64,000 nt of DNA. Origin: Adhaeribacter soli. GTDB lineage: Bacteria; Bacteroidota; Bacteroidia; Cytophagales; Hymenobacteraceae. The stretch is taken from positions 496,001 through 560,000 of the forward strand of contig NZ_VTWT01000001.1 of the NCBI RefSeq assembly GCF_008727925.1. Reading direction: 5' to 3'. Made by a program: the position numbers and the translations under genes. Shown one piece after another: positions 1-64,000 of this stretch; position 1 is the first letter of the stretch, and each line of letters opens with the position of its first letter. The notes beneath the pieces were generated by a model. The model did not search any database and was not told the origin of the DNA. It was given only the letters and a program-made list of their open reading frames with translations.

Positions 1-623
1 GTCCGAAAACCAAGGGTGCGGCCGAGCTTTTCACCTTCCGAAACGGTACCTGTGAGCCGGTAAAAATAGCCCAGGTACTTGTTTGCCGTTTCAATGTCGC
101 CGGCTTCCAGGGCCTTCCGGATCTTGGTGGAGCTTACGGCTACGTGCTCTACGTCTTCGCGCGGAATTTCTTCAACTTCGAAGCCCAGGGTTGCTGCATT
201 TTCTTTCAGGTATTCAAAGCTGCCTTCGCGGTTTTTGCCGAAATGGTGGTCGTACCCGATGATCAGTTTTTTTGTGTTTACCGCCTGAATTAAGATTTTC
301 TGAATGAAATCACTGGAACTCAGGTTCGAGAACTCGGGCGTAAACGGAATAATAAGGAGGTAGTCGATGCCGAATTGCCGGAGCAGACTAATTTTTTCTT
401 CGATGCTGGTAAGCAAATGAACCGGAGGCCCACCGTTGGGTAATACGTGGCGCGGGTGGGGCCAGAAGGTAATTACTACACTTTTTCCGTCCATTTCGGT
501 AGCATTTTCCACCACCCGTTTCAGGATCTTCTGGTGACCTACGTGCACGCCGTCGAAGGTGCCGCTGGTTACTACCGCGTTGGCCAGTTGAGGAAAATGC
601 TTCAGCTCCCGGATTACTTCCAT
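1..623 (-). CDS. ribF: Bifunctional riboflavin kinase/FAD synthetase, N-terminal part (cut by window edge)
   Basis: Reading the minus strand from the ATG at 621-623 gives about 207 residues running off the left edge. The start carries the nucleotidyltransferase signature SGTFDGVHVGHQ, followed by FWPHPRHVLP, YDHHFGKNREG and SSTKIRKAL, all typical of the FMN adenylyltransferase domain of RibF. The last visible residues (YRLTGTVSEGEKLGRTLGF) are the start of the riboflavin kinase domain. The enzyme phosphorylates riboflavin to FMN and adenylates it to FAD in the cytosol. It lies just downstream of the membrane-protein gene on the same strand (13-bp gap) and not far from truB; ribF near truB is a common bacterial arrangement. 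The C-terminus is outside the window. Confidence 0.95.
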   Translation of the reverse strand, partial: MEVIRELKHFPQLANAVVTSGTFDGVHVGHQKILKRVVENATEMDGKSVVITFWPHPRHVLPNGGPPVHLLTSIEEKISLLRQFGIDYLLIIPFTPEFSNLSSSDFIQKILIQAVNTKKLIIGYDHHFGKNREGSFEYLKENAATLGFEVEEIPREDVEHVAVSSTKIRKALEAGDIETANKYLGYFYRLTGTVSEGEKLGRTLGFR

Positions 624-636
624 TGTATTAAGCTCT

Positions 637-1950
637 TTACAGTAATAATTTTCTGGGATTTAGAAAAACTTCCCAATACTTTTCTCTGGTCATATCCTCC
701 CAATGAATATATCCTTTGCGGTATTGATAGGTCTGGAATTGACACACCAAAATTAAAAATATTATAAGTGCCGAATAGCTTCTATACGCAAAGGAGTTTT
801 GCAATCCATTTAATGTAAAAGCAAGCAGCAACATAAACAACGGAGTAAATTCCAGAAATGGCCGGCCGGAAAAGCTTCCGCCATACCACCAGCTCCACCA
901 GGAGGATAATAAGTAGGTAAGGAAAACCAGGAAGCCAAATAAGGTTATGAACTGAAAACGGTTTTGTTTCCAAAGGAAATAACCTCCAATTAATGAAATA
1001 AAGAATAGGGGAGTATAAAGGAACAGCCCTTTTTTATAACTGAAAAGAATATCTACAAAATGAGGATTGAGAAAATTAAAGCCTTCCTCACCGTAAGAAT
1101 AAACTAACCAATGTCCGGTAGTTAGTTTATAAATTATAACCTGAAGGCTTACCAGCGCCAGGAACGTTATGCCCGATGCTGTTAAGGCAAGTTTATTTGA
1201 GAAAAAACTGATCAGGCCGCTTTTTAATTTAGGAAGGCTTCCTGCCGCAAAAGGTAGGAGCAGGACTGTAATTATGTTTAAAGGCCTGATCAAAACAATT
1301 AGCGCCAGAAGTGCTGCCAGAATAATGTAGGTTTCTATTCGAGGCGAAGTAAATAGTTCCCGGCTATAGAAAAGAAACATCGTTACGAATGCCAGCGAAT
1401 AGATGTGAGACATTCCCGGCTCGTTTATAACGTAATAGAATATATTGGTTCCGAATACAGTTGCAAAAAGAAGCAGGCTTGTTTCCCATTCAGAGAGGTG
1501 TAACGGGAGGAGTAGTCTTCGGAGATAAATCAAACTGACCATTAAATAGAAAATTGCAGCCAGATTTATAAAAACAAGGTAAAGTTTTGAGAATCCGTCC
1601 TGGTCGTAACCAAACCATTTGGAAAATAAATGAGCTGCATAAAAGAAAGGCAGCTGGGCAACGGCCGTACCCAGATAGTATTTATTCAGGATCGTGCCTT
1701 GTTGGTTTTGTTTAAAACTATGGATCCCTGACTTTTCCTTTAGGTTATATTTATTCTCTATATCTTCAATAAAGCCATATTGAAGATCCTGATAAATAAA
1801 AATGGCCGGAAGGTAAGCGTAATAACCGAACGCATCGTATTCCAGGATCGATTTCCAGCGTTCTTTGCCCCACTTAATATTATAAGCGCAAAAAAGTAAT
1901 ACCAGAGAAATAATGAGTAAACTGATAGTAGACCCTTTTTTCCGGAGCAT
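637..1950 (-). CDS. Polytopic membrane protein, possible glycosyltransferase-type
   Basis: A 437-residue protein with roughly ten hydrophobic segments and an N-terminal membrane anchor after MLRKKGST. The first periplasmic loop has an aromatic stretch (ILEYDAFGYYAYLPAIFIYQDLQYG) followed by a large loop, an organisation that recalls GT-C-fold glycosyltransferases (GT39/PMT-like), but no diagnostic motif was recognised, so the role is open. Codon use is more A+T-rich than the neighbouring truB and ribF. It sits between truB (5-bp gap) and ribF on the same strand and so looks like an insertion into a housekeeping operon. Transport or surface-polymer assembly are both possible. Confidence 0.75.
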   Translation of the reverse strand: MLRKKGSTISLLIISLVLLFCAYNIKWGKERWKSILEYDAFGYYAYLPAIFIYQDLQYGFIEDIENKYNLKEKSGIHSFKQNQQGTILNKYYLGTAVAQLPFFYAAHLFSKWFGYDQDGFSKLYLVFINLAAIFYLMVSLIYLRRLLLPLHLSEWETSLLLFATVFGTNIFYYVINEPGMSHIYSLAFVTMFLFYSRELFTSPRIETYIILAALLALIVLIRPLNIITVLLLPFAAGSLPKLKSGLISFFSNKLALTASGITFLALVSLQVIIYKLTTGHWLVYSYGEEGFNFLNPHFVDILFSYKKGLFLYTPLFFISLIGGYFLWKQNRFQFITLFGFLVFLTYLLSSWWSWWYGGSFSGRPFLEFTPLFMLLLAFTLNGLQNSFAYRSYSALIIFLILVCQFQTYQYRKGYIHWEDMTREKYWEVFLNPRKLLL

Positions 1951-1955
1951 ACCGT

Positions 1956-2654
1956 TCAGTTTGAGTCCGGCCTCGTTTTAGCGATCCGTTCGTCCTTTAT
2001 CCGCATAATATCTTCTACCGAAAGCGCATCTTCCAGTTTGTAATTGCCGATGCGGGTACGGACCAGTTTGCTCAGGTGCGCGCCGCAACCCAGTTTGGCG
2101 CCGAAATCGCGGGCCAGGCTCCGGATGTAAGTGCCCTTGGAACAAACCACTTTAAAGTCTACTTCCGGCAGTTCAATGCGGGTAATTTCGAAGGACTTTA
2201 TTTCGATGTTCTTGGCTTTTATCTCGGCTTCTTCGCCGCGGCGGGCCAGGGTATAAGCCCGTTCGCCGTTCACCTTCACGGCTGAATAAATAGGCGGGAT
2301 CTGGGCAATTACTCCCACAAAACCTTCGGCAGCTTGCCGTAATTCTTCCTCGGTAATATGAGCAATGTCGCAGGTGCTGTCCACTTCGGTTTCCAGGTCG
2401 AAGGAAGGGGTGGTGGCGCCGATGGTGATGGTGCCGGTGTATTCCTTTTCCTGGGCCTGAATTTCTTCGATCTTTTTGGTGAATTTCCCGGTGCAGAGAA
2501 TCAGCAATCCGGTGGCCAGCGGATCTAAAGTGCCGGCATGGCCGATCTTTTTAATGCGTAAACTGTTCCGTACCTTTTTTACAAGGTCGAAAGAAGTCCA
2601 GGTTAATGGTTTATCTAATAGCAGGATCTCTCCGGCTTCAAAATCGTAGTTCAT
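1956..2654 (-). CDS. truB: tRNA pseudouridine(55) synthase TruB
   Basis: A 232-residue protein, the short length usual for Bacteroidota TruB. Near residues 37-50 it has the family signature GHAGTLDPLATGLL, whose Asp is the catalytic nucleophile. The N-terminal LLLDKPLTWTSFDLVKKVR and the later SKGTYIRSLARD are also TruB motifs. It converts U55 of the tRNA T-loop to pseudouridine. Its start shares a base with the uppP stop (2654), so the two are probably translationally coupled in one transcript running uppP-truB and on toward ribF. Confidence 0.96.
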   Translation of the reverse strand: MNYDFEAGEILLLDKPLTWTSFDLVKKVRNSLRIKKIGHAGTLDPLATGLLILCTGKFTKKIEEIQAQEKEYTGTITIGATTPSFDLETEVDSTCDIAHITEEELRQAAEGFVGVIAQIPPIYSAVKVNGERAYTLARRGEEAEIKAKNIEIKSFEITRIELPEVDFKVVCSKGTYIRSLARDFGAKLGCGAHLSKLVRTRIGNYKLEDALSVEDIMRIKDERIAKTRPDSN

Positions 2655-3436
2655 TATACTAAATTAACGTCGTAGCCCATTGCCAGCAGCACCAGAATGC
2701 CTACGCCCACAATAATGCGGTAAATTCCGAAGGCCCGGAAGCCATAACGGGTAAGAAAATTCACAAAAAACTTAATGGCTGCAATGGCCACAAAAAAAGC
2801 GATCACGTTGCCAATGGCCAGCATTTTCAGGTCTTCCGGCTTAATGGTTTCGTAGCTTTTCAGCATCTGGTAAGCCGTGATCACGAACATGGTCGGCACT
2901 GCCAGCAGGAAGGAAAATTCAGCCGAAGATTTCCGGTTGAAGCCCTGGGTAAGGCCGCCCACCATGGTAGCCGCCGCCCGCGAAACGCCCGGAATCAGGG
3001 CAAAGCACTGAAACAAGCCAATGAAGAAAGCCTGCTTGAAGGTAGGTTGCTGATCGGTATCAGGAGCACGGTCGAAGTATTTATCGATGAAGAGGAGAAT
3101 AAAACCGCCGATCACCAATGAAACCGCTACCACCGTTACGTCCTTCAGCAACACATCGATTACATCTTTGAGCAGGAAACCCATGATGCCGAAGGGCAGG
3201 AAACCTACGAAAAGTTTCAGGTAAAAATCGAAGGACTGGATGAAGCGCCGCCAGTACAGGAATACCACCGAAAGGATGGCCCCAAACTGGATACTGGTAA
3301 TGAAAACGCCCGTAAATTCGAACTGACTGATACCCAAAAGGCTGGATACGATGATCATGTGGCCGGTAGAAGAGATCGGGAGGAATTCCGTAAGCCCTTC
3401 TACAATTGCCAGAATTATGGTTTGCCAGAGCGCCAT
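2654..3436 (-). CDS. uppP: Undecaprenyl-diphosphate phosphatase (BacA/UppP)
   Basis: A 260-residue integral membrane protein with the two BacA/UppP signatures: EGLTEFLPISSTGHM near residues 13-27 and PGVSRAAATMVGG near residues 150-162. It dephosphorylates undecaprenyl diphosphate to recycle the lipid carrier for peptidoglycan and surface polysaccharides, and confers basal bacitracin tolerance in other bacteria. It starts directly after the DUF3098 gene (no gap) and overlaps truB by one base, so it is part of a compact operon. Confidence 0.96.
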   Translation of the reverse strand: MALWQTIILAIVEGLTEFLPISSTGHMIIVSSLLGISQFEFTGVFITSIQFGAILSVVFLYWRRFIQSFDFYLKLFVGFLPFGIMGFLLKDVIDVLLKDVTVVAVSLVIGGFILLFIDKYFDRAPDTDQQPTFKQAFFIGLFQCFALIPGVSRAAATMVGGLTQGFNRKSSAEFSFLLAVPTMFVITAYQMLKSYETIKPEDLKMLAIGNVIAFFVAIAAIKFFVNFLTRYGFRAFGIYRIIVGVGILVLLAMGYDVNLV

Positions 3437-3652
3437 TTAAACGTTCGGTTTGTCTTTGTAAAAAATAGCAAAGAATTCAATCGCAAAGCCCAGCAGCACC
3501 ACGATCGGACCTAAGGTAATGCCCATAAAGCCAAGGCCGTACTGCTCATTGTCCATGGTCATAATAACGAAACCGATCGCCAGCACCAATATTCCCACGA
3601 ACATGATGATGAAGTTTTTCCGGCCAAAAGCAAAGTTGTTTCTGTTTTCCAT
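3437..3652 (-). CDS. DUF3098 small membrane protein
   Basis: A 71-residue protein with two hydrophobic helices (about residues 13-33 and 41-63) joined by the loop TMDNEQYGLGFMG; the sequence matches my memory of DUF3098, a small membrane family found mostly in Bacteroidota. Function unknown. It abuts uppP without a gap, and in related genomes this family commonly lies between ftsX and uppP, as here, which suggests a link to envelope or division processes. Confidence 0.85.
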   Translation of the reverse strand: MENRNNFAFGRKNFIIMFVGILVLAIGFVIMTMDNEQYGLGFMGITLGPIVVLLGFAIEFFAIFYKDKPNV

Positions 3653-3660
3653 AATTTAGA

Positions 3661-3814
3661 TTGTTCGATATTCGATTGTTCGAATTTTCGAGGTTCGTAT
3701 TTTAGTTTATCCGGTACTTGATCGTTCCAGTATCCGATAACATTTTCAGTTTTTAATTCAAATTAATAGCGTTTTTAGTCGAAAATTCGAATATCGAACA
3801 ATCGAAAAATCGAG
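3661..3814. repeat. Intergenic inverted repeat built from a TTCGATTGTTCGA-like word
   Basis: The spacer between ftsX and the DUF3098 gene begins with repeated TTCGATATTCGATTG-type words (3663-3692) and ends with their reverse complements (3780-3814), about 90 bp apart. The arms are imperfect because one unit is missing, so this is a degenerate inverted repeat of a short word and not a sharp terminator. Similar word-based inverted repeats occur at 54279-54487 and 63541-63870. Confidence 0.6.
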
Positions 3815-3815
3815 C

Positions 3816-4715
3816 CTAGTAAAGTTCATCCAGCGAGGCGCGCATGTATTTGTTTACCGCGCGGAAAGAGCTGAAAAAGCCGATCATGCTGCCCATTACG
3901 ATCAGGAAAAGCATGAGGAGGATCAGTTGTTTTTCATCGCGGAGCAAAAGCAGATCCGGGAATTCGAAGTAGGCGTATTGCAGTAACAGCATCAGTAACA
4001 TCGAAGCGATCAGGCCGCTGACGATGCCCTGCACTGTGGCCCGGTTCAGGAACGGCCGCTGAATAAAATAAGCTGTGGCGCCTACCAGCTGCATGCTCCG
4101 GATCAGGAAGCGTTGGGAATACAGGGCCAGTTTTATGGTATTGTTAATGAGTACCACCACTACCAGGGTTAAAATAGCGGCAAACGAAAGCAGAATGAGA
4201 CTGGCTTTGCGAAGGTTTTGGTTGATAGAATTGAACAGGTTTTCTACGTATTGCACTTCAAAAACCCCATCAATGCTTTCCAGGTCTTTCTTGATTTCGC
4301 GCAATTTCGCGGTTTCGGCAAATTCCGGGTTAATGCGCAAAATATACGCGTCGCGGAGCGGGTTTTCGCCCAGAAAACTCATGAAATCTTCGCCGGTGCC
4401 TTTAATAAATTCCTTGGCGCCTTCTTCCTTCGGATAGAATTTTACCTGAGCTTCGCTTCCTTTATAGGCAATGTATTCTTTCAGGGCGAAGGTTTTCTGC
4501 AAGCGCACCAGTTGCATTTCGGTCTGGTTGCGGTCCAGGTACACCTGCATTTCCAGGTTTTCCTTCACTTTATCCGAAAGCCGGGCAGCGTGCAGCAAAA
4601 GCATGCCGAAAAGCCCGATCACGAACAAAGCCAGCGTGGTGCTGAAGATCACCATTAATTGCGGGTATCGGCCGAGTTTTTTCTTTCTGGTATTTTTGGA
4701 AACGGACTTGCTCAT
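3816..4715 (-). CDS. ftsX: Cell-division permease-like protein FtsX
   Basis: A 299-residue protein with the FtsX layout: a basic N-terminus, one transmembrane helix (about residues 19-42), a periplasmic domain of about 130 residues, then three C-terminal helices (about 170-195, 222-248 and 260-285). YVENLFNSINQNLRKAS precedes the second helix. FtsX couples the FtsE ATPase to peptidoglycan hydrolase activation at the septum. No ftsE is adjacent, as is usual in Bacteroidota. A terminator-like hairpin separates it from tamB upstream, so it probably has its own promoter in 4716-4770. Confidence 0.92.
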   Translation of the reverse strand: MSKSVSKNTRKKKLGRYPQLMVIFSTTLALFVIGLFGMLLLHAARLSDKVKENLEMQVYLDRNQTEMQLVRLQKTFALKEYIAYKGSEAQVKFYPKEEGAKEFIKGTGEDFMSFLGENPLRDAYILRINPEFAETAKLREIKKDLESIDGVFEVQYVENLFNSINQNLRKASLILLSFAAILTLVVVVLINNTIKLALYSQRFLIRSMQLVGATAYFIQRPFLNRATVQGIVSGLIASMLLMLLLQYAYFEFPDLLLLRDEKQLILLMLFLIVMGSMIGFFSSFRAVNKYMRASLDELY

Positions 4716-4770
4716 AGGGTATGCGAAGCCACAAATTTAAGAATATTTTTAAAAGTAGCGGCAGCTAAAA

Positions 4771-4804
4771 ACAGAAAGCCCGGTTTTAAAACCGGGCTTT
4801 CTGT
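4771..4804 (-). terminator. Rho-independent terminator of tamB
   Basis: A near-perfect hairpin with arms ACAGAAAGCCCGGTTTT and AAAACCGGGCTTTCTGT, flanked on the minus-strand 3' side by a T-rich run. It lies about 40 bp past the tamB stop and before ftsX. Confidence 0.85.
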
Positions 4805-4844
4805 TTTTAAAAGGATAGGGCTGAAGCTTCAAAAAGTCAAAGCC

Positions 4845-7800
4845 TTAAATGGGCGGCGGTACGTAGCGCGGTTCATCCGAATCGATGGTTTCCCGGTGTC
4901 TTTCCCGTTCGGCCTGAATGCGCTGCAGCCTTTTTGAGAGTTTCTTCCGGCCAAACAGCTCCCGGAACGAATCGAATTGCTCGGTATGCACCAAACTGGC
5001 CGAAGAAGTGGTGAAGGTATTCAGTTCGTACTGGTTAATGGAAGAAGTAACGTATTGCAGTTTCAAACGAAGCTTGCCGTCGGGACGAAGGTAGTATTCT
5101 GCCCGCCAGTCGCCCACGGCTGCTGCCGAGGTGTTGTTTGCCGCCTGGGTATTGCCCAAACTGCTTTCGCGGCTTACCCGCAAGCGCCCTTCCAGGAAAC
5201 GGTACCCGATCCGGGTCTGCAGTTCCGGGGCGCCGTTCGCATCGGTGCCGCTCAGTCCAATGTCCACTTCCAAGTTCGTATCTACCTGAGAGATCCAGTC
5301 GCTGAACTGGTTCGTAATAAATTCGCTTAAACTGGATAGAGCATCGCCGCCGGCATTCCCCAGCGCAAATTCCCCCACCGGCGATAAGCGTTTGAAAACC
5401 AGTAAGCTGAAAACCTGCCGGTTCAGTTCCTGTTCGTCGTTGCGGATGTTGGCTACAAAGGGCTGCAGCAGAGTTTCCAGCTGGGAAGGCACTTCGTTGA
5501 ATTCCAGGTCGAGCTTGATTTCCGGGGTCAGCAGGTTGCCGGTCAGGCCCATGACTACGGTTACAGGGTAGCGGCGGCCATCGGCCAAAGCGGTACTGTC
5601 GGAAGTGGCCTGCATTACCTGGGCCAGCGAAACGCGCTGGGTGTAGGTGGCCGAAATGTTCAGGATACCGGCATACGGGTCGCCGTTCCAGGTAATGGTA
5701 CCCCCCGGCCGCACCATAAATTCCTTGTTTACCACGTTGTAAAGCGTAAAATTATAAGCGCCCTGCACCACTTCGTAATTGCCGTACATGTTGAATTCGC
5801 CGCGGGTATCCACGTTCATCCGGATCCGGCCGTTGCCCGTGCCCCGTACAATGTCTCCGGTGCGCTCGTCGAATATTATTTCCACGTAGGCATCTTCGGT
5901 TACATCCAGGTTCATGTCCAGGTTTAAGCCCGAGAGGTCAACTTTTTGTTTTTCAACGGCTACCTTAATGCCGGTCGTGTCTTTACTGTTCTGGTTCACG
6001 AACCGGATGAAGCTCTGCCGCGAAACTTCTACCTGGTTGTTCAGCGGGATGGAAATGCGGGTTCCTTTTTCGCTCCGGGCATTTACCTTTACGCTCATGT
6101 TCTCGGTAGGCCCGAAAACGGAAACGTTACCGGTGGCAATGGCAGAGCCGTAGTACAGTTCATTTTGCTGACGGGTGGTATTGAGCACCATAAACCGCCG
6201 GAAATCTGCTTTCAGATCGAGCACCATGTTCTGGAAACCGTCGTGGTAAACCCCGCCGTTCAGGGTGGCATTGTTGCCGTAAATATCTTTCAGGGTTATT
6301 CCGCGGAACATGATACCGTTTTCGGCAAAATAAACCCGGTCGGAGAAAGAGTAAACCGTATTGAGGTAATTGAATTTAAACCGCCCGTTGTTTACTGTTG
6401 CCACCCCTTTCAGAATCGGTGCGCTCAGTTTGCCTAAGATCCGGATGCGGCCTTCCATGGTGCCGTCCATTTCCGTCATAAAGGATTTCAGGAACGGTTC
6501 TACCAGTTTTATCTGGGCATCGTCCATGGCAGCCAAAAGGTTCAGTTGCTGATCGCCGGCATTCGGATCGTAGGTGCCCGTAACGTTTACCACGCGCTTG
6601 TTGTCCCGGTCAATTCCCAGGTTCACGTTCAGCAAACTCTTGCGGCGGTCCCAGTCAGAGCTGCCGGCCACGTTCCCGATCAGCACCTCGTCGAAGAAAA
6701 GCGAATCGATGCGGAGCTGGCTGCCGACAATTACCTGGTCGTACACGTCGCGGGCAGTAAGGTCGGCATTCAGGATCCCCTTCATTTTCTGATCCATGAG
6801 CGGGTTCAGGTTCTGCAGCTCGAAATTCGCGATCTTCACCTGCAGAACCTCGTTCGGATTTTGCGAAAGGCGGCCGCCGATGCTCAGGCTCTGGTTCGCA
6901 TGCGCAATTACTAGGTTTTGGAAATCGATCTCTTTGCCTTTAAATTCTACGGTATTGTTCGGTGCAATGGTCCAGGGTTTGCCCAAAATGTTTACGTTCG
7001 AATTGCTGAAAACAAACTGCACCCGGTCCGGCAGGAAAAGCAGGTCTCCGCTGATGGCAGCTTTGTTTGTGGTATTGGTTTGCGCCAGGTTAGAAGCGAA
7101 CTGAATTTTCTGATTATGCCAGATGCCTTCCACAAAGAAATTATCGGTGGCGCCCAGGCTCTGGATTTTCTGATTTTTAGACGTAAAGAAAGCCTGAGCC
7201 AGTACATCCTGACTGAAAGGTAATTTGGAAGTAGAGGCTTCGAAGTTGTTACTGTACAGGTAGTTCTGTCCGTAGATCAGCGTGTCTATTTTGCCGCCCA
7301 CGTTAAAAATTGCCGTCTGGCCGTTGCGGAAAGAACCAGTAATAACCGACCGGTTGGAAACCCGGAGGTTGGGTACAAAGATCTGCAGCAGCGGGTTGGC
7401 CTGTTTCAGGTTCAGGTTGAAATCGAGGCTGTATTCCTGGGGCACGTTCCGTGCATTTTTCCGGCGGTAATAATTGGCGGTAGCCGCGGCATCGTTCCGG
7501 AAATTCAGTTCGTACTCCTGTATCAGGGTTTTAATGTCTTCGGTAAGCGTGGCATAATTGAAATTCCCGGTAGTGTTAAAAGCCAGTAGTTCGGAATTCA
7601 GTTGCAGCGTACGGCCTTCCGGCGTGCGGGCCGAAACCAGGCTTAAGGTATCGATCTGAAGCGGCTTATCTTCGTAGGTCAGGGTGGTGTTGCTCAGGTT
7701 GGCCGTTCCCAGCAGGTCGTCGAGTTTGAAGCCGGTAAAGTTAAGGTCGGCGGTGGTTTTTACGCTCAGGTTCTGCGGCGTGAAATTCAGGGGCTTCAGG

Positions 7801-9416
7801 TTGGCGTTTTCGATGGTGGCTTTTACGTCGAAGCGCTGGTTGCCGGGCTCCAGGCTGATGGCGCCGTTGCCGCTCATCACCAGGTTCGGATCGTTCACTT
7901 GGAACTGGCCCGCAAAATTCTGCTTGCTGAATTGGCCGTTGGTGGTAATGTTGCGGTATTTGTAGTTGTTGAAATCAATGTCGCGGATGGTCGCGTCCAG
8001 CTTTACCTGGGCAGTCTGGGCATCGAAGCCAGATCCCTCCAGGCGGCCATCGATGGAAATGGTTTTCAGCACATCCGTATCGCCTATGAATTTACCCAAC
8101 TGAAAGTTATTGGTTTTTAAATAGCCGCGGTAGGAAGACGCCGTTTTGTTTTTGTTCAGCTTCAGGTTTATATCCGAATTGAAGTTTCCCAAAGCGGTCT
8201 GGAAACTGCCGTTAGCCACAAAGTCGTTGTAAAAACCGATGAACTGGCCCTGTAATTTTACCGTACCCAAGCGGTCGGCATAGGCAAAGGCCTCGGCCGG
8301 AATGTAGCGTTTCAAATCGTCGGCATCGAGGGTGGAAGGTTGCAGCTTTAATTCCGCAAAGGTTTCCCGCATGTTCGGCAGGCCGGTGGCGCTTACGTTA
8401 CCCACTACGTGCGTATTCTTGCCGTACACAATGTCCACATTTTTGGCATCGAAGCGGCTGGTCTTGCCTTTAATGTCCGCGGTCACGACCACTTGTTCAT
8501 CCCAGTCTTTCAGCAATGGCGCAAAAAGGGCAATGTCGTCGGAGAAAACGGCGGAACTGTCGAGGCTGGCCGTTACGTGAACGCTATCGTTAAAGTCTTT
8601 AAAATTGAAGAAGTGCTTGTAATCGAAACGCACGTAATGGCGTAAATTGCTCCGGCCCACGCGCAAATCCATGTTGTCCCATTCCCAGAATTCCGGCGCA
8701 AAGGTCATTTTTACGTCCAGTTTTTTCAGGAAAGTTTTGGAAGGCGTATCGATTGCCGTCAGGCGATGAATGGTGGCTTTAATGGTATCGCCCAGAATGG
8801 CAATTTCCGAAAGCGAGCCGTTGATGTTGGCCAGCTTCATGTGCTGGTAATCGATGCCGTAATCGGAATAAGGATCGTTCTGGTTGTCGTATGTAAAATA
8901 CCCATTCTGTAGCACGATCCGGTCGATGGCAAATTCAAACGGCTTTGAAACGGTGGTGGTGTCTTTTTTGATCAGTTTCCCGAGCGAATGAATAAAGGTA
9001 GACAGGTTCAGGGAATCGGTGCCTTTATATTCGATCAGGTGGGTTCGGGGATTAGTTAAGGTAAGCGTACCGATACTGAGCTTGTTCGGGTGAAAAATGG
9101 AAAACACGCTGATATCCGCATCGAGCTTGCCAATGTAGAAGAGTTCGTGGCCCCGGATATCCAGCACCCGTACCCGGTCGAGTACCACACTGGTAAAAGG
9201 CTTGATATCAACGTGCCCGATGGTAACTTTGTGCTCGATGGTTTCGGAAACGATTTCGGCCGCTTTCTGAACGGCCCGCGTTTGCACCGAAGGGATACGC
9301 AATGCCAGGAGCAGCCCTGCCGTTAAGAATAAAACGAACACAACAAGGCCCAAAGCTATTTTAAGAATAGCTTTTCCTATAACTTGCAGCCTCTTTGGTT
9401 TATGTTCTTCTTCCAA
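4845..9416 (-). CDS. tamB: TamB-like translocation/assembly module protein (DUF490)
   Basis: A 1523-residue protein with a short cytosolic N-terminus, one hydrophobic anchor (about residues 13-40) and a very long beta-rich body with repeated N-L-x-G-x patterns. The C-terminal ~400 residues carry the conserved TamB domain, with NRQVFSLLVFKRL and a stretch around FITNQFSDWISQVDTNLEVDIGLSG. TamB/AsmA-type proteins bridge the periplasm and are linked to outer-membrane protein assembly and phospholipid transport. It is divergent from tsaD across only 5 bp, a pairing common in Bacteroidota; promoters of each gene must therefore lie inside the other. No TamA/BamA partner is in the window. Confidence 0.9.
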   Translation of the reverse strand: MEEEHKPKRLQVIGKAILKIALGLVVFVLFLTAGLLLALRIPSVQTRAVQKAAEIVSETIEHKVTIGHVDIKPFTSVVLDRVRVLDIRGHELFYIGKLDADISVFSIFHPNKLSIGTLTLTNPRTHLIEYKGTDSLNLSTFIHSLGKLIKKDTTTVSKPFEFAIDRIVLQNGYFTYDNQNDPYSDYGIDYQHMKLANINGSLSEIAILGDTIKATIHRLTAIDTPSKTFLKKLDVKMTFAPEFWEWDNMDLRVGRSNLRHYVRFDYKHFFNFKDFNDSVHVTASLDSSAVFSDDIALFAPLLKDWDEQVVVTADIKGKTSRFDAKNVDIVYGKNTHVVGNVSATGLPNMRETFAELKLQPSTLDADDLKRYIPAEAFAYADRLGTVKLQGQFIGFYNDFVANGSFQTALGNFNSDINLKLNKNKTASSYRGYLKTNNFQLGKFIGDTDVLKTISIDGRLEGSGFDAQTAQVKLDATIRDIDFNNYKYRNITTNGQFSKQNFAGQFQVNDPNLVMSGNGAISLEPGNQRFDVKATIENANLKPLNFTPQNLSVKTTADLNFTGFKLDDLLGTANLSNTTLTYEDKPLQIDTLSLVSARTPEGRTLQLNSELLAFNTTGNFNYATLTEDIKTLIQEYELNFRNDAAATANYYRRKNARNVPQEYSLDFNLNLKQANPLLQIFVPNLRVSNRSVITGSFRNGQTAIFNVGGKIDTLIYGQNYLYSNNFEASTSKLPFSQDVLAQAFFTSKNQKIQSLGATDNFFVEGIWHNQKIQFASNLAQTNTTNKAAISGDLLFLPDRVQFVFSNSNVNILGKPWTIAPNNTVEFKGKEIDFQNLVIAHANQSLSIGGRLSQNPNEVLQVKIANFELQNLNPLMDQKMKGILNADLTARDVYDQVIVGSQLRIDSLFFDEVLIGNVAGSSDWDRRKSLLNVNLGIDRDNKRVVNVTGTYDPNAGDQQLNLLAAMDDAQIKLVEPFLKSFMTEMDGTMEGRIRILGKLSAPILKGVATVNNGRFKFNYLNTVYSFSDRVYFAENGIMFRGITLKDIYGNNATLNGGVYHDGFQNMVLDLKADFRRFMVLNTTRQQNELYYGSAIATGNVSVFGPTENMSVKVNARSEKGTRISIPLNNQVEVSRQSFIRFVNQNSKDTTGIKVAVEKQKVDLSGLNLDMNLDVTEDAYVEIIFDERTGDIVRGTGNGRIRMNVDTRGEFNMYGNYEVVQGAYNFTLYNVVNKEFMVRPGGTITWNGDPYAGILNISATYTQRVSLAQVMQATSDSTALADGRRYPVTVVMGLTGNLLTPEIKLDLEFNEVPSQLETLLQPFVANIRNDEQELNRQVFSLLVFKRLSPVGEFALGNAGGDALSSLSEFITNQFSDWISQVDTNLEVDIGLSGTDANGAPELQTRIGYRFLEGRLRVSRESSLGNTQAANNTSAAAVGDWRAEYYLRPDGKLRLKLQYVTSSINQYELNTFTTSSASLVHTEQFDSFRELFGRKKLSKRLQRIQAERERHRETIDSDEPRYVPPPI

Positions 9417-9421
9417 CGGAA

Positions 9422-10429
9422 ATGTTACAACCTACAATTTTAGCAATAGAATCTTCCTGCGACGATACCTCGGCCGCCATTATCCGCGGGGGCAAAATAC
9501 TTGCCAATGTTGTCGCAACTCAGGCCGTGCACGAAAAATACGGCGGCGTAGTGCCGGAACTGGCCTCGCGCGCGCATCAGCAAAACATCATTCCGGTAGT
9601 GGAGCAGGCATTCCATACGGCAAATATAGCAAAAAGTGAACTCGCCGCGGTAGCTTTTACCCGTGGCCCCGGATTGCTCGGCGCTTTGCTCGTAGGAACA
9701 TCGTTTGCCAAATCGCTGGCCCTGGGCTTGGATATTCCGCTCATAGAGGTGAACCACATGCAGGCGCACATCCTGGCCCATTTCATCGATGAACCCAAAC
9801 CGAGTTTTCCTTTCCTGTGCCTTACCGTTAGCGGCGGCCATACCCAGCTGGTGCTAGTAAAAGACCACCTCGACATGGAAATTATCGGCCAGACCACCGA
9901 CGATGCCGTAGGCGAAGCCTTCGACAAATCGGCCAAATTGCTGGGCTTGCCTTACCCCGGCGGGCCGATGCTCGATAAACTGGCAGCCACCGGCAACCCC
10001 GACCGTTTTCAATTCCCGATCGTGAACCTGCTGGGCTACGACTTTTCTTTCAGCGGTATAAAAACGGCCATTATGTATTTCCTGAAAGAGCAAACGCAAC
10101 AAGATCCTGAATTTATAACGAAAAACCTGGCCGATTTATGCGCCAGCATCCAACAGGCCCTGATCAAAACCTTATTCAAGAAACTGATCCCGGCAGCAAA
10201 AGATCTGAACGTAAAGGAAATTGCCATTGCTGGCGGCGTTTCGGCCAATTCCGGCCTCCGGAAAGCGCTACAGGAACAAGGCGAAAAACTGGGCTGGAAC
10301 GTGTACATCCCTGCTTTCCAGTACTGTACCGATAACGCCGGTATGATCGCCATGGCGGCCCATTTCAAATACCTGAAAGGCGAATTTTCGGATCAATACG
10401 CCAGTCCGGAGCCTAGGCTGAAGTTTTAA
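9422..10429 (+). CDS. tsaD: tRNA N6-adenosine threonylcarbamoyltransferase TsaD
   Basis: The start chosen is the ATG at 9422, giving MLQPTILAIESSCDDTSAA; an upstream in-frame ATG at 9395 would extend into tamB and is not supported by the family. The 335-residue protein has the metal-binding HMQAH motif (His112, His116), the nucleotide-fold motifs SGGHTQL and FSFSGIKTA, and the C-terminal AGGVSANSGLR. TsaD transfers the threonylcarbamoyl group from its adenylate onto A37 of ANN-decoding tRNAs and works with TsaB, TsaC and TsaE, none of which are here. A large palindromic terminator follows 17 bp after the stop. Confidence 0.97.
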   Translation: MLQPTILAIESSCDDTSAAIIRGGKILANVVATQAVHEKYGGVVPELASRAHQQNIIPVVEQAFHTANIAKSELAAVAFTRGPGLLGALLVGTSFAKSLALGLDIPLIEVNHMQAHILAHFIDEPKPSFPFLCLTVSGGHTQLVLVKDHLDMEIIGQTTDDAVGEAFDKSAKLLGLPYPGGPMLDKLAATGNPDRFQFPIVNLLGYDFSFSGIKTAIMYFLKEQTQQDPEFITKNLADLCASIQQALIKTLFKKLIPAAKDLNVKEIAIAGGVSANSGLRKALQEQGEKLGWNVYIPAFQYCTDNAGMIAMAAHFKYLKGEFSDQYASPEPRLKF

Positions 10430-10446
10430 GAGAGGAATTTAGCTGA

Positions 10447-10516
10447 AAAGCTCCGTTAGCATTGGTAGCGTAGGGTTTAAACCCTACGCTACCAATGCTA
10501 ACGGAGCTTTTTTTAT
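10447..10516. terminator. Perfect 64-bp palindrome acting as likely bidirectional terminator
   Basis: Positions 10447-10510 form a perfect palindrome with two 32-nt arms and no spacer (left arm begins AAAGCTCCGTTAGC, right arm ends GCTAACGGAGCTTT), followed by a T run to 10515. It lies between the convergent tsaD and OmdA-like genes. The stem is far longer than a normal terminator needs, so it may be a dispersed palindromic element that took over terminator duty. Confidence 0.8.
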
Positions 10517-10608
10517 AAAATCGATACTATTTTGGTACAGAACGGCTTTCAGATACACTAAATCAAAGTTCAGGAAAAGGTCGAAAAATTGGCAACCCGG
10601 CTAACCAG

Positions 10609-11076
10609 TTACTTTTCACGCAGCATCGCTACTGTTTTCTCCAGCCGCCGTTGCCGGGTTTCCGGCTTTTTAGCTTCTTCGATCCATTTTACATATTCCT
10701 TCTGGTGGGTGTACGACATTTTATCGAAGGTTTGCTTTAAATCTGGTAAATCCTGCAAGGCTGCTTCCAGATCTTCCGGAATCTGAACCGTACGGAGCTC
10801 CAGATCAGGCCAGATCCTAACCATAACTGGATCGCCAAACGTCTTGTTTATCGCCTGCCGGACTTCTTTGATGACTATAAGTATGTGCTCGTTATTACCT
10901 ATGGGGGAAAGGGAACCCCGGTACGGATACCCATCAAAAGTGCAGCGGATCTTTACATTGCCTTTTTTGCCGTAAACCTCCGAAACTGAAAAGGGAAGGG
11001 TGATGTAGCTGGCATTCATGCTACCATGTTGTTCCAATACAGCTGTAAATTCCTGCAGATCCGGCGTGATGTTCAT
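10609..11076 (-). CDS. DUF1905 / YdeI-OmdA family protein
   Basis: A 155-residue soluble protein. The N-terminal ~95 residues match DUF1905 (SMNASYITLPFSVSEVYGKKG, FDGYPYRGSLSPIG). The C-terminal ~55 residues match the YdeI/OmpD-associated (OmdA) module, ending in WIEEAKKPETRQRRLEKTVAMLREK. The Y-x-x-W-I-E-x-A-K-x-x-E-T-R-x-R-R signature is typical. Some members are linked to bacteriocin resistance, but the biochemical role is unknown. It is transcribed toward tsaD and shares the palindromic terminator with it. Confidence 0.85.
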   Translation of the reverse strand: MNITPDLQEFTAVLEQHGSMNASYITLPFSVSEVYGKKGNVKIRCTFDGYPYRGSLSPIGNNEHILIVIKEVRQAINKTFGDPVMVRIWPDLELRTVQIPEDLEAALQDLPDLKQTFDKMSYTHQKEYVKWIEEAKKPETRQRRLEKTVAMLREK

Positions 11077-11187
11077 CCTAAATCAAAATAGTTCTTCCGC
11101 CTGAAGTTACAAAATGCTACGGAAAATAGCTGAAAAACTGCTTTGGTATCCTGCAATAATTCTAGGTCTGGCTCAAAACTCATGATT

Positions 11188-11336
11188 CATTGCCGTCTGC
11201 TTTAGCTGACGGAAACAAAGGCAATTTCCTTTATGGCTTTAGCCGAAATTTTATCAGCCATTTCTCCTGCAGATTGCATTTGGCTAAAGCCGCAATCAAA
11301 GCTACTTTAAACCGTCAGCTAAAGCAGACGGCAATG
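11188..11336. repeat. Nested inverted repeat with perfect 25-bp arms
   Basis: Outer arms 11188-11212 (CATTGCCGTCTGCTTTAGC...) and 11312-11336 are exact reverse complements over 25 bp. Inside the 99-bp loop a second pair, GGCTTTAGCC near 11233 and GGCTAAAGCC near 11282, nests. No gene fits here. It belongs to the same general class as the elements at 20330, 20551, 49548 and 61027. Confidence 0.85.
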
Positions 11337-11385
11337 AAGTTTTTTATCCTGAAAAGTGTAGCGTTTATATACCATTCAGAAAAAC

Positions 11386-12945
11386 TTAATGGCTGGCAAG
11401 GGGCGCTTCTTCCTTTTGGGCTTCCACCAGACGAGTATCCGGCAACTCTTCCCCACAACTGCACAAAACCTCGCGCTTCACGGGAGCTGTTTTATAATGA
11501 TCCAGGGTTACTTCCTTCATGTAAATTACTTCCAGCTGTTTTACCTGATCTTCCGGCGCTACGCTTTCATTCCAGATGCGCATCATGTAATTGCAGTAAT
11601 ACGGGCGCATCCAGCTGGTATTCACAAATAAATAATTCTCGGAATACTTGCGCCACCGGTCGTTTTTAAAGAGGGAAACCACGGCTTCCGGTTTTTCATA
11701 GGTCAGGTCGAGGCCGTTGCGGTTCAGGTCTTTTAATTTTCCGGCGGTGGTTTTGCCTTCCAGAATGTACCAGCCATCGTCTTTAAAAACCGCCGGCGAA
11801 AACATGCCCCAATTTTGGTCTACGCGCAACCAGTAACCCAGCCAACGGACATCTTCGGGCATTTTAACCGGCCTTTGCGGCGTATTGTCGAGGTTCCACC
11901 AAATAGTATAAGCCAGAATAAAGGTTACTAGTCCTTCGCGGATATAATTTATATGCCCCAGGTGTTTCGGATTACAGCTTATGCCAAAGGAACCCTGCAG
12001 GGAAAAAGGGTAGGCCTGACGGCTGCAAAAGTCGATGGCCCGGTTGCAGAGACCCGAAACCGGCGGCAGCAACTTCCGCTCGATCCAGTCCATTTGCCTG
12101 GTCGGAATTAAGCCCAGTAAAGAGATCAGGTTTATGAGGTAAAAGAGCCCGACGAAAAGGGTAAGGCTGATGCCCAGATGCAATCCCGCCAGCGCACCAA
12201 TTACCAGCATCCGGAAAAAGGAATTGTAAACCGGCACCAGCAGGAGGAAAGGTAAAAGCAGCTCGGTATAATAAACGGCAAAAGTGAGGTACTTCAGTTC
12301 ATCGTAGAAGGGATAAAGCAGTTTGCCGACGGGAAGCAGGATTTGGTCCAGGCTCAGGGCGTAGTAAATGGCCGTGCCTTCCAGCCGCCATTCGGGGGCA
12401 TGCTTTAACAGGGCCGTACAGAAATAAAGGAGGAAGATCTGCAAGACCAGGGCAACCGTAGCCGCACTGAAATATTGTGTATTTTCCGGCGGACAGCTTT
12501 TCCGGGTATCCAGGGAATAAAAAGTACCCCAGGGCAGGAATATCCCCCAGAACAACAGCATCCGCACCAGGTCGTCGCCGCCCTGCAAGATCATGGGGTT
12601 CCGGTTCTGGAGCGATACCAGAAAAGCCCAGCTTAAAATGGTAGCCAGCCGCGTTTTATAGCCCAGCATTAGGGCAATGGCAAATACCGCCGCCAGTATA
12701 AAATAGAGCGCCTGGATCTGCCACAAGCCACTGCTGGTATGGAAGGAAAAGAAAAATGGGTTCCAGGCGTGTTCGAACAGAACGGGCAAAGGCAGGGTGC
12801 CGGAATTCGAATAATGCGCTTCCAGATCCGTGGCGCGGGTATACAGGTCGATCAAAAGCAAAGCGCCCAGCCCGATCCGGAGCAGACCCAGAGCCCGGAG
12901 ATCGAGCGTAAACGTTTTCTGAAAGTATAAACGCAGGTAATTCAT
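11386..12945 (-). CDS. HTTM-domain membrane protein (vitamin K-dependent carboxylase-like)
   Basis: A 519-residue polytopic protein. The N-terminus (LRALGLLRIGLGALLLIDLYTRATDLEAHYSNSGTLP) is the recognisable start of the HTTM domain, the membrane core related to vitamin K-dependent gamma-carboxylase; about seven hydrophobic segments follow. The C-terminal ~170 residues are soluble (WGMFSPAVFKDDGWYILEG) and end in a Cys pair, LCSCGEELP. Bacterial HTTM proteins have no settled function. The nearby DCC protein at 15185 belongs to a family often found beside or fused to HTTM domains, but here two repeat proteins intervene and the strands differ. Confidence 0.85.
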   Translation of the reverse strand: MNYLRLYFQKTFTLDLRALGLLRIGLGALLLIDLYTRATDLEAHYSNSGTLPLPVLFEHAWNPFFFSFHTSSGLWQIQALYFILAAVFAIALMLGYKTRLATILSWAFLVSLQNRNPMILQGGDDLVRMLLFWGIFLPWGTFYSLDTRKSCPPENTQYFSAATVALVLQIFLLYFCTALLKHAPEWRLEGTAIYYALSLDQILLPVGKLLYPFYDELKYLTFAVYYTELLLPFLLLVPVYNSFFRMLVIGALAGLHLGISLTLFVGLFYLINLISLLGLIPTRQMDWIERKLLPPVSGLCNRAIDFCSRQAYPFSLQGSFGISCNPKHLGHINYIREGLVTFILAYTIWWNLDNTPQRPVKMPEDVRWLGYWLRVDQNWGMFSPAVFKDDGWYILEGKTTAGKLKDLNRNGLDLTYEKPEAVVSLFKNDRWRKYSENYLFVNTSWMRPYYCNYMMRIWNESVAPEDQVKQLEVIYMKEVTLDHYKTAPVKREVLCSCGEELPDTRLVEAQKEEAPLASH

Positions 12946-12978
12946 CTGTCAGAAATAATTTAGCATGGTAGAATAAAC

Positions 12979-13010
12979 AAAAGGCAAATACTTACGGGTA
13001 TTTGCCTTTT
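12979..13010 (-). terminator. Terminator of the first Thr-Ser-Gly repeat gene
   Basis: Perfect 12-bp arms (AAAAGGCAAATA and TATTTGCCTTTT) enclose an 8-nt loop. It lies 20 bp past the stop of the minus-strand gene at 13030 and just upstream of the HTTM gene, with T-rich sequence on both sides. Confidence 0.85.
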
Positions 13011-13029
13011 TATGGAAGATTTCAAAGCA

Positions 13030-13701
13030 TTAGCGGCCCGAAGTTGTTCCGCCGGTAGAGCCCGAAGTAGAGCCGCCACCGTCGGTAGTAGAACCTGAAG
13101 TCATGCCCCCGCCGGTAGAACCCGAAGTAGTACTACCGGTAGTAGAGCCGGAAGTGGTGCGGCCACCGGTAGTGCTTCGTCCGGTGGTGCTACCGGAAGT
13201 AGAGCCGGTGGTCATTGTACCGCTCGTGCTTCCGGAAGTAGAACCAGATGTGGAACCGGATGTGCTACGGCCACTGGTAGTACCGGAAGTACTGCCCGAT
13301 TTAGCTTTGCCGGATTTGTGCTTTTCCGATTTTTTATGATTGGAAGTGGTGCCGGAAGTAGTACCGCTGGTCGAATGGCCGGATGTTGTTCCGGAGGTCA
13401 TCGTGCCGCTGGTTGAACCTGACGTTGAACCAGAAGTCATGGTGCCGGAAGTTGTCCCGTTAGTTGTACTTCCATTGGTGGTTCCAGAGGTAGTGCGGCC
13501 CCCGTTCGTGCTGCCGGAAGTTGTGCCGGATGTCATACTGGTTGTGCTTCCTCCGGTGGTCCCGGAAGTAGTTCTGCCGGTTGTGCCTGAAGTGGTTCCC
13601 TGTTTAACTACGTTGCCGTTTTTAGAACCTGTGGCAGATGCCCCGGTGGAAGCAGCTGCCAGAAAAGAAAGTGCAAGAACCGAAAGGTAAATTTTCTTCA
13701 T
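13030..13701 (-). CDS. Exported Thr/Ser/Gly repeat protein (paralogue 1)
   Basis: A 223-residue protein with a Sec signal peptide (MKKIYLSVLALSFLAAASTGASA). The mature part is almost entirely T-S-G repeats (TSGTTSG, GSTSG, GMTSG), broken once near residues 122-140 by a Lys/His-rich patch, NHKKSEKHKSGKAKSG. It has no Cys, almost no aromatic residues and no hydrophobic core, so it should be disordered and secreted or periplasmic. A paralogue follows at 14096. The repeats are degenerate at DNA level, which argues for protein-level selection. Function unknown; a matrix, surface-hydration or glycan-acceptor role (dense Ser/Thr) are possibilities only. Confidence 0.75.
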   Translation of the reverse strand: MKKIYLSVLALSFLAAASTGASATGSKNGNVVKQGTTSGTTGRTTSGTTGGSTTSMTSGTTSGSTNGGRTTSGTTNGSTTNGTTSGTMTSGSTSGSTSGTMTSGTTSGHSTSGTTSGTTSNHKKSEKHKSGKAKSGSTSGTTSGRSTSGSTSGSTSGSTSGTMTTGSTSGSTTGRSTTGGRTTSGSTTGSTTSGSTGGGMTSGSTTDGGGSTSGSTGGTTSGR

Positions 13702-14050
13702 AAATTTAATTTAATAAAGTTGAACAGTAGGTTTTATGGCGAGCTGTATTACGGCGCTGCTGCCGCAGGGTTGAAGGATTTGGGTGAAGGAAGCAAAATG
13801 AATAGGGCAATTAATTGCTCATAAATGCCAAAAGGTATTCATATCTTGGTTTTTTGCCAGGGTCTTGTTAAACGTATGTTCAAATCCGTTTTTAAGGGCG
13901 CAAAGTGGCGTTATCTGGAACTGAATTGGACTTTCGGAACTTCAAAGCAACACCCTCAAGTATGAAGAAAGCGAAAGGCAGGTTCCGGTAGGTACAAGTT
14001 ACAGCGCAAAGTATGAGTTCTGACAGTTCTGAAAGTAAGACCAGAAGAAT
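13702..14050. other. Intergenic region between the two repeat-protein genes
   Basis: About 350 bp without a credible gene. It should hold the promoter and leader of the minus-strand gene ending at 13030. I see no strong palindrome or repeat in it. Confidence 0.5.
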
Positions 14051-14084
14051 AAAAGGACAGGTAGTTATTACCTGCCCTTTTTGA
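14051..14084 (-). terminator. Terminator of the second Thr-Ser-Gly repeat gene
   Basis: Arms around AAAAGGACAGGTA and TACCTGCCCTTTTT (one mismatch) enclose a 4-5 nt loop, 12 bp past the stop at 14096 on the minus strand. Confidence 0.8.
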
Positions 14085-14095
14085 ATGATCCGGCC

Positions 14096-14713
14096 TTACC
14101 GGGTGGTGGATCCGGAAGTTGTGCCTGTGGTTGTCCGGCCGCTGGTAGAACCGCTGGTGGTACCTGAAGTCATTCCGGTGGTAGAACCTGAAGTCATTCC
14201 AGAGGTTGTTCCGGAGGTAGTACCAGATGTAGTTCCAGAGGTCATGCCGCCGGTAGTACCCGAAGTCATGGACGTAGTGGAACCGGAAGTAGTACCTGAT
14301 GTCATGGAAGTGGTGGAACCGGAAGTAGTACCTGATGTGGTTCCGGAGGTCATTCCAGTGGTAGAACCTGAAGTGGTACCAGAAGTAGTTCCGGAGGTCA
14401 TCCCAGTTGTAGAACCTGAAGTAGTACCTGACGTCATTCCTCCGGTAGTAGTTCCTGAGGTCATGCCGCCGGTTGTACCTGAAGTCATGCCGGAAGTAGA
14501 GCCGGAGGTGGTTCCGGAGGTCGTTCTACTTGTAGTACCGGAAGTAGTTCCACTGGTGGTGCCATACCCGGTGGTCGTTCGGGTATTGGTGGTAGTGCCG
14601 TTCATGGAGCCGGAGGTGGTTCCGTTCGAACCGTTATTACTCCGGGAGCAAGCCATAAAGGCCGACGAGAAAATTACCGAAGCGCTTAAAATGGTGAGGT
14701 AGGTTTTCTTCAT
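14096..14713 (-). CDS. Thr/Ser/Gly/Met repeat lipoprotein (paralogue 2)
   Basis: The ATG at 14711-14713 is chosen because it opens a signal peptide, MKKTYLTILSASVIFSSAFMAC, ending in a lipobox-like FMAC; the reading frame extends upstream without a signal. The 205-residue product would be a lipoprotein whose body is TSGTTSG, TSGSTTG and TSGMTSG repeats, richer in Met than paralogue 1. Several 20-30 residue blocks recur in tandem (GMTSGTTSGTTSGSTT), suggesting expansion by slippage. The lipid anchor versus cleavable signal of paralogue 1 suggests paired surface-bound and released forms, which is inference. Confidence 0.72.
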   Translation of the reverse strand: MKKTYLTILSASVIFSSAFMACSRSNNGSNGTTSGSMNGTTTNTRTTTGYGTTSGTTSGTTSRTTSGTTSGSTSGMTSGTTGGMTSGTTTGGMTSGTTSGSTTGMTSGTTSGTTSGSTTGMTSGTTSGTTSGSTTSMTSGTTSGSTTSMTSGTTGGMTSGTTSGTTSGTTSGMTSGSTTGMTSGTTSGSTSGRTTTGTTSGSTTR

Positions 14714-15184
14714 AGTTCTGTTTTTTAAAATAACGGGTGAAATTAAATTGCTTGAAGCATGGCTATTAGCCTTTTTGAAAGATGAGGAATTATACGGGGC
14801 AATTTTCAGGGTGTTAACCCAGAAAACCACCGGTTTATACTTAAATGCAGGTGAAAAACACGTAGTTAACAGCCTGAAACCCGGAATGTTTATATAAAAG
14901 GAACAGCGCTTTGGCTTTACTTTGACAATTGTTAATTAGCGGTTCTTTAGAAAAGCCCGGCCATTCTGAAATGTTATACTGCAATTCGTGGTAACTTGTC
15001 CGGTATTTAACTAAAAAATAAAACCGGTTCGTAAAATATTTATTTTGCTTATAACCTAAGGACGCGTAATTTGGTAAAATAAGGCAGGAAATTGCCGCCG
15101 GTTTCCTGTTCGCTCCGGAAATGAAGCTGCCGCTTTTATTCCCGGCTAAAAGAGGCAGACAACCCATTCTGAAAAACTATCCTT
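14714..15184. other. Intergenic region without a supported gene
   Basis: About 470 bp. A 108-codon minus-strand open frame exists at 14841-15167 but has no signal or family resemblance and looks accidental. The region should hold the promoters of the divergent repeat-lipoprotein and DCC genes; I see no clear consensus box. Confidence 0.45.
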
Positions 15185-15586
15185 ATGCCCGATAATCAAG
15201 CCATTATATTCTTCGACGGGGTTTGTAACCTGTGCAACGGGTTTGTGCAGTTCGTGATCCGCTACGATAAAGGAGGCTATTTCAGGTTTGCCTCGCTCCA
15301 GTCCGAAGAAGCCAGACCTTACCTGACCGGCAACGGGATCGATCCGTCGGAGCTGGGTACGGTGGTGCTGTATGAGAACGGGAAATGCTACACCCGCTCC
15401 ACGGCTGCCTTACGGATCTTCAGGCGCCTTTCCGGAGCCTGGTCATTACTTTTTGCGGGTATTATCATACCGTCTTTCCTTCGCGATGTGGTGTATAATT
15501 TTGTAGCGCATAACCGTTACCGCTGGTTCGGTCAGAAGGAAAGCTGCATGTTGCCTACCCCGGAATTGAGAAGCCGGTTTCTGTAG
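15185..15586 (+). CDS. DCC-family thiol-disulfide oxidoreductase-like protein (DUF393)
   Basis: A 133-residue protein with the family signature FFDGVCNLCNGFVQFVI: Asp, then Cys-x-x-Cys, near residues 10-26. The family name comes from this D-x-x-C-x-x-C pattern and the fold is predicted to be thioredoxin-like. Middle motifs RFASLQSEEA and the C-terminal RYRWFGQKESCMLPTPELRSRFL also fit. The substrate is unknown. Members are often encoded next to or fused with HTTM proteins, and an HTTM gene lies 2.2 kb away at 11386. Confidence 0.9.
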   Translation: MPDNQAIIFFDGVCNLCNGFVQFVIRYDKGGYFRFASLQSEEARPYLTGNGIDPSELGTVVLYENGKCYTRSTAALRIFRRLSGAWSLLFAGIIIPSFLRDVVYNFVAHNRYRWFGQKESCMLPTPELRSRFL

Positions 15587-15670
15587 GCGGTAGCATTCTG
15601 CAGTTTTTTTATAGGTAGGGAGTCATTTTGGCTGACCAATACCGGTTGCAGGGTACTTCCTGATTTTGAT

Positions 15671-16828
15671 TTATTCCTGCAACACCAATTCCCTTTGCTG
15701 GGGCTGCTCATAAACCAAACCGTTTTTCCGGAATTCCCCCATCAGCAGGTCCACTACTTTGCTGTAGGACTGTACCCCATCGGTCTGGCTGTTAGCTTTC
15801 AGGAATTTGTCGTGAATATACCGGCCGGCAATTTCTATCGGATTGTCGAAGCTATTCCAGTAGTTGCGGGTTGCTTCCAGGTCACAGATAACGCCCGGGC
15901 TAAGCATTTCACGGTGCCGGTAATAAGCTGAAGAATCTTCCTGGTAAAGCCGGTTAAGCGTATAGCGCACCCCCAGTAAACTGCCCGCATACCGAAAGGC
16001 CGGTTCCGGGTGAAGCTGGCAGGCCAGAAACGCTACAAAATTGGCTTCCGACTCGGAAGCAATGCCGATCTGGTGCGCCATTTCGTGGCTAACGGTTTCG
16101 GGAAGCAGGTAAGGCGGCGGATCCATGTTCACGTAGGCTTCGCCGGTGAAAGGGAAATAAATTCCTGCAATGCCCAGATAAGACATAATTTCCGGCGCCA
16201 GCGCGCTTTTTACCGAGGGCCGTTCATAAAGTAGCTCGGGATATTTTTGCGCAAGCGGATCGTAACCCAAAGGGGCTTTCGCCAGGATCTGCTCGTGGCT
16301 GAGCGGATAAGAAAAATGGATTAAGGAATCAGAAGTGAGTTGGCGGCGGCTTTCATTAGCCATTTCAATTAGGCGTGCACTCATCTCCGCCAGTTCGGTT
16401 CGTGTAAAGTCTTTCGTATCCAGTTTTACAATTTCATGAACAGGCCGGCGGTAATAATTCAGCCCCCACATAAAGTTGAACAGAAAGTAAAATCCCGAAA
16501 TAATGGTAAGGGTACCGAAACCAAAATCCAGGGCGAATTGTCTCTTCCCGATCGTTTTCTTTAAAAGTTTTTTTACGAGCCAGGCTATCCAGAACAGAAT
16601 TCCGGCAATGAAGCTGTAAAGCAGAAACTGCCCCAAGGGGAAGGGAGTCCAGCCAGAGGTAATACGCAAGGCCAGACTTAGGTGCTTATAAAAGGATCCC
16701 GTATAGAACTGTTCTATCCATTCCGTATTTTTAGTTACCAGCTGTAGCAGTAACATCTGCAGCGGAAGGCTTAGAAGCAGAAACGTTTTTCCTGCTTTGC
16801 CAAGTAATATTTCCTTTTTGGTCTTCAC
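15671..16828 (-). CDS. DUF3810 membrane-anchored putative zinc metallopeptidase
   Basis: A 385-residue protein with three N-terminal hydrophobic helices (about residues 14-32, 62-86, 103-122) and a C-terminal soluble domain. That domain has an HExxH zinc motif, HEMAH at residues 248-252, followed by ESEANFVAFLAC, where the downstream Glu is the probable third ligand. WGLNYYRRPVHE just after the last helix is typical of DUF3810. Peptidase activity is inferred from the motif only. It is convergent with the DCC gene. Confidence 0.88.
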   Translation of the reverse strand: MKTKKEILLGKAGKTFLLLSLPLQMLLLQLVTKNTEWIEQFYTGSFYKHLSLALRITSGWTPFPLGQFLLYSFIAGILFWIAWLVKKLLKKTIGKRQFALDFGFGTLTIISGFYFLFNFMWGLNYYRRPVHEIVKLDTKDFTRTELAEMSARLIEMANESRRQLTSDSLIHFSYPLSHEQILAKAPLGYDPLAQKYPELLYERPSVKSALAPEIMSYLGIAGIYFPFTGEAYVNMDPPPYLLPETVSHEMAHQIGIASESEANFVAFLACQLHPEPAFRYAGSLLGVRYTLNRLYQEDSSAYYRHREMLSPGVICDLEATRNYWNSFDNPIEIAGRYIHDKFLKANSQTDGVQSYSKVVDLLMGEFRKNGLVYEQPQQRELVLQE

Positions 16829-17283
16829 GCTGTTGATATGCCTTTTTATAATGTAAACACTCGAATGTTGTTTTTATTACTGGCGAAGCAAATATTTTAA
16901 CAAATGGATTCACCGGATTTCAGAAAAAAGCATAATGAAGTTCGCTCAGGCAAGTAAAGGCACTTGTTTTTATTCGTAAGCAGAAAGACATTCCTTTCAA
17001 TTTTTAAAAAAAAATTAGTTGCTGCTGAAATTCCGGAAACATTGGGGCAGATGTTCGGTTTAGTAGCCGGAACTCAACAGATAAAGGGGAGTCAAATAAC
17101 TTTTACAGGCTCGTTTCGAAGCTGGCTGACTTAGGCAACTTTAAAAAACAGGTTTATGAATATGTTTGATTACCTGTGTATTTTATTTAGTTTTTTTTTA
17201 AACCCTAAAAATAAAAGGTCGTTTAAGTACGAACGAACTTCATCTTCAACAATCTTTTTTTCAACCATAAAAAATCATTTAAA
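16829..17283. other. Intergenic region with leader of the Gly-Ser-Tyr protein gene
   Basis: About 455 bp between divergent genes, rich in T and A runs toward the right. It contains the candidate promoter listed at 17140-17168 and an A-rich leader ending in CATTTAAA just before the ATG at 17284. No gene was found. Confidence 0.5.
17140..17168 (+). promoter_or_regulatory. Candidate Bacteroidota-type promoter before the Gly-Ser-Tyr gene
   Basis: TATGTTTG at 17161-17168 matches the Bacteroidota -7 box TAnnTTTG exactly. TTTA at 17140-17143, 17 bp upstream, is one mismatch from the -33 TTTG. This would give a leader of about 105 nt. Confidence 0.4.
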
Positions 17284-18312
17284 ATGAGAGACAATCAGAA
17301 CAACCAAGGCAGGGGCCAGGGCTCACAGTACTCCAATGATTTTCACAGCGGTTCAGGATCGTCGCAAGGCGGTTATGGCTCCCGCGGCGGAAGTAGCTAC
17401 GGCGCTTCGTCCGGCGGTTACGGTTCTCATGGCGGCGGTTATGGCTCCATGGGCGGCGGCTCTTCTTATGGTGGAGGATATGGTGGCGGTTCTATGCGCG
17501 GTGACTATGGTTCCAGAGGCGGTTACGGTGGCGGCAGCATGAGCGGCGGCGGTTATGGATCACAGGGTGGTTATGGCAGCAATCAGGGTGGCTACAGCTC
17601 CGGAATGGGCAGTGGTGACTTCGGGTACAGCGGCTCTTCTTCCAGAGGATCGCATGGCCAGTCGTGGCAGGGTGGCTACGGCGGTGGCATGGGCAGCCAT
17701 GATCAAGGCTCCGGCAGCTTTGGCGGGTCTAATTTTGGCGGCGGTTCCGGCATGAGCGGCGGCTATGGCTCACGGGGAAATTACGGCGGTTCCGATATGG
17801 GATCACGCGGTGGCTTCGAATCGCAGGGCGATTGGGGACATGGCAGCTATGGCTCATCCAGAGGGGGCTCTAACTTTGGCGGCTCGGGCATGAGTGGCAG
17901 CTATGGTTCCGGTTCTATGGGTGGCGGCTACGGTTCTTCTTACGGCGGCGGCTCTATGGGTGGCGACTACGGCTCCAGAGGCAGCTATGGCGGAACAGGC
18001 ATGGGTTCTGGCATGGGAAGCCATGAATATGGTTCTGGTAACTACGGTGGCAGAAACATGGGCGGTTCTTCTTACGGCGGCGGTTCCGGCATGAGCGGCG
18101 GTTATGGCTCCGGTTCTATGGGCAACTATGGCGGCTCAGGAATGGGCAGGTCAGGAATGGGTGGCAGCTACGAATCAAGAGGCGGCTATGGTTCACATGG
18201 CGGTTCTTCTTACGGCAGCCGCTCCATGGGTGGCAGCAACTACGGCAACCAGGGCAGCAATTACGGCTCTTCTTCCGGCAGTGGCCGCAGCCAGTACGAC
18301 GACCAGTACTAA
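17284..18312 (+). CDS. Gly/Ser/Tyr-rich low-complexity protein (prion-like composition)
   Basis: A 342-residue protein without signal peptide, starting MRDNQNNQGRGQGSQYSND and then made of GGYGS, SYGG, GGSMGG and GSRGG units to the end (SGRSQYDDQY). Tyr and Arg are spaced regularly in a Gly/Ser background, with Met and a few Asp/His; there is no Cys and no hydrophobic core. The composition resembles the low-complexity domains of eukaryotic FUS/hnRNP proteins, which condense through Tyr-Arg contacts. It should be cytoplasmic and disordered. No RNA-binding domain is attached. A strong terminator follows. Function unknown; condensate, stress or desiccation roles are hypotheses. Confidence 0.8.
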   Translation: MRDNQNNQGRGQGSQYSNDFHSGSGSSQGGYGSRGGSSYGASSGGYGSHGGGYGSMGGGSSYGGGYGGGSMRGDYGSRGGYGGGSMSGGGYGSQGGYGSNQGGYSSGMGSGDFGYSGSSSRGSHGQSWQGGYGGGMGSHDQGSGSFGGSNFGGGSGMSGGYGSRGNYGGSDMGSRGGFESQGDWGHGSYGSSRGGSNFGGSGMSGSYGSGSMGGGYGSSYGGGSMGGDYGSRGSYGGTGMGSGMGSHEYGSGNYGGRNMGGSSYGGGSGMSGGYGSGSMGNYGGSGMGRSGMGGSYESRGGYGSHGGSSYGSRSMGGSNYGNQGSNYGSSSGSGRSQYDDQY

Positions 18313-18337
18313 TACCACTTTACATATAAATCCAGAA

Positions 18338-18368
18338 AGGCCTGCAATCAAAACTGCAGGCTTTTTTC
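18338..18368 (+). terminator. Terminator of the Gly-Ser-Tyr gene
   Basis: GCCTGCA (18340-18346) pairs with TGCAGGC (18355-18361) around an 8-nt loop, followed by a T6 run. It lies 25 bp past the stop. Confidence 0.85.
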
Positions 18369-18865
18369 GTTTTTAGGAATATTGTTTATAGATGATTGGC
18401 CAATGCAGAAATTGAATTATTAGTAAATAGACCTAACCTGCTAAGCCAGGATTCCAAAAAGCATTTATGTGTCGGGTAAACGCAGGCTGACGAAAGAAAC
18501 CAAGGATCAGCATTCCTTAATGCGTTTTAAACTAAAGCAATAGCTTGGCCTTCCTGTTAACTTCTCTTTTTTCTCTCTCTGCTCTTCATCCATAAAATTC
18601 TGTTACCTGCAATCCTGTTAATTTTTTAATCTGAGAATCCTGATTCAGACAAAAGGGCATGCATAAGGTAAGTTAACGAAAAGGCTAGGCTTTTAAGAGT
18701 AAAAACTAACAGCTTGCTGCTGAAGTAAATAAAGGATTAAATTTTCCGGGGTACAACTTTCGGGAGCAGTTCGGAGTAGGAGAGGCGGTTGCGGTTTGGG
18801 AAATTAACTCTAATTTCAGGCCGCACTGTTCTGTTCAATTCCTGTTTAAAACTTAAAATCACCAA
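18369..18865. other. Intergenic region without a supported gene
   Basis: About 500 bp between the terminator and the Nudix gene. A short minus-strand frame at 18737-18934 overlaps the Nudix start and is not credible. No strong palindrome was seen. Confidence 0.45.
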
Positions 18866-19387
18866 GTGAAAATTAAAGAACGAAAAACCGTATTCAATGG
18901 CTTTTTCCGGGTTGAAAATGTGACCCTCGAACACAAAGGCAATACCCTGGAACGCGACCTGGTAATTCCTAAAAACGGGGTAGCCGCCCTGGTATTCGAT
19001 ACGGTAAAAAAAGAGTACATCTTAATTGAGCAATACCGCCTGCCGGCCGAAAAGCCCCTGATCGAAATTGTAGCCGGCCTGGTAGACAAAGAGCACGAAA
19101 AACCCGAAGAAACTATTGTCCGGGAAATTGAAGAAGAAACCGGTTACGAAGTAGACAAACTGGAACCGATCCGCTGTTTTTACACCACACCCGGCAGCTA
19201 CGCCGAAAAGATCTGGCTGTATTATGCCGAAGTCAGCCATAAATCCGGCGAAGGCGGCGGCGTAGATTCCGAACACGAAGACATAAAAACGGTAACCTAT
19301 ACAGCTGAAAAACTCTTTGAAGCTGACTTTGAAGACGCCAAGACCCTGATAGCCGTGCTTTGGGAGAAAAGTAAAGCCTGTTGCTGA
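18866..19387 (+). CDS. Nudix hydrolase, ADP-ribose pyrophosphatase type
   Basis: A 173-residue protein starting at GTG. The Nudix box is GLVDKEHEKPEETIVREIEEETGY; REIEEETG is exact, while the spacing between the leading Gly and the first Glu is one residue longer than canonical. The N-terminal VTLEHKGNTLERDLV and the internal IEQYRLPAEKPLIEIVAG match the ADP-ribose/NDP-sugar pyrophosphatase group, which hydrolyses ADP-ribose to AMP and ribose 5-phosphate. The neighbouring disordered-protein gene lies 79 bp downstream and may be co-transcribed. Confidence 0.9.
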   Translation: MKIKERKTVFNGFFRVENVTLEHKGNTLERDLVIPKNGVAALVFDTVKKEYILIEQYRLPAEKPLIEIVAGLVDKEHEKPEETIVREIEEETGYEVDKLEPIRCFYTTPGSYAEKIWLYYAEVSHKSGEGGGVDSEHEDIKTVTYTAEKLFEADFEDAKTLIAVLWEKSKACC

Positions 19388-19466
19388 ACTGCTTCGGTAA
19401 TATTACGTACATACAGCTCTATGGCACGTTGCCACAGCAATTTTTCCATCACTTAAATTTAAAATT

Positions 19467-20129
19467 ATGAATCGTTTTGGAAGCAATAGTTTTGAAAGTG
19501 AAAATGAGCAGTACCCGGAAAACATCCGCATCGGGATGCAGTTAGCGGATAATAACCCGCGCCGCTGGAACGAAACGCCGAATTACCACAGCAACGAACA
19601 GCGCCACGGCCATACGCCGAATTACCGGCCCGATACGCCCCGCGATTACCGCTACGAAAACCGAAACCGCGAAACAAACCAGTTCCGGGGCGATAACCCG
19701 GTAAACCCGTACAACCGTTTCGACACCGGCAACCGCCACCACGATACCAGCATCTGGACTGAGCGGAACGCTTATAAGGACAGCGATTATCGTTACCGGA
19801 GCGGCAACCGCGGCTACTGGCACGAAGACTACGACGAAATGTACGAAGGCAAACATCATGACCAGCATCCGGGAGGCATTTTACAGCACATAGGCGAAGG
19901 AATCCGGGAAGGCTGGAACAATATGTTTAACCGCGACCAGCGCAACCAGGGAGAAGAATTAAGACGCCAGGATGCGCGTTATTACGAAAACCAGAACCAG
20001 CAGCGCCGTTGGCCATCTTCCCATTGGGATGAAGACAGGCACCGCCGGCACGAACAGGAACGTAAAAACCTGGGCGCCGAATGGCATAATTCCGGACCCG
20101 ACCACCGCGACGAAGATTTCCGTTTTTAA
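19467..20129 (+). CDS. Hydrophilic Arg/Asn/Tyr-rich disordered protein with amphipathic core
   Basis: A 220-residue protein rich in Arg, Asn, Tyr, His and Asp, without signal peptide or Cys. Most is predicted disordered (NYRPDTPRDYRYENRNRET). One ordered island at residues 136-154, GGILQHIGEGIREGWNNMF, has the pattern G-x-L-x-x-I-G-x-x-I-x-x-x-W and aligns with residues 226-242 of the protein encoded at 43016-43873, so the two appear to be distant relatives. The hydrophilic, charged composition recalls desiccation or stress proteins, but no known family was recognised. Confidence 0.78.
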   Translation: MNRFGSNSFESENEQYPENIRIGMQLADNNPRRWNETPNYHSNEQRHGHTPNYRPDTPRDYRYENRNRETNQFRGDNPVNPYNRFDTGNRHHDTSIWTERNAYKDSDYRYRSGNRGYWHEDYDEMYEGKHHDQHPGGILQHIGEGIREGWNNMFNRDQRNQGEELRRQDARYYENQNQQRRWPSSHWDEDRHRRHEQERKNLGAEWHNSGPDHRDEDFRF

Positions 20130-20144
20130 CGAATTCTGATAAAA

Positions 20145-20178
20145 CAAAAAGCCCTGCCAATTAGCAGGGCTTTTTGTT
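20145..20178 (+). terminator. Terminator after the disordered-protein gene
   Basis: Perfect 13-bp arms CAAAAAGCCCTGC and GCAGGGCTTTTTG around a 6-nt loop, 16 bp past the stop. Confidence 0.88.
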
Positions 20179-20329
20179 TGCTGTAGTTGTATAATTATGA
20201 TAAGTAAACTGGGTCTGCTTTCGATTGATACCTAATGCGTGAGGGTTATCTACAACTATTTAAGTAAATCAAAAGGTTAAAATTCATTCACTCGTCAGTC
20301 TGCATTTTAGGCTTAAAATACCCTATTCC

Positions 20330-20426
20330 GTCATCTCGACGTCAGGAGAGATCTCTGGAATAAGGTAGTAAGCCAGAATAAAAGGTACTACCAACTTGAT
20401 GAGATCTCTCCTGACGTCGAGATGAC
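20330..20426. repeat. Inverted repeat with perfect 26-bp arms
   Basis: Arms 20330-20355 (GTCATCTCGACGTCAGGAGA...) and 20401-20426 are exact reverse complements over 26 bp. The 45-bp loop contains a smaller pair, GGTAGTA and TACTACC. No coding potential. It lies in a 530-bp gene-free region packed with hairpins. Confidence 0.88.
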
Positions 20427-20476
20427 CGAATACTTTTTAAACACCTGTTTTTATAGGGTTTTTGGATCTTCTGCTT

Positions 20477-20525
20477 GACGGGATTTGTAATCCCGTCTTA
20501 ACCGAGTCATGGGATTTGTAATCCC
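20477..20525. repeat. Two tandem short hairpins, GGGATTTGTAATCCC
   Basis: The palindrome GGGATTTGTAATCCC occurs at 20479-20495 (extended by GAC/GTC to 20477-20497) and again at 20511-20525, 32 bp apart. They sit between the 26-bp inverted repeat and the triple-hairpin element. Confidence 0.8.
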
Positions 20526-20550
20526 ACTTTCTAAAAGTCACTATTGCTGT

Positions 20551-20667
20551 TTCGGACATCTCTGTCCGAAACGCATTCTGAGGCGGGCATCCTTGTCCGC
20601 GTGTAAGAATACGGGGACAAGGATGTCCGCCTCAGAATACTTTAGGACAAAGATGTCCTGAAGAGCC
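20551..20667. repeat. Triple-hairpin dispersed element, copy 1
   Basis: Three hairpins in series: 20551-20570 (TTCGGACATCTCTGTCCGAA), 20575-20638 (24-bp arms, one mismatch) and 20644-20659 (AGGACAAAGATGTCCT), ending GAAGAGC. The same order, the same GGACA...TGTCC words and the shared linkers GAAAC-ATTCTG, GAATACGGGGACA and GAAGAGC occur at 61027-61142. Rest of the gap to 20715: nothing further seen. Confidence 0.85.
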
Positions 20668-20714
20668 AATTTTTTACATTGATAGCATTGGGGTAATGGC
20701 ATTTCAGCTAAATC

Positions 20715-21674
20715 TCACTTCTTCCCATTCCGAAACAATTCCCACATCACCTCTCCATCGGAGGCAGGCATTTTAAAGCCCAGCAATTCGGCGACCGTGG
20801 CCGGAATATCAGTCTGGTCGTAGGTGGTATTAATAATTTCGTTCTGCTTAAAATCCGGTCCGGCAGCAAAAAAGTTCAGGTGGCGGCAGCCCCGGCAACC
20901 ATCGCCATGCGATACAAAACCATCGGCGCGGCCATCGGAGTGGCGGCCATGATCGTTGGTTACAATTAGCGTGGTCTGGTTTCGGTAGTTCGGATGGCTT
21001 TGTAAAAACTGCCACAACTGCCAAACATATTTGTCGCTGTTCTTAATGCCCTGCAAATATTCTTCCCATCTGTTGGAATGGCCGTAATAATCGGGGTCTT
21101 TAAAGTTTATCAGCACCAGGTTGGGTTCATCTTTTTGCAGTACCTGAATTGCCTTCCGGAAGGTAGTGGAATCGGCGCGGTAGCCGGAGCCGTTGCCGTT
21201 GTTGCCGCAATCAGTAGAGGCCAGAAATTGCCCCGCGTAAGTTTTATCCTTCGTATCGGCCAGAATTTCCAGTTTGTCTTTACTGGTTACCAGCCAGGCT
21301 TTATGGCGCGGTTGTCCGGTAGCTTCCAGCCACAACTGGAAAACAGAAGGTTTCCGGGGCAATTCGCGGCCGCCGTTGTTTATCTGCTGCCGCACGCCGG
21401 TGGTAATGGCCGCATGCCCGGAATTGGTATAGGTGTAGCCGTCATTGTAAAATTTCGTATTGATCACCCCTTCCGGGAAAAGGTCGTTTTGCAGGTGCCT
21501 TACCATCGACCGGTCTTTGGCGCCCCAGGTTTCGGTGTAACGCGGGCCGTCTACCACCACAATTACCACGTTTTTAGTCTGGTACTGCGGGGCGCCGGGG
21601 GTATTCTGTACCAGGTTTTTGGAAGTACAAGCCGGAAAGAGCAGGATCAAGAAAAAAGATAAAAACCGTATCAT
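20715..21674 (-). CDS. Alkaline phosphatase-superfamily (sulfatase/phosphodiesterase-like) lipoprotein
   Basis: The ATG at 21672-21674 is chosen because it opens a signal peptide, MIRFLSFFLILLFPAC, ending in a lipobox-like cysteine; an upstream in-frame ATG lacks one. The 319-residue protein has VVIVVVDGPRYTETWG near the N-terminus, where the Asp is a metal ligand and the following Thr could be the nucleophile, and TNDHGRHSDG and SHGDGCRGCRHLNFFAAGPDFK, the metal-binding Asp-His pairs of the superfamily. It probably hydrolyses a phosphate, phosphodiester or sulfate ester outside the cytoplasm; the substrate cannot be read. It appears monocistronic. Confidence 0.85.
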   Translation of the reverse strand: MIRFLSFFLILLFPACTSKNLVQNTPGAPQYQTKNVVIVVVDGPRYTETWGAKDRSMVRHLQNDLFPEGVINTKFYNDGYTYTNSGHAAITTGVRQQINNGGRELPRKPSVFQLWLEATGQPRHKAWLVTSKDKLEILADTKDKTYAGQFLASTDCGNNGNGSGYRADSTTFRKAIQVLQKDEPNLVLINFKDPDYYGHSNRWEEYLQGIKNSDKYVWQLWQFLQSHPNYRNQTTLIVTNDHGRHSDGRADGFVSHGDGCRGCRHLNFFAAGPDFKQNEIINTTYDQTDIPATVAELLGFKMPASDGEVMWELFRNGKK

Positions 21675-21966
21675 GAAGAAGCAAAAAAGTAAAGGGTTAT
21701 GGGGCAGGCCGGGCTCCGGCAATCCGTACCAGGATAACCGGCGGTGCATTTTTGTAAGTTCCGTCCGTGATTTATAAAGCAGTTAAGGCCTGAATTTTTA
21801 TCCGTATAAATATCATGCATCCGTAATTGTATCAGAATGTACTTTGTTTCGGGTTGTTTCTACCGGAAAAGGGCGCTTAGCTTAACCTGTTCCGGAAAGC
21901 CTGCGTTAAACCTGCTTAATTGAGGGGGATACGAAAAACGCCGGAGAAAGGAGAAAAAGAACATTA

Positions 21967-22752
21967 ATGATAAACGACATTGTTGTTAATTCCTGGGAAG
22001 AACTGCAGCGGGAATTGTTCCGGAATACCTGGAATAAAAAAATTAACCGGTTCCGTTCGCCTTACGTGTACCGCGGCCTGGGCAGCAAAGATTTCGACCT
22101 GAAAACCAGTCTGATCCGGTTAGGGGGGAATTTTGCCGAACTGGAACCCCACCTCCTCCGGAATTTCAAGAAATACGCCCAGCGAAGCGCCTCCCCGGGA
22201 AGCTCGGTCTGGAACTGGCTGGCCGTGGCCCAGCACCATGGCCTGCCCACGCGTTTGCTCGACTGGACCTTTTCGCCTTACGTAGCCCTGCATTTTGCCA
22301 CCGAAAATTACCACCGCTACGATACCGACGGCGCGATCTGGTGCGTGAACAACGTGGAAACAAATAAATTCCTGCCCGAAAAGCTCCGCCACGTAATTGC
22401 CGAAGAAGGCTCCAACGTTTTCACGGCCGATATGCTGGAACCGGTTTGCTCTTCGCTCAAGGAACTGGCCATTCTGAAAGAAAACGAATATGTGCTTTTC
22501 CTCGAACCGCCTTCCCTGGACGAACGCATTATTCACCAGTTTGCGCTTTTCTCCATTATGTCGAGCGCCGAAGCCGAGTTGCATACCTGGCTGCACGACC
22601 ATGCCGAACTGTATTTCCGCATCATTATACCGGCCAAACTGAAATGGGAGATCCGCGATAAGCTCGACCAGGCCAACATTACCGAACGGGTGTTGTTTCC
22701 CGGGCTCAACGGCCTGAGCCAGTGGCTGAAAAGGCAATACACCACGGTGTGA
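21967..22752 (+). CDS. FRG-domain protein
   Basis: A 261-residue cytosolic protein. Residues 30-110 contain the FRG signature: VYRGLGSKDFDLKTSLIR, then FKKYAQRS, WLAVAQHHGLPTRLLDWTFSPYVALHFATE, the most conserved block of the family. FRG domains are of unknown activity and are found in phages, defence-like loci and surface genes. There is no toxin, antitoxin or helicase neighbour; the next gene is the cyanophycinase, 85 bp downstream on the same strand. Confidence 0.88.
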   Translation: MINDIVVNSWEELQRELFRNTWNKKINRFRSPYVYRGLGSKDFDLKTSLIRLGGNFAELEPHLLRNFKKYAQRSASPGSSVWNWLAVAQHHGLPTRLLDWTFSPYVALHFATENYHRYDTDGAIWCVNNVETNKFLPEKLRHVIAEEGSNVFTADMLEPVCSSLKELAILKENEYVLFLEPPSLDERIIHQFALFSIMSSAEAELHTWLHDHAELYFRIIIPAKLKWEIRDKLDQANITERVLFPGLNGLSQWLKRQYTTV

Positions 22753-22837
22753 AACTTAGAAACATAAACAGATAAATATAGTTTAAGCTATATAATCCTG
22801 ACCCGCAACTTAATTCTGGAACAAACTTCAGTATGCT

Positions 22838-23776
22838 ATGACTACAAAGAAAAAAAGTGACGGAGGAAAACACCCGGACCTTCCCAATAAATCGGAGAAG
22901 CCTCTTGAACAGCGCGAAGAGCTCCCGCATCCCAAAGGAATCCTGATTGCCATTGGCGGCAGCGAAAACAAAGGCGACGATCCTGAAACCGGCTCTAATC
23001 AGGACGAAAACAGAAACTTTGAAGCCTTTGGCATCCTGCAGCGCTTTGTAGAGGAGCTTAGAGGCGATAACCCGGAAATTCTGATCATCCCAACGGCCTC
23101 TTCCATTCCTGAAGAATCTGCTAAAGACTATATCAGGGCTTTTAAGCATCTGAAGATGACCAATGTAAAAGTGGCCGATATCCGGAGCCGGCTCGATGCC
23201 AGCAAACCAGAATTCCTGGAAATGGTGCGATCGGCCAAAGGCTTCATGCTAACCGGCGGCGACCAGTTGCGCTTAACTTCCTTCCTGGGCGGCACCGAAT
23301 TCCTGGATATTATGAAAGACCGCTACACCAAAGAAAGAATTGTAATTGCCGGAACCAGCGCCGGCGCCGTGGCGCTTTCCACTCCCATGATCTTCCAGGG
23401 AGCCGCTAACGATTCCGGCTTTCTGAAAGGTGAAATTCACCTTGCAACCGGGCTCGAATTTTTGAAGGACGTAGCCATAGATACCCACTTTATTGCCCGC
23501 GGCCGCATTGTACGAATGGCCCAGATGATCGCCCTGAACCCCGGCGCCCTGGGCATTGGCCTGGAAGAAGACACGGCCATTGTGGTTAAAGGCAATACCG
23601 AAGTGGAAGTGATCGGAAGCGGCATTGTAACGGTAGTAGACGGCCACCCGATGAGCTTCACCAACTTACCCGACATCGCTGTTGGTGAGCCTCTGACCAT
23701 GTGTGACTTTAAAGTGCATTTCCTCTCGAAAGGGGCCAAATATCACCTGCATAAGCGGTTGCAGAGTTATGTGTAA
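22838..23776 (+). CDS. cphB: Cyanophycinase (S51-family serine exopeptidase)
   Basis: A 312-residue protein. Hallmarks are IAIGGSENKGDDPE near residues 37-50, FMLTGGDQLRLTSFLGGT near 136-153 and the nucleophile elbow AGTSAGAVAL, with Ser174 as the likely catalytic residue; HFIARGRIVRM follows. Cyanophycinase releases beta-Asp-Arg dipeptides from cyanophycin, a polymer of aspartate with arginine side chains. The next gene, 71 bp on, encodes an isoaspartyl peptidase able to split the dipeptide, so the pair forms a degradation route. No cyanophycin synthetase is in the window. The first ~30 residues are charged and specific to this copy. Confidence 0.9.
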   Translation: MTTKKKSDGGKHPDLPNKSEKPLEQREELPHPKGILIAIGGSENKGDDPETGSNQDENRNFEAFGILQRFVEELRGDNPEILIIPTASSIPEESAKDYIRAFKHLKMTNVKVADIRSRLDASKPEFLEMVRSAKGFMLTGGDQLRLTSFLGGTEFLDIMKDRYTKERIVIAGTSAGAVALSTPMIFQGAANDSGFLKGEIHLATGLEFLKDVAIDTHFIARGRIVRMAQMIALNPGALGIGLEEDTAIVVKGNTEVEVIGSGIVTVVDGHPMSFTNLPDIAVGEPLTMCDFKVHFLSKGAKYHLHKRLQSYV

Positions 23777-23847
23777 AAACGTTTTCTGCTTCAGCCTGTT
23801 GGTTAAAAATGAAGGATGGAAAATTCAAAGAAAGCAATAAAAAAGAT

Positions 23848-24777
23848 ATGTCAGATTTTATAATTGTAGTGCACGGCGGCGCCGAAAATAAAGACCGTTC
23901 GGAAATTGGCATGGAGCAGGATGCGGCTTACCGGAAAGGCATTGACAAAGCCCTTCAGGCCGGCTGGGAGATTTTAAATGAAGGCGGCACGGCCGTAGAT
24001 GCCGTAGAGGCAGCCGTACGGACCATGGAAGATAATTACCTTTTCAATGCCGGCAAAGGCGGCGCTTTTTCCGATGAACATGAAAACACCTTCGATGCGG
24101 CCATAATGGATGGCAATACCCTGAAATGCGGCGCTGTAGGGGATGTAAAAAAAGTAAAGAACCCGATCACGCTGGCCAGGCTCATAAAAGATAAATCCGA
24201 CCACGTTTTTTTAGTGGCTGACGGCGCGCTGGAATTTGCCCGGGAACAGGAAATGGAACTTCGCCCGGAAGAATATTTCAGAACCCACAAGCAGGAAGAA
24301 GAACTGGAAAAAGCCCTGAAAGAAAAGGGAAAAGAAAAGCCTTCGAAAGAAAAATTAATGAAAGATACCGTAGGCGCGGTGGCTTTGGACAAGCACGGCA
24401 ACGTGGCCGCGGCAACTTCCACCGGCGGTCTGGCCGGGCAGCATAACGGCCGGGTAGGGGATTCACCCATCATTGGCGGCGGCACGTATGCCAACAACGA
24501 GATCGGCGCCATTTCCTGCACCGGCGACGGGGAAGGTATTATGCGCGCAAACGTAGCCCATGAAGTATACGCGCTCGTAAAATACAAGAACATGAGTTTG
24601 CACGATGCCGCCGCCCAGGCCTGTAACGTATACAAAGATAAGATCTCCGGCGACCGGAACCTGATTGCCCTGAACAAAGACGGCGCGATCGTTTTCCAGT
24701 TCGAAACCAAGCTCATGTTCCGCGGTTCCCGTATAGGCCAGGAACCGCCATATGTGGCCATCTGGAAAGAAGAATAA
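23848..24777 (+). CDS. Isoaspartyl peptidase/L-asparaginase (Ntn hydrolase)
   Basis: The ATG at 23848 gives MSDFIIVVHGGA, the usual family start; an ATG at 23809 would add 13 residues. The 309-residue precursor has KDTVGAVALDKHGNVAAATSTGG, where Thr174 should become the N-terminal nucleophile after self-cleavage, and later ISCTGDGEGIMR. This plant-type asparaginase family hydrolyses beta-aspartyl dipeptides. A Lys/Glu-rich linker lies just before the cleavage site, as in relatives. Directly after cyanophycinase it should finish cyanophycin breakdown to Asp and Arg. Confidence 0.93.
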   Translation: MSDFIIVVHGGAENKDRSEIGMEQDAAYRKGIDKALQAGWEILNEGGTAVDAVEAAVRTMEDNYLFNAGKGGAFSDEHENTFDAAIMDGNTLKCGAVGDVKKVKNPITLARLIKDKSDHVFLVADGALEFAREQEMELRPEEYFRTHKQEEELEKALKEKGKEKPSKEKLMKDTVGAVALDKHGNVAAATSTGGLAGQHNGRVGDSPIIGGGTYANNEIGAISCTGDGEGIMRANVAHEVYALVKYKNMSLHDAAAQACNVYKDKISGDRNLIALNKDGAIVFQFETKLMFRGSRIGQEPPYVAIWKEE

Positions 24778-24792
24778 TGGTAAGAAATTCCG

Positions 24793-24824
24793 AAAAAAAG
24801 CCGGCCTTATCCCCCGGTTTTTTT
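24793..24824. terminator. Weak bidirectional terminator between convergent genes
   Basis: A7 and CCGG (24801-24804) pair with CCGG (24814-24817) and T8, with one bulged G. It overlaps the stop codon of the AI-2E transporter on the minus strand. Confidence 0.45.
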
Positions 24825-25904
24825 TATGCCGAACCGTTCTTTGAAACGCTTCACCCAGGCCGGCGTTTCCAGTTCATCTTCCATTACATAACTGAAAGGG
24901 TTAAGCGCCGGAATGTGGCTGCAAACGATCCGGATAACGGCAAAAAGCGGCTCAAACAAAATCATGCCCGGAATCCCCCAGATCAATTCCCCGATCACGA
25001 TCGCAAAAATGGTCATGATGGGGCTGAGCCGGAGTTGGGCGCCCATCACCAAGGGTTCAATAAGGTTATTGTCTATTACCTGGGCTGTAATCAGGATTAC
25101 TACTACCGGAACGAACATGCCCGTAGAGCCGCTTACCAGGGCCATAATAAGCGGGAAGAATGCCCCGATAAAAGCTCCTACGTACGGAATAAGGTTCGGC
25201 AGTACCGCAATAAAACTAACCAGCACCGCATTTTTAAGTCCGAGAATGGACAAGGCGATGCTGTAAAAAACGGCCACAAACAGCATGGATAAAAGCCTGC
25301 CTACCAGATACTGGCCCGAAACTTTGGTGATCTGCTCCAGCGTTTGTTTGGTTTCTTTCTGGTTTTCCGGCTTTACGATCTGTAAAATAAAGGTCTTGTA
25401 TTTTTCGCGTTTCCACAGCAGGAAGAACACGTACAGCAGCACCAGCACAAAAGCCGTAATAATACCCAAAGTACCCTGCACTACCGAAGTAAAAAAACGG
25501 TTGGCCGATTGGGAAAATGCAGCGATTTGCTTTTTTACAAATGCCAGTTGCCGGTGCGGAGCCACACCAGACTGTTGCTCGATCCAGCGTTGTACCTGGT
25601 CCATGAGCTCTTGCAGCCGTTGCTGGATCTGGGGCATGTCTTCGGAAAAACTGGCTGCCTGAGCCGCAATTAAAAATACAAAGCCGGCCATAAAAAGCAG
25701 GATGATCAGCAGGCAAAGCATGGTAGACCAGAACCGGTTTATTCCCCACTGTTCGAGCTTGAGGCTAACCGGAAGCAGGAGCATGGAAATGACAATGGCA
25801 AAGCCCAGCGGAATAAAAAAAGTGCGGCCGTAATACAGCGCCGCCACAAACAGGATACCGAGTAAAAGAATGGCGTTCAGCCGGTAAAGCGAAATACTTT
25901 TCAT
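24807..25904 (-). CDS. AI-2E family transporter (YdiK/TqsA-like)
   Basis: A 365-residue membrane protein with about eight helices: two at the N-terminus, a third near 62-82, a long soluble segment about residues 85-140 (EDMPQIQQRLQELMDQVQRWIEQQ), then five more. Family motifs include LLSMLFVAVFYSIALSILGLKNAVL, LPNLIPYVGAFIGAFFP and the DNNLIEPLVMGAQLRLSPIMTIFAIVIGELIWGIPGMIL block. The family is named after E. coli TqsA but members act on varied substrates including Na+/H+, so AI-2 export should not be assumed. Confidence 0.9.
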   Translation of the reverse strand: MKSISLYRLNAILLLGILFVAALYYGRTFFIPLGFAIVISMLLLPVSLKLEQWGINRFWSTMLCLLIILLFMAGFVFLIAAQAASFSEDMPQIQQRLQELMDQVQRWIEQQSGVAPHRQLAFVKKQIAAFSQSANRFFTSVVQGTLGIITAFVLVLLYVFFLLWKREKYKTFILQIVKPENQKETKQTLEQITKVSGQYLVGRLLSMLFVAVFYSIALSILGLKNAVLVSFIAVLPNLIPYVGAFIGAFFPLIMALVSGSTGMFVPVVVILITAQVIDNNLIEPLVMGAQLRLSPIMTIFAIVIGELIWGIPGMILFEPLFAVIRIVCSHIPALNPFSYVMEDELETPAWVKRFKERFGIKKTGG

Positions 25905-26082
25905 GCGGGTGATCTTACTTGCGTACTTCTACGGCTGAATCCCTAAATATTTTCGTTTTTTAATATTTTAATCCGGCAATATTTCTGAAAGAGGGCATTT
26001 ATTTACTTTTTCAGGAGGAAAACCTACCGTTTAAGTTAAGAGATTGGTAACTGGGCAAGAAGTCAAGCTAAAGGCAAAAGCT

Positions 26083-26224
26083 GGTCATCCTGAGCGCTAG
26101 CCGTTACTACTATGGCATTTGAGCATTCCTGAGACGGGAGTCGAAAGGACCCAACGTAGCTGTAAAAAATGCCTTTCGTTCGGGTTCGGTATGCGATAGT
26201 TCCCTCGGCTTCGCTCGGGATGAC
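26083..26224. repeat. GTCATCCTGAGCG-type inverted repeat
   Basis: GTCATCCTGAGCG at 26083-26095 is matched by its near reverse complement CGCTCGGGATGAC ending at 26224. Such GTCATCCTGAGC words are widespread in bacterial intergenic regions, and the same word opens the element at 27779. Inside is a GACGGGAGTCGAAAGGACC segment. Confidence 0.7.
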
Positions 26225-26300
26225 GAAAGAAAGTCCATTCCTGTCTACAATGATGTTTTCACCAAAGTCGTCAGGTTAAGATGATTTGTTGTGATTTTTG

Positions 26301-26480
26301 CTGTAGAGACGTAATACATTACGTCTCCATTCGGGATATTACGTCTCCATTCGTGGTACAAACAGTGGTGATTAATGCCAGAGCCAATTACAGCGTTGAA
26401 AGGCTACTAGACGTCGTATATTTGTCGCAATGCGGTGAAAGACGTAATATATAAAGACGTAATATTTTACGTCTCTACAG
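26301..26480. repeat. Inverted repeat of GAGACGTAATA words
   Basis: CTGTAGAGACGTAAT at 26301-26315 is matched by ATTTTACGTCTCTACAG at 26464-26480. Between them TTACGTCTCC and GACGTAATA occur several more times in both orientations, so multiple alternative hairpins are possible. Confidence 0.75.
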
Positions 26481-26644
26481 GGCTTCTGGCAATTAGCCTG
26501 CCTGCAAGGGTGTTTCACCTACTGTTATATGTTAGCCAACTTTTACCGGATTAATTAAATCAATTGAAGCGCTGGCAAAAAAACTCCTTTACAATTCTTA
26601 AATCCTGTTTAACTTGCCGGTTCTTGTAAACGCTAGCATTTTTC

Positions 26645-27061
26645 ATGAAAAACCTGTTCCGGCCCGGCGATAAGAAAGTGTTTCAAAAAACGGTAATCGA
26701 AGAAGATTTTGCCCGTTTCGAAACCGGCTTGGTGCACCCCGTTTGCGCAACCTTTTCGCTGGCGCAAGCCGTAGAGTGGGCATCGCGGTTATTTGTGCTC
26801 GAAATGAAAGACGAAGACGAAGAAGGGATCGGCACCATGCTTACCATAAACCATTGCAGCCCCGCCTTTCTGCAGGAAACGATCCGCATAGAAGCAACCG
26901 TGAAAACCATGGAACGCAACGAACTGATCTGTACCTACGAAGCCAGGGTAGGAGACCGGCTGGTGGCCGAAGGCGAAACCGGGCAGAAGATCCTGAAAAA
27001 AGAAAAATTACAAAAACTATTTAACCAACCTTCCGCAGCAGATGGCCAAAGTGAAAGATAA
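26645..27061 (+). CDS. Hotdog-fold thioesterase family protein
   Basis: A 138-residue protein with a hotdog-fold pattern: HPVCATFSLAQAVEWASRLFVLEM (the central helix), then GIGTMLTINHCSPAFLQETIRIEATVKTMERNELICTYEARVGDRLVAEGETGQKIL. It resembles the fluoroacetyl-CoA thioesterase-like group, which hydrolyse acyl-CoA thioesters; the substrate is unknown. Its last 20 bases overlap the start of smpB, implying translational coupling. Confidence 0.82.
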   Translation: MKNLFRPGDKKVFQKTVIEEDFARFETGLVHPVCATFSLAQAVEWASRLFVLEMKDEDEEGIGTMLTINHCSPAFLQETIRIEATVKTMERNELICTYEARVGDRLVAEGETGQKILKKEKLQKLFNQPSAADGQSER

Positions 27062-27515
27062 AGAACGGATCCAGAAACACGTAAACATTGTAAACCGCCG
27101 CGCCAGCTTCGAGTACCAATTCCTGGTAAAATATACTGCCGGCATCATGCTGAAAGGAACGGAAATTAAATCGATCCGGGAAGGCAACGTAAACATGAGC
27201 GATGCCTTCTGCACCTTCCACAACGATGGCCTGTACCTGCACCAGATGCACATTGCCAAATTCACCGAAGGTACCTACAACAACCACGAGCCCACCCGCG
27301 AACGCAAACTCCTGCTGAACAAACGCGAACTGAACCAGCTGCAGAAAAAAAGCCAGGAGCAGGGCTTAACCATTATCCCGATCCGGGTGTTCATCAGTGA
27401 CCGCGGCTTTGCCAAAGTGGAAATTGCCCTGGCCCGTGGTAAAAAACTCTACGACAAACGCGAAGACATTAAAGCCAAAGACCAGAAACGCGAACTTGAC
27501 AGAAGCGGGTATTAA
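27042..27515 (+). CDS. smpB: SsrA-binding protein SmpB
   Basis: A 157-residue protein with the SmpB core: NRRASFEYQFLVKYTAGIMLKGTEIKSIREGNVNMSDAF, YNNHEPTRERKLLLNKREL, FISDRGFAKVEIALARGKKLYDKRE, and the basic C-terminal tail. It binds tmRNA and delivers it to stalled ribosomes. The ssrA gene itself was not found in the window. The start lies inside the 3' end of the thioesterase gene. Confidence 0.97.
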   Translation: MAKVKDKERIQKHVNIVNRRASFEYQFLVKYTAGIMLKGTEIKSIREGNVNMSDAFCTFHNDGLYLHQMHIAKFTEGTYNNHEPTRERKLLLNKRELNQLQKKSQEQGLTIIPIRVFISDRGFAKVEIALARGKKLYDKREDIKAKDQKRELDRSGY

Positions 27516-28214
27516 TGTGCTAATGCGGTTATGTGTTAATATGTTGAGGTGGTAACATGTTAATGTATTAATGTAGTAAATTGCAAATGCGTTAATGTGT
27601 TTAAGGGCTAATTTGCTGATTTATAATGTGCTGATTGGTATATGGAATAGTGCTTAACTGATTAGGTGCTATTTCATAAATACTTCTGTCTTCCTGAAAA
27701 GGGGAAATTTTGAGCTAAAATTTCTTAAAGGGAATATTTCATTTAAAGTTGGTTTCCAGTAATGCCGTCTGCTAAATGTCATCCTGAGCACAGCGAAGGA
27801 CCTCGTCGGCTTTCAGGCAATAGCTCGCTACAAAGAACTGGCAAGTTGTCTCAGAGCTACGCACGTAAGCTTCGCGCTCCTTCCTTCTCAACAGGATTCT
27901 TTATTTATGAGTTACTTTTAATTCTTTGTTGTTTTGAAAAACTAAATTTTGTTGGAAAAGCCGGTTTAGCTGGCCTTCAAATAGATATTGCTATCGTTTC
28001 CCTGGAAAAAGTGCCCTGCCAACAAAACTTTTCGTTAATGCTATATTTGGCCGCAGGGCGTTGCGTGGCGGCAAATTCTTTCACCCGGTTCCGCTACTTT
28101 ATAATACCTTCAAGCTTAGTAATACCAGACCTTCTTTCGGAATATGCCTGATATCACTTCAGATTCCTGCCCTTTGCTTTACCCTCGTTTTACCAACCAG
28201 GTGTATTCCTGGCA
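27516..28214. other. 700-bp gene-free region: word repeats, then a dispersed repeat
   Basis: 27516-27670 is an array of degenerate TTAATGTGTTAATG/GTGCTAAT words. 27700-27850 is a diverged copy of the element at 49548-49789. The remaining sequence up to 28214 is unremarkable; the open frames here have no coding character. Confidence 0.6.
27700..27850. repeat. Diverged copy of the 49.5-kb dispersed element
   Basis: Shares with 49584-49745 the run GGGAAA-TTTTG-AAATTTCTTAAAG, GTTGGTTTCCA, GCCGTCTGCTAAATGTCATC and GAGCACAGC-AAGGACCTCG, in the same order. The terminal inverted repeats that bound the 49.5-kb copy are not visible here, so this copy is truncated or decayed. Confidence 0.75.
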
Positions 28215-28589
28215 CTAGCCCATATAGAGTTGTTGGTTTACGATCAGCACTTTTTCTTCGGGCAATAACAAATAGCCGTAATCGTAGCAGAAATAATAGG
28301 TACTGCCTTTTTGGGTGCGGTACACACTGGTAAAGTGCCGGAAATCGAAACCGGCCAGTTCCAGCACCTGTCGCCGCAGAGTGGTTTTGCCTTCCGGACT
28401 GGCCTTGTGGAGTATTTGCCGGTTCGTCCGCAATACCTGGTTTACCTGCTTCATGTACCTTTCGGCTTTATCCTCCGTTTTTCGGCTGTTTCGGGCATTG
28501 GCCCGGCACTGGTCGGTGCAATACTGTTTATCGGATCGCCCTGAAATGGGTATTCCGCAATGCAGGCAAGCTTTCTTTTTCTTTTCCAT
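28215..28589 (-). CDS. Small zinc-finger protein, divergent partner of the recombinase
   Basis: A 124-residue basic protein. The N-terminus has CLHCGIPISGRSDKQYCTDQCRANARN: C-x2-C and C-x3-C separated by 13 residues, a short treble-clef or zinc-ribbon type metal site. A basic helix (KTEDKAERYMKQVNQVLRTNRQIL) and a C-terminal beta-rich part (STYYFCYDYGYLLLPEEKVLIVNQQ) follow. Metal binding is inferred from spacing. It is divergent from the tyrosine recombinase, their starts 78 bp apart, with two identical palindromes between; it could regulate the recombinase or act as an accessory factor. Confidence 0.75.
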   Translation of the reverse strand: MEKKKKACLHCGIPISGRSDKQYCTDQCRANARNSRKTEDKAERYMKQVNQVLRTNRQILHKASPEGKTTLRRQVLELAGFDFRHFTSVYRTQKGSTYYFCYDYGYLLLPEEKVLIVNQQLYMG

Positions 28590-28591
28590 AA

Positions 28592-28625
28592 CCGGATATA
28601 TCCGGATACTTCCGGATATATCCGG
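28592..28625. promoter_or_regulatory. Two identical 14-bp palindromes, putative operator
   Basis: CCGGATATATCCGG is present at 28592-28605 and again at 28612-28625, 20 bp centre to centre, or about two helical turns. A half site (TCCGGATAC) bridges them. They lie in the shared promoter region of the zinc-finger and recombinase genes. This spacing suits cooperative binding of a dimeric repressor on one DNA face, or recombinase accessory binding. Confidence 0.65.
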
Positions 28626-28667
28626 ATTGTTTACGGCTATAATTGCAAAAGGTGTTACCTTGCCCCA

Positions 28668-30137
28668 ATGGACTTAAAGCAACCTTCCTTCCGGCATTGC
28701 GGCGAAAATACGGTGTTTCTGAACCAACTGGAGCACGCAGGTAAAAAATACATCAGGCTGTGGTACAAGCCTAACCGGTTTATTACCGAACGCCTTAAAA
28801 GCGCCTCCTGGGTAAAATACAGCCAGACCTACAAATGCTTTGTAATGCACCATTCGCCCCAAACCATTGAGCTTACGCACATGTGTTTTCAGGGCCTGGC
28901 AGCAGTCAGCACTCGGTACCTGTACCGCCCTAAACGGCTTCGGCCCGACAAGCAAACCCCGGTGCTGGCGGCCGGAAGCCTGATACCGGTGCTAACCAAA
29001 GTGACCGATCTGCCGGTGGTGCGACTGCAGGCCCTGCTTACCGAAAGCGGCACCCTGCTTGGTATAACCTTTAAATACAACGAGGCCATTTATAGCCGTT
29101 TAAAAAACAGCAAGGTAGCTAAGTGGCAGCCTGCACAAAAGTGCTTTGCCATACTGCCGGGAGCGCCTAATATTAAAGTGCTGCTCACTGAGCTCTGCCG
29201 GCTGGCCCACATCTGGCTAAGCCAGGACCTAAAAGTACAGGACATGGCCTTGCTGCGGGAGCTCTGGGAGCAGACCTATGAAAAAGGCCCACAGTATATC
29301 AGCTGCCCGCTACCTTACCTGGAAAAACTTTTTCTGTTAAACTACAGCCCCAGCACCATTCGCACCTACCACGGCCTGTTGCTGCGCTTCCTTAACAGCC
29401 ATGCCATACGGGGGCTGGAGGAAATAAACGCTTTTACCGAGGAAGGTCTGAACCAGTACCATCGCGCCATGGTGCAAACCCAGACCCATTCCTGCTCTTT
29501 GGTAAATCAGAGTATAAATGCGATAAAGTTTTATTACCAACGGGTGCTGATGCGCCCCGAAGTGCAGCTGAACAACATAGAGCGGCCCGAAAAGCCCGAA
29601 CGCCTTCCCACCGTGCTGAGTAAAGATGAAGTAAGTCGCATTCTAAAGGCCACCGAGAACCAGAAGCACCGCTGCCTGATGCAGCTGCTTTACGCCGGTG
29701 GCTTGCGCATAGGAGAGGTTATAAATTTGAAAATAACCGATGTGCAAAGCGCCCGTAACCTGCTACTGATCCGGGGCGGTAAAGGCAAAAAAGACCGTAC
29801 CACGCTGCTCTCGCAAAAACTACTGGAAAGCCTGCGCGAATATTATAAAGCTTACCGGCCCAAAGAGTGGTTGTTCGAAGGGCAAAATGGCGGGCAGTAC
29901 ACCGTAGCAAGCGTTCGCAACGTTTTCCGCGGTTGCCTGGAACGCGCCAGCGTAAAAACCAAGGCCACGCCCCACACTCTGCGCCATTCCTTTGCTACCC
30001 ACTTGCTGGAGCAGGACACTGACCTACGTTACATCCAAGTGCTTCTGGGGCATCGCAACAGCAAAACAACTGAAATTTACACCCACGTTACCACCCACTC
30101 CCTGGAAAAAATAACCAGCCCCTTGGATAATCTGTAA
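28668..30137 (+). CDS. Tyrosine recombinase with duplicated N-terminal module; candidate cassette integrase
   Basis: The ATG at 28668 is chosen because the upstream extension runs through the operator palindromes. The 489-residue product has the catalytic set Arg347 (GGLRIGE), Lys372 (GGKGKKD), His436/Arg439 (HTLRH), His462 (GHRN) and Tyr471 (IYTHV). A SAM-like core-binding domain spans about 215-300. Residues 1-190 hold two copies of a module (about 28-60 and 130-163) sharing I-x-x-RLK-x-S and KCF; related modules occur singly in Bacteroidota integrases as I recall them. The ~30-residue insertion typical of IntI before the HxxR motif is absent. The cassette array starts 137 bp downstream in the same orientation. 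Host-like base composition, unlike the cassettes. Confidence 0.9.
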   Translation: MDLKQPSFRHCGENTVFLNQLEHAGKKYIRLWYKPNRFITERLKSASWVKYSQTYKCFVMHHSPQTIELTHMCFQGLAAVSTRYLYRPKRLRPDKQTPVLAAGSLIPVLTKVTDLPVVRLQALLTESGTLLGITFKYNEAIYSRLKNSKVAKWQPAQKCFAILPGAPNIKVLLTELCRLAHIWLSQDLKVQDMALLRELWEQTYEKGPQYISCPLPYLEKLFLLNYSPSTIRTYHGLLLRFLNSHAIRGLEEINAFTEEGLNQYHRAMVQTQTHSCSLVNQSINAIKFYYQRVLMRPEVQLNNIERPEKPERLPTVLSKDEVSRILKATENQKHRCLMQLLYAGGLRIGEVINLKITDVQSARNLLLIRGGKGKKDRTTLLSQKLLESLREYYKAYRPKEWLFEGQNGGQYTVASVRNVFRGCLERASVKTKATPHTLRHSFATHLLEQDTDLRYIQVLLGHRNSKTTEIYTHVTTHSLEKITSPLDNL

Positions 30138-30240
30138 CAAAGCTATATATTGGCCATACCCATGCTACCTGACCTGCATCTTATTAAAAAACGGCATTAT
30201 TACCTGGCTAAAATCTGGTAAACCAACCTTCGCCCAAATT

Positions 30241-30280
30241 GCAGATAAGCGTAGTAGTGTTTTATATACAGTAGTTAGAG
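30241..30280 (+). other. Candidate attI-like primary insertion site
   Basis: GTTAGAG at 30274-30280 is the first site of the array and is exactly complementary to CTCTAAC at 30569-30575. Unlike the nine downstream sites, it is preceded by A (AGTT instead of CGTT) and no hairpin partner was found upstream. The preceding 35 bp include GTAGTAGTG and AGTAGTTAG, which could be recombinase-binding direct repeats. Position, 137 bp after the recombinase stop, fits attI. Confidence 0.55.
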
Positions 30281-30568
30281 CACAATTATAGAGAAAAGAA
30301 TTGATCGGCAGACAAGCTAAATAAGAAACGGCGGCAAGTTTAAACAGCTGCAGATCTTATTCATAAGCATTCTGCCAGCCGGCCAGCTTCAGCCATGGAT
30401 TGACGCAAAATGCGTGATAGTATAATCCGAAAAAAAGAATTTCTTCGAAGTCTGGATAATTAAAAATGGTAGGAATTCCGGCAGAAAAAGTCAGTAGAAT
30501 GGTAGGGAAACCTGCTCAAAAACTCTGAAGCACTTGCCTGGAAACGGAAGAAAAAAGAAAAAATCGGG
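30281..30568 (+). other. Cassette 0 body, no evident gene
   Basis: About 290 bp between the first GTT site and the first hairpin site, with no reading frame of credible length or start. It could be a gene-free cassette carrying a promoter or small RNA, or a decayed one. Being first in the array, it is where a promoter driving later cassettes would be expected; no clear TAnnTTTG box was seen. Confidence 0.5.
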
Positions 30569-30701
30569 CTCTAACCAAAGCTATACGTCAGGCGGGTTTT
30601 GTTACCAAACCTAAATTGTTTAACTTTCTGCAAACGGCTAGGCGGCAGGAAAGTGATCAGCAAGAAAAATCCCCGCCCGTCGCATAGCCGAGACGTTAGC
30701 T
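30569..30701 (+). repeat. attC-like site 1 (133 bp)
   Basis: Outer arms CTCTAAC (30569-30575) and GTTAGCT (30695-30701). Inside, GCTATACGTCAGGCGGG pairs with CCCGCCCGTCGCATAGC with few mismatches, leaving a loop of about 60 bp. It is the longest site of the array and resembles sites 4 and 7 in its CTATACG/GCATAG words. Confidence 0.8.
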
Positions 30702-30715
30702 ATAACTTTTAATTT

Positions 30716-31087
30716 ATGATGAATAAAATAAATAGGTTTACCTCTAAATATGGGAGCGTAGTTATGATCTCTGTAGGTATCTTATTTATTTGTATGGGTT
30801 TATATTTTCAGTTTAACGATATTCAGGATTTTGAAACCTATAATCACAGGAGTAGGACGATAACAAAAACTCCAAATTACATCAGTTATTTTATTGGTAT
30901 TGGGGCAATTCTAATAGGAATTAAAAATAAGTGGATCTTTAAGAAAAAGCCAAAGTTTAAAGATAGGCAAGGGAAATTAATAATGTTAAAGTCTGAAAAT
31001 GATTTGACGGATACAAAACATAAAAGGAGAAAAAATAAGGTTATCAAATTGGACAATGATATTACCTTACGAATTGATAAAGAATAG
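30716..31087 (+). CDS. Cassette 1: small membrane protein
   Basis: A 123-residue A+T-rich gene product with two hydrophobic helices (about residues 13-31 and 57-73) and a basic, Lys-rich cytosolic tail (KKKPKFKDRQGK, KHKRRKNK). Starts with tandem ATGs (30716, 30719), 14 nt after site 1. The stop lies 4 nt before site 2. No family recognised; no toxin or antitoxin signature seen. Confidence 0.7.
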   Translation: MMNKINRFTSKYGSVVMISVGILFICMGLYFQFNDIQDFETYNHRSRTITKTPNYISYFIGIGAILIGIKNKWIFKKKPKFKDRQGKLIMLKSENDLTDTKHKRRKNKVIKLDNDITLRIDKE

Positions 31088-31091
31088 CTTT

Positions 31092-31144
31092 AGCTAACCA
31101 AAGCTAAAAATTAGCTATGCCATTTTTTAGCCCAACCGTTGGTA
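31092..31144 (+). repeat. attC-like site 2 (53 bp)
   Basis: AGCTAAC (31092-31098) matches cassette 1's leading GTTAGCT. Inner arms GCTAAAAAT and ATTTTTTAGC form the stem; the closing GTTGGTA (31138-31144) begins cassette 2. Confidence 0.82.
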
Positions 31145-31157
31145 AAAATTAAAATAA

Positions 31158-31709
31158 ATGAAAATTATCCTTATTCTGCTATTAAACTTAATTATCACGC
31201 TAATAACCAATTGTCAGAATGTTGATTTAAAATATGTGCATTCTTCACTTAAGCAAGCAGTAAAGGAATTACAAGCACAAGATATAGATACAGTGTTTAT
31301 TTACCATGCCTATTGTACTGGATGTGAAAGTAGTAATAGTACAACAAACTGTAATGGTTTTATGGATGCAAGAATACTTTGGAAAAAACAAGGTAAGTCT
31401 TATTCACAAAATGTATTCTGTGATGGAATGAAAACCAAACCAATATTAACTAATTCAAAGGCTTTTAATTTCTTCTTGAATAATGTAAATACTCTAACCG
31501 AAAGAAGAACTCTGCCTAAAGGTAGATTCTATCCGCCCGTTCCTGTTCACCATTATGGAGAGGACTTTTATTTAGTTATAAAACAGAAATGGTACAATAC
31601 GAACTTGAGGGAGCCCCAAAGAGAAAATAAACACTGGAAGCAATATAGCTGGATAGAACCAACAATTAAACTTTCTGACTTGAATAAAGCTGAAGTAAAC
31701 AAAAAATAA
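31158..31709 (+). CDS. Cassette 2: secreted or lipid-anchored Cys-containing protein
   Basis: A 183-residue protein with a signal peptide, MKIILILLLNLIITLITNC, whose Cys19 could be a lipidation site although the -1 residue Asn is atypical. The mature part has YHAYCTGCESSNSTTNCNG and later FCDG, so disulfides or a metal site are possible. Starts 13 nt after site 2 and ends 4 nt before site 3. No family recognised. Confidence 0.7.
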   Translation: MKIILILLLNLIITLITNCQNVDLKYVHSSLKQAVKELQAQDIDTVFIYHAYCTGCESSNSTTNCNGFMDARILWKKQGKSYSQNVFCDGMKTKPILTNSKAFNFFLNNVNTLTERRTLPKGRFYPPVPVHHYGEDFYLVIKQKWYNTNLREPQRENKHWKQYSWIEPTIKLSDLNKAEVNKK

Positions 31710-31713
31710 CTTT

Positions 31714-31778
31714 TACCAACACTGTGTATAACAAACCTTTGCTACGCTGCGGCTTGTCATACACGCGGCCCGTTGTGT
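31714..31778 (+). repeat. attC-like site 3 (65 bp)
   Basis: TACCAAC (31714-31720) is the exact complement of cassette 2's GTTGGTA, extending to about 10 nt (TTTTACCAAC). Inner arms GTGTAT/ATACAC and ACAAACC/GGCTTGT form the stem with one unpaired base; closes with GTTGTGT (31772-31778). Confidence 0.83.
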
Positions 31779-31798
31779 GCTATAAAAACAATATAAAA

Positions 31799-32104
31799 AT
31801 GGCTCTTGATTTTTACCGACTTGACAACAAAGAATACCTATTTGGATTAGAAGACAAACAGTTTGAAGAGCTAAGTGGAATCTTTACAGATTTTCAATAT
31901 CAAACAGGTCTGATAATTGACCAGAATGGCGACTTTAAAATGACAGTAGAAAACCAAGAAGCTATCATTAGTATTATAGACCGATATATCGACAAGAATG
32001 ATTTGAATAAGAACAAATCTAAAACTTTAACAATTATAGAATTTAGGACACATCTAAAAGATTGCTCTCAGAGAAAGTTAGAGTTACAGTTGATTGGAGA
32101 TTAA
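31799..32104 (+). CDS. Cassette 3: small acidic cytosolic protein
   Basis: The ATG at 31799 is chosen because an earlier in-frame start would read through the attC-like site. The 101-residue product (MALDFYRLDNKEYLFGLEDKQFEELSG...) is soluble with one Cys and mixed alpha/beta character. It begins 20 nt after site 3 and ends 21 nt before site 4. No family recognised; its size and acidity resemble small immunity-type proteins, which is only a guess. Confidence 0.68.
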   Translation: MALDFYRLDNKEYLFGLEDKQFEELSGIFTDFQYQTGLIIDQNGDFKMTVENQEAIISIIDRYIDKNDLNKNKSKTLTIIEFRTHLKDCSQRKLELQLIGD

Positions 32105-32125
32105 AAAAAAATGAAGAATTACAAC

Positions 32126-32179
32126 ACACAACCACACCTATACGGCAGCTACGCCGCCGCATAGCCCAGTCCGTTAGCA
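32126..32179 (+). repeat. attC-like site 4 (54 bp)
   Basis: ACACAAC (32126-32132) complements cassette 3's GTTGTGT exactly (8 nt with the next base). Inner arms CTATACGGC and GCCGCATAG form a stem with one mismatch around AGCTACGCC; closes with GTTAGCA (32173-32179). Confidence 0.83.
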
Positions 32180-32191
32180 ATAAGTTAGATT

Positions 32192-32935
32192 ATGAATAAG
32201 AATATATTTGAATTAGCCGCAGAGGCAATGGAAGAAGAACAGCATAAAGCTTATCTAGGTTATCCAGCCTCGATGAAATATCTTCTTCTGAGCACTTCTA
32301 CTGATTCTAAAATTATTGGAAGAAAGTGGCCACAAACAGATTACATTGACCTCTCGCTCGCTCACCAGCTTAAATACCACAATCTGCACCCGGGCACAAT
32401 CGCATTCGATAAAATTGAGCTTTACAAATCTTCAAAATTAACGGACTTAATTAGCACGGCAGCTATCTCGGCCCATGCCTTTGTATTAAGCAAAAAAGCC
32501 CTCGACGTGTTTAGGTACTTTAAATTAGGCAACCATAAAATATATCCAGCAACTGTTTACCACAAACAAAACGCTCACGAGTACGGCATTTTACATTTCG
32601 TCAATGACTTGCACGGCGGATTGGATTTTAGCAAATCTAAATTCTATGTTGCTAACCTCCTCGGTGGATACGAATTTGACATAGATGTTACTGATGAGGA
32701 AGATTATAAAAACAAACAACAGCTTGTAAAAACAGCCCAATACCCGAATACTAAGAAGTGGTGGTTTGTGCGACTGAAGTGGGGAGTATTTAAAAAAGGA
32801 GTTTCTCAACCAGATATATTCAACATCTCAAGTAGCAATATAGAGCCATATGTAAGTTATGACCTTGCTCAAGCAGTCGTTGAAAACGGATTAACTGGTT
32901 TTGAGTTTAAAAGGGCATATAATTTACAAGATTAG
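32192..32935 (+). CDS. Cassette 4: possible immunity-type protein (DUF1629/Imm-like)
   Basis: A 247-residue soluble protein, the largest of the array. The middle (IAFDKIELYKSSKLTDLISTAAISAHAFVLSKKALDVFRYFKLGNHKIYPATVYHK) recalls DUF1629/Imm11-Imm43 immunity proteins of polymorphic toxin systems; the match is from memory and weak. No toxin gene is adjacent. Starts 12 nt after site 4 and ends 12 nt before site 5. Base composition is less A+T-rich than the other cassettes. Confidence 0.7.
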   Translation: MNKNIFELAAEAMEEEQHKAYLGYPASMKYLLLSTSTDSKIIGRKWPQTDYIDLSLAHQLKYHNLHPGTIAFDKIELYKSSKLTDLISTAAISAHAFVLSKKALDVFRYFKLGNHKIYPATVYHKQNAHEYGILHFVNDLHGGLDFSKSKFYVANLLGGYEFDIDVTDEEDYKNKQQLVKTAQYPNTKKWWFVRLKWGVFKKGVSQPDIFNISSSNIEPYVSYDLAQAVVENGLTGFEFKRAYNLQD

Positions 32936-32947
32936 AAGAAAACCAGT

Positions 32948-33011
32948 TGCTAACAAGGTATTCACAAAACCCTTGCTCCGCTACAGGCTTTGCAAATACT
33001 AAACGTTAGGC
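32948..33011 (+). repeat. attC-like site 5 (64 bp)
   Basis: TGCTAAC (32948-32954) complements cassette 4's GTTAGCA exactly. Inner arms GTATT/AATAC and ACAAAACC/GGCTTTGC form the stem with an unpaired base; closes with GTTAGGC (33005-33011), the one arm that fits classical GTTRRRY fully. Confidence 0.84.
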
Positions 33012-33033
33012 ATAAGTACAAATTAAAATTTAA

Positions 33034-33447
33034 ATGAATAAGAAGAGGTATATCGATTATATCATTCTTAAACTTCTCGAACACTTTCCTGATATAGCTG
33101 ATAATTTAAAATTAAAAAGTGGTAATAATTCTGATATTGAATTATCCAGTAAAAGAGGCAAGATTAAATTATTGATTTTTATAGTAGAAGATGAGAATGA
33201 AGTAACTGTAGGTTTTCAAGCCGGGGAAGAACAATTTGGTTGGCATGTACATATGGACATGTTCGGTGCGAAAAATATAGAAGAAATGATAAACGTTGCA
33301 ATTGAGTTAGTAAAAGAAATAATTAGTGATCAACAAGTAATTATTTATACAAGTGATTTTGGATATTTCATAAGTGGAACTGAACAACAGCTTAAAGAAT
33401 TGCAAGAGGAAGAAGGCGTTGAGTTTTACTATTGGAGTGAATTATAA
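33034..33447 (+). CDS. Cassette 5: acidic cytosolic protein of unknown family
   Basis: A 137-residue acidic protein (MNKKRYIDYIILKLLEHFPDIADNLKL...). It reads as a compact alpha/beta domain: a first helix, strands GKIKLLIFIVEDENEVTVGFQAG, a FGWHVHMDMFGAKN segment, a helix (IEEMINVAIELVKEIIS) and more strands. No membrane segment. The layout recalls small immunity-like proteins but no family was recognised. Stop is 9 nt before site 6. Confidence 0.7.
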   Translation: MNKKRYIDYIILKLLEHFPDIADNLKLKSGNNSDIELSSKRGKIKLLIFIVEDENEVTVGFQAGEEQFGWHVHMDMFGAKNIEEMINVAIELVKEIISDQQVIIYTSDFGYFISGTEQQLKELQEEEGVEFYYWSEL

Positions 33448-33456
33448 AATCCTTAA

Positions 33457-33520
33457 GCCTAACAAGGTATTTACAAAACCTTTGCTACGCTTCAGGCTTT
33501 GCAAATACTAGACGTTAGGG
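33457..33520 (+). repeat. attC-like site 6 (64 bp)
   Basis: GCCTAAC (33457-33463) complements cassette 5's GTTAGGC exactly. The interior is nearly identical to site 5: GTATTT/AAATAC and ACAAAACC/GGCTTTGC; closes with GTTAGGG (33514-33520). Confidence 0.85.
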
Positions 33521-33532
33521 TTAATAAAAACA

Positions 33533-34204
33533 ATGAAAAAACTATACATTCTATCAATGGTATTACTCCCTTTTGCTTCCTGCAGCCAAGATGAGAAACC
33601 TTCTGATAAAGCTTTTAAGGTTTTTAATGAGGGGGTGAAATTTTCTCTTGATGCTGGAAATGCTGCTTCTATAAATGATTATGAAAAAGCAAGTCAACTG
33701 AATAAGAAGGCCATAGAAAAATTTAAAGAAACTCTAACAATAGATTCTACACATTCTTGGGCAGTCAGTGCTCTTGCCCATAGTCAGTACTTGGAAAAAA
33801 ATTATAGAGAGGCAATTCCTAATTTCGAAAAAGCTATTAAAGTGCAACCAAATTTTGCTGTTAACTATCAGGAAATGGGAATGTGTAAAATCAATTTAGG
33901 TGAAATTGAAGATGGCAAAAGGGATTTAGTTAAAGCATTTTCTTTAGACCCATCGGTAGAGCTGAAAACCAATACAATATTAGATCTGCAAGATATTGGT
34001 AGATTAGCTTTCGATTACGGGGATGGTTATATTAACCAAGGGGAAAAAGATAAAGGAGAAGGTTATAAAAGGTTTGCGATAGCTGTATTCTTGCTAGCCT
34101 TCGATTTTGATAAAAATAAAGAATCTGCTAAACTAGTTTCTGATTATGCTTTAAAAATCGGTGACAAAGATTTGTCAGAGAAGTTCAAATTGATTGCACA
34201 ATAA
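33533..34204 (+). CDS. Cassette 6: TPR-containing lipoprotein
   Basis: A 223-residue protein with a lipoprotein signal, MKKLYILSMVLLPFASC (lipobox FASC). Residues 60-140 contain two to three TPR-like repeats (HSWAVSALAHSQYLEKNYREAIPNFEKAIKVQP, then NFAVNYQEMGMCKINLGEIEDGKRDLVKAFSLDP). TPRs mediate protein contacts; here at the membrane or cell surface. Starts 12 nt after site 6. Confidence 0.8.
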   Translation: MKKLYILSMVLLPFASCSQDEKPSDKAFKVFNEGVKFSLDAGNAASINDYEKASQLNKKAIEKFKETLTIDSTHSWAVSALAHSQYLEKNYREAIPNFEKAIKVQPNFAVNYQEMGMCKINLGEIEDGKRDLVKAFSLDPSVELKTNTILDLQDIGRLAFDYGDGYINQGEKDKGEGYKRFAIAVFLLAFDFDKNKESAKLVSDYALKIGDKDLSEKFKLIAQ

Positions 34205-34213
34205 AATTACTTA

Positions 34214-34267
34214 CCCTAACCACACCTATACGTCAGCTTCGCCGCCGCATAGCCAAATCCGTTAGCA
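34214..34267 (+). repeat. attC-like site 7 (54 bp)
   Basis: CCCTAAC (34214-34220) complements cassette 6's GTTAGGG exactly (8 nt). The interior CACACCTATACGTCAGC...GCCGCATAGCC is almost the same as site 4; closes with GTTAGCA (34261-34267). Confidence 0.84.
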
Positions 34268-34297
34268 ATAATTAAAAGTCATAAATCCTTCGTAAAA

Positions 34298-34813
34298 ATG
34301 ATTAGAAATACAAGTGTATTGTTCTTTTTTTTATTTGCTTCGGTGCTCAATTGTGGAAGCAAATCGAAAAGGAACCAAAACTTTTATGGTTGGTATTATG
34401 CCCCAAAATCAGATATATCGATTGATTTATTACCACCAAATATTTATAAGTTAAAAGAAACAAAGGCAATGGACTTTGATAATTTTATAGAATATGAATT
34501 ATCTACAGGTACATTTCAAAAAGTTAATAATGAATTAAGGCTGAAAGAGAGTAAGACAGAAAAATATATGTCCTTAATTATTTCTAATGATGAAATTTTG
34601 GTAGCGAAAAACGTAAAAAAGTTGAAGCCAAAGGATACGCTAGTAGTTGGAATGAAGTACTATAATAATGGCAATAAAAAATTTCAAGGCAAGTGGGAAA
34701 ATTATAGAAAAGAATATTCTTGGCAATATTGGGACGAGAATGGTAACGAGAAATATTACATTAACTTTAAAAATGGGATACCGATTGATACGGTAAAGCC
34801 AAGGAAAAAATAA
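34298..34813 (+). CDS. Cassette 7: small lipoprotein
   Basis: A 171-residue protein with signal MIRNTSVLFFFLFASVLNC, Cys19 as probable lipid site. The body is Lys/Tyr-rich, with a C-terminal part (YYNNGNKKFQGKWENYRKEYSWQYWDENGNEKYYINFKNGIP) resembling the MORN-like YYxNGxKK repeats common in Bacteroidota antitoxin-like and surface proteins. Has the longest leader of the array (30 nt). Stop is 4 nt before site 8. Confidence 0.72.
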   Translation: MIRNTSVLFFFLFASVLNCGSKSKRNQNFYGWYYAPKSDISIDLLPPNIYKLKETKAMDFDNFIEYELSTGTFQKVNNELRLKESKTEKYMSLIISNDEILVAKNVKKLKPKDTLVVGMKYYNNGNKKFQGKWENYRKEYSWQYWDENGNEKYYINFKNGIPIDTVKPRKK

Positions 34814-34817
34814 GTGT

Positions 34818-34881
34818 TCCTAACACTGTATTTAGAAAACCTTTGCTTCGCTGCAAGCTTTCCAAATATCAACCGTTAGCG
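34818..34881 (+). repeat. attC-like site 8 (64 bp)
   Basis: TCCTAAC (34818-34824) matches the complement of cassette 7's GTTAGCA at 6 of 7 positions, the only imperfect pair. The interior is of the site 5/6 type (GTATTT, AAAACCTTTGCTTCGC, AAGCTTTCCAAATA); closes with GTTAGCG (34875-34881). Confidence 0.8.
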
Positions 34882-34899
34882 TTAATTTGAAACTAAATA

Positions 34900-35367
34900 A
34901 TGAAATTAAAGAATTCTATTTTTTTAGTCTTTACTATACTCTTGGTTAATTGTAAATCCAGAAACGAAGAAAAATCAGTTGATATTGGATTAATGGGAAT
35001 AAAAGAAAGCCAGGCACCAGAGGTACCTATTAATTCAAAAAAAACTGGTTTACAAGCAGACTTAGAGAAATACGATGGCTTTTATAGTTCAAATGAAAGC
35101 ACTGATGGAAAAATAACTCCTGAGAATTTACCTAAAGAACTAATCAATTACAAAAAGGCTAATATAAAATCTTTCAATATAGAATACTTAGATAGATTGA
35201 ATAGTGGTTTCATTTTAACATACAATATTGATTACAGTGGCTATAATGCCTTAGTAGTTTCAACTTTAGACCAGAATTATAATTTGGTTGATTACCGAAC
35301 ATATCCAAATGGACAAGGTTTTAAAGATTTTAAAAAAGATACAATTTCGCTTCTTACTTATATATAA
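34900..35367 (+). CDS. Cassette 8: small lipoprotein
   Basis: A 155-residue protein with signal MKLKNSIFLVFTILLVNC and Cys18 as probable lipid site, then a polar stretch and a C-terminal alpha/beta part (GFILTYNIDYSGYNALVVSTLDQNYNLVDYRTYPNGQG). No family recognised. The reading frame stops 118 nt before site 9, unlike the tight packing of other cassettes, and a second short frame fills that gap, so either two genes share the cassette or the 3' end was frameshifted. Confidence 0.7.
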   Translation: MKLKNSIFLVFTILLVNCKSRNEEKSVDIGLMGIKESQAPEVPINSKKTGLQADLEKYDGFYSSNESTDGKITPENLPKELINYKKANIKSFNIEYLDRLNSGFILTYNIDYSGYNALVVSTLDQNYNLVDYRTYPNGQGFKDFKKDTISLLTYI

Positions 35368-35389
35368 GACCTTAATTACGGTGGAGCTT

Positions 35390-35491
35390 ATGCATCCTAA
35401 TCCAGACAATGAACCTGAATTTTCGACTGACGGAATTAGCAAAGAAGAATTAGAAATATCAGAAGCCTTAAAATTGAAAAACAGACGCTAA
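35390..35491 (+). CDS. Cassette 8: possible 33-residue second gene or displaced C-terminus
   Basis: ATG at 35390 after a GGTGGAG stretch; product MHPNPDNEPEFSTDGISKEELEISEALKLKNRR is polar and acidic. Its stop codon lies inside the CGCTAAC arm of site 9. It may be a small gene or the C-terminus of the preceding lipoprotein after a frameshift. Confidence 0.35.
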   Translation: MHPNPDNEPEFSTDGISKEELEISEALKLKNRR

Positions 35492-35538
35492 CAAAAGCTA
35501 AAAAACATTAAAACGTGCCTTAGCCCAGAACGTTAGCG
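35486..35538 (+). repeat. attC-like site 9 (53 bp), end of array
   Basis: CGCTAAC (35486-35492) complements cassette 8's GTTAGCG exactly (8 nt). The interior AAAAGCTAAAAA...TTAGCCC resembles site 2. Closing arm GTTAGCG (35532-35538). No matching CGCTAAC arm follows, so the array ends here. Confidence 0.82.
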
Positions 35539-35626
35539 GTAATCTACTGATTCAATCAGAGTACATCAAAAAAACAGTTTACTTTAGAAGGAAGTTTAGA
35601 ATAGAATTTTAGCATTACTACCAGCT

Positions 35627-35992
35627 ATGAACAATTCAACCACCCACCACCTGCGTATCGCAAACATGACCTTTGCTTCGGTTTACCCGATGTACCTGGC
35701 TAAAGTAGAGAAAAAAGGCCGAACGAAAGATGAATTACACCAGGTCATCGAATGGTTAACCGGCTACGATAACGCCAATCTGCAGAGGCTGATCGAAGAT
35801 AAAGCCACGTTCGAAACGTTTTTCCAGAACGCATCTTTAAACCTCAATGCGAACCTGATCACGGGCATGATCTGCGGCTACCGGATTGAGGAAATTGAGA
35901 ATCCGTTAACGCAGCAGGTCCGGTATTTAGATAAGCTGGTAGATGAACTGGCAAAAGGCAGAAAAATGGAGAAGATCCTGCGCGCTTCATAG
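35627..35992 (+). CDS. DUF2200 family protein
   Basis: A 121-residue soluble protein matching DUF2200 (MTFASVYPMYLAKVEKKGRTKDELHQVIEWLTGYD, then FFQNASLNLNANLITGMICGYRIEEIENPLTQQVRYLDKLVDELAKGRKMEKIL). Function unknown. It lies just beyond the last array site, but its base composition is host-like and no closing arm follows, so I treat it as the right chromosomal flank. Confidence 0.87.
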   Translation: MNNSTTHHLRIANMTFASVYPMYLAKVEKKGRTKDELHQVIEWLTGYDNANLQRLIEDKATFETFFQNASLNLNANLITGMICGYRIEEIENPLTQQVRYLDKLVDELAKGRKMEKILRAS

Positions 35993-36069
35993 GTTACCGG
36001 GAGGCTTTAAAATTCCAACTGGCTTTGAACAAAAAACAAGTTCCAATATTTTCAAATCCCCAAATTCCT

Positions 36070-36077
36070 TACCTTTG
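36070..36077 (+). promoter_or_regulatory. Candidate -7 box for the NlpC/P60 gene
   Basis: TACCTTTG matches TAnnTTTG exactly, about 43 bp before the GTG start at 36120. The -33 region is less clear (TTTC 16 bp upstream). The surrounding spacer is made of TTTCAAAT-type words. Confidence 0.4.
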
Positions 36078-36119
36078 CATTTCCAAACCTTCAAATTTTC
36101 AAATCTCCCAATTTAACCA

Positions 36120-36902
36120 GTGGACTACGGAATCTGCAGCCTTAGCAATGCCCCGGTCAGAAGCGAACCTTCCGATAAAGCCGAATTGGTAACCCAGCTT
36201 TTTTTCGGCGAATGCTACCAGGTGTTGCAGACGGAAGGGAACTGGCTTCAGATCCAGATCGCGGCCGACAATTACCTGGGCTGGATCGATTTCAAGCAGC
36301 ACTTTGCGGTTACCTACGATTATTTCCTGGAATGGAAAGCCACCCCTCACCCACGCAGCCTCGATATTGTGCAAACCGTAAGTTCTGCCAGCAGTGTAAC
36401 TCCGGTCCTGATCGGCAGCTTACTTCCTTTTTTCGATGGCATTACGTTACGGGTAGGGCACGAAAAACTGGTTTATAACGGCCGGGCCAGTAACCTGAAT
36501 ACTGAATACCGGCCGGCATTCTTAACTAAAATTGCCAATACCTTCTTAAAAGCGCCTTACGTTTGGGGCGGAAAATCCATTTTCGGGATCGATTGCTCCG
36601 GCTTTACCCAGCAGGTAATGGGCATTTGCGGCCTTCAGCTCCCGCGCGATGCCTGGCAGCAGGTGGCTTTAGGCGAAGAAGTGCATTTCGTCAGCCAGTC
36701 GCAGGTAGGGGATATCGCTTTTTTTGAAAACGCCGAAGGCCGCATCATCCACGTCGGAATCTTACTCGAAAACCAGCAGATCATCCATGCCCACGGCGAA
36801 GTCCGCATCGACCAGCTGGACCACTACGGCATCTACAACCACCAGCGTAAACGCTATTCCCACAAGCTTCGCCTGATCAAACGGTTGTTTCCAGCGGGGT
36901 AA
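36120..36902 (+). CDS. NlpC/P60 (C40) cell-wall peptidase with SH3b domains
   Basis: A 260-residue protein starting at GTG (MDYGICSLSNAPVRSEPSDKAELVTQLFFGE is the typical start of this family). Residues 1-125 form one or two SH3b-like wall-binding domains (WLQIQIAADNYLGWID). The catalytic domain holds Cys159 (DCSGF), His211 (HVGIL) and His223 (HAHGEV). It cleaves peptide stems of peptidoglycan, typically gamma-D-Glu-diamino-acid bonds. No signal peptide is visible, as in many Bacteroidota relatives, which suggests a role in recycling turnover peptides. Confidence 0.92.
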   Translation: MDYGICSLSNAPVRSEPSDKAELVTQLFFGECYQVLQTEGNWLQIQIAADNYLGWIDFKQHFAVTYDYFLEWKATPHPRSLDIVQTVSSASSVTPVLIGSLLPFFDGITLRVGHEKLVYNGRASNLNTEYRPAFLTKIANTFLKAPYVWGGKSIFGIDCSGFTQQVMGICGLQLPRDAWQQVALGEEVHFVSQSQVGDIAFFENAEGRIIHVGILLENQQIIHAHGEVRIDQLDHYGIYNHQRKRYSHKLRLIKRLFPAG

Positions 36903-36986
36903 ATCATTGCCGCTTTTGCTTTTTTATTGGCTTTTACTCCTGAACCGGTTAAGGCTTTTTCTGCCCGTTTCCGTACCGTTTTTGCC

Positions 36987-37712
36987 TTAATTCTGAGCAT
37001 TCAAATGGCTTACGTATTTCAGCAGGGTGCGTTTGGCCACCGGCAGCAGCGATTGTTCGAACGGGCAGGCCACTTTGGCAATAATGGCGAAGGTAGCCGG
37101 GTTGGGCAGGTCCTTGTTCTTTTTAGCTAGTTTTATTTTCAGGTTCTCGTAGGTATCGGTCAGGCCGCGGCGCAGGGTTTCCAGGTGCGCCAGGTGCAGG
37201 CCCCGGTAATTTTCGTAGGCATTTTCGAAGATAGATAACTGGTACTGGTACAGGCGCGTTTCCCGGTCAAAGCTGTTTTCTACAAAGAGGTACCCGGCAT
37301 CGTGGTAAATAGGCGTAATGCCCACCGGCGTAATTTCCAGGTTGCTTTCAATGTAGTTGTAAATTTCACGGCCTTCGGTTAAGGCATGGCCCAAACGGGG
37401 CGTGGCAAAATCCAGGATCTCTTCGATCTCTTTCATGGTTTCGTCGTCTTCAACCAGTTTTTCGTAGATCAGTTCCAGCTTTTCGAAATCGGCCCGGCTG
37501 ATGCGTTGCGGAAACTGCTCGTAAACCAGTTTTTTGTGTTCCCGCACCTGTTGCAGGTTGCGGTAGTGGAGCATCAGGTCAGAAAAGTCCGGGAAAAGGC
37601 GCTTGGCGGCAAATTCTTTTTTTACGTTCGCCAGGTAATCGAGCAATAAATATTTTTTGTACTCAAAATCGATCAAACCACTGGTCAGCCAGTTTTCAGG
37701 GAGCTTTTTCAT
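36987..37712 (-). CDS. Conserved protein of unknown function
   Basis: A 241-residue soluble helical protein beginning MKKLPENWLTSGLIDFEYKKYLLLDYLANVKKEFAAKRLFPDFSDLMLHYRNLQ; later it has EEILDFATPRLGHALTEGREIYNYIESNLEITPVGITPIYHDAGYLFVE. I remember similar proteins only from Bacteroidota and know no function. It is convergent with the NlpC/P60 gene and monocistronic. Confidence 0.75.
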   Translation of the reverse strand: MKKLPENWLTSGLIDFEYKKYLLLDYLANVKKEFAAKRLFPDFSDLMLHYRNLQQVREHKKLVYEQFPQRISRADFEKLELIYEKLVEDDETMKEIEEILDFATPRLGHALTEGREIYNYIESNLEITPVGITPIYHDAGYLFVENSFDRETRLYQYQLSIFENAYENYRGLHLAHLETLRRGLTDTYENLKIKLAKKNKDLPNPATFAIIAKVACPFEQSLLPVAKRTLLKYVSHLNAQN

Positions 37713-37955
37713 ATAAGCAACTTTATAGTTTTATTGGTATTTATAATAACGTTTTGCTTGTTTAATCTGTTGTATTGGGTTTTTACGGAAAAATCGGAAC
37801 GAGGTGGTGCAAATTTGGCCTGGCACAGTTTTTCACCTGGTACGCCGTTATTTTTGCCGGAACGGTAGGTAAATAGGATTAAAAACCGAAAATGCGTGTT
37901 TGTTTTTCGATAAGTCCCTCGGTTACGTACCTTTACGTAAAAAAAGCTTTTCCTC

Positions 37956-38306
37956 ATGGCTGAAATTAATTCCGCTACCGATTACTATAATTCCCTGCCG
38001 GAAACCCAGCGCCCGCTTGCCGAATCGTTAAGGCTGCTCATTCTGGAAGCCGCGCCGGAACTGACCGAAAGCCTGAAATGGGGGTTCCCTTCTTACGGGG
38101 AGAAAAAGAATATCTGCTACCTGGCGGCCAAAGCCAAGCACATAAACCTGGGTTTTTACGATGCCTCCAGGCTTTCCGATCCGGAAACCCTGCTGGAAGG
38201 AACCGGTGCGAAAATGCGGCACGTAAAGATCCGGAAAGAAGCAGACCTGAAACCGGATGTCCTTCGGCAGCTTATCCGCGAGGCCGTGCTGCATGGCAAT
38301 AATTAA
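37956..38306 (+). CDS. DUF1801 (YdhG-like) domain protein
   Basis: A 116-residue protein with the DUF1801 pattern: YYNSLPETQRPLAESLRLLILEAAPELTESLKWGFPSYGEKKNICYLAAKAKHINLGFYDASRL and MRHVKIRKEADLKPDVLRQLIREAV. Fold is of the YjbR/frataxin-like kind; activity unknown. It lies 51 bp before the response regulator on the same strand and may share its transcript. Confidence 0.87.
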   Translation: MAEINSATDYYNSLPETQRPLAESLRLLILEAAPELTESLKWGFPSYGEKKNICYLAAKAKHINLGFYDASRLSDPETLLEGTGAKMRHVKIRKEADLKPDVLRQLIREAVLHGNN

Positions 38307-38357
38307 GCACCCGTTCACGTTCCCCAAACCTGACCGGTTAAACCCATTTCAAGCGCT

Positions 38358-39035
38358 ATGAAAATCCTGCTCGTTGAAGACGAACCCAAAGTAGCCTCCT
38401 TTATCAAAAAAGGGCTGGAAGAACAATCCTACGAAGTAAGCCAGGCCTTCGACGGTTTTTTTGGCCGGAAACTGGCGCTGGAAAATGATTACGACCTCAT
38501 TATTCTGGATGTAATCTTACCCCAGCTGAACGGCCTGGAGGTTTGCCGCGAGATCCGGAAACATAACCCCTCCGTTTCCATCCTGATGCTCACGGCCCTG
38601 GGCAACACCGACGATAAAATTACGGGCCTCGATTCCGGTGCCGACGATTACCTGGTAAAGCCTTTCGAGTTCAAGGAGCTGCTGGCGCGCATCCGGGCCT
38701 TAACCCGCCGCGCTTCCGAATCGCCTACGGGGGAAGTGTTGCGCATGGCCGATCTGGAAATGAACCTCGCCCGGAAAACGGTTACCCGCGCCGGTCAGCC
38801 GATCAGTTTAACGGCCCGTGAATTTTCCCTCCTCTATTTCCTGCTCCGCAATCGCGACCGCGTGGTTTCCCGGGTCGATATCATCGAGCAGGTCTGGGAA
38901 ACTTCTTTCGATACCGGCAGCAACGTGATCGACGTGTACATCAACTTCCTCCGGAAAAAGATCGACAAGGATTTTTCCCCGAAACTCATTCACACGCTCG
39001 TGGGCATGGGCTACGTCATGAAAGAGCAGGAATAA
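38358..39035 (+). CDS. OmpR-family response regulator
   Basis: A 225-residue regulator: receiver domain 1-118 with the acidic pair Glu7/Asp8, phosphoacceptor Asp51 (IILDVILP), Lys in LVKPFEF; winged-helix DNA-binding domain from about 128 (ISLTAREFSLLYFLLRNRDRVVSR). CusR-like in overall sequence. The stop codon overlaps the kinase start by one base, so the pair is translationally coupled. The signal is not readable. Confidence 0.93.
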   Translation: MKILLVEDEPKVASFIKKGLEEQSYEVSQAFDGFFGRKLALENDYDLIILDVILPQLNGLEVCREIRKHNPSVSILMLTALGNTDDKITGLDSGADDYLVKPFEFKELLARIRALTRRASESPTGEVLRMADLEMNLARKTVTRAGQPISLTAREFSLLYFLLRNRDRVVSRVDIIEQVWETSFDTGSNVIDVYINFLRKKIDKDFSPKLIHTLVGMGYVMKEQE

Positions 39036-40405
39036 TGAGCATCCGGAATAAATTAACCCTGCAGTTCGCCGGCATTTTTGCCATTATCCTGATTTTATTT
39101 TCCCTCACGGTCTATTATTTCACGTCGCTTTTCCGGGCCAACGATTTCTTCAACAGCCTCGAGGAAAGAGCCACCGCCACGGCGCTTTTCGTGCTCGAAA
39201 CCGACGAAGTAAGCCCGGCCGAACATCAACTCTACACCCGGGAATATTACCGTTCGCTGCCAGAAGAAATAGTGCAGGTGTACGACAGCCAGGGGCATTT
39301 GATCTTTGCCGAAGGGGAAGGGGATCTGCATATCACGCCGGATTTATTGAATAAACTGAAAGAGCAGAAAATCGTCCGGATCGGGCAGGACAACCGGCAG
39401 GTGCTGGGCATGCTTTATAAAGATAACCAGGGCGAATTTGCCGTTTTTGCTTCGGGCATTGACTGGTACAGTTTAACCAAACTCAGCACCCTCAAAAAGA
39501 TCCTGATAACCGGGGTTTGTTTTGCCATGTTGGTGGTAATGGTTGCCGGCTGGCTGTTTTCGCGGAGCGCCTTGCGCCCCATTGCCAGGGTCATCAGGGA
39601 AGTGGAAAGCATCAATGCATCGGACTTGCACCGGCGCCTGTCGTACCCTGACGGCAAAGATGAGATCTGGTTTCTGGCCCACACCTTCAATAAAATGCTC
39701 GACCGCCTGGAAAATGCTTTCGAAATGCAGACCACCTTTGTTTCCAGCGCTTCGCACGAACTCCGCACCCCTTTAACGGCCATGATGGGGGAAATTGAAG
39801 TGGCTTTAATGAAGAACCGGGAACCGGCAGAATACCACCGGGTACTGGAATCGATCCTGGACGATGCCCGGATCCTGGCCCGTCTTTCCAATGGTTTGTT
39901 GCAGATCGCCCAAGCCAGTACCGATGAGTCGAAGATCCGAACGAAACCGCTTCGCTTCGACGAACTTATCTGGTCGGCCCAGGAAGAAGCCCAGAAACGG
40001 CACCCCCAGATCAGGTATGAACTTGATTTCGAAAACTATCCGGAAGATGAGGAAGCGCTGATGGTAAACGGCAATGAATCTTTGCTGCAGGTAGCGTTCC
40101 TGAACGTGTTTGAAAATGCCGGTAAATTTTCGCGGCCGGGCCAGAAGGTTACGGCCCTGCTTTCGCGGGTGCGCCAAGGCTTTACCGTACTGGTAAAAGA
40201 TCAGGGCGTTGGCATTCAGAAAGATGATCTGGTAAATGTATTCGTACCGTTTTTCCGGGCCCACAACGTGCGCGAAATTTCCGGACACGGCATTGGCCTT
40301 CCGCTGGCCGAACGCATTCTGAAGCTGCACAAAGGTACCATTCAGGTGCACTCCCGGATAGGCGAAGGAACCGAAGTTTTTATTTACCTGCCGGCCCGTC
40401 GCTGA
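39035..40405 (+). CDS. Sensor histidine kinase with HAMP domain
   Basis: A 456-residue kinase: TM1 (about residues 10-30), periplasmic sensor of about 120 residues, TM2 (about 155-175), HAMP (about 176-230), dimerisation domain with phosphoacceptor His241 (SHELRTPLTAM) and ATPase domain with NVFENAGKFS, KDQGVGIQ and GHGIGLPLAERI. The periplasmic domain resembles CusS-type kinases, suggesting metal or envelope stress, but no metal-resistance genes adjoin. Partner of the preceding regulator. Confidence 0.93.
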   Translation: MSIRNKLTLQFAGIFAIILILFSLTVYYFTSLFRANDFFNSLEERATATALFVLETDEVSPAEHQLYTREYYRSLPEEIVQVYDSQGHLIFAEGEGDLHITPDLLNKLKEQKIVRIGQDNRQVLGMLYKDNQGEFAVFASGIDWYSLTKLSTLKKILITGVCFAMLVVMVAGWLFSRSALRPIARVIREVESINASDLHRRLSYPDGKDEIWFLAHTFNKMLDRLENAFEMQTTFVSSASHELRTPLTAMMGEIEVALMKNREPAEYHRVLESILDDARILARLSNGLLQIAQASTDESKIRTKPLRFDELIWSAQEEAQKRHPQIRYELDFENYPEDEEALMVNGNESLLQVAFLNVFENAGKFSRPGQKVTALLSRVRQGFTVLVKDQGVGIQKDDLVNVFVPFFRAHNVREISGHGIGLPLAERILKLHKGTIQVHSRIGEGTEVFIYLPARR

Positions 40406-40434
40406 ATTTTAATCTCATTTTAATACCGTTTTAA

Positions 40435-40464
40435 TTTGGCCTTAATCACCTTGTTCTAAGTTTG
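40435..40464 (+). promoter_or_regulatory. Bacteroidota-type promoter of the SulP-carbonic anhydrase operon
   Basis: TTTG at 40435-40438 and TAAGTTTG at 40457-40464 are both exact matches to the Bacteroidota -33 and -7 boxes, 18 bp apart. Transcription should start near 40471, with a leader of about 50 nt. This is the clearest promoter in the window. Confidence 0.65.
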
Positions 40465-40522
40465 CCCTGTCTTCAGAATTATTGTCCCGCGATGGGATGG
40501 TTAAAATAGAAACAGGAAATTT

Positions 40523-42088
40523 ATGAGTTCAATCGTTAGAAATTTAAGGACGAACCTGAAAAAGGACCTCCCGGCAGGTCTGGTTGTTTTCCTCGTGGCA
40601 TTGCCGCTGTGCCTGGGGATTGCACTGGCCTCCGGAGCTCCGGCGCTTTCCGGCATTATTACCGGTATAATAGGCGGAATTATAGTGGCGTGTTTAAGCG
40701 GTTCGGCGCTGAGCGTGAGCGGACCGGCCGCCGGCTTAACCGTGATCGTGCTGAACGGCATTACCGACCTGGGCAGCTTTGAAAGTTTTCTGGTGGCGGT
40801 AGTAATTGCCGGTGCGCTGCAGCTGGTGCTCGGTTATGCCAAAGCCGGTATTATCGGGTTGTACTTCCCTTCGTCGGTAATTAAAGGCATGCTGGCGGCA
40901 ATCGGTTTAACGCTTATTTTAAAGCAGATTCCGCATTTTATCGGCTTCGATCAGGAGGCTTTCAGTGAAATGAATGCTGCTGCCGGCGCTCAGGAAAATT
41001 ACCTGACCGGCCTTCTGAACGCCTTCACCCATATTCAGGAAGGCGCTTTAATTATCGGGGTGGTTTCCCTGGCAATTATTTTGTTCTGGGACAATGTGCT
41101 GGCGCCAAAGTTCAGCTCGCTCAAACTCATTCCTTCCGCTTTAATTGCTGTATTTGTGGCCATCGGCTTAAACCTGCTGTTCCGGAACGCCTTTCCCGGG
41201 CTGCTGCTCCAAAAGGAGCACCTGGTAAACCTTCCTGCTATTAACAGTACCAATGCCCTGATGAGTAACCTTCGCTTGCCGGATTTCAGCCAATTAATGA
41301 ACCCCCAGGTGTACGTAGTGGCTATCACCATTGCCATCGTGGCCAGTCTGGAAACGCTGTTAAGCATTGAGGCGGTAGATAAATTGGACCCGCAAAAGCG
41401 CATCACGCCGCCAAACCGCGAACTGAAAGCCCAGGGCGTGGGTAACCTGCTGAGCGGTTTACTGGGCGGTTTGCCGATGACAGCGGTAATTGTAAGGAGC
41501 TCCGCCAACCTGAATGCCGGCGCCCAAACCCGGATTTCGGCTGTATTCCACGGCGTGCTGCTGCTTTTAAGTTTGCTGTTGCTTTCCAATATCCTGAATT
41601 TAATACCTTTGTCGGCGCTGGCGGCCGTGTTGCTGGTAGTGGGTTATAAACTTACCAAACCGGTGCTCTATAAAATGCAGATCAAACTGGGTGCCCAGCA
41701 ATTCATACCGTTTATCGTTACCATTCTGGCAATTTTATTTACCGATCTGTTAAAAGGCATTGGTATTGGTTTGGTGGTAGGCGTGTTCTACATCCTGAAA
41801 GCCAATTACAAATCGCCTTACTTCTTTAAAAAGGAAAATTATTTGGGCAAGGAAGTTATCCGCCTGAAACTAAGCGAACACGTTTCCTTCCTGAATAAAG
41901 CCAGCATTGTGCTTACCTTAGACCATCTGCCGGCCTACAGCCACGTGATCATCGACGGGGAACGCTCCGAAGTGATCGATTACGATGTGCTGGAGGCGAT
42001 CCAGGAATTCAAAACCAAAGCCTTTCAAAAGAACATCACCCTCGAGTTGGTGAATATCCCGGAAGTTCAGGTTGCTTCTGCTCATTAA
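40523..42088 (+). CDS. SulP-family anion transporter, likely bicarbonate
   Basis: A 521-residue membrane protein with 10-14 helices. The start KKDLPAGLVVFLVALPLCLGIALASGAP and the middle NRELKAQGVGNLLSGLLGGLPMTAVIVRSSANLNAGAQTRIS are SulP signatures. The C-terminal ~90 residues form a STAS-like domain (VSFLNKASIVLTLDHLPAYSHVIIDGERSEVIDYDVLEAI). The gene is followed 26 bp later by beta-carbonic anhydrase, so bicarbonate is the most likely substrate; sulfate remains possible. Confidence 0.93.
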   Translation: MSSIVRNLRTNLKKDLPAGLVVFLVALPLCLGIALASGAPALSGIITGIIGGIIVACLSGSALSVSGPAAGLTVIVLNGITDLGSFESFLVAVVIAGALQLVLGYAKAGIIGLYFPSSVIKGMLAAIGLTLILKQIPHFIGFDQEAFSEMNAAAGAQENYLTGLLNAFTHIQEGALIIGVVSLAIILFWDNVLAPKFSSLKLIPSALIAVFVAIGLNLLFRNAFPGLLLQKEHLVNLPAINSTNALMSNLRLPDFSQLMNPQVYVVAITIAIVASLETLLSIEAVDKLDPQKRITPPNRELKAQGVGNLLSGLLGGLPMTAVIVRSSANLNAGAQTRISAVFHGVLLLLSLLLLSNILNLIPLSALAAVLLVVGYKLTKPVLYKMQIKLGAQQFIPFIVTILAILFTDLLKGIGIGLVVGVFYILKANYKSPYFFKKENYLGKEVIRLKLSEHVSFLNKASIVLTLDHLPAYSHVIIDGERSEVIDYDVLEAIQEFKTKAFQKNITLELVNIPEVQVASAH

Positions 42089-42114
42089 TCCTTAAAAAAC
42101 TTAACCAGAAATAT

Positions 42115-42747
42115 ATGTCGTTAAATCAGTTATTAGAAAGAAATAAGGCCTGGGTAGCGGAGAAAACTTCCGAAGACCCGGACTTCTTTTCCCGATTTGC
42201 CAATGGGCAGGCCCCGAATTACCTGTTTATTGGTTGCTCCGATAGCCGCGTTTCGGCCAACGTGATCTGCAATACCGGCCCGGGCGAAATGTTTGTGCAC
42301 CGCAATATTGCCAACCTGGTAGTGCACACCGATATTAACCTGCTTTCAGTGCTGCAATATGCCGTAGAAGTGCTGAAAGTAAAACACGTGATCGTTTGCG
42401 GTCATTACGGGTGTGGCGGTGTAGCAGCCGCTATGAGCGACAAACAGTTCGGCCTGATCGATAACTGGCTTACCAGTATCAAAGACGTGATGCGCCTGCA
42501 CGAAACGGAGTTAAGCTTTGTAAAAGACGAAGAAGCCCGGTTTAAGCGCATGGTAGAACTGAACGTGATCGAGCAGGTGCACAATCTGGCAAAAACCAAT
42601 ATTATTCAGAATGCCATGCGCTCCGAAAACCCGCCCGAACTGCACGGTTTGGTTTATGACATCCGGGAAGGTTTGCTTCGCGACCTGAAAGTGGATATCA
42701 TTGATTTCGATCGTTTCAAGCATATTTATGAATCTAAAATGGTTTAA
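42115..42747 (+). CDS. Beta-class carbonic anhydrase
   Basis: A 210-residue enzyme with the beta-CA zinc site: Cys41 with the Asp43-Arg45 pair (CSDSRV), His97 and Cys100 (CGHYGCGGV). It interconverts CO2 and bicarbonate in the cytosol. Operon partner of the SulP transporter: import plus hydration/dehydration supports bicarbonate-dependent carboxylations or pH control. A terminator lies 200 bp downstream. Confidence 0.95.
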   Translation: MSLNQLLERNKAWVAEKTSEDPDFFSRFANGQAPNYLFIGCSDSRVSANVICNTGPGEMFVHRNIANLVVHTDINLLSVLQYAVEVLKVKHVIVCGHYGCGGVAAAMSDKQFGLIDNWLTSIKDVMRLHETELSFVKDEEARFKRMVELNVIEQVHNLAKTNIIQNAMRSENPPELHGLVYDIREGLLRDLKVDIIDFDRFKHIYESKMV

Positions 42748-42786
42748 GCTTAGGTTTTAATGCTTTAGCCAGTTTTTCTTAGAAGA

Positions 42787-42938
42787 TATTTAAACTTCGT
42801 TTTGGCAGGCGAAAACTTCTATTACCGGAACCTGCATTTACCTCTTTCTCTCACCCTGGAGCTGCTAAACGGCTTCGGGAAGGTATTTGCAGCATCCGGC
42901 GCTGAAATTTTAGCCTGCAAATGCGAAGTTTAAAAATA
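42787..42938. repeat. Inverted repeat downstream of carbonic anhydrase
   Basis: TATTTAAACTTCG (42787-42799) faces CGAAGTTTAAAAATA (42924-42938), with nested GCAGGC/GCCTGC words. It resembles the other gene-free palindromic elements but no second copy was found. Confidence 0.55.
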
Positions 42939-42948
42939 CTCTGAAGCA

Positions 42949-42981
42949 CAAAAGCCCCGGAAATATTTTCCGGGGCTTTTG
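42949..42981. terminator. Bidirectional terminator
   Basis: CAAAAGCCCCGG and CCGGGGCTTTTG form a perfect 12-bp stem around AAATATTTT. It serves the carbonic anhydrase operon and the convergent disordered-protein gene. Confidence 0.88.
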
Positions 42982-43015
42982 TTTGTTTGCTAAGTCAGAT
43001 ATTTACTTTATCTGA

Positions 43016-43873
43016 TTACCATTCATAATCGCGGTTGGAAGAAGAACCGTAGTTATAAGGCGGGCGGTTTTCGTAAGAGGAGCTGCCGGTTGAACCATAA
43101 CGGCTGCGTTCCTGATAACGGCGCTCTTCGTCCTCATCGTTGCCTACAAAGCGGTCCCAAACATTGCTTATTTTGTGGCCGATGTTTCCCAGGAATCCTT
43201 CATCTTCATCCCGGTCCGGACGGCGTGATTCATAACCGCGCTCGTTCTCGTAACGATTCCCGAAAGAAGATGGGCTATCGTAGCTATCGGAATAGCGGTT
43301 CTGGTAAGCATTGCCGTGGCTGTAGAAAGAATGATGCGGGTGCGTCTGGCCGGAAATGCCGCGGTTCTGGTCGTCGGTCATGCGGTTCCAAGCGTTGCTG
43401 GCCCGGTCGCCCCAACGGTCCATCTGGTTACCCACGCGGTTCTGCCAGTTGTTGTTCCGGTCGAAATCGGAGCGGTTCTGGTAGCGGCCGCCATACGTGC
43501 CGGAATCGGTGTGGGTGCCATAAGCGCCGGCCACACCCTGGCCGAAACGCTGGTTCTGATTTCCCTGGTTCACCCAGCTGTTGCCCATATTCTGGGAACG
43601 GCCCTGGCTTTGTCCGTAGCGGTTAGAGTAGTCCATATTGCTACGGGACTGGTTCCGGTTCTGGCTGATGTTGGAGCTGCCGGTGCCATAGTAACCTGGA
43701 TCGGTAGAATAATTATGCTCGGAAGAACCGGTATCGCGGCTGGATCTTCCGTAAACGCTGCTGCCCCCCCGCGGATTGCTTTGGGAGCCGCCGTAAAGAT
43801 TTCTGTTGGAGTTCTCATCACCTGAGCGGTACGAATTAAAAGAGTCGTAACCGATATTCTCGTAATTTCTCAT
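43016..43873 (-). CDS. Asn/Arg/Tyr/Gly-rich disordered protein with two amphipathic segments
   Basis: A 285-residue hydrophilic protein without signal peptide or Cys: SYRSGDENSNRNLYGGSQSNPRGGSS at the start and many YGxxSSR, NRYGQSQGR stretches. Two ordered islands, residues 141-165 (NNWQNRVGNQMDRWGDRASNAWNRM) and 226-242 (GFLGNIGHKISNVWDRF), break the disorder; the second aligns with residues 136-154 of the 19467-20129 protein. Composition recalls stress or desiccation proteins. No family recognised. Confidence 0.78.
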   Translation of the reverse strand: MRNYENIGYDSFNSYRSGDENSNRNLYGGSQSNPRGGSSVYGRSSRDTGSSEHNYSTDPGYYGTGSSNISQNRNQSRSNMDYSNRYGQSQGRSQNMGNSWVNQGNQNQRFGQGVAGAYGTHTDSGTYGGRYQNRSDFDRNNNWQNRVGNQMDRWGDRASNAWNRMTDDQNRGISGQTHPHHSFYSHGNAYQNRYSDSYDSPSSFGNRYENERGYESRRPDRDEDEGFLGNIGHKISNVWDRFVGNDEDEERRYQERSRYGSTGSSSYENRPPYNYGSSSNRDYEW

Positions 43874-44348
43874 TGTTTTTACGGTTTAAAAGTGAATGAT
43901 CTGATTATGCTTTGTGAAAGCAGTGCAATCCTTTACGGAACTTTCAAACCCAGGTTTATTCCTTCTTAGCGCTTATACAGCCTTTATTGGAAAAGTAATA
44001 CGGACTTTCGGGAAGTGCTCCTATTTTCAAAAAAAATCTTCAATAATTTATATGCCGGTTGTTAGCCTTTAAAATGATCCATGGAATAAAATGCTGGTGT
44101 TATGATTGGAATGGCACAATCTGCCTGATAAATCCGGGAGAAAAGAGGCCTGAAAGAACTAATTTACGCCCAAAGCGGTTATACCAACTTCCATACGGGA
44201 GGCAGCGCTACGGAAAATAAATTGAGTAGGTTGCGAAAAAATCAAAGATTGTTTTAAAATTTATATATTTAGTTATTAAAGTACAAAACTTTTCTTTGAA
44301 GAATACATGTTTGGGAAGGGAAATCAAAACAAACTAAACGAAGAATAT
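43874..44348. other. Intergenic region between divergent genes
   Basis: About 475 bp without a supported gene. Its right third is A+T-rich and probably holds the promoter of the lipoprotein at 44349. No strong repeats were seen. Confidence 0.45.
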
Positions 44349-44759
44349 ATGAAGTTTCGTAGCATGACTGTAGCATTTGCTGTTTTAACGATGGTAGGTT
44401 GCAAAAACATTTTTGAAGACAACGATCTGAAAGTAGATGGTTCTACACCATATCAGGTAGGTCTGGCTCCGGCAGCGAATAGTACATATCAGGCTTCCGA
44501 ACCGTTTAAGATCTCAAGTGAAGTTACCGATAAAGACAACGTAGCCGAGGTTGAAGTTAATTTAGTTCGCCTGGCTTCGGATGCCAAAGGAAGCGAAAAC
44601 GTGGTAAACTTTAAGCGTTTCCCGGACAATAAAGCGTTTAAATTAGATACTACCTTAGCTCCGAATTCACTGGCGCCGGGTCAGTACCAGCTTATTATCC
44701 GCGCTAAAGATAAAAGAACCAATGAAGGCACGAAAGAAGTAATGTTCTCTGTGCAATAA
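44349..44759 (+). CDS. Small lipoprotein with Ig-like domain
   Basis: The ATG at 44349 opens a lipoprotein signal, MKFRSMTVAFAVLTMVGC; an ATG at 44307 would place 14 polar residues before it. The 136-residue product then has a short linker and a beta-sandwich-like domain (EPFKISSEVTDKDNVAEVEVNLVRLAS... APGQYQLIIRAKDKRTNEGTKEVMFSV), as in surface Ig-like domains of Bacteroidota. Followed by a strong terminator; monocistronic. Confidence 0.82.
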   Translation: MKFRSMTVAFAVLTMVGCKNIFEDNDLKVDGSTPYQVGLAPAANSTYQASEPFKISSEVTDKDNVAEVEVNLVRLASDAKGSENVVNFKRFPDNKAFKLDTTLAPNSLAPGQYQLIIRAKDKRTNEGTKEVMFSVQ

Positions 44760-44793
44760 GTATACATAATTACCGGTTTTAATCTGGTTTCAG

Positions 44794-44830
44794 AAAAGCA
44801 GCCCCGCCAATTAGCGGGGCTGCTTTTTTA
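44794..44830 (+). terminator. Terminator of the Ig-like lipoprotein gene
   Basis: AAAAGCAGCCCCGC pairs with GCGGGGCTGCTTTT around a 6-nt loop, followed by Ts; 34 bp past the stop. Confidence 0.88.
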
Positions 44831-44870
44831 TTTGGGGCTATTATAAGTCGGAAAATGGCCCCGAAAAGCG

Positions 44871-44878
44871 TATATTTG
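44871..44878 (+). promoter_or_regulatory. Candidate -7 box for topB
   Basis: TATATTTG matches TAnnTTTG exactly, 34 bp before the TTG start; the -33 region is not well conserved. Confidence 0.45.
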
Positions 44879-44912
44879 TAATTGTCTTTAAAAAAATAAA
44901 TCCCTTTAAGCC

Positions 44913-47369
44913 TTGAAAGTTTGCATTGCCGAAAAGCCAAGCGTTGCCCGCGAAATTGCTGCCGTACTGGGCGCTAAAACCAAAAAGGACGGTTATTTTG
45001 AAGGGAACGGCTACCAGGTAACCTGGACCTTCGGGCATTTCTGCCAGTTGCGCGAACCGGAAGATTACCGTCCGGAATGGAAACGCTGGACCCTGCACGA
45101 ACTGCCCATGGTGCCGGAAAAATTCGGGATCAAGCTCATTCAGAATAAAGGGGTTGAGCAGCAGTTCAAGGTGATCAGGAAACTGCTGGATGAGGCTACC
45201 GAAGTGATAAATTGCGGGGATGCCGGCCAGGAAGGGGAGGTGATCCAGCGGTGGGTGCTTACCGAGGCCAAATACACCCGGCCTTTTAAACGCCTCTGGA
45301 TCTCGTCTCTTACCGAAGAAGCCATTCGCCAGGGTTTTGAGAAACTGAAAGAAGGCAGCGAGTTCGACCTGCTTTACCAGGCCGGCAAAAGCCGCGCCAT
45401 CGGCGACTGGCTGCTGGGCATAAACGCGACCCGCCTTTTTACCATAAAATACGGGCAGGGCCGTCAATTGCTTTCTTTAGGCCGGGTGCAGACGCCAACC
45501 CTGGCCATGATCGTGAACCGCTACCACGAGATCCGGAACTTCAAGCCGGAGCCTTTCTGGGAATTAAAGACCCGTTACCGCGATACCGTTTTCAGTTCTG
45601 CCAAAGGGAAATTCCAGAAAGAAGAAGCCGCTCAGAAAATTCTGGATGAAATTAAGCCGGCCGAACTGGTAATTACGAACGTGGAGATCAAGAAAGGCAT
45701 CGAAAGTCCGCCGCGTTTGTTTGACCTTACTGCTTTGCAAATTGAATGCAACAACAAACTGGGCCTTTCGGCGGATGAAACCCTGAAAACGGTACAAAGT
45801 CTTTACGAAAAAAAGGCGGTTACCTACCCAAGGGTCGATACTACGTTCCTGCCGGACGACATGTACCCGAAAATTCCGGAGATTATGAGCGGTTTGCCGG
45901 CAACGTACCAGGCCCTGGCTTCGCCTTTGCTGCAAACCAAGATCCGGAAATCCACCAAAGTATTCAACAACAATAAAGTAACCGACCACCACGCCATTAT
46001 TCCGACCGGTTCCGGGGCGGGTAATTTGTGGGGTGCGGAAGGCAATGTATTTGATATTATTACCCGCCGGTTCCTGGCCGCTTTTTACCCGGATTGCCAG
46101 GTAAGCAATACTACCGTAGATGCCGAAGTAGCTACTCACCAGTTCCGGGCCAAAGGTAAGCAGATCCTGGAACCAGGTTGGCGCGTGGTTTACGACAAAG
46201 ACGAACCGAAAAAAGAACAGCAGCCGGAAAAAGAAGGCGAGGAAGAACTGGCCATTTTACCGGCTTTTACCAAAGGCGAAAGCGGTCCGCACGAGCCCTG
46301 GCTTGATAAAAAAATGACCAGCCCGCCGAAGGATTTTACAGAAGCTACTTTGCTTCGGGCCATGGAAACCGCCGGCAAGCAAGTAGAAGACGATGAGCTG
46401 AAGGAAGCCCTGAAGGAAAACGGGATTGGACGGCCATCCACGCGGGCGGCTATTATTGAAACGTTATACAAGCGCCAGTACATCCGCAAAGACAAGAAAA
46501 AGATCATTCCTACCCAGGTTGGTATCGACCTGATTGGCGTAATTCAGAACCCGACGCTTACGTCCGTGGAGCTTACCGGCCAGTGGGAAAGAAAACTCCG
46601 GCAGATTGAAGGCGGTACGGTGAAGGCTACTGATTTCATGGCCGAACTGCAGCAACTGGTGCAGGAAATTGCGCGGGAAGTAAAGACCGACGGCCGGATG
46701 ATGAAAATTGAAGCCCCCGCCGATACGCCGCCGGCCACTAAAAACGGTAGCGATAAGACTGAAAAACCCGCCAAAGTTGCAAAAACTACTAAAGTTGAAA
46801 AAACGGAGAACTCAAGTGCAGTAGGGGAGATGGGGAATTGCCCGGCATGTACGGAAGGAAAAGTACTGAAAGGGAAACAGGCTTACGGTTGTTCCCGCTG
46901 GAAGGAAGGTTGTAAATTCCGGATGCCCATGGATTGGCACGGCAAAACGCTTACCGATAAACAGGTAGTGAGCATTCTGAAAAACAAAAAGCCGGTATTG
47001 AAGGGTTTACTTGCGGAAAACGGCGATAAGTTCGAAGCTGCTTTGTACCTGGATGAACGGTTTGAATTACAGTTCGAGAAAGTGGCTTCGGGTCCGCCGG
47101 CCGATCCGTTTGAAAGCTGTCCGGCCTGTAAACAAGGTAAAGTATTGAAAGGGAATGCCGCCTACGGCTGCAGCCGCTTCCGCGACGGTTGTACCTTGCG
47201 CTTGCCGTTCGAATTGGCCGGAAAAAAGCTGACCGAAAAACAAATTTCGGAATTGTTGCTGAAAGGTAAGACGAGTAAAATCAAAGGCTTTACTTCGCCT
47301 AAAACCGGAGATAAATTCGAAGCCCAACTGGTGCTGAACCCGGAAGGCAAGGTGGTTTTTCAGTTCTAA
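44913..47369 (+). CDS. topB: DNA topoisomerase III (type IA)
   Basis: An 818-residue enzyme starting at TTG, which gives the family start MKVCIAEKPSVAREIAAVLGA. The TOPRIM domain has NCGDAGQEGEVIQR near residues 100-113; the active-site Tyr305 lies in VTYPRVDTTFLPDD. Type IA enzymes pass DNA strands through a transient single-strand break; TopB mainly decatenates. The C-terminus carries two Cys modules, CPACTEGKVLKGKQAYGCSRWKEGC and CPACKQGKVLKGNAAYGCSRFRDGC, each C-x2-C...C-x7-C, probable zinc or DNA-binding repeats. Appears monocistronic. Confidence 0.95.
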   Translation: MKVCIAEKPSVAREIAAVLGAKTKKDGYFEGNGYQVTWTFGHFCQLREPEDYRPEWKRWTLHELPMVPEKFGIKLIQNKGVEQQFKVIRKLLDEATEVINCGDAGQEGEVIQRWVLTEAKYTRPFKRLWISSLTEEAIRQGFEKLKEGSEFDLLYQAGKSRAIGDWLLGINATRLFTIKYGQGRQLLSLGRVQTPTLAMIVNRYHEIRNFKPEPFWELKTRYRDTVFSSAKGKFQKEEAAQKILDEIKPAELVITNVEIKKGIESPPRLFDLTALQIECNNKLGLSADETLKTVQSLYEKKAVTYPRVDTTFLPDDMYPKIPEIMSGLPATYQALASPLLQTKIRKSTKVFNNNKVTDHHAIIPTGSGAGNLWGAEGNVFDIITRRFLAAFYPDCQVSNTTVDAEVATHQFRAKGKQILEPGWRVVYDKDEPKKEQQPEKEGEEELAILPAFTKGESGPHEPWLDKKMTSPPKDFTEATLLRAMETAGKQVEDDELKEALKENGIGRPSTRAAIIETLYKRQYIRKDKKKIIPTQVGIDLIGVIQNPTLTSVELTGQWERKLRQIEGGTVKATDFMAELQQLVQEIAREVKTDGRMMKIEAPADTPPATKNGSDKTEKPAKVAKTTKVEKTENSSAVGEMGNCPACTEGKVLKGKQAYGCSRWKEGCKFRMPMDWHGKTLTDKQVVSILKNKKPVLKGLLAENGDKFEAALYLDERFELQFEKVASGPPADPFESCPACKQGKVLKGNAAYGCSRFRDGCTLRLPFELAGKKLTEKQISELLLKGKTSKIKGFTSPKTGDKFEAQLVLNPEGKVVFQF

Positions 47370-47406
47370 AAGCTACCATTTTTCCGTTCAAACAATTTCA
47401 TTTTAG

Positions 47407-47439
47407 AATCCGGCTTCCCCTAAGAGGCCGGATTTTTTT
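47407..47439 (+). terminator. Terminator of topB
   Basis: AATCCGGC (47407-47414) pairs with GCCGGATT (47427-47434), then a T run. The rest of the gap to 47665 is A+T-rich without further signals. Confidence 0.85.
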
Positions 47440-47665
47440 GTGCAGGTTGTAAATACTGTGAGCAATAGGCTTCTTATATATTTTTACATTAATATATTGG
47501 AAAAGTTAAAATTTAATGCTGCCTATTAAAGCACCTTTTAGAATGCTGAATTAATGTAAACATTTGTGAAACAATTAGTTGTAATTAAATTTAGTGGCGA
47601 ATGTAACTTCGTGGTAAAATATTGGTATAGCAGGATATAAGAAAATCTCTATTTTGTTAGCATCT

Positions 47666-48484
47666 ATGCAAATCAATTTCCTTCGAAAACAGCTTTTAAT
47701 AAGTTGCTTTCTTTTACTCTTCGCCGGTACATCCTGTGAAAAGTTTGAATTCAGTCCGAATGAAGTGAGACTGGAAAAAAGCGAGCAGGACCTGACCCGG
47801 AAAAATATGGAACGGATCCAGGCGCTGCACCTGGAGCAGCAGTCTTCCTTCCGTTTTGCTGTTATTTCCGATACCCAGCGCTTTTATGACGAACTGGACG
47901 AAACCGTAACCGCCCTGAACAAACGCAACGATCTCGCTTTTGTAGTGATTAACGGTGATATTACCGATTTTGGCATAGTAAAGGAATACAAGTGGATCAA
48001 TGAGCGCATGCAGAAAATCAGCATCCCGTACCTCACCATTATCGGAAATCACGACTGCCAGGGCAATGGCAAGGAAATTTATAAAACCATGTATGGCCCC
48101 ATGGATTATACCATGAGCCTTGGCCGCAACCGGTTCGTATTCATCAATACCAATTCTCTGGAATTTACTCACCCGGTTCCGGACCTGAATTTCTTCCGGA
48201 GCGCCCTGCAGGATACGGCCAATTTCGACCAGGCCTTCGTATTTTCCCATATTGCACCCAACGACAACGATTTTGATAATTCCCTGGAAGCAGAATTTGT
48301 CCGGATCTCCCGCGAAAACAAAGTTAAAGTTTCCCTTCACGGCCACCGGCACGGGTACGAAGCGCCCGAAAAAATTTATGGCGACGAAGTAGAGTATGTA
48401 GTAGTGGGAAGCGTAGAAAAAAAGGGCTACGAAGAAATAACCGTTACCGGCAAACAGATCGAACTTAAACGCATTCTTTATTAA
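47666..48484 (+). CDS. Metallophosphoesterase lipoprotein
   Basis: The ATG at 47666 opens a lipoprotein signal, MQINFLRKQLLISCFLLLFAGTSC (lipobox GTSC). The 272-residue protein has the calcineurin-type motifs AVISDTQ (Asp ligand), NGDITD, IGNHDC, FSHIAPND and HGHRHGYE; the first motif has Gln where DxH is usual. It should hydrolyse phosphoesters at the cell surface. The next gene begins 12 bp on and may be co-transcribed. Confidence 0.9.
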   Translation: MQINFLRKQLLISCFLLLFAGTSCEKFEFSPNEVRLEKSEQDLTRKNMERIQALHLEQQSSFRFAVISDTQRFYDELDETVTALNKRNDLAFVVINGDITDFGIVKEYKWINERMQKISIPYLTIIGNHDCQGNGKEIYKTMYGPMDYTMSLGRNRFVFINTNSLEFTHPVPDLNFFRSALQDTANFDQAFVFSHIAPNDNDFDNSLEAEFVRISRENKVKVSLHGHRHGYEAPEKIYGDEVEYVVVGSVEKKGYEEITVTGKQIELKRILY

Positions 48485-48496
48485 TCCCTGTTCCAG

Positions 48497-49105
48497 ATGA
48501 AATTCCGCTACCTGTTATTTGTCATTCTGTTTTCATTCCTGACCAGCGCTAAAGCCGTAGCCCAGGATTCGCATACCACCAATACCGAAAGAAAATGGTA
48601 CCTGCCGGACCACGCCGTAATTCAGTTTGCCGGCAACATTGGCTTGCTTTCCATAGGACCGGGCTACAGTTACGCTAAAGATAAGGTAAATACCGACGTT
48701 TTGTATGGATATGTACCAGCCTTCGAATCGCATTCCGGCATCCACTTGCTAACGGCCAAAACTTCGTACCGGCCTTTCCTGATCGATCTTTCCAACGGTT
48801 TTCTGCTGGAGCCCTTAAAAGTAGGAGCCGGCGTGAGTTATTCCTACGGTTCCCAGTTTTACACCACCTGGCCGAAGCGCTACCCGGACCGGTATTACTG
48901 GTGGGCTTCCAGTTTGCGTTTTACGCCTTTTATCGGGTCTACCATCAGTACTAAAATCGGAAACGACCATACAATAATAAAGCGCGTGCAACTTTATGGG
49001 GAATTAGGCAGTACCGACTTAGATATTGTAAGTAAGTTAGATAATAAAAGCCTGCCGCTTTGGGATGTAATTAATATAGCCATCGGCAGTAAAGTTGTTT
49101 TTTAA
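48497..49105 (+). CDS. Putative outer-membrane beta-barrel protein
   Basis: A 202-residue protein with a Sec signal (MKFRYLLFVILFSFLTSAKAVAQ) and alternating hydrophobic strands rich in Tyr/Trp/Gly (GYSYAKDKVNTDVLYGYVPAF, YWWASSLRFTPFIGSTISTKIG) ending in KVVF, a C-terminal aromatic as in outer-membrane proteins. No family recognised. It lies 12 bp after the metallophosphoesterase. Confidence 0.75.
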   Translation: MKFRYLLFVILFSFLTSAKAVAQDSHTTNTERKWYLPDHAVIQFAGNIGLLSIGPGYSYAKDKVNTDVLYGYVPAFESHSGIHLLTAKTSYRPFLIDLSNGFLLEPLKVGAGVSYSYGSQFYTTWPKRYPDRYYWWASSLRFTPFIGSTISTKIGNDHTIIKRVQLYGELGSTDLDIVSKLDNKSLPLWDVINIAIGSKVVF

Positions 49106-49131
49106 GATCCGGAACCTTCACGAAAACGAAA

Positions 49132-49491
49132 ATGGGATTACACACGCAACAATGGGCACTCATATTCTTCGGTCTGGCCGCCTCGGTTGGTCTTTTTATG
49201 TTGCTGCGGTATTACCGGAAACTGCCAAGGCGTAATCTCACCATGCTTATTCACGGCATATTGGCTGCCGCCGGTATCTGCCTGCTTTTCTATTCCAGCG
49301 CCTTTGAGCGTAACGCTGATGTGCCTTACCTGAGCATTTTCTTTTTTATTTTAGCAGTTTTCGGCGGCATAACCATGGCCATGTGGGATAAGATCATGAA
49401 CCGGAAATTGCCTCGTTTTTTTCCGCTCTTTCACGCCGGAGCAGCGATGTCGGGAATAATATCGCTTATTATTCACCTCCTGAACCATTGA
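49132..49491 (+). CDS. Small four-helix membrane protein
   Basis: A 119-residue protein with four hydrophobic helices (about residues 8-25, 35-52, 62-82 and 97-116). No family recognised. It lies 26 bp after the putative outer-membrane protein gene. Confidence 0.7.
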   Translation: MGLHTQQWALIFFGLAASVGLFMLLRYYRKLPRRNLTMLIHGILAAAGICLLFYSSAFERNADVPYLSIFFFILAVFGGITMAMWDKIMNRKLPRFFPLFHAGAAMSGIISLIIHLLNH

Positions 49492-49547
49492 TGCAGGCCG
49501 GAATTCTCAAATCAGTGCTTACCTTCGTTTTTTGTAACCGGTTTTTT

Positions 49548-49789
49548 AGAAGCTATCTCAAAAATTTACCTGTCATCGTGAATAGGGAAAATTTTGGGTG
49601 AAATTTCTTAAAGTGGATATGACATCAAAAGTTGGTTTCCAATGGTGGTGCCGTCTGCTAAATGTCATCTTGAGCACAGCCAAGGACCTCGTTGGCTCTC
49701 AGTTCCAACGCCAGATTCAACGTTTTACCCATAGCCTACAAGTTGTTTCGCTATCGCTCAACATGACAATCATTTTTGAGATAGCTTCT
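49548..49789. mobile_element. MITE-like element with perfect 18-bp terminal inverted repeats
   Basis: AGAAGCTATCTCAAAAAT (49548-49565) and its exact reverse complement (49772-49789) bound 242 bp without a credible gene. An inner pair, TGTCATCTTGAGC and GCTCAACATGACA, nests. The central part is shared with 27700-27850. No clear target-site duplication was seen. Confidence 0.7.
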
Positions 49790-49801
49790 GGTTGAAGTAA
49801 A

Positions 49802-49830
49802 TTGCTTAATTATGGGCTCCTGTATATTTT
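49802..49830 (+). promoter_or_regulatory. Candidate promoter for the DUF2905 gene
   Basis: TTG at 49802-49804 and TATATTTT at 49823-49830 (one mismatch from TAnnTTTG), 18 bp apart, just downstream of the MITE-like element. Confidence 0.42.
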
Positions 49831-49892
49831 TAGTCCAGATACTAAAATCCCGAATCCAATGTCTTTTTACGTAATTAAACAGCGCCTTCTTT

Positions 49893-50117
49893 ATGCCTCC
49901 ATCTATTGGTAAGATCCTGGTTTTTGTGGGTTTGGGAATTGCAGTTTTAGGATTGCTTTTCTGGTTTGCGGGCGATAAACTGAACTGGTTTGACCGGCTG
50001 CCCGGCGATGTGCGTTACGAAAGCCGCAACGTGCGCATTTATTTTCCCTGGGTAACGATGCTGCTGCTCAGCATTCTTTTCAGCCTGGTTATGTGGCTTA
50101 TCCGTAAGTTCTTCTGA
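49893..50117 (+). CDS. DUF2905 small membrane protein
   Basis: A 74-residue protein with two hydrophobic helices (about residues 7-25 and 51-69) separated by WFDRLPGDVRYESRNVRIYFPW, the conserved core of DUF2905. Function unknown. Confidence 0.88.
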   Translation: MPPSIGKILVFVGLGIAVLGLLFWFAGDKLNWFDRLPGDVRYESRNVRIYFPWVTMLLLSILFSLVMWLIRKFF

Positions 50118-50185
50118 TTTATCTGATTTTTTATTCTGAACCTTTTATAATCCTGCAACCAGGCTTCCGCTCCAATTACCTCGCT

Positions 50186-51964
50186 ATGAAACTTCAAACC
50201 CTGCTTCTTCTTTTTTTGTTGTTTACGGCGGCGTTTTTCGGTTGCACATCTGAAAACCGGAATGAAGCGAAAACAGAACGTACGCCTGACGACAAGTTTG
50301 ACGGTGACAAGCGGCGCTGGGTGGAGAAATTCTGGAAACTAGATCCGGTTTGGGCTACTTCGCAAGGGTATCATAAATACGACAGTGTGCTGGTAATTCC
50401 GGATGCCAGAAAGCGCGAAGCCATGCTGGTAACGTATCAGAACATGCTTTCGGAATTGAAGCGTTATAAGCCGGAAAAACTTTCGGTGCAGAACCAGATC
50501 GATTACCGTCTGCTCGATAATTTCCTTCACTATAATTTCTGGCTGCTGAAAGATTTCCGGAGCTTTGAATGGGATCCCTCGGTTTATAACCTGGGCAGCA
50601 GCGTGGCCGAAATCCTGAATGGACGTTACGACAGCCTTTCGAACCGTTTAAGGGCCATTTCCCTGAAGATTGCCAAAGCCCCGGTGTATTACGAAACCGC
50701 AATTGCTACGCTGCAAAAACCTACCCTGGAGCATACCCAACTGGCCATTTTGCAAAACAGGGGCGGGGCCGAAGTTTTTGGCCCAGCCATGCTCGATTCG
50801 ATAGCCAAATCGAACCTGAAACCGGCAGAAAAGGACTTGTTGAGCCAGCGCATTGCCACCGCCAAACTGGCTATAAACGGCTATGTACGTTATTTAGAAA
50901 ACCAGGTGCTGCCTACGCTCCGGAACGATAAAGGCCGGAGTTTCCGCCTTGGCAAAGAGCTATACGATCAGAAGTTTCGGTACGAGATTCAGGCCTCCAA
51001 TTCTCCGGAAGAAATTTACCGCAAAGCCCAGGCGCATAAACAGGAACTTCATCGGCAAATGATCAAGCTCAGCCGCCAGCTCTGGCCGAAGTATTTTACC
51101 GAAGCCCCGCCTACCGATAGCCTGGAAATGGTACGCAAAATGGTAGGAAAACTCTCGGAAAAACACGTATCCCGCGATTCGTTTGTCGTGGCAATCCGGA
51201 ACCAGATCCCACAACTGGAGCAATTCGTATCGGCCAAAAAGCTGCTTACCCTTGATCCGAGCCGGCCTTTAAAAGTGCGGGAAACGCCCCTGTACATGCG
51301 CGGCGGCGGGGCAGGAGCATCCGTTTCCGCCCCTGGGCCGTACGACCAGAAAGCCGATACGTATTACAACGTAACGCCGCTGGATGATTATTCCCCTGCC
51401 CAGGCCGAAAGTTACCTCCGGGAATACAACAACTACACCCTCCAGATCCTGAATATTCACGAAGCCATTCCCGGGCATTATACCCAACTGGTTTACGCCA
51501 ACAAAGCACCTTCCATTATTAAAGCCATCCTCGGGAACGGTGCCATGATAGAAGGCTGGGCGGTATACGCCGAGCGCATGATGCTGGAAAACGGGTATAA
51601 GAACAGTCCGGAAATGTGGCTGATGTACTATAAATGGAACCTGCGCACCACCCTGAATACCATTGTCGATTACGGCGTGCACGTGCTTGGTTTTACCGAA
51701 AAACAGGTACTGGATCTGCTCCAGAAAGAAGGTTTCCAGGAAGCAGCCGAAGCCCAGGGCAAATGGACGCGGGTGAAACTGAGCCAGGTGCAGCTTTGCA
51801 GCTATTTTACCGGCTATACCGAAATCTACGACCTGCGCGAAGAACTGGAGAAAAAGCAAGGCAAAAACTTTAACCTCCAGAAATTTCACGAACAGTTTTT
51901 AAGCTACGGTAGCGCCCCGGTAAAATACATTCGTGAGCTGATGCTGCAGGAGAAGAAAAATTAA
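50186..51964 (+). CDS. DUF885 family lipoprotein, putative metallopeptidase
   Basis: A 592-residue protein with a lipoprotein signal (MKLQTLLLLFLLFTAAFFGC). It is largely helical, with the DUF885 hallmarks HEAIPGHYTQLVYA (residues 425-438, an extended HExxxGH zinc-type motif) and GWAVYAERMMLENGY. Members are thought to be periplasmic or surface peptidases; substrate unknown. Downstream is a one-helix peptide gene. Confidence 0.88.
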   Translation: MKLQTLLLLFLLFTAAFFGCTSENRNEAKTERTPDDKFDGDKRRWVEKFWKLDPVWATSQGYHKYDSVLVIPDARKREAMLVTYQNMLSELKRYKPEKLSVQNQIDYRLLDNFLHYNFWLLKDFRSFEWDPSVYNLGSSVAEILNGRYDSLSNRLRAISLKIAKAPVYYETAIATLQKPTLEHTQLAILQNRGGAEVFGPAMLDSIAKSNLKPAEKDLLSQRIATAKLAINGYVRYLENQVLPTLRNDKGRSFRLGKELYDQKFRYEIQASNSPEEIYRKAQAHKQELHRQMIKLSRQLWPKYFTEAPPTDSLEMVRKMVGKLSEKHVSRDSFVVAIRNQIPQLEQFVSAKKLLTLDPSRPLKVRETPLYMRGGGAGASVSAPGPYDQKADTYYNVTPLDDYSPAQAESYLREYNNYTLQILNIHEAIPGHYTQLVYANKAPSIIKAILGNGAMIEGWAVYAERMMLENGYKNSPEMWLMYYKWNLRTTLNTIVDYGVHVLGFTEKQVLDLLQKEGFQEAAEAQGKWTRVKLSQVQLCSYFTGYTEIYDLREELEKKQGKNFNLQKFHEQFLSYGSAPVKYIRELMLQEKKN

Positions 51965-51980
51965 GAATAATAAAATTAAG

Positions 51981-52067
51981 ATGCCTCGGTTCAAACTGCA
52001 CAAAGACCTTTTCGGATTACTATTTTTTCTACTGACCCTGCTGGTACTTTTTTTGTTTTTTCGGTAG
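51981..52067 (+). CDS. 28-residue single-helix membrane peptide
   Basis: ATG at 51981, stop at 52065-52067; product MPRFKLHKDLFGLLFFLLTLLVLFLFFR, a basic start followed by a 17-residue hydrophobic helix. It begins 16 bp after the DUF885 gene with an A-rich leader. It is too short for a confident call but fits a small membrane protein. Confidence 0.4.
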   Translation: MPRFKLHKDLFGLLFFLLTLLVLFLFFR

Positions 52068-52150
52068 GATAAAACAGTAGGGTATAGGCCTGGAAAACCA
52101 ATTGCAAAAATTAACTACTTTTGGACGGACAACAGACCCGCTTCAAAAGT

Positions 52151-52915
52151 ATGTTCTTTCTTCTTTCCAAAATCCTGGATTTTTTGCTGCAACCCATAAT
52201 CTGGATCATCCTGGTGCTGGCTGCGGGTTTGCTTACCAGGAATCCGGTCCGCAAAAAACGGCTGCTGGTAATCGGTTTTTGTTTGCTGCTTTTCTTTAGT
52301 AATCCGTTCATTATCAACGAAACCTGGCTGGCCTGGGAGAAACCGCCTGTACCGGTTAAAGAGGTTCCGATTTATGATGCCGCCATTGTACTGACAGGTA
52401 TAACCTTACAGGATAAATCGCCGCACGACCGGGTCTATTTTGAAAAAGGAGCAGACCGGATCCTGCACGCCCTGATGCTGTATAGAAAAGGCCGGTTTGG
52501 AAAAATCATTATCAGCGGAGGTTCGGGATCCATCCGGCAACAGCAGGCCTCCGAAGCCGATGAATTGCGTAATGTTCTCCTGCAGGCCGGTGTGCCCGAT
52601 TCCAGCATTATTGTTGAAAATAAAAGCCGCAACACCCGCGAAAATGCCTTGTTTACAGCCGAAATCCTGAAAACTAAACCGGAACTGCAGAAACTGCTTT
52701 TAATTACCTCGGCGTTTCACATGCGGCGCGCGGCGGGCTGCTTTGAAAAGGCCGGACTACAGCCCGACCTTTTTCCTGCCGATTATTACAGCACCGACCG
52801 GCTATATACCCCTGATTACCTGATCCTGCCCTCCGAAATCGCTTTGGCCGACTGGAAGCGCCTGATCCGGGAAATGACAGGGTTTGTGACGTATAAATTG
52901 CTCGGGTACTGCTAA
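52151..52915 (+). CDS. YdcF/ElyC family protein (DUF218)
   Basis: The ATG at 52151 is chosen, giving MFFLLSKILDFLLQPIIWIILVLAAGLL; a TTG ten codons upstream is possible. Two N-terminal helices are followed by the DUF218 domain with YDAAIVLTGI, ISGGSGSIRQQQASEADELRNVLLQAGV, ENKSRNTRENALFTAEIL and LLITSAFHMRRAAGCFEKAGL. ElyC/SanA relatives affect envelope integrity and lipid carrier use. Its last four bases overlap the convergent dehydrogenase gene. Confidence 0.9.
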   Translation: MFFLLSKILDFLLQPIIWIILVLAAGLLTRNPVRKKRLLVIGFCLLLFFSNPFIINETWLAWEKPPVPVKEVPIYDAAIVLTGITLQDKSPHDRVYFEKGADRILHALMLYRKGRFGKIIISGGSGSIRQQQASEADELRNVLLQAGVPDSSIIVENKSRNTRENALFTAEILKTKPELQKLLLITSAFHMRRAAGCFEKAGLQPDLFPADYYSTDRLYTPDYLILPSEIALADWKRLIREMTGFVTYKLLGYC

Positions 52916-54276
52916 GCCAGCCAGATACTTTTCTGGTTCACAAATTCCCGGATCCCTACGTACGATAATTCCCGCCCGTAACCCGATTTCTTGATTCCGC
53001 CAAACGGCATTTCCGGGCTCGAAGCCACCAGCGCGTTTATAAATACTGCACCCGATTCCATCCGCCTTGCCAACTCCTGGCCTTTTTTGTGGTCGTTTGT
53101 CCAGATTGAAGCGCCCAGGCCGAAGCGGGAATCATTGGCGATCCGGAGCGCGTCTTCGGCGTCTTTGGCTACCATTACGGCTGCCACCGGACCGAACATT
53201 TCTTCTTCGTAGGCCGGCATGCCGGGTTTTACATTTTTCAGGATCATGGGCTTGAACCAGGCAGAATCGTTTTCGGCGTGGCCGCCGTCCAGCACTTTTT
53301 CTGCGCCCTGGGCTACCGATTTTTCGACTTGTTTCTGCAGGCTTTCCGCCAGGTCTTTGCGCGCCAACGGGCCAAAGTCAGCTTCATCCGAAGCAGGGTC
53401 GCCGGATTTCAGGTTTGCCATTTTTTCTTTCATTTTCCGGATGAATTCTTCGGCAACGGGTTCTTCCACTATAAAGCGTTTAGCGGCAATGCAGCTCTGA
53501 CCGGTGTTGATCATCCGAGATCTCACCGCGTTTTCAGCAGCTAACTCCAAATCGGCATCCTGAAGCACGACAAAAGCATCGGAGCCGCCCAGTTCCAGTA
53601 CGGTTTTCTTTATTTCTTTGCCCGCTACCGAAGCCACGTGCGCCCCGGCGCCCTCGCTGCCTGTAAGCGTTACGGCCTTAATGCGTTCATCCTTGATCAG
53701 CACATCCACGCCGTCCGATTCTACGAGCACCGTCTGGAAAATGCCTTCCGGGAAACCGGCTTTGGTGAAAATTTCCTGAATGGCCAGGGCGCATTGCGGT
53801 ACGTTGGAAGCATGTTTCAGAATACCCACGTTGCCGGCCATAATAGCCGGGGCGGCAAACCGGAACACCTGCCAGAAAGGGAAATTCCAGGGCATAATGG
53901 CTAAAATAATTCCGAGCGGCTCATAGGCAATGTAGCTTCGGGTAGCGCCGGTTTTTATCAGTTCATCAGCCAGAAAAGTTTCAGCATTGGCCGCATAATA
54001 CTCACAAGCCAAAGCACACTTTCGAACTTCGCCGCGCGATTGCTGAATGGGTTTGCCCATTTCGGCGGTTATGATCCGGGCGTATTTTTCGGTATTGCCG
54101 GCAAGTTCACCTTGTACAAAGCGCATCAGTTCGGAGCGGTGCGTGAAATTAGAATGCCGCCAGGTTTGAAACGCTTTTTCGCCTTTAGCCAGCATGGTTT
54201 CTATTTCGGCTTCAGTGTGCGGGTCAAAGGTTTTTTCAACTTTGCCGGTAGCCGGGTTCAGGGTTTGTATCGCCAT
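52912..54276 (-). CDS. NAD(P)-dependent succinate-semialdehyde dehydrogenase
   Basis: A 454-residue aldehyde dehydrogenase with PWNFPFWQ (cofactor loop), TLTGSEGAGAHVAS, general base Glu228 (LELGGSDAF) and catalytic Cys262 (NTGQSCIAAKRFIV), ending in MPFGGIKKSGYGRELSYVGIREFVNQKS. This sequence subtype (GSDAF, GYGREL) is that of succinate-semialdehyde dehydrogenases, which oxidise succinate semialdehyde to succinate. No GABA transaminase is nearby. It is convergent with the YdcF gene, overlapping by four bases. Confidence 0.9.
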   Translation of the reverse strand: MAIQTLNPATGKVEKTFDPHTEAEIETMLAKGEKAFQTWRHSNFTHRSELMRFVQGELAGNTEKYARIITAEMGKPIQQSRGEVRKCALACEYYAANAETFLADELIKTGATRSYIAYEPLGIILAIMPWNFPFWQVFRFAAPAIMAGNVGILKHASNVPQCALAIQEIFTKAGFPEGIFQTVLVESDGVDVLIKDERIKAVTLTGSEGAGAHVASVAGKEIKKTVLELGGSDAFVVLQDADLELAAENAVRSRMINTGQSCIAAKRFIVEEPVAEEFIRKMKEKMANLKSGDPASDEADFGPLARKDLAESLQKQVEKSVAQGAEKVLDGGHAENDSAWFKPMILKNVKPGMPAYEEEMFGPVAAVMVAKDAEDALRIANDSRFGLGASIWTNDHKKGQELARRMESGAVFINALVASSPEMPFGGIKKSGYGRELSYVGIREFVNQKSIWLA

Positions 54277-54278
54277 CG

Positions 54279-54487
54279 TTTTGATTGTTGATTGCTAATT
54301 GTTGATTGCTAATTGCTGATTGTTAATTGTTGGTTGCTGATCGTTGATTGGTAATTGCAGGAAAAAACGAATTTAGATTTTTTCGATTAAAAATTACCGT
54401 TGTTGATGGAGGAAGTTACTTGACCTAATATAGAATTAAACAATCAGCAATCAACAATCAACAATTAACAATCAGCAATCAACAATT
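54279..54487. repeat. Inverted repeat of TTGATTGCTAATTG words
   Basis: 54279-54358 is built of TTGATTGCTAATTG-like units; 54441-54487 carries the reverse complement (CAATCAGCAATCAACAAT units). The ~80 bp between are unremarkable. This word-based type recurs at 3661 and 63541 with different words. Confidence 0.75.
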
Positions 54488-54555
54488 TATTAAAAACAGT
54501 ACCGTTTCGGGCACAAAAAGTTTATGTGTATCTTTAAGCCTAAAGCAAACCTACC

Positions 54556-54891
54556 ATGGAAAACACGTATTACAATCCCGCCGACCTGGCCAAATTTGGC
54601 AATATCTCGGAGCTTCAGCCGGAAATGGGCAATAAATTTTTCAGCTATTATGCCGAAGTTTTTAAAGAAGGCGCCCTGACCGAACGTGAAAAATCGCTGA
54701 TCGCTTTAGCCGTAGCACACGCCGTGCAGTGCCCGTACTGCATCGATGCCTATACCACCGATTCGCTGCAGAAAGGCGCGGACGAAAACCAGATGATGGA
54801 AGCAATTCACGTGGCCGCGGCCATAAAAGGGGGAGCAACCCTGGTGCACGGCGTGCAGATGATGAATAAGCTGAAGGAAGTTACCATGTAA
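54556..54891 (+). CDS. Arsenosugar biosynthesis-associated peroxidase-like protein
   Basis: A 111-residue AhpD/carboxymuconolactone-decarboxylase-like protein: LTEREKSLIALAVAHAVQCPYCIDAYTTDSLQKGADENQMMEAIHVAAAIKGGATLVHGVQMMNK, with the redox pair Cys59-x2-Cys62. This subtype is the one I remember paired with arsS. The radical SAM gene starts 3 nt after its stop, so the two are probably translationally coupled. Confidence 0.88.
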   Translation: MENTYYNPADLAKFGNISELQPEMGNKFFSYYAEVFKEGALTEREKSLIALAVAHAVQCPYCIDAYTTDSLQKGADENQMMEAIHVAAAIKGGATLVHGVQMMNKLKEVTM

Positions 54892-54894
54892 TTG

Positions 54895-55947
54895 ATGAAG
54901 TCTTTAAAAGCCCAGGAAGTACCTTTAGCCGATACCGGATTTCAGCTGAACGTGCTGAATTCCACATTTTCTGAACAAAAACAATTTCCGAAGTTCCGCG
55001 ATAAGCTGGCGGCCCATAATCTGTACCCGCTGAAACCGACCGGAATCCAAATTTTTCAGGTGAACCTGGGCAAGATGTGCAACCAGGTTTGCCGCCATTG
55101 CCACGTAGATGCCGGACCGGACCGCAAAGAGATCATGACCCGCGAAACCATGCTGGAATGCCTGGAGGCCCTGGCGCAAACCGATATTCCGGTGGTGGAC
55201 ATTACGGGCGGCGCGCCTGAAATGAATCCGGATTTCCGCTGGTTTGTGGAAGAAGTGTCCCGTTTAGGCCGCAAAGTAATGGTGCGCTGCAACCTGACCA
55301 TTATTCTGGCAAACCCGAAATACCACGATCTGCCGGTGTTTTTTAAGCTTCACCAAGTGCAGGTGGTTTCTTCGCTTCCTTATTTTTCGGCCACCCGCAC
55401 CAATGCCCAACGCGGCGAAGGCGTGTTCGAAAAATCGGTAAAGGCCCTGCAAATGCTGAACGCCGTTGGGTACGGCAAGGAAGGTTCGGAATTGATTTTA
55501 GACCTGGTGTTTAATCCTTCGGGCGCCTTTTTGCCGGGAGGCCAGGCCGGTCTCGAAAAAGAATTCAAGCGCCGCCTGAAACTGGGTTTTGACATCGATT
55601 TCAATAACCTTTTTGTTATCACGAACCTGCCCATCAGCCGTTTCCTCGATTACCTGATCGAAAGCCGGAACTACGAAACCTACATGGATAAACTGGTAAC
55701 GGCCTTTAACCCGGCAGCAGCCGAAAATGTGATGTGCCGCAATACCATTTCGGTAGGCTGGGACGGTTTTCTTTACGATTGTGATTTCAACCAGATGCTG
55801 GAGCTGAAGGTGAATTCCCAAGCCGGCAACCACATCCGGGATTTTGATTTGACTTCGCTGAATAACCGGGAAGTAGTGCTGAACCAGCATTGCTACGGCT
55901 GCACGGCAGGAGCCGGCTCAAGCTGTGGCGGCGAAACGGTAGCCTGA
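54895..55947 (+). CDS. arsS: Arsenosugar biosynthesis radical SAM protein ArsS
   Basis: ATG at 54895 is preferred to the TTG three bases earlier. The 350-residue protein has the radical SAM cluster motif Cys62-x3-Cys66-x2-Cys69 (CNQVCRHCHVDAGPDRKE), TGGAPEMNPDF, and a C-terminal Cys-rich tail CYGCTAGAGSSCGGETVA typical of ArsS. ArsS is linked to the adenosylation of dimethylarsenite on the way to arsenosugars. The operon continues with a glycosyltransferase-like gene. No arsM methyltransferase is in the window. Confidence 0.92.
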   Translation: MKSLKAQEVPLADTGFQLNVLNSTFSEQKQFPKFRDKLAAHNLYPLKPTGIQIFQVNLGKMCNQVCRHCHVDAGPDRKEIMTRETMLECLEALAQTDIPVVDITGGAPEMNPDFRWFVEEVSRLGRKVMVRCNLTIILANPKYHDLPVFFKLHQVQVVSSLPYFSATRTNAQRGEGVFEKSVKALQMLNAVGYGKEGSELILDLVFNPSGAFLPGGQAGLEKEFKRRLKLGFDIDFNNLFVITNLPISRFLDYLIESRNYETYMDKLVTAFNPAAAENVMCRNTISVGWDGFLYDCDFNQMLELKVNSQAGNHIRDFDLTSLNNREVVLNQHCYGCTAGAGSSCGGETVA

Positions 55948-55948
55948 T

Positions 55949-56554
55949 ATGAACCAAGAAAATGCCCTTATTATTTTCGTCCGGAATCCGGAATTAGGCA
56001 AGGTGAAAACCCGGCTGGCTGCTACCATTGGGGAGGAAAATGCTTTAAGGGTTTACAAAGAATTGCTTCGGCATACCCGTGACATTACCCAAAACCTGCC
56101 GGTCCGGAAACTGCTTTTTTTTACCGGTTCCCCTGATCCTGCTTTCTGGCCTTCGGAAATTTATGAGCCCTACCGGCAGGAGGAAGGCGATCTGGGGTTT
56201 CGGATGGAAAAAGCTTTTGAGCAGGCTTTTGCGGAAGGCGGCAGGAAGGTAATTATTATCGGCAGCGATTGCCATGAGCTACAGGAAGAAAATATTTCAG
56301 AAGCTTTTGAAAAACTGAATTCCCATAAGGCCGTAATTGGTCCGGCAGCGGACGGCGGGTATTACCTGCTTGGTTTTTCGGCCCTGAATCGTAGTGTTTT
56401 TCAGCATAAGACCTGGAGCACTGATACCGTTTTTCATGATACGATCCGCGATTTTGACCGGGAAGGTTTAACGTATGCAGTCTTACCGGTACTGCACGAT
56501 GTAGATGAAGGAAAAGACCTGAATGAAGTGTTGAGAAGTTTAATTTACGGCTGA
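55949..56554 (+). CDS. DUF2064/TIGR04282 glycosyltransferase of the arsenosugar operon
   Basis: A 201-residue protein with NALIIFVRNPELGKVKTRLAATIG at the start and IGSDCHELQEENISEAFEKLNSHKAVIGPAADGGYYLLGFS, features of the TIGR04282 glycosyltransferase-A-like group that I associate with arsenosugar loci. Starts one base after arsS ends. Probable role: adding or processing the sugar part of the arsenical; inferred from context. Confidence 0.88.
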   Translation: MNQENALIIFVRNPELGKVKTRLAATIGEENALRVYKELLRHTRDITQNLPVRKLLFFTGSPDPAFWPSEIYEPYRQEEGDLGFRMEKAFEQAFAEGGRKVIIIGSDCHELQEENISEAFEKLNSHKAVIGPAADGGYYLLGFSALNRSVFQHKTWSTDTVFHDTIRDFDREGLTYAVLPVLHDVDEGKDLNEVLRSLIYG

Positions 56555-56555
56555 A

Positions 56556-57080
56556 ATGAAAAAGATTCTGGAAACGGAGCGGTTAGTTTTAAGAGAAATT
56601 GAGCCAACCGATGCGGAAGTGCTTTACAACCTGAACCTGGATCCGGAAGTCATCCGCTATACCGGTGATTCGCCATTTGCGAGCGTAGCGGAAACCGAGA
56701 CGTTTCTGACAAATTACGCCGATTACCGGAAGTTTGGTTACGGCCGCTGGGGCGTGATCCGGAAGGAAGATGATGAATTTTTAGGCTGGTGCGGTTTAAA
56801 ATACCACCCGGATGAAAATTATACTGATCTGGGTTATCGATTCTTTAGAAAGTTCTGGGGTTTTGGTTACGCCACCGAAGCTGCCAAAGGATGTTTAGCC
56901 TATGGTTTCAATAAGCTGAATCTGGATTACCTGATTGGCACGGTGATGCACGAGAACTTGTCCTCCGTAAACGTACTGGAAAAAGCGGGCCTGCAATACT
57001 GGAAAGAGGACTTATGCGAAAAACATCCGGCCCAGGTTTACAGAATAAATAAAGCTGAATTTCAGAATTTACAACCTTAA
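56556..57080 (+). CDS. GNAT acetyltransferase (RimJ/RimL-like)
   Basis: A 174-residue GNAT protein: ILETERLVLREIEPTDAEVLYNLNLDPEVIRYTGD, then GWCGLKYHPDENYTDLGYRFFRKFWGFGYATEAAKGCLAYGF, where the FWGFGYATEA stretch is the acetyl-CoA loop, and NLSSVNVLEKAGL. Acceptor unknown. Starts one base after the glycosyltransferase gene, so it is the next gene of the arsenosugar operon. Confidence 0.9.
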   Translation: MKKILETERLVLREIEPTDAEVLYNLNLDPEVIRYTGDSPFASVAETETFLTNYADYRKFGYGRWGVIRKEDDEFLGWCGLKYHPDENYTDLGYRFFRKFWGFGYATEAAKGCLAYGFNKLNLDYLIGTVMHENLSSVNVLEKAGLQYWKEDLCEKHPAQVYRINKAEFQNLQP

Positions 57081-57124
57081 ATTACCTTTTGCAGGAGGCT
57101 TTGCTTTTTGCGGATTTAACAAAT

Positions 57125-57817
57125 ATGGAAAAACGATTAACCCAGGCTACCCTCGATTTTATAAAAGACCTGCAGCAGAATAACGAGCGCGGCTGGTTTC
57201 AGGAAAACAAAGGCCGTTACGAAGCCGCGCGTCAGGATTTCCTGGAGCTGGTGCAAAATGTAATTGATGGCGCTTCGAAGTTTGAACCGGCGCTGAAAGG
57301 GCAGGAAGCGAAAGACACCATGTTCCGGATTTACCGCGACATCCGCTTTTCCAACAACAAAACCCCTTACAAAGATCACCTGTGCGCATACCTGGCCGAA
57401 GGCGGCCGCAAAACCATAAATCCCGGTTACTACCTGCACATCAACCCGAATAACCAGTCGTTTCTTTCTATGGGCCTCTGGATGCCACCGGCCCCGGAAT
57501 TAAAAGCCGTGCGCCAGGAAATTGATTATAATTACGAAGAGCTGAAAGGGATCGTAGAAGCCCCGGCTTTCAAGAAATACTTCAAAGAATTTGGCGGCGA
57601 AAAGCTGAAAACCAACCCCAAAGGCTACGATTCCGATAACCCGGCCATCGACTGGTTGCGGCACAAAAGCTGGAGCGTAAGCTATCCCTTATCCGACGAA
57701 CTGTTGCTAAGCAACAAGCTTTCCGATACGCTGATCAGCCTGATGAAAACCGCCAAACCGATGATCGATTTCTTTATGCGCCCGCTGCAGGATTTGAATG
57801 AGGGTGGGGAGAAATAG
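57125..57817 (+). CDS. DUF2461 (TIGR02453) protein
   Basis: The ATG at 57125 gives MEKRLTQATLDFIKDLQQNNERGWFQENKGRYEAARQDF, the usual family start. The 230-residue protein also has FRIYRDIRFSNNKTPYKDHLCAYLAEGGRK and GYYLHINPNNQSFLSMGLWMPPAPELKAVRQEIDYN. Function unknown. Probably last gene of the arsenosugar transcript, 44 bp after the acetyltransferase. Confidence 0.9.
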   Translation: MEKRLTQATLDFIKDLQQNNERGWFQENKGRYEAARQDFLELVQNVIDGASKFEPALKGQEAKDTMFRIYRDIRFSNNKTPYKDHLCAYLAEGGRKTINPGYYLHINPNNQSFLSMGLWMPPAPELKAVRQEIDYNYEELKGIVEAPAFKKYFKEFGGEKLKTNPKGYDSDNPAIDWLRHKSWSVSYPLSDELLLSNKLSDTLISLMKTAKPMIDFFMRPLQDLNEGGEK

Positions 57818-58092
57818 GGGGTTCTGTAATTGAAATTAGGCCTACAAAGTTGATTGTTTTCAGTATGAAATTGTCTGAACACGATTTTAAGGATTGATTG
57901 GATAGATAGGATTTTTATACCGAATTGAGTAACTCTTTGGGCAAAATCATCATACCTTTCATATAAATCATACGAATCATAGTTCAGACAACTTTATCTG
58001 CGTAAAAGCAATGAAGAACTAATGATAAACTTCTACGCATTTTAAAGATAGTTCCTGAAACTTGTCCGTACCCAGACCGACTGGAATTCCGC

Positions 58093-59433
58093 CTAAACAG
58101 CCTCCGGAACCGGTTGGTTTTTCAGGTGGAAACGGTAGCGATTTTCAAGCAAAAGCGCCGTAGCAACGCCCAGGTATTCCAGGCCAACCAACCAGTAATT
58201 TTCAGTGTAAGAAGCGGTCTGGTAAGCAGCGTAGGAAAGGACTGCCAAACCCGACCACACCAAAGCATACCGAGAATGAGCAAGCACGCTGAGCGCAACC
58301 AGCGTAGTGATGTACCAGGGATGCACAATGGTAGCCAGTAGAAAGTAAATTGTTAAGCCGGTGAGCAATTGTTTCGGTAAAGTTGCAAAATCATTATTCC
58401 CGGAGCGGAAAGCCAACGCTAAAATGCTTATGAAGGTAATGACCGAAAGCAAAGGGCCGATGAAAGCGATCTGGTTGTAGCCGTAAAGGTAGAGGCCGAT
58501 CTCCCGGAGTAAATAATAAACGCTGGCATTAAACTCAAACTTCTGAAAGTAGAGGTTCAGGCTGTTGGAGAAGTGGGCAATCAGTTCAGCATTCAGGAAA
58601 GGCAGAAATAAAAGCAGGCAGGTTGCGCCCACGGTACTGCAGTAAAGCAGCCAGTTTTTTAAACCTAACAGGCGGAACAGAAAAGGGAGCAGGATCAGGG
58701 GAAGCAATTTGGAGCAAACCGCAAAAGCTAAACTCAGGGCGGAAAGGTGGTAGCGATTCCGGTTTAAAAAGTAAAAAGCAGCCAGGGTAAAAAAGATCAT
58801 CAGCGCTTCGAAGTGCAGGTTGCCGGTCAGTTCCACAATTACCAATGGGTTCAGTACGTACCACAACGCGTTTTCTTTTCGCTGTCCAAGCTGGCTCAGT
58901 AATTTCGGCAGCAGGAGCAAGGTGCCTGCTTCGGCCGCTAAAATAAAGAGCCGCATTACGATGATTCCGGATAAATTGTTTTCCGAAAACAACCAACCGG
59001 CCAAAGCAAAAATGAACTGACAAACCGGCGGATAAACAGAAAAATAATGCGGGGAATTCAGGCCGGCATAGAGCGCCTGGTTTAAACCCGGAATGCCGGA
59101 GAAATTTTGTTCGTGGTAAAAACCGGGCAGGTGCAGGAAGGGGTTTTCGCCGGCTGTCAGCAAACGCCCGTCCCAGAGAAAACGGAAATAATCGTCGGAT
59201 AAGGCCGGTAAACTGAACAGGAAAATTACTCTGAATGCCATTCCAAGCCAGAGCCCGGTCTTTAAGTTCAGGTTTCGCGAAAGCAGTACATAAGCCGAAA
59301 ATGCTAAGAAAAACAGCAAAAAAAGTTTTCCAAATTCCTGCCGCGGTAATTCGTAGCCCAACAGGTAATAAGCCAGGCCCGACAAGGTAGCTCCGGAAAT
59401 CAACGCCCAACGATTTTGCAGCAGGTTGTTCAT
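58093..59433 (-). CDS. Multi-spanning polyprenol-phosphate-sugar-dependent transferase-like protein
   Basis: A 446-residue protein with about eleven helices. The first extracytoplasmic loop has SDDYFRFLWDGRLLTAGENPFLHLP, a D-D-Y...W-D-G-R-x-x-x-x-G-x-N-P-F motif typical of GT-C-fold mannosyltransferases, where an Asp in this loop is catalytic. It overlaps the upstream GT2 gene by four bases, and together with the DPM-like enzyme at 61183 forms a plausible donor-acceptor set. Confidence 0.85.
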   Translation of the reverse strand: MNNLLQNRWALISGATLSGLAYYLLGYELPRQEFGKLFLLFFLAFSAYVLLSRNLNLKTGLWLGMAFRVIFLFSLPALSDDYFRFLWDGRLLTAGENPFLHLPGFYHEQNFSGIPGLNQALYAGLNSPHYFSVYPPVCQFIFALAGWLFSENNLSGIIVMRLFILAAEAGTLLLLPKLLSQLGQRKENALWYVLNPLVIVELTGNLHFEALMIFFTLAAFYFLNRNRYHLSALSLAFAVCSKLLPLILLPFLFRLLGLKNWLLYCSTVGATCLLLFLPFLNAELIAHFSNSLNLYFQKFEFNASVYYLLREIGLYLYGYNQIAFIGPLLSVITFISILALAFRSGNNDFATLPKQLLTGLTIYFLLATIVHPWYITTLVALSVLAHSRYALVWSGLAVLSYAAYQTASYTENYWLVGLEYLGVATALLLENRYRFHLKNQPVPEAV

Positions 59434-60914
59434 CGGGTAAAGGAATGACGGAGGGAGTAATAAAACACCAAACTATAACCAACGGCCAGCATTCCGTGGA
59501 AAAACAGGAAGCGGTATTGTTCGTGCATCAGGCCGTAAAATACCGAAAACCAGAAAGCTATGGCCAGCATGCCTTCCAGCAAAGTTATGAGGGAAAGACC
59601 GGACAAGCGGTAAGGGTTGGTTTTCCAGCTTCCGGAAATACCAGTCAGGCTGTATTTTGGCGTCCGGACGAAAGGCGTTTTCAGGCCCAGAAACCCCTGA
59701 CTAACCGCCAGCGCATTGTGCAACGACAAGCCCATGGAAACGGACAGGAAAAGCGGGAAGCGGAACAGAAATACGCGTTTCGGCAAAGCAGGCTGCGCGA
59801 AGCGGAAGGAAACAAAATAGTACACGCTAAGCAGCAAAAATCCTGTCAGGAAAATGCCGGTGCTTCGGAGAATAAAGGCGCTGCTTTCGGAATTGGTTTG
59901 CAGGAAAAGTAAGGGCAAACTTAATAGTGAAGCCAGGAACAGGCTGATGAAAACGCTGCTGTTAAGTAAATGGAAAAGGCCGTGCCAGCGCGTAGCAGCC
60001 GGAATGCTGGCTTGCCAGAGCTTTTTGAAGTGCTTGCGGGAGGTTTCAGCGGCGCCCTTGGTCCAACGGTATTGTTGCGATTTCAGGGCCGGCAGGTCGG
60101 CAGGCAGTTCGGCAGGTACCACCTTGTTTTCGAGGTACAAAAATTCCCAGCCTTTTAGTTGCGCGCGGTAACTCAGGTCGAGGTCTTCCGTGAGCGTATC
60201 GCTTTCCCAGCCGCCCGCCGATTCGATGCACTGGCGGCGCCAAACCCCGGCCGTGCCGTTGAAGTTTATAAAATGCCCGCCAAAATTTCGGCCGCTTTGC
60301 TCAATGGAAAAATGGGCATCAAGTCCGAAAGCCTGCAGTCTGGTCAGCAAAGAGCTCTCTTCGTTCAGGTGGCCCCAGCGAGTTTGCACCACGCCGATCT
60401 CAGGTTTGTGAAAGGCCGGAATAGTTTGTTTCAGAAAGTCCGGCTCCGGTACAAAATCGGCATCGAAAATGGCAATGAATTCGCCGGTGGCCTGGTAGAG
60501 TCCGTATTTTAAAGCGCCGGCTTTGTAGCCTTCGCGGTTCCTTCTCCGGACCTGGCTAATATTAATGCCTTGCGCCTGATAAGCAGCTACTTTTTGAGCT
60601 ACAATCTCTACTGTTTCGTCCGTAGAATCGTCGAGTACCTGGATCTGCAGTTTTTCGCGCGGGAATTCCAGAGCCGTTACAGCTTCCAGCAGGCGTTCCA
60701 CCACGAAGCGCTCGTTGTAGATCGGCAGCTGCACCGTTACGGCGGGCCATTCGGCAGGCGGGGGGTAGAAGGCCTTGCCGGCACTTTTCCGGGAGCGGAG
60801 AAAAAGGACGGTAAGGTTTAACTGCAGCAGGCTGTAGCAGAAAATAAAAAGCAGGCAAAGCCCGTAGAGCAACAGCAATAAAATTTCCAGGCCTTCGGTA
60901 ATCATCTGGAACAA
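59430..60914 (-). CDS. Membrane-bound family 2 glycosyltransferase (cellulose synthase-like)
   Basis: A 494-residue enzyme: one N-terminal helix, a cytosolic GT2 domain (VQLPIYNERFVVERLLEAV, LDDSTDET, FDADFVPE, TEDLDLSYRA, QQYRWTKGAAE) and four or five C-terminal helices. The D, DxD, TED and QxxRW motifs are those of processive transferases that polymerise and export a polysaccharide. It overlaps the downstream GT-C gene by four bases. Confidence 0.9.
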   Translation of the reverse strand: MFQMITEGLEILLLLLYGLCLLFIFCYSLLQLNLTVLFLRSRKSAGKAFYPPPAEWPAVTVQLPIYNERFVVERLLEAVTALEFPREKLQIQVLDDSTDETVEIVAQKVAAYQAQGINISQVRRRNREGYKAGALKYGLYQATGEFIAIFDADFVPEPDFLKQTIPAFHKPEIGVVQTRWGHLNEESSLLTRLQAFGLDAHFSIEQSGRNFGGHFINFNGTAGVWRRQCIESAGGWESDTLTEDLDLSYRAQLKGWEFLYLENKVVPAELPADLPALKSQQYRWTKGAAETSRKHFKKLWQASIPAATRWHGLFHLLNSSVFISLFLASLLSLPLLFLQTNSESSAFILRSTGIFLTGFLLLSVYYFVSFRFAQPALPKRVFLFRFPLFLSVSMGLSLHNALAVSQGFLGLKTPFVRTPKYSLTGISGSWKTNPYRLSGLSLITLLEGMLAIAFWFSVFYGLMHEQYRFLFFHGMLAVGYSLVFYYSLRHSFTR

Positions 60915-61026
60915 ATATCGGAATTAACGGCCAATGCCCGAAGCTTCTTTTTGAAATCCGGAAGGCTTTGGGGTTCCACAGGTTTTATTTATCGGGTAAA
61001 GCAGGCAGAAGGAAAAAGAACGCTGG

Positions 61027-61142
61027 TTCAGACATCTGTGTCTGAAACCTATTCTGTTGCAGACATCTGTGTCCGCTTCTATGAATACGGGGACACAGAT
61101 GTCCCCTGCAGGTTGCTTCCGGACAGAGATGTCCGGAAGAGC
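61027..61142. repeat. Triple-hairpin dispersed element, copy 2
   Basis: Three hairpins in series: 61027-61046 (TTCAGACATCTGTGTCTGAA), 61059-61110 (GACATCTGTGTCC / GGACACAGATGTC) and 61116-61139 (CTTCCGGACAGAGATGTCCGGAAG), with the linkers GAAAC-ATTCTG, GAATACGGGGACA and GAAGAGC also found at 20551-20667. Sequence differs in the stems but pairing is retained. Confidence 0.85.
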
Positions 61143-61182
61143 GCTATGTGAGCACTTTGGGCTTTTGTAAATCGCAATGGCC

Positions 61183-61875
61183 TTAGCGGTAGCGGAAAAT
61201 GGTGTAGAGAATTTTATAGCCGGCCAGTACCGTTCCTTTCACCGTTCCCGAGATTTTGGAATACCCGATGCGCTTGCGGTAAGGCACGGCCACTTCGGTG
61301 CAGCGGAGCTTTTGTTTGGCGGCTTTCAGCTGCATTTCTACCGTCCAGCCGTAGGTCTGGTCCTGCATGTTCAGATTAACTAAATTTTCGTAGCGGATTG
61401 CCCGGAAAGGCCCCAGATCGGTAAAATGCACCTGGTAAAACAGTTTCAGTAGTTTGGTAGCCAGCCAGTTTCCGAACACTTGCGGAACGGTCATGGAACC
61501 GGCTTCCCGGTTGCCCAACGCCCGCGAACCGATCACCAGATCGGCGCGGTTTTCCAGAATAGGCTGCAGAAGTTCGGGCATTTTTTCGGGGTAATCGGAA
61601 TAGTCGCCATCCAGGAAAACCACGATGTCGGGTTTTTCGGTTGCCGGTTTCTGCTGCAGGTATTCCAGGCCCTTTAAGCAGGCATTGCCGTAGCCCAGAA
61701 GCGGCTGAAACAAAACGGTAGCGCCGGCAGTTCTAGCCGCACCGGCCGTATTATCTTTCGAATTATTATCGACCACCACTACTTCCGCTACCAGGCCGGA
61801 AGGAATATCGCGGATTACTTTCTGAATGGAATGTTCTTCGTTGTAGGCGGGGATAATAACGTGGATGCGCGGCAT
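61183..61875 (-). CDS. DPM1-like family 2 glycosyltransferase
   Basis: The ATG at 61873-61875 is chosen, giving MPRIHVIIPAYNEEHSIQKVI; an upstream ATG adds 10 residues unlike the family. The 230-residue enzyme has VVDNNSKD, FLDGDYSDYPE (the DxD site), SRALG and GWTVEMQLKA, a small cytosolic transferase of the dolichyl-phosphate mannose synthase group, which loads a sugar onto a polyprenyl phosphate. It is separated from the GT2 gene by the triple-hairpin element. Confidence 0.88.
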   Translation of the reverse strand: MPRIHVIIPAYNEEHSIQKVIRDIPSGLVAEVVVVDNNSKDNTAGAARTAGATVLFQPLLGYGNACLKGLEYLQQKPATEKPDIVVFLDGDYSDYPEKMPELLQPILENRADLVIGSRALGNREAGSMTVPQVFGNWLATKLLKLFYQVHFTDLGPFRAIRYENLVNLNMQDQTYGWTVEMQLKAAKQKLRCTEVAVPYRKRIGYSKISGTVKGTVLAGYKILYTIFRYR

Positions 61876-61933
61876 AAAGCAAGGTCTTGCTGCAAAGATG
61901 CTCAATTAAAAGGAAATTCCGGCCTTTGCCCAA

Positions 61934-61961
61934 TTTGCTTAACCGGCCGGCGTTATATTTT
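61934..61961 (+). promoter_or_regulatory. Candidate promoter of the peroxiredoxin gene
   Basis: TTTG at 61934-61937 and TATATTTT at 61954-61961 (one mismatch), 16 bp apart, between the divergent glycosyltransferase and peroxiredoxin genes. Confidence 0.4.
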
Positions 61962-62030
61962 CGTAAAAACGAACCTGATATAATCCGTACTTTTGAACAA
62001 ACCGTTTTTAAAATTCAATTACCTGAAACA

Positions 62031-62492
62031 ATGCTGAACAAAGGAGAAAAAGCGCCCGATTTTAATTTACTCGATGCCAACGGCGATGTTTTTCATTTAT
62101 ATGACAAGCTGAAGGAAGCCAGCGTAGTGCTGTACTTTTACCCCAAAAACGACACCCGCGGCTGCACCGCCGAAGCCTGCTCGTTCCGCGACCAGTATGA
62201 AGTGTTCAAAGAAGCCGGCGCCGAAGTGGTAGGCGTAAGTTCCGACGATATTCAGTCGCACCAGAAGTTTTCTCAGAAGCACGGTTTGCCCTTTATTCTG
62301 CTAAGCGATAATGGGGGTAAGATCCGGAAAATGTACGACGTGCCCCGAACGTTGGGTTTGATCCCCGGCCGGGTAACCTACGTGATCGATCAGAATGGCA
62401 TTATCCAATACGCTTTCAATTCCCTGATAAAACCGCTGGAACACGTAGCCGGCGCGCTGGATGTACTGAAAAGCCTACCCAAAACCGCTTGA
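62031..62492 (+). CDS. bcp: Thioredoxin-dependent thiol peroxidase (BCP)
   Basis: The ATG at 62031 gives MLNKGEKAPDFNLLDANG, the family start; the frame extends upstream without coding character. The 153-residue protein has peroxidatic Cys45 and resolving Cys50 (TRGCTAEACSFRD), typical of BCP/PrxQ. It reduces hydrogen peroxide and organic peroxides using thioredoxin. The hydrolase gene follows 25 bp later. Confidence 0.94.
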   Translation: MLNKGEKAPDFNLLDANGDVFHLYDKLKEASVVLYFYPKNDTRGCTAEACSFRDQYEVFKEAGAEVVGVSSDDIQSHQKFSQKHGLPFILLSDNGGKIRKMYDVPRTLGLIPGRVTYVIDQNGIIQYAFNSLIKPLEHVAGALDVLKSLPKTA

Positions 62493-62517
62493 ATACTTTA
62501 ATCATGAAGAAATTATT

Positions 62518-63540
62518 ATGAAGAAGTCCATCCTGACCTTTTTACTCGTTTTAGGTAGCGTTTTTTACCTGCTTCAGCCAGTTCTGGGGCAGAAGCAACC
62601 GGAAAAAGCCGTGGTTTACGATGCCGTGCTTTCACAATATGCGTATCCGTATCTGGTAAAATTCATGGATCTGAAACTGGAAGGGCAGGCTTGCCGCATG
62701 GCGTACATGGATGTGGCGCCGAAAGGAAAAGCAACCGGGAAAACGCCGGTACTGCTGCTACACGGAAAGAACTTCTTCGGGGCGTATTGGCGGAACACCA
62801 TCAAATTCCTGAGCGACCAGGGTTACCGGGTAATTGTGCCGGACCAGATCGGTTTCGGAAAATCGACCAAAGCAGACCTGCATTACAGTTTTCATTTACT
62901 GGCTCAAAATACCAAGAAGCTGCTCGATACGCTCGGCGTGAATAAAGTGGTAGTAGTCGGTCATTCCATGGGTGGTATGGTAGCTACCCGCTTCACGTTG
63001 ATGTACCCGGAAACGGCCGAAAAAATGGTGCTCGAAAACCCGATCGGTCTGGAAGATTACCGGCCAGCCGTGCCTTTCCAAACCTTAGACGAAACGTATG
63101 CGAATGAACTGAAAAACTCCGAAAGCGCGATCCGGAATTACTTTAAAACCTATTTCCCGGTCTGGAAACCCGAATACGACGAATGGGTAAAGGTGCCGGC
63201 CGCCCAGATCAATGGCCCGGATTTCAAGCAAGTGGCCCTGGCTTCCGCTGAAACTTTCGAAATGATCTACCAGCAGCCCGTAAGCTACGAATTTCCAAAT
63301 GTAAAGGCTCCAAGTTTGCTCATCATCGGTCAGGAAGACCGCACGGTAGTGGGTAAAGCCCTGATCAAAGACAAGCAAAAGCTGGCGCAAATGGGCCAGT
63401 ACCCGCAATTAGGCAAGAAAACCGCCCAAGCCATCCCCAACGCCAAATTGGTAGAAATGCCCGGCATCGGCCACATCCCGCACCTGGAAGTTCCGGATAA
63501 ATTCCACGATGCCTTGCTGAAATTCCTTAAGGAGAAGTAA
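62518..63540 (+). CDS. Exported alpha/beta hydrolase
   Basis: A 340-residue protein with a Sec signal (MKKSILTFLLVLGSVFYLLQPVLGQ). The fold is shown by LLLHGKNFFGAYW (oxyanion loop), GHSMGGMVATRF with nucleophile Ser150, a downstream acid in LLIIGQEDRTV (about Asp286) and the catalytic His in GIGHIPHLE (about residue 320). Substrate unknown; broad esterase/epoxide-hydrolase-like family. Confidence 0.9.
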   Translation: MKKSILTFLLVLGSVFYLLQPVLGQKQPEKAVVYDAVLSQYAYPYLVKFMDLKLEGQACRMAYMDVAPKGKATGKTPVLLLHGKNFFGAYWRNTIKFLSDQGYRVIVPDQIGFGKSTKADLHYSFHLLAQNTKKLLDTLGVNKVVVVGHSMGGMVATRFTLMYPETAEKMVLENPIGLEDYRPAVPFQTLDETYANELKNSESAIRNYFKTYFPVWKPEYDEWVKVPAAQINGPDFKQVALASAETFEMIYQQPVSYEFPNVKAPSLLIIGQEDRTVVGKALIKDKQKLAQMGQYPQLGKKTAQAIPNAKLVEMPGIGHIPHLEVPDKFHDALLKFLKEK

Positions 63541-63870
63541 GGTAGATTTGGAGATTTGGAAATTTGAAGATTTGGAAATGGGGAATTAAAAATGGGTAAA
63601 GGTCCAGTTCATCGCGCAAGTTTAGCGGAGCGTAACTTGTGTGTAATTCATTGGTCTGTTTGTAACTGACCTTGCCTGCAAGGCAATCAAAGCGGCTGCT
63701 ATGAAATACTCAAATATTTGATCAGATACTTCCGCCAGTTACAAACTGGCTAATTGAAAAAGTCACAAGTTGCGGCTCCGCCTAAACTTGCAACATATTT
63801 TACTCCTTTATCCTCTTTGCTTAACGGTAGTTAGGTGTTGCTGCATTTCCACATCTTCAAATCTTCAAAT
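63541..63870. repeat. Nested inverted repeats in a gene-free stretch
   Basis: Three nested layers: word repeats GATTTGGAGATTTGG (63544 onward) against CATCTTCAAATCTTCAAAT (63852-63870); GCAAGTTTAGCGGAGCG (about 63616) against GGCTCCGCCTAAACTTGC (to 63791); and perfect GTTTGTAACTG (63658-63668) against CAGTTACAAAC (63736-63746). No gene found. Confidence 0.75.
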
Positions 63871-64000
63871 TTACAGAATCCGTAAGCTTTCGGCATGAAT
63901 GAAAGAAGTGGGTTCATAGCGGCCTTCCGGCTTTTTATTTTCGAGCTTCAGTACGCCGCGAGGGCAAACGGTGGCGCACATGCCACAGCCTACACAAGCC
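63871..64000 (-). CDS. 4Fe-4S binding protein, C-terminal end only
   Basis: Reading the minus strand from the right edge gives ACVGCGMCATVCPRGVLKLENKKPEG and ends SLRIL-stop at 63871-63873. The C-x2-C-x2-C-x3-C-P spacing is a typical 4Fe-4S ferredoxin cluster motif. Only 43 residues are visible, so the parent protein (small ferredoxin or a larger oxidoreductase subunit) cannot be named. Confidence 0.85.
   Translation of the reverse strand, partial: ACVGCGMCATVCPRGVLKLENKKPEGRYEPTSFIHAESLRIL

Follow-up and report, generated by a model that had tools for sequence, protein, structure and literature searches.

A short Gly/Ser/Tyr-rich protein of Adhaeribacter soli: a putative disordered stress protectant, and longer proteins like it in Hymenobacteraceae

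What use could a bacterium have for a whole protein composed largely of glycine, serine and tyrosine? Such a protein, referred to below as the short GSY protein, is encoded at 17284–18312 on the forward strand of the 64 000-nt stretch of Adhaeribacter soli DNA analysed here (the window). The initial annotation had taken its gene for a well-expressed single gene and compared its sequence with that of eukaryotic FUS. The low-complexity domains of FUS, EWS and TAF15 (the FET proteins) have a composition of the Gly-Ser-Tyr type, and evenly spaced aromatic stickers are a mark of these domains.

The short protein and its orthologue

The coordinates, the frame and the length of 342 aa had been given correctly; the description of all residues as Gly/Ser/Tyr with Arg and Met was overstated, as Gly, Ser and Tyr sum to 73% of the protein and to 83% with Arg and Met added. 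The residue make-up is G 40.1%, S 23.1%, Y 9.9%, M 5.6% and R 4.4%, followed by N and Q (4.1% each), D (2.9%), H (2.0%) and F (1.8%). The repeat units named in that description are present (GYGS nine times, SYGG four times). The 42 aromatic residues (Y/F/W, 12% of the total) are spaced with a gap CV of 0.37 against a shuffle mean of 0.90, a value as low being seen in none of 5000 shuffles; the orthologue in A. terrigena has a gap CV of 0.48. The claim of regular Tyr-Arg spacing thus holds for the aromatics but not for arginine, with weak evenness in A. soli (1.8% of shuffles are equally even) and none in A. terrigena (26.5%).

We observed no match of the short GSY protein in Pfam or NCBIfam (E-value up to 1) or among PDB sequences (E-value ≤1), the last being a search in which low-complexity bias correction may mask matches; the earlier statement that no globular domain is attached agrees with this. 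The N-terminus, MRDNQNNQGRGQ, is hydrophilic, with no signal peptide or hydrophobic stretch visible by eye, again as had been stated. Modeling with AlphaFold2 gave a mean pLDDT of 38.9, with 0 of 342 residues at ≥70 and 320 of 342 at <50; since the alignment held two sequences, low pLDDT alone is weak evidence of disorder, and composition is the stronger argument. On these grounds the protein is predicted to be disordered.

The expectation of high expression found partial backing in codon usage: in an index with ribosomal-protein reference, 31 of the 49 other ORFs of the window score as high as the short gene when all codons are counted, whereas with the index restricted to Gly/Ser/Tyr codons, where the gene is biased toward ribosomal-protein codons, only 5 of 49 reach it. 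No Shine-Dalgarno sequence was seen by eye upstream of the gene, and a search of Rfam over 16800–18900 gave no match. The strong terminator that had been pointed out is there: an intrinsic terminator at 18334–18377 (forward strand) has a 13-pair stem (18334–18367) followed by a T-rich tail, and a hairpin is found at the corresponding place 3′ of the A. terrigena gene.

The syntenic orthologue in A. terrigena BT258 (family Hymenobacteraceae; L006:4223–5179) has 318 aa. Alignment of the two proteins gave 177 identical residues of 267, 16.7 sd above 300 shuffles. For the gene pair we obtained pS of 0.73 and pN of 0.30, with 81, 79 and 160 changes at codon positions 1, 2 and 3, though the pS/pN ratio is rough because the degeneracy of Gly/Ser-rich codons lifts third-position change and pS is near saturation. 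The N-terminus, the C-terminus and inner blocks common to the pair point to selection on the protein. An untranslated frame had been named as an outcome that would refute the initial annotation; the syntenic orthologue, pS/pN and the conserved blocks argue instead for a translated gene under selection.

The gene order HTTM, Thr/Ser/Gly protein, DCC1, GSY, NUDIX, 220-aa protein and PDE-like gene is kept in both species. Two further genes are present in the A. soli window, one for DUF3810 and one for another Thr/Ser/Gly protein, and A. terrigena has one additional ORF before NUDIX. The NUDIX gene downstream (18866–19387, forward strand; 70% identical in A. terrigena, with order kept) is given here as context, with no part assumed for it in the mechanism discussed below. 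The 220-aa charged, N/R-rich protein (19467–20129, forward strand) has no Pfam match and is 47% identical to its A. terrigena orthologue. On the other side of the short gene the reverse strand encodes two proteins built of Thr/Ser/Gly repeats (TSGTTSG), at 13030–13701 and 14096–14713 (the start of the latter taken as the ATG at 14713), both with an N-terminus of exported type; A. terrigena has one such gene there. Elsewhere in the window we saw short tandem repeats of 7 bases at 54281–54486 (TTGATTG and AACAATC arrays) and a region of low GC content at 30001–36000 (0.34–0.35 versus about 0.44–0.53 in neighbouring 2-kb steps), possibly acquired DNA.

Longer proteins of the same kind

Relatives were sought in 204 genomes of the family, grouped by genus as g1 (Adhaeribacter, 2 genomes), g2 (8), g3 (120), g4 (16), g5 (50, including P. 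ruber) and g6 (8). A profile from the short GSY protein recognised two genomes, both of g1; relaxing the cutoff to E-value ≤10 added four genomes, each with one weak match to an unrelated ORF. Where profiles failed, a DNA pattern for GYG[ST]xGGYG succeeded, with matches in 61 of the 204 genomes (g1 2/2, g2 0/8, g3 3/120, g4 2/16, g5 50/50, g6 4/8); its backward control gave single matches too, in a number of genomes. Twelve of the pattern places were examined. They revealed a 552-aa protein in A. soli and GSY/Q-rich proteins of 514–716 aa in g4 and g5. In g6 the pattern marked a charged protein; of two g3 genomes, one has a protein of exported type at this place and the other lacks such an ORF. 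Class-wide, the pattern was present in 13 of 395 genomes, A. soli included. Inspection by eye of one place in each of the 12 others showed six Wzc-type kinase tails, five proteins of exported or lipoprotein type and one 64-aa ORF, none of them of the GSY kind.

The neighbours of the long gene in A. soli are EEP (Exo_endo_phos), GldH, an NmrA-like gene and, oriented divergently, a CSD cold-shock gene. With EEP used as an anchor, matches were obtained in 200 of 204 genomes at 1e-30. The 48 loci taken in (g1 2/2, g2 7/8, g4 16/16, g5 23/50) exclude the weaker matches of g3 and g6, which may represent other copies; the eighth g2 genome, 78% complete, had no EEP match. A long low-complexity ORF lies beside EEP in all 48 loci (g1 2/2, g2 7/7, g4 16/16, g5 23/23), thus in four genera of Hymenobacteraceae. 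The long ORFs are GSY-rich, and N/Q-rich in g2, where four of the seven proteins were detected at a lowered threshold. The NmrA-like gene is on the far side of the long gene in 39 of 48 loci (two in g1, three in g2, 13 in g4 and 21 in g5), and the divergent CSD gene stands between the long gene and EEP in g1 (2/2), g2 (7/7) and g5 (23/23) and at 0 of 16 loci in g4.

The long proteins have 533–756 aa, the first 150 residues being richer in Lys and poor in Tyr. In 46 of 48 the aromatics are spaced more evenly than in 99% of shuffles when gaps are counted from the first one beyond residue 80. The motif GG[SA]Y[NGS][DE]E is carried by 45 of 48 long proteins and by neither of the short ones. A start resembling M-x-[DE]-[NTS] was also counted in 45 of 48, with the best-fitting start codon chosen, so that this count is permissive and partly circular. 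Short and long proteins have in common the wording GYGSQGGYG, a start of the form M-x-[DE]-N-[QE], even aromatics and an upstream motif described below. Shared words were counted with a view to possible descent of the short protein from a long one. The short GSY protein has fifteen 9-mers in common with g4 long proteins against a simulated mean of 4.3, a number equal to the maximum of 300 simulations; in 7-mers shared with the long protein of A. soli (nine versus simulated 5.9 ± 3.1) it is within range. The description as a single gene is right in that the short gene has its own terminator, but its product does not stand alone: it belongs to a group of disordered proteins resembling one another, in which it is the short form.

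A site AGGAG, GGAG or AAGGA was present ≤20 nt from the start in 39 of 48 long genes (0/7 in g2) versus 2 of 50 window ORFs, a control made low by mechanical starts.

In the open-licence literature we found no publication on whole bacterial proteins of GSY composition with even aromatic spacing, which on that basis seem little described, and no published name for the long GSY/Q-rich protein of the EEP locus.

A motif upstream of short and long genes

The initial annotation had also proposed a good promoter. Sites of sigma-70 type upstream of the short gene are near chance level (5 versus 2.8 ± 1.4 in shuffles). The housekeeping Bacteroidota promoter, TAnnTTTG, was rejected as a candidate: the window has one such box, at −124, which is absent in A. 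terrigena, and 2 of 48 long genes have one. The better candidate is a putative ECF-type promoter at 17200–17225 (forward strand), AAACC-N15-CGTTTA, with AACC at −83 from the start codon, a distance equal in A. terrigena. Promoters read by ECF sigma factors typically have AAC and CGT blocks, and the general form AACC-N15-CGTWT resembles them.

Within 400 nt upstream of the long genes this motif was observed in 39 of 48 cases (g5 22/23, g4 15/16, g1 2/2), the g5 consensus being AATAACC...CGTATAGc; it is upstream of both short genes as well. The chance of an occurrence is 0.011 per region with spacings of 14–17 allowed. The exact form is missing in one g4 gene, one g5 gene and all seven g2 genes, the last having looser AAAC...CGTA variants. 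When spacings from 8 to 24 were tried, spacing 15 gave 41 of 50 regions and each other spacing 0 or 1, while the reverse strand at spacing 15 gave 0 of 50; the motif was not seen upstream of the neighbouring NmrA (0/39) and EEP (0/8) genes. As long genes within one genus share ancestry, the 41 occurrences are not independent; still, the two blocks recur in three genera, and the short genes carry different spacer letters. A promoter-like site by itself at the short gene is indecisive; it is conservation of the site that is decisive, and at the short gene both the fixed spacing of the two blocks and their conservation in the orthologue were observed.

How specific the site is within the window was assessed with a scoring matrix trained on the sites of 39 long genes and on none of the short genes. 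Among the upstream regions of 62 window ORFs the short gene ranked third with 9.4 (median 2.15), after the ORF at 43016–43873 (12.8) and an exported-type ORF at 47654 (11.6). Window-wide, 12 other sites score above or level with the short-gene site, and 3% of shuffles of the gene's own 400 nt reach its score; the exact motif occurs once in the 64 kb versus 1.66 expected. The gene of the 220-aa protein at 19467 came fifth with 6.6, from a site other than the one aligned with A. terrigena. The latter, a weak promoter-like site at 19384–19413 (forward strand; GAACT-N15-CGTACA), scores 5.9, second-best in its own upstream region, and has a counterpart, GAACC-N15-CGTACT, at a similar place in A. 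terrigena.

The product of the ORF at 43016–43873 (reverse strand), 285 aa long and of low complexity, contains a GFLGNIGHKISNVWDRF-acidic module and has no match in NCBIfam or Pfam. A promoter-like site, AAACC-N15-CGTAAA, is situated 56 nt upstream at 43930–43959 (reverse strand) and has the second-best score of the window. The GFLGNIGHKISNVWDRFVGNDEDEERR module of this protein (the GFLGNIG module) resembles, by eye, proteins of P. ruber (L128) and Pontibacter (L269); upstream of the P. ruber gene there was no such site. Another high-scoring promoter-like site, TGTAACTTCGTGGTAAAATATTGGTATAGC, is at 47602–47631 (forward strand), 23 nt upstream of the exported-type 276-aa ORF at 47654. A possible promoter of the 14096–14713 ORF, AACAC-N15-CGTATA, falls within 14789–14818 (reverse strand), and no site of this type was found at the A. 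terrigena counterpart.

Genome-wide, RAACC-N15-CGTWTA has 10 sites in A. soli and 9 in A. terrigena versus 10 and 14 for the backward control (19 versus 24), and AACC-N15-CGTWTA has 61 sites in two g4 and two g5 genomes versus 72. With totals at or below the control, the motif is not enriched, and many single matches are probably due to chance. Eight of the 19 Adhaeribacter sites fall inside ORFs of 100+ aa; of the 60 g4/g5 sites examined, 10 fall within ORFs of 120+ aa, and for another 8 no ORF begins in the next 300 nt. The orthologous places common to both Adhaeribacter genomes are upstream of short GSY, long GSY, uvrA and ppk, the families of the last two having been assigned on incomplete sequence pieces. 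At uvrA the motif is 35 nt upstream within an identical 26-mer, which could be plain conservation; at ppk it is 29 and 27 nt upstream, and the spacer letters differ. One site seen in A. terrigena alone precedes a DJ-1/PfpI gene and falls within a reverse-oriented ORF of 102 aa.

In all four g4/g5 genomes scanned, the motif is carried by long GSY genes and by DUF892 (YciF-type) genes, 21–56 nt upstream of the latter (one of these genes identified in Pfam, the others by BLAST to it), and in three of four by a gene for a small exported-type protein. Genes with the motif in one genus were DPBB_1 (RlpA-like) in both g5 genomes and three others, without an evident stress role, in both g4 genomes; CsbD, DUF4142, SPW and DUF937 were single-genome cases. 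Three more low-complexity proteins, recognised by eye, also have it (two in one g5 genome and one in the other). In other bacteria YciF and CsbD are part of stress responses; their g4/g5 genes have AACC-N15-CGTWTA upstream in common with the GSY genes, while the protein families differ.

Possible role of the short protein

The common upstream motif strengthens the idea that the short gene answers to stress conditions. We suggest, at slightly less than even odds (a probability of about 0.45), that the short GSY protein is a stress-induced cytoplasmic disordered protectant that self-associates. Behind this reading stand computed results: a conserved coding frame, the composition of the protein and the spacing of its aromatics, a prediction of disorder, the constant locus of the long genes and the motif that short and long genes have in common upstream. 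If the motif is a promoter, an alternative sigma factor of ECF type would act under stress at AAACC-N15-CGTTTA, and the short gene would be transcribed. Its product would stay in the cytoplasm and accumulate, with evenly spaced Tyr, Phe and Trp as stickers, scattered Arg, and Gly/Ser as spacer. In a cytoplasm concentrated by drying, osmotic stress or cold the protein could self-associate, and the condensate or gel so formed might shield proteins or nucleic acids; it may act alongside the long GSY/Q-rich protein of A. soli, whose gene lies elsewhere on the chromosome and seems to be under control of the same stress-type promoter.

A role of Tyr and Arg in FUS is described in PMC5927716. By analogy, given the similar composition, even aromatics and Arg-Gly motifs, the short GSY protein could work like FET domains. 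It differs from them in having no RRM (0 Pfam families at E-value ≤1) and no PDB match, in being bacterial and in being a whole protein rather than a domain. Hence, 'FUS-like' is apt for the sticker pattern and not for family kinship, and a FET protein proper was rejected. An RRM-type Gly-rich RNA-binding protein was rejected as well, as there is no RRM match anywhere in the A. soli genome.

A somewhat unlikely alternative, which draws on the same promoter-motif and disorder evidence, is a hydrophilin-like protectant: a soluble, disordered protein induced by stress that would act by water retention and molecular shielding with no condensates. Hydrophilins are defined, in PMC4190154, by glycine >6%, GRAVY <−1 and mean hydrophilicity >1, and the published pool has up to 16.8% Gly and hydrophilicity of −0.3 to 1. 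The short GSY protein has 40% glycine and a GRAVY of −1.004 (−1.217 in the orthologue), the latter barely under the limit; mean Hopp-Woods hydrophilicity, assumed to be the scale of that paper, is −0.05 and 0.07 for the two short proteins, far below 1. As two of the three values agree and mean hydrophilicity does not, we do not class it as a hydrophilin proper. Hydrophilins of Acinetobacter aid survival of drying, according to PMC13232832. In general properties the short GSY protein is like hydrophilins, DtpA and DtpB of Acinetobacter among them, being predicted disordered, glycine-rich, of low hydropathy and likely stress-linked; it is far richer in Gly than the published pool and has even aromatics, and 12% of evenly spaced aromatics would be needless for simple water-binding.

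We regard as unlikely a scaffold linked to nucleic acids, a loose analogue of FUS granules in which RG/RGG and Tyr repeats would bind RNA or DNA and gather cold-shock protein or repair factors. Ten RG and five RGG motifs in the short GSY protein, the divergent CSD gene beside its long relative in g1, g2 and g5, and the motif upstream of uvrA are in keeping with such a scaffold. However, the protein has no RNA-binding domain and a net charge of about zero, g4 loci are without the cold-shock gene, and the short gene does not adjoin one.

Gly/Ser/Tyr-rich composition recalls silk and cement proteins, and proteins of exported type are encoded nearby, yet an exported adhesive or structural surface protein is highly improbable given the hydrophilic N-termini, with no hydrophobic stretch by eye, of the short proteins and of the long ones examined. 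A functionless drifting repeat ORF, to which low complexity, length changes by indels (342 versus 318 aa) and recognition of the short form in only 2 of 204 genomes might point, is just as improbable in view of the excess of third-position change, the conserved blocks, the upstream block conserved at equal distance and the terminator in both species.

The self-associating protectant could be part of something wider. It is possible, though rather doubtful, that Hymenobacteraceae have a stress system not yet described, with several disordered proteins of evenly spaced Tyr that would be switched on by an alternative sigma factor together with repair and polyphosphate genes and would yield a protective condensate, an independent bacterial counterpart of the FUS type. 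Its disordered members would, just as tentatively, be the short GSY protein, the long GSY/Q-rich protein, the GFLGNIG-module protein and perhaps the protein at 19467. In four genera the GSY proteins make up a set whose locus is stable, and an upstream motif is common to three of these genera; with such a set and motif at hand the use of FUS-type stickers in bacterial stress survival becomes directly testable.
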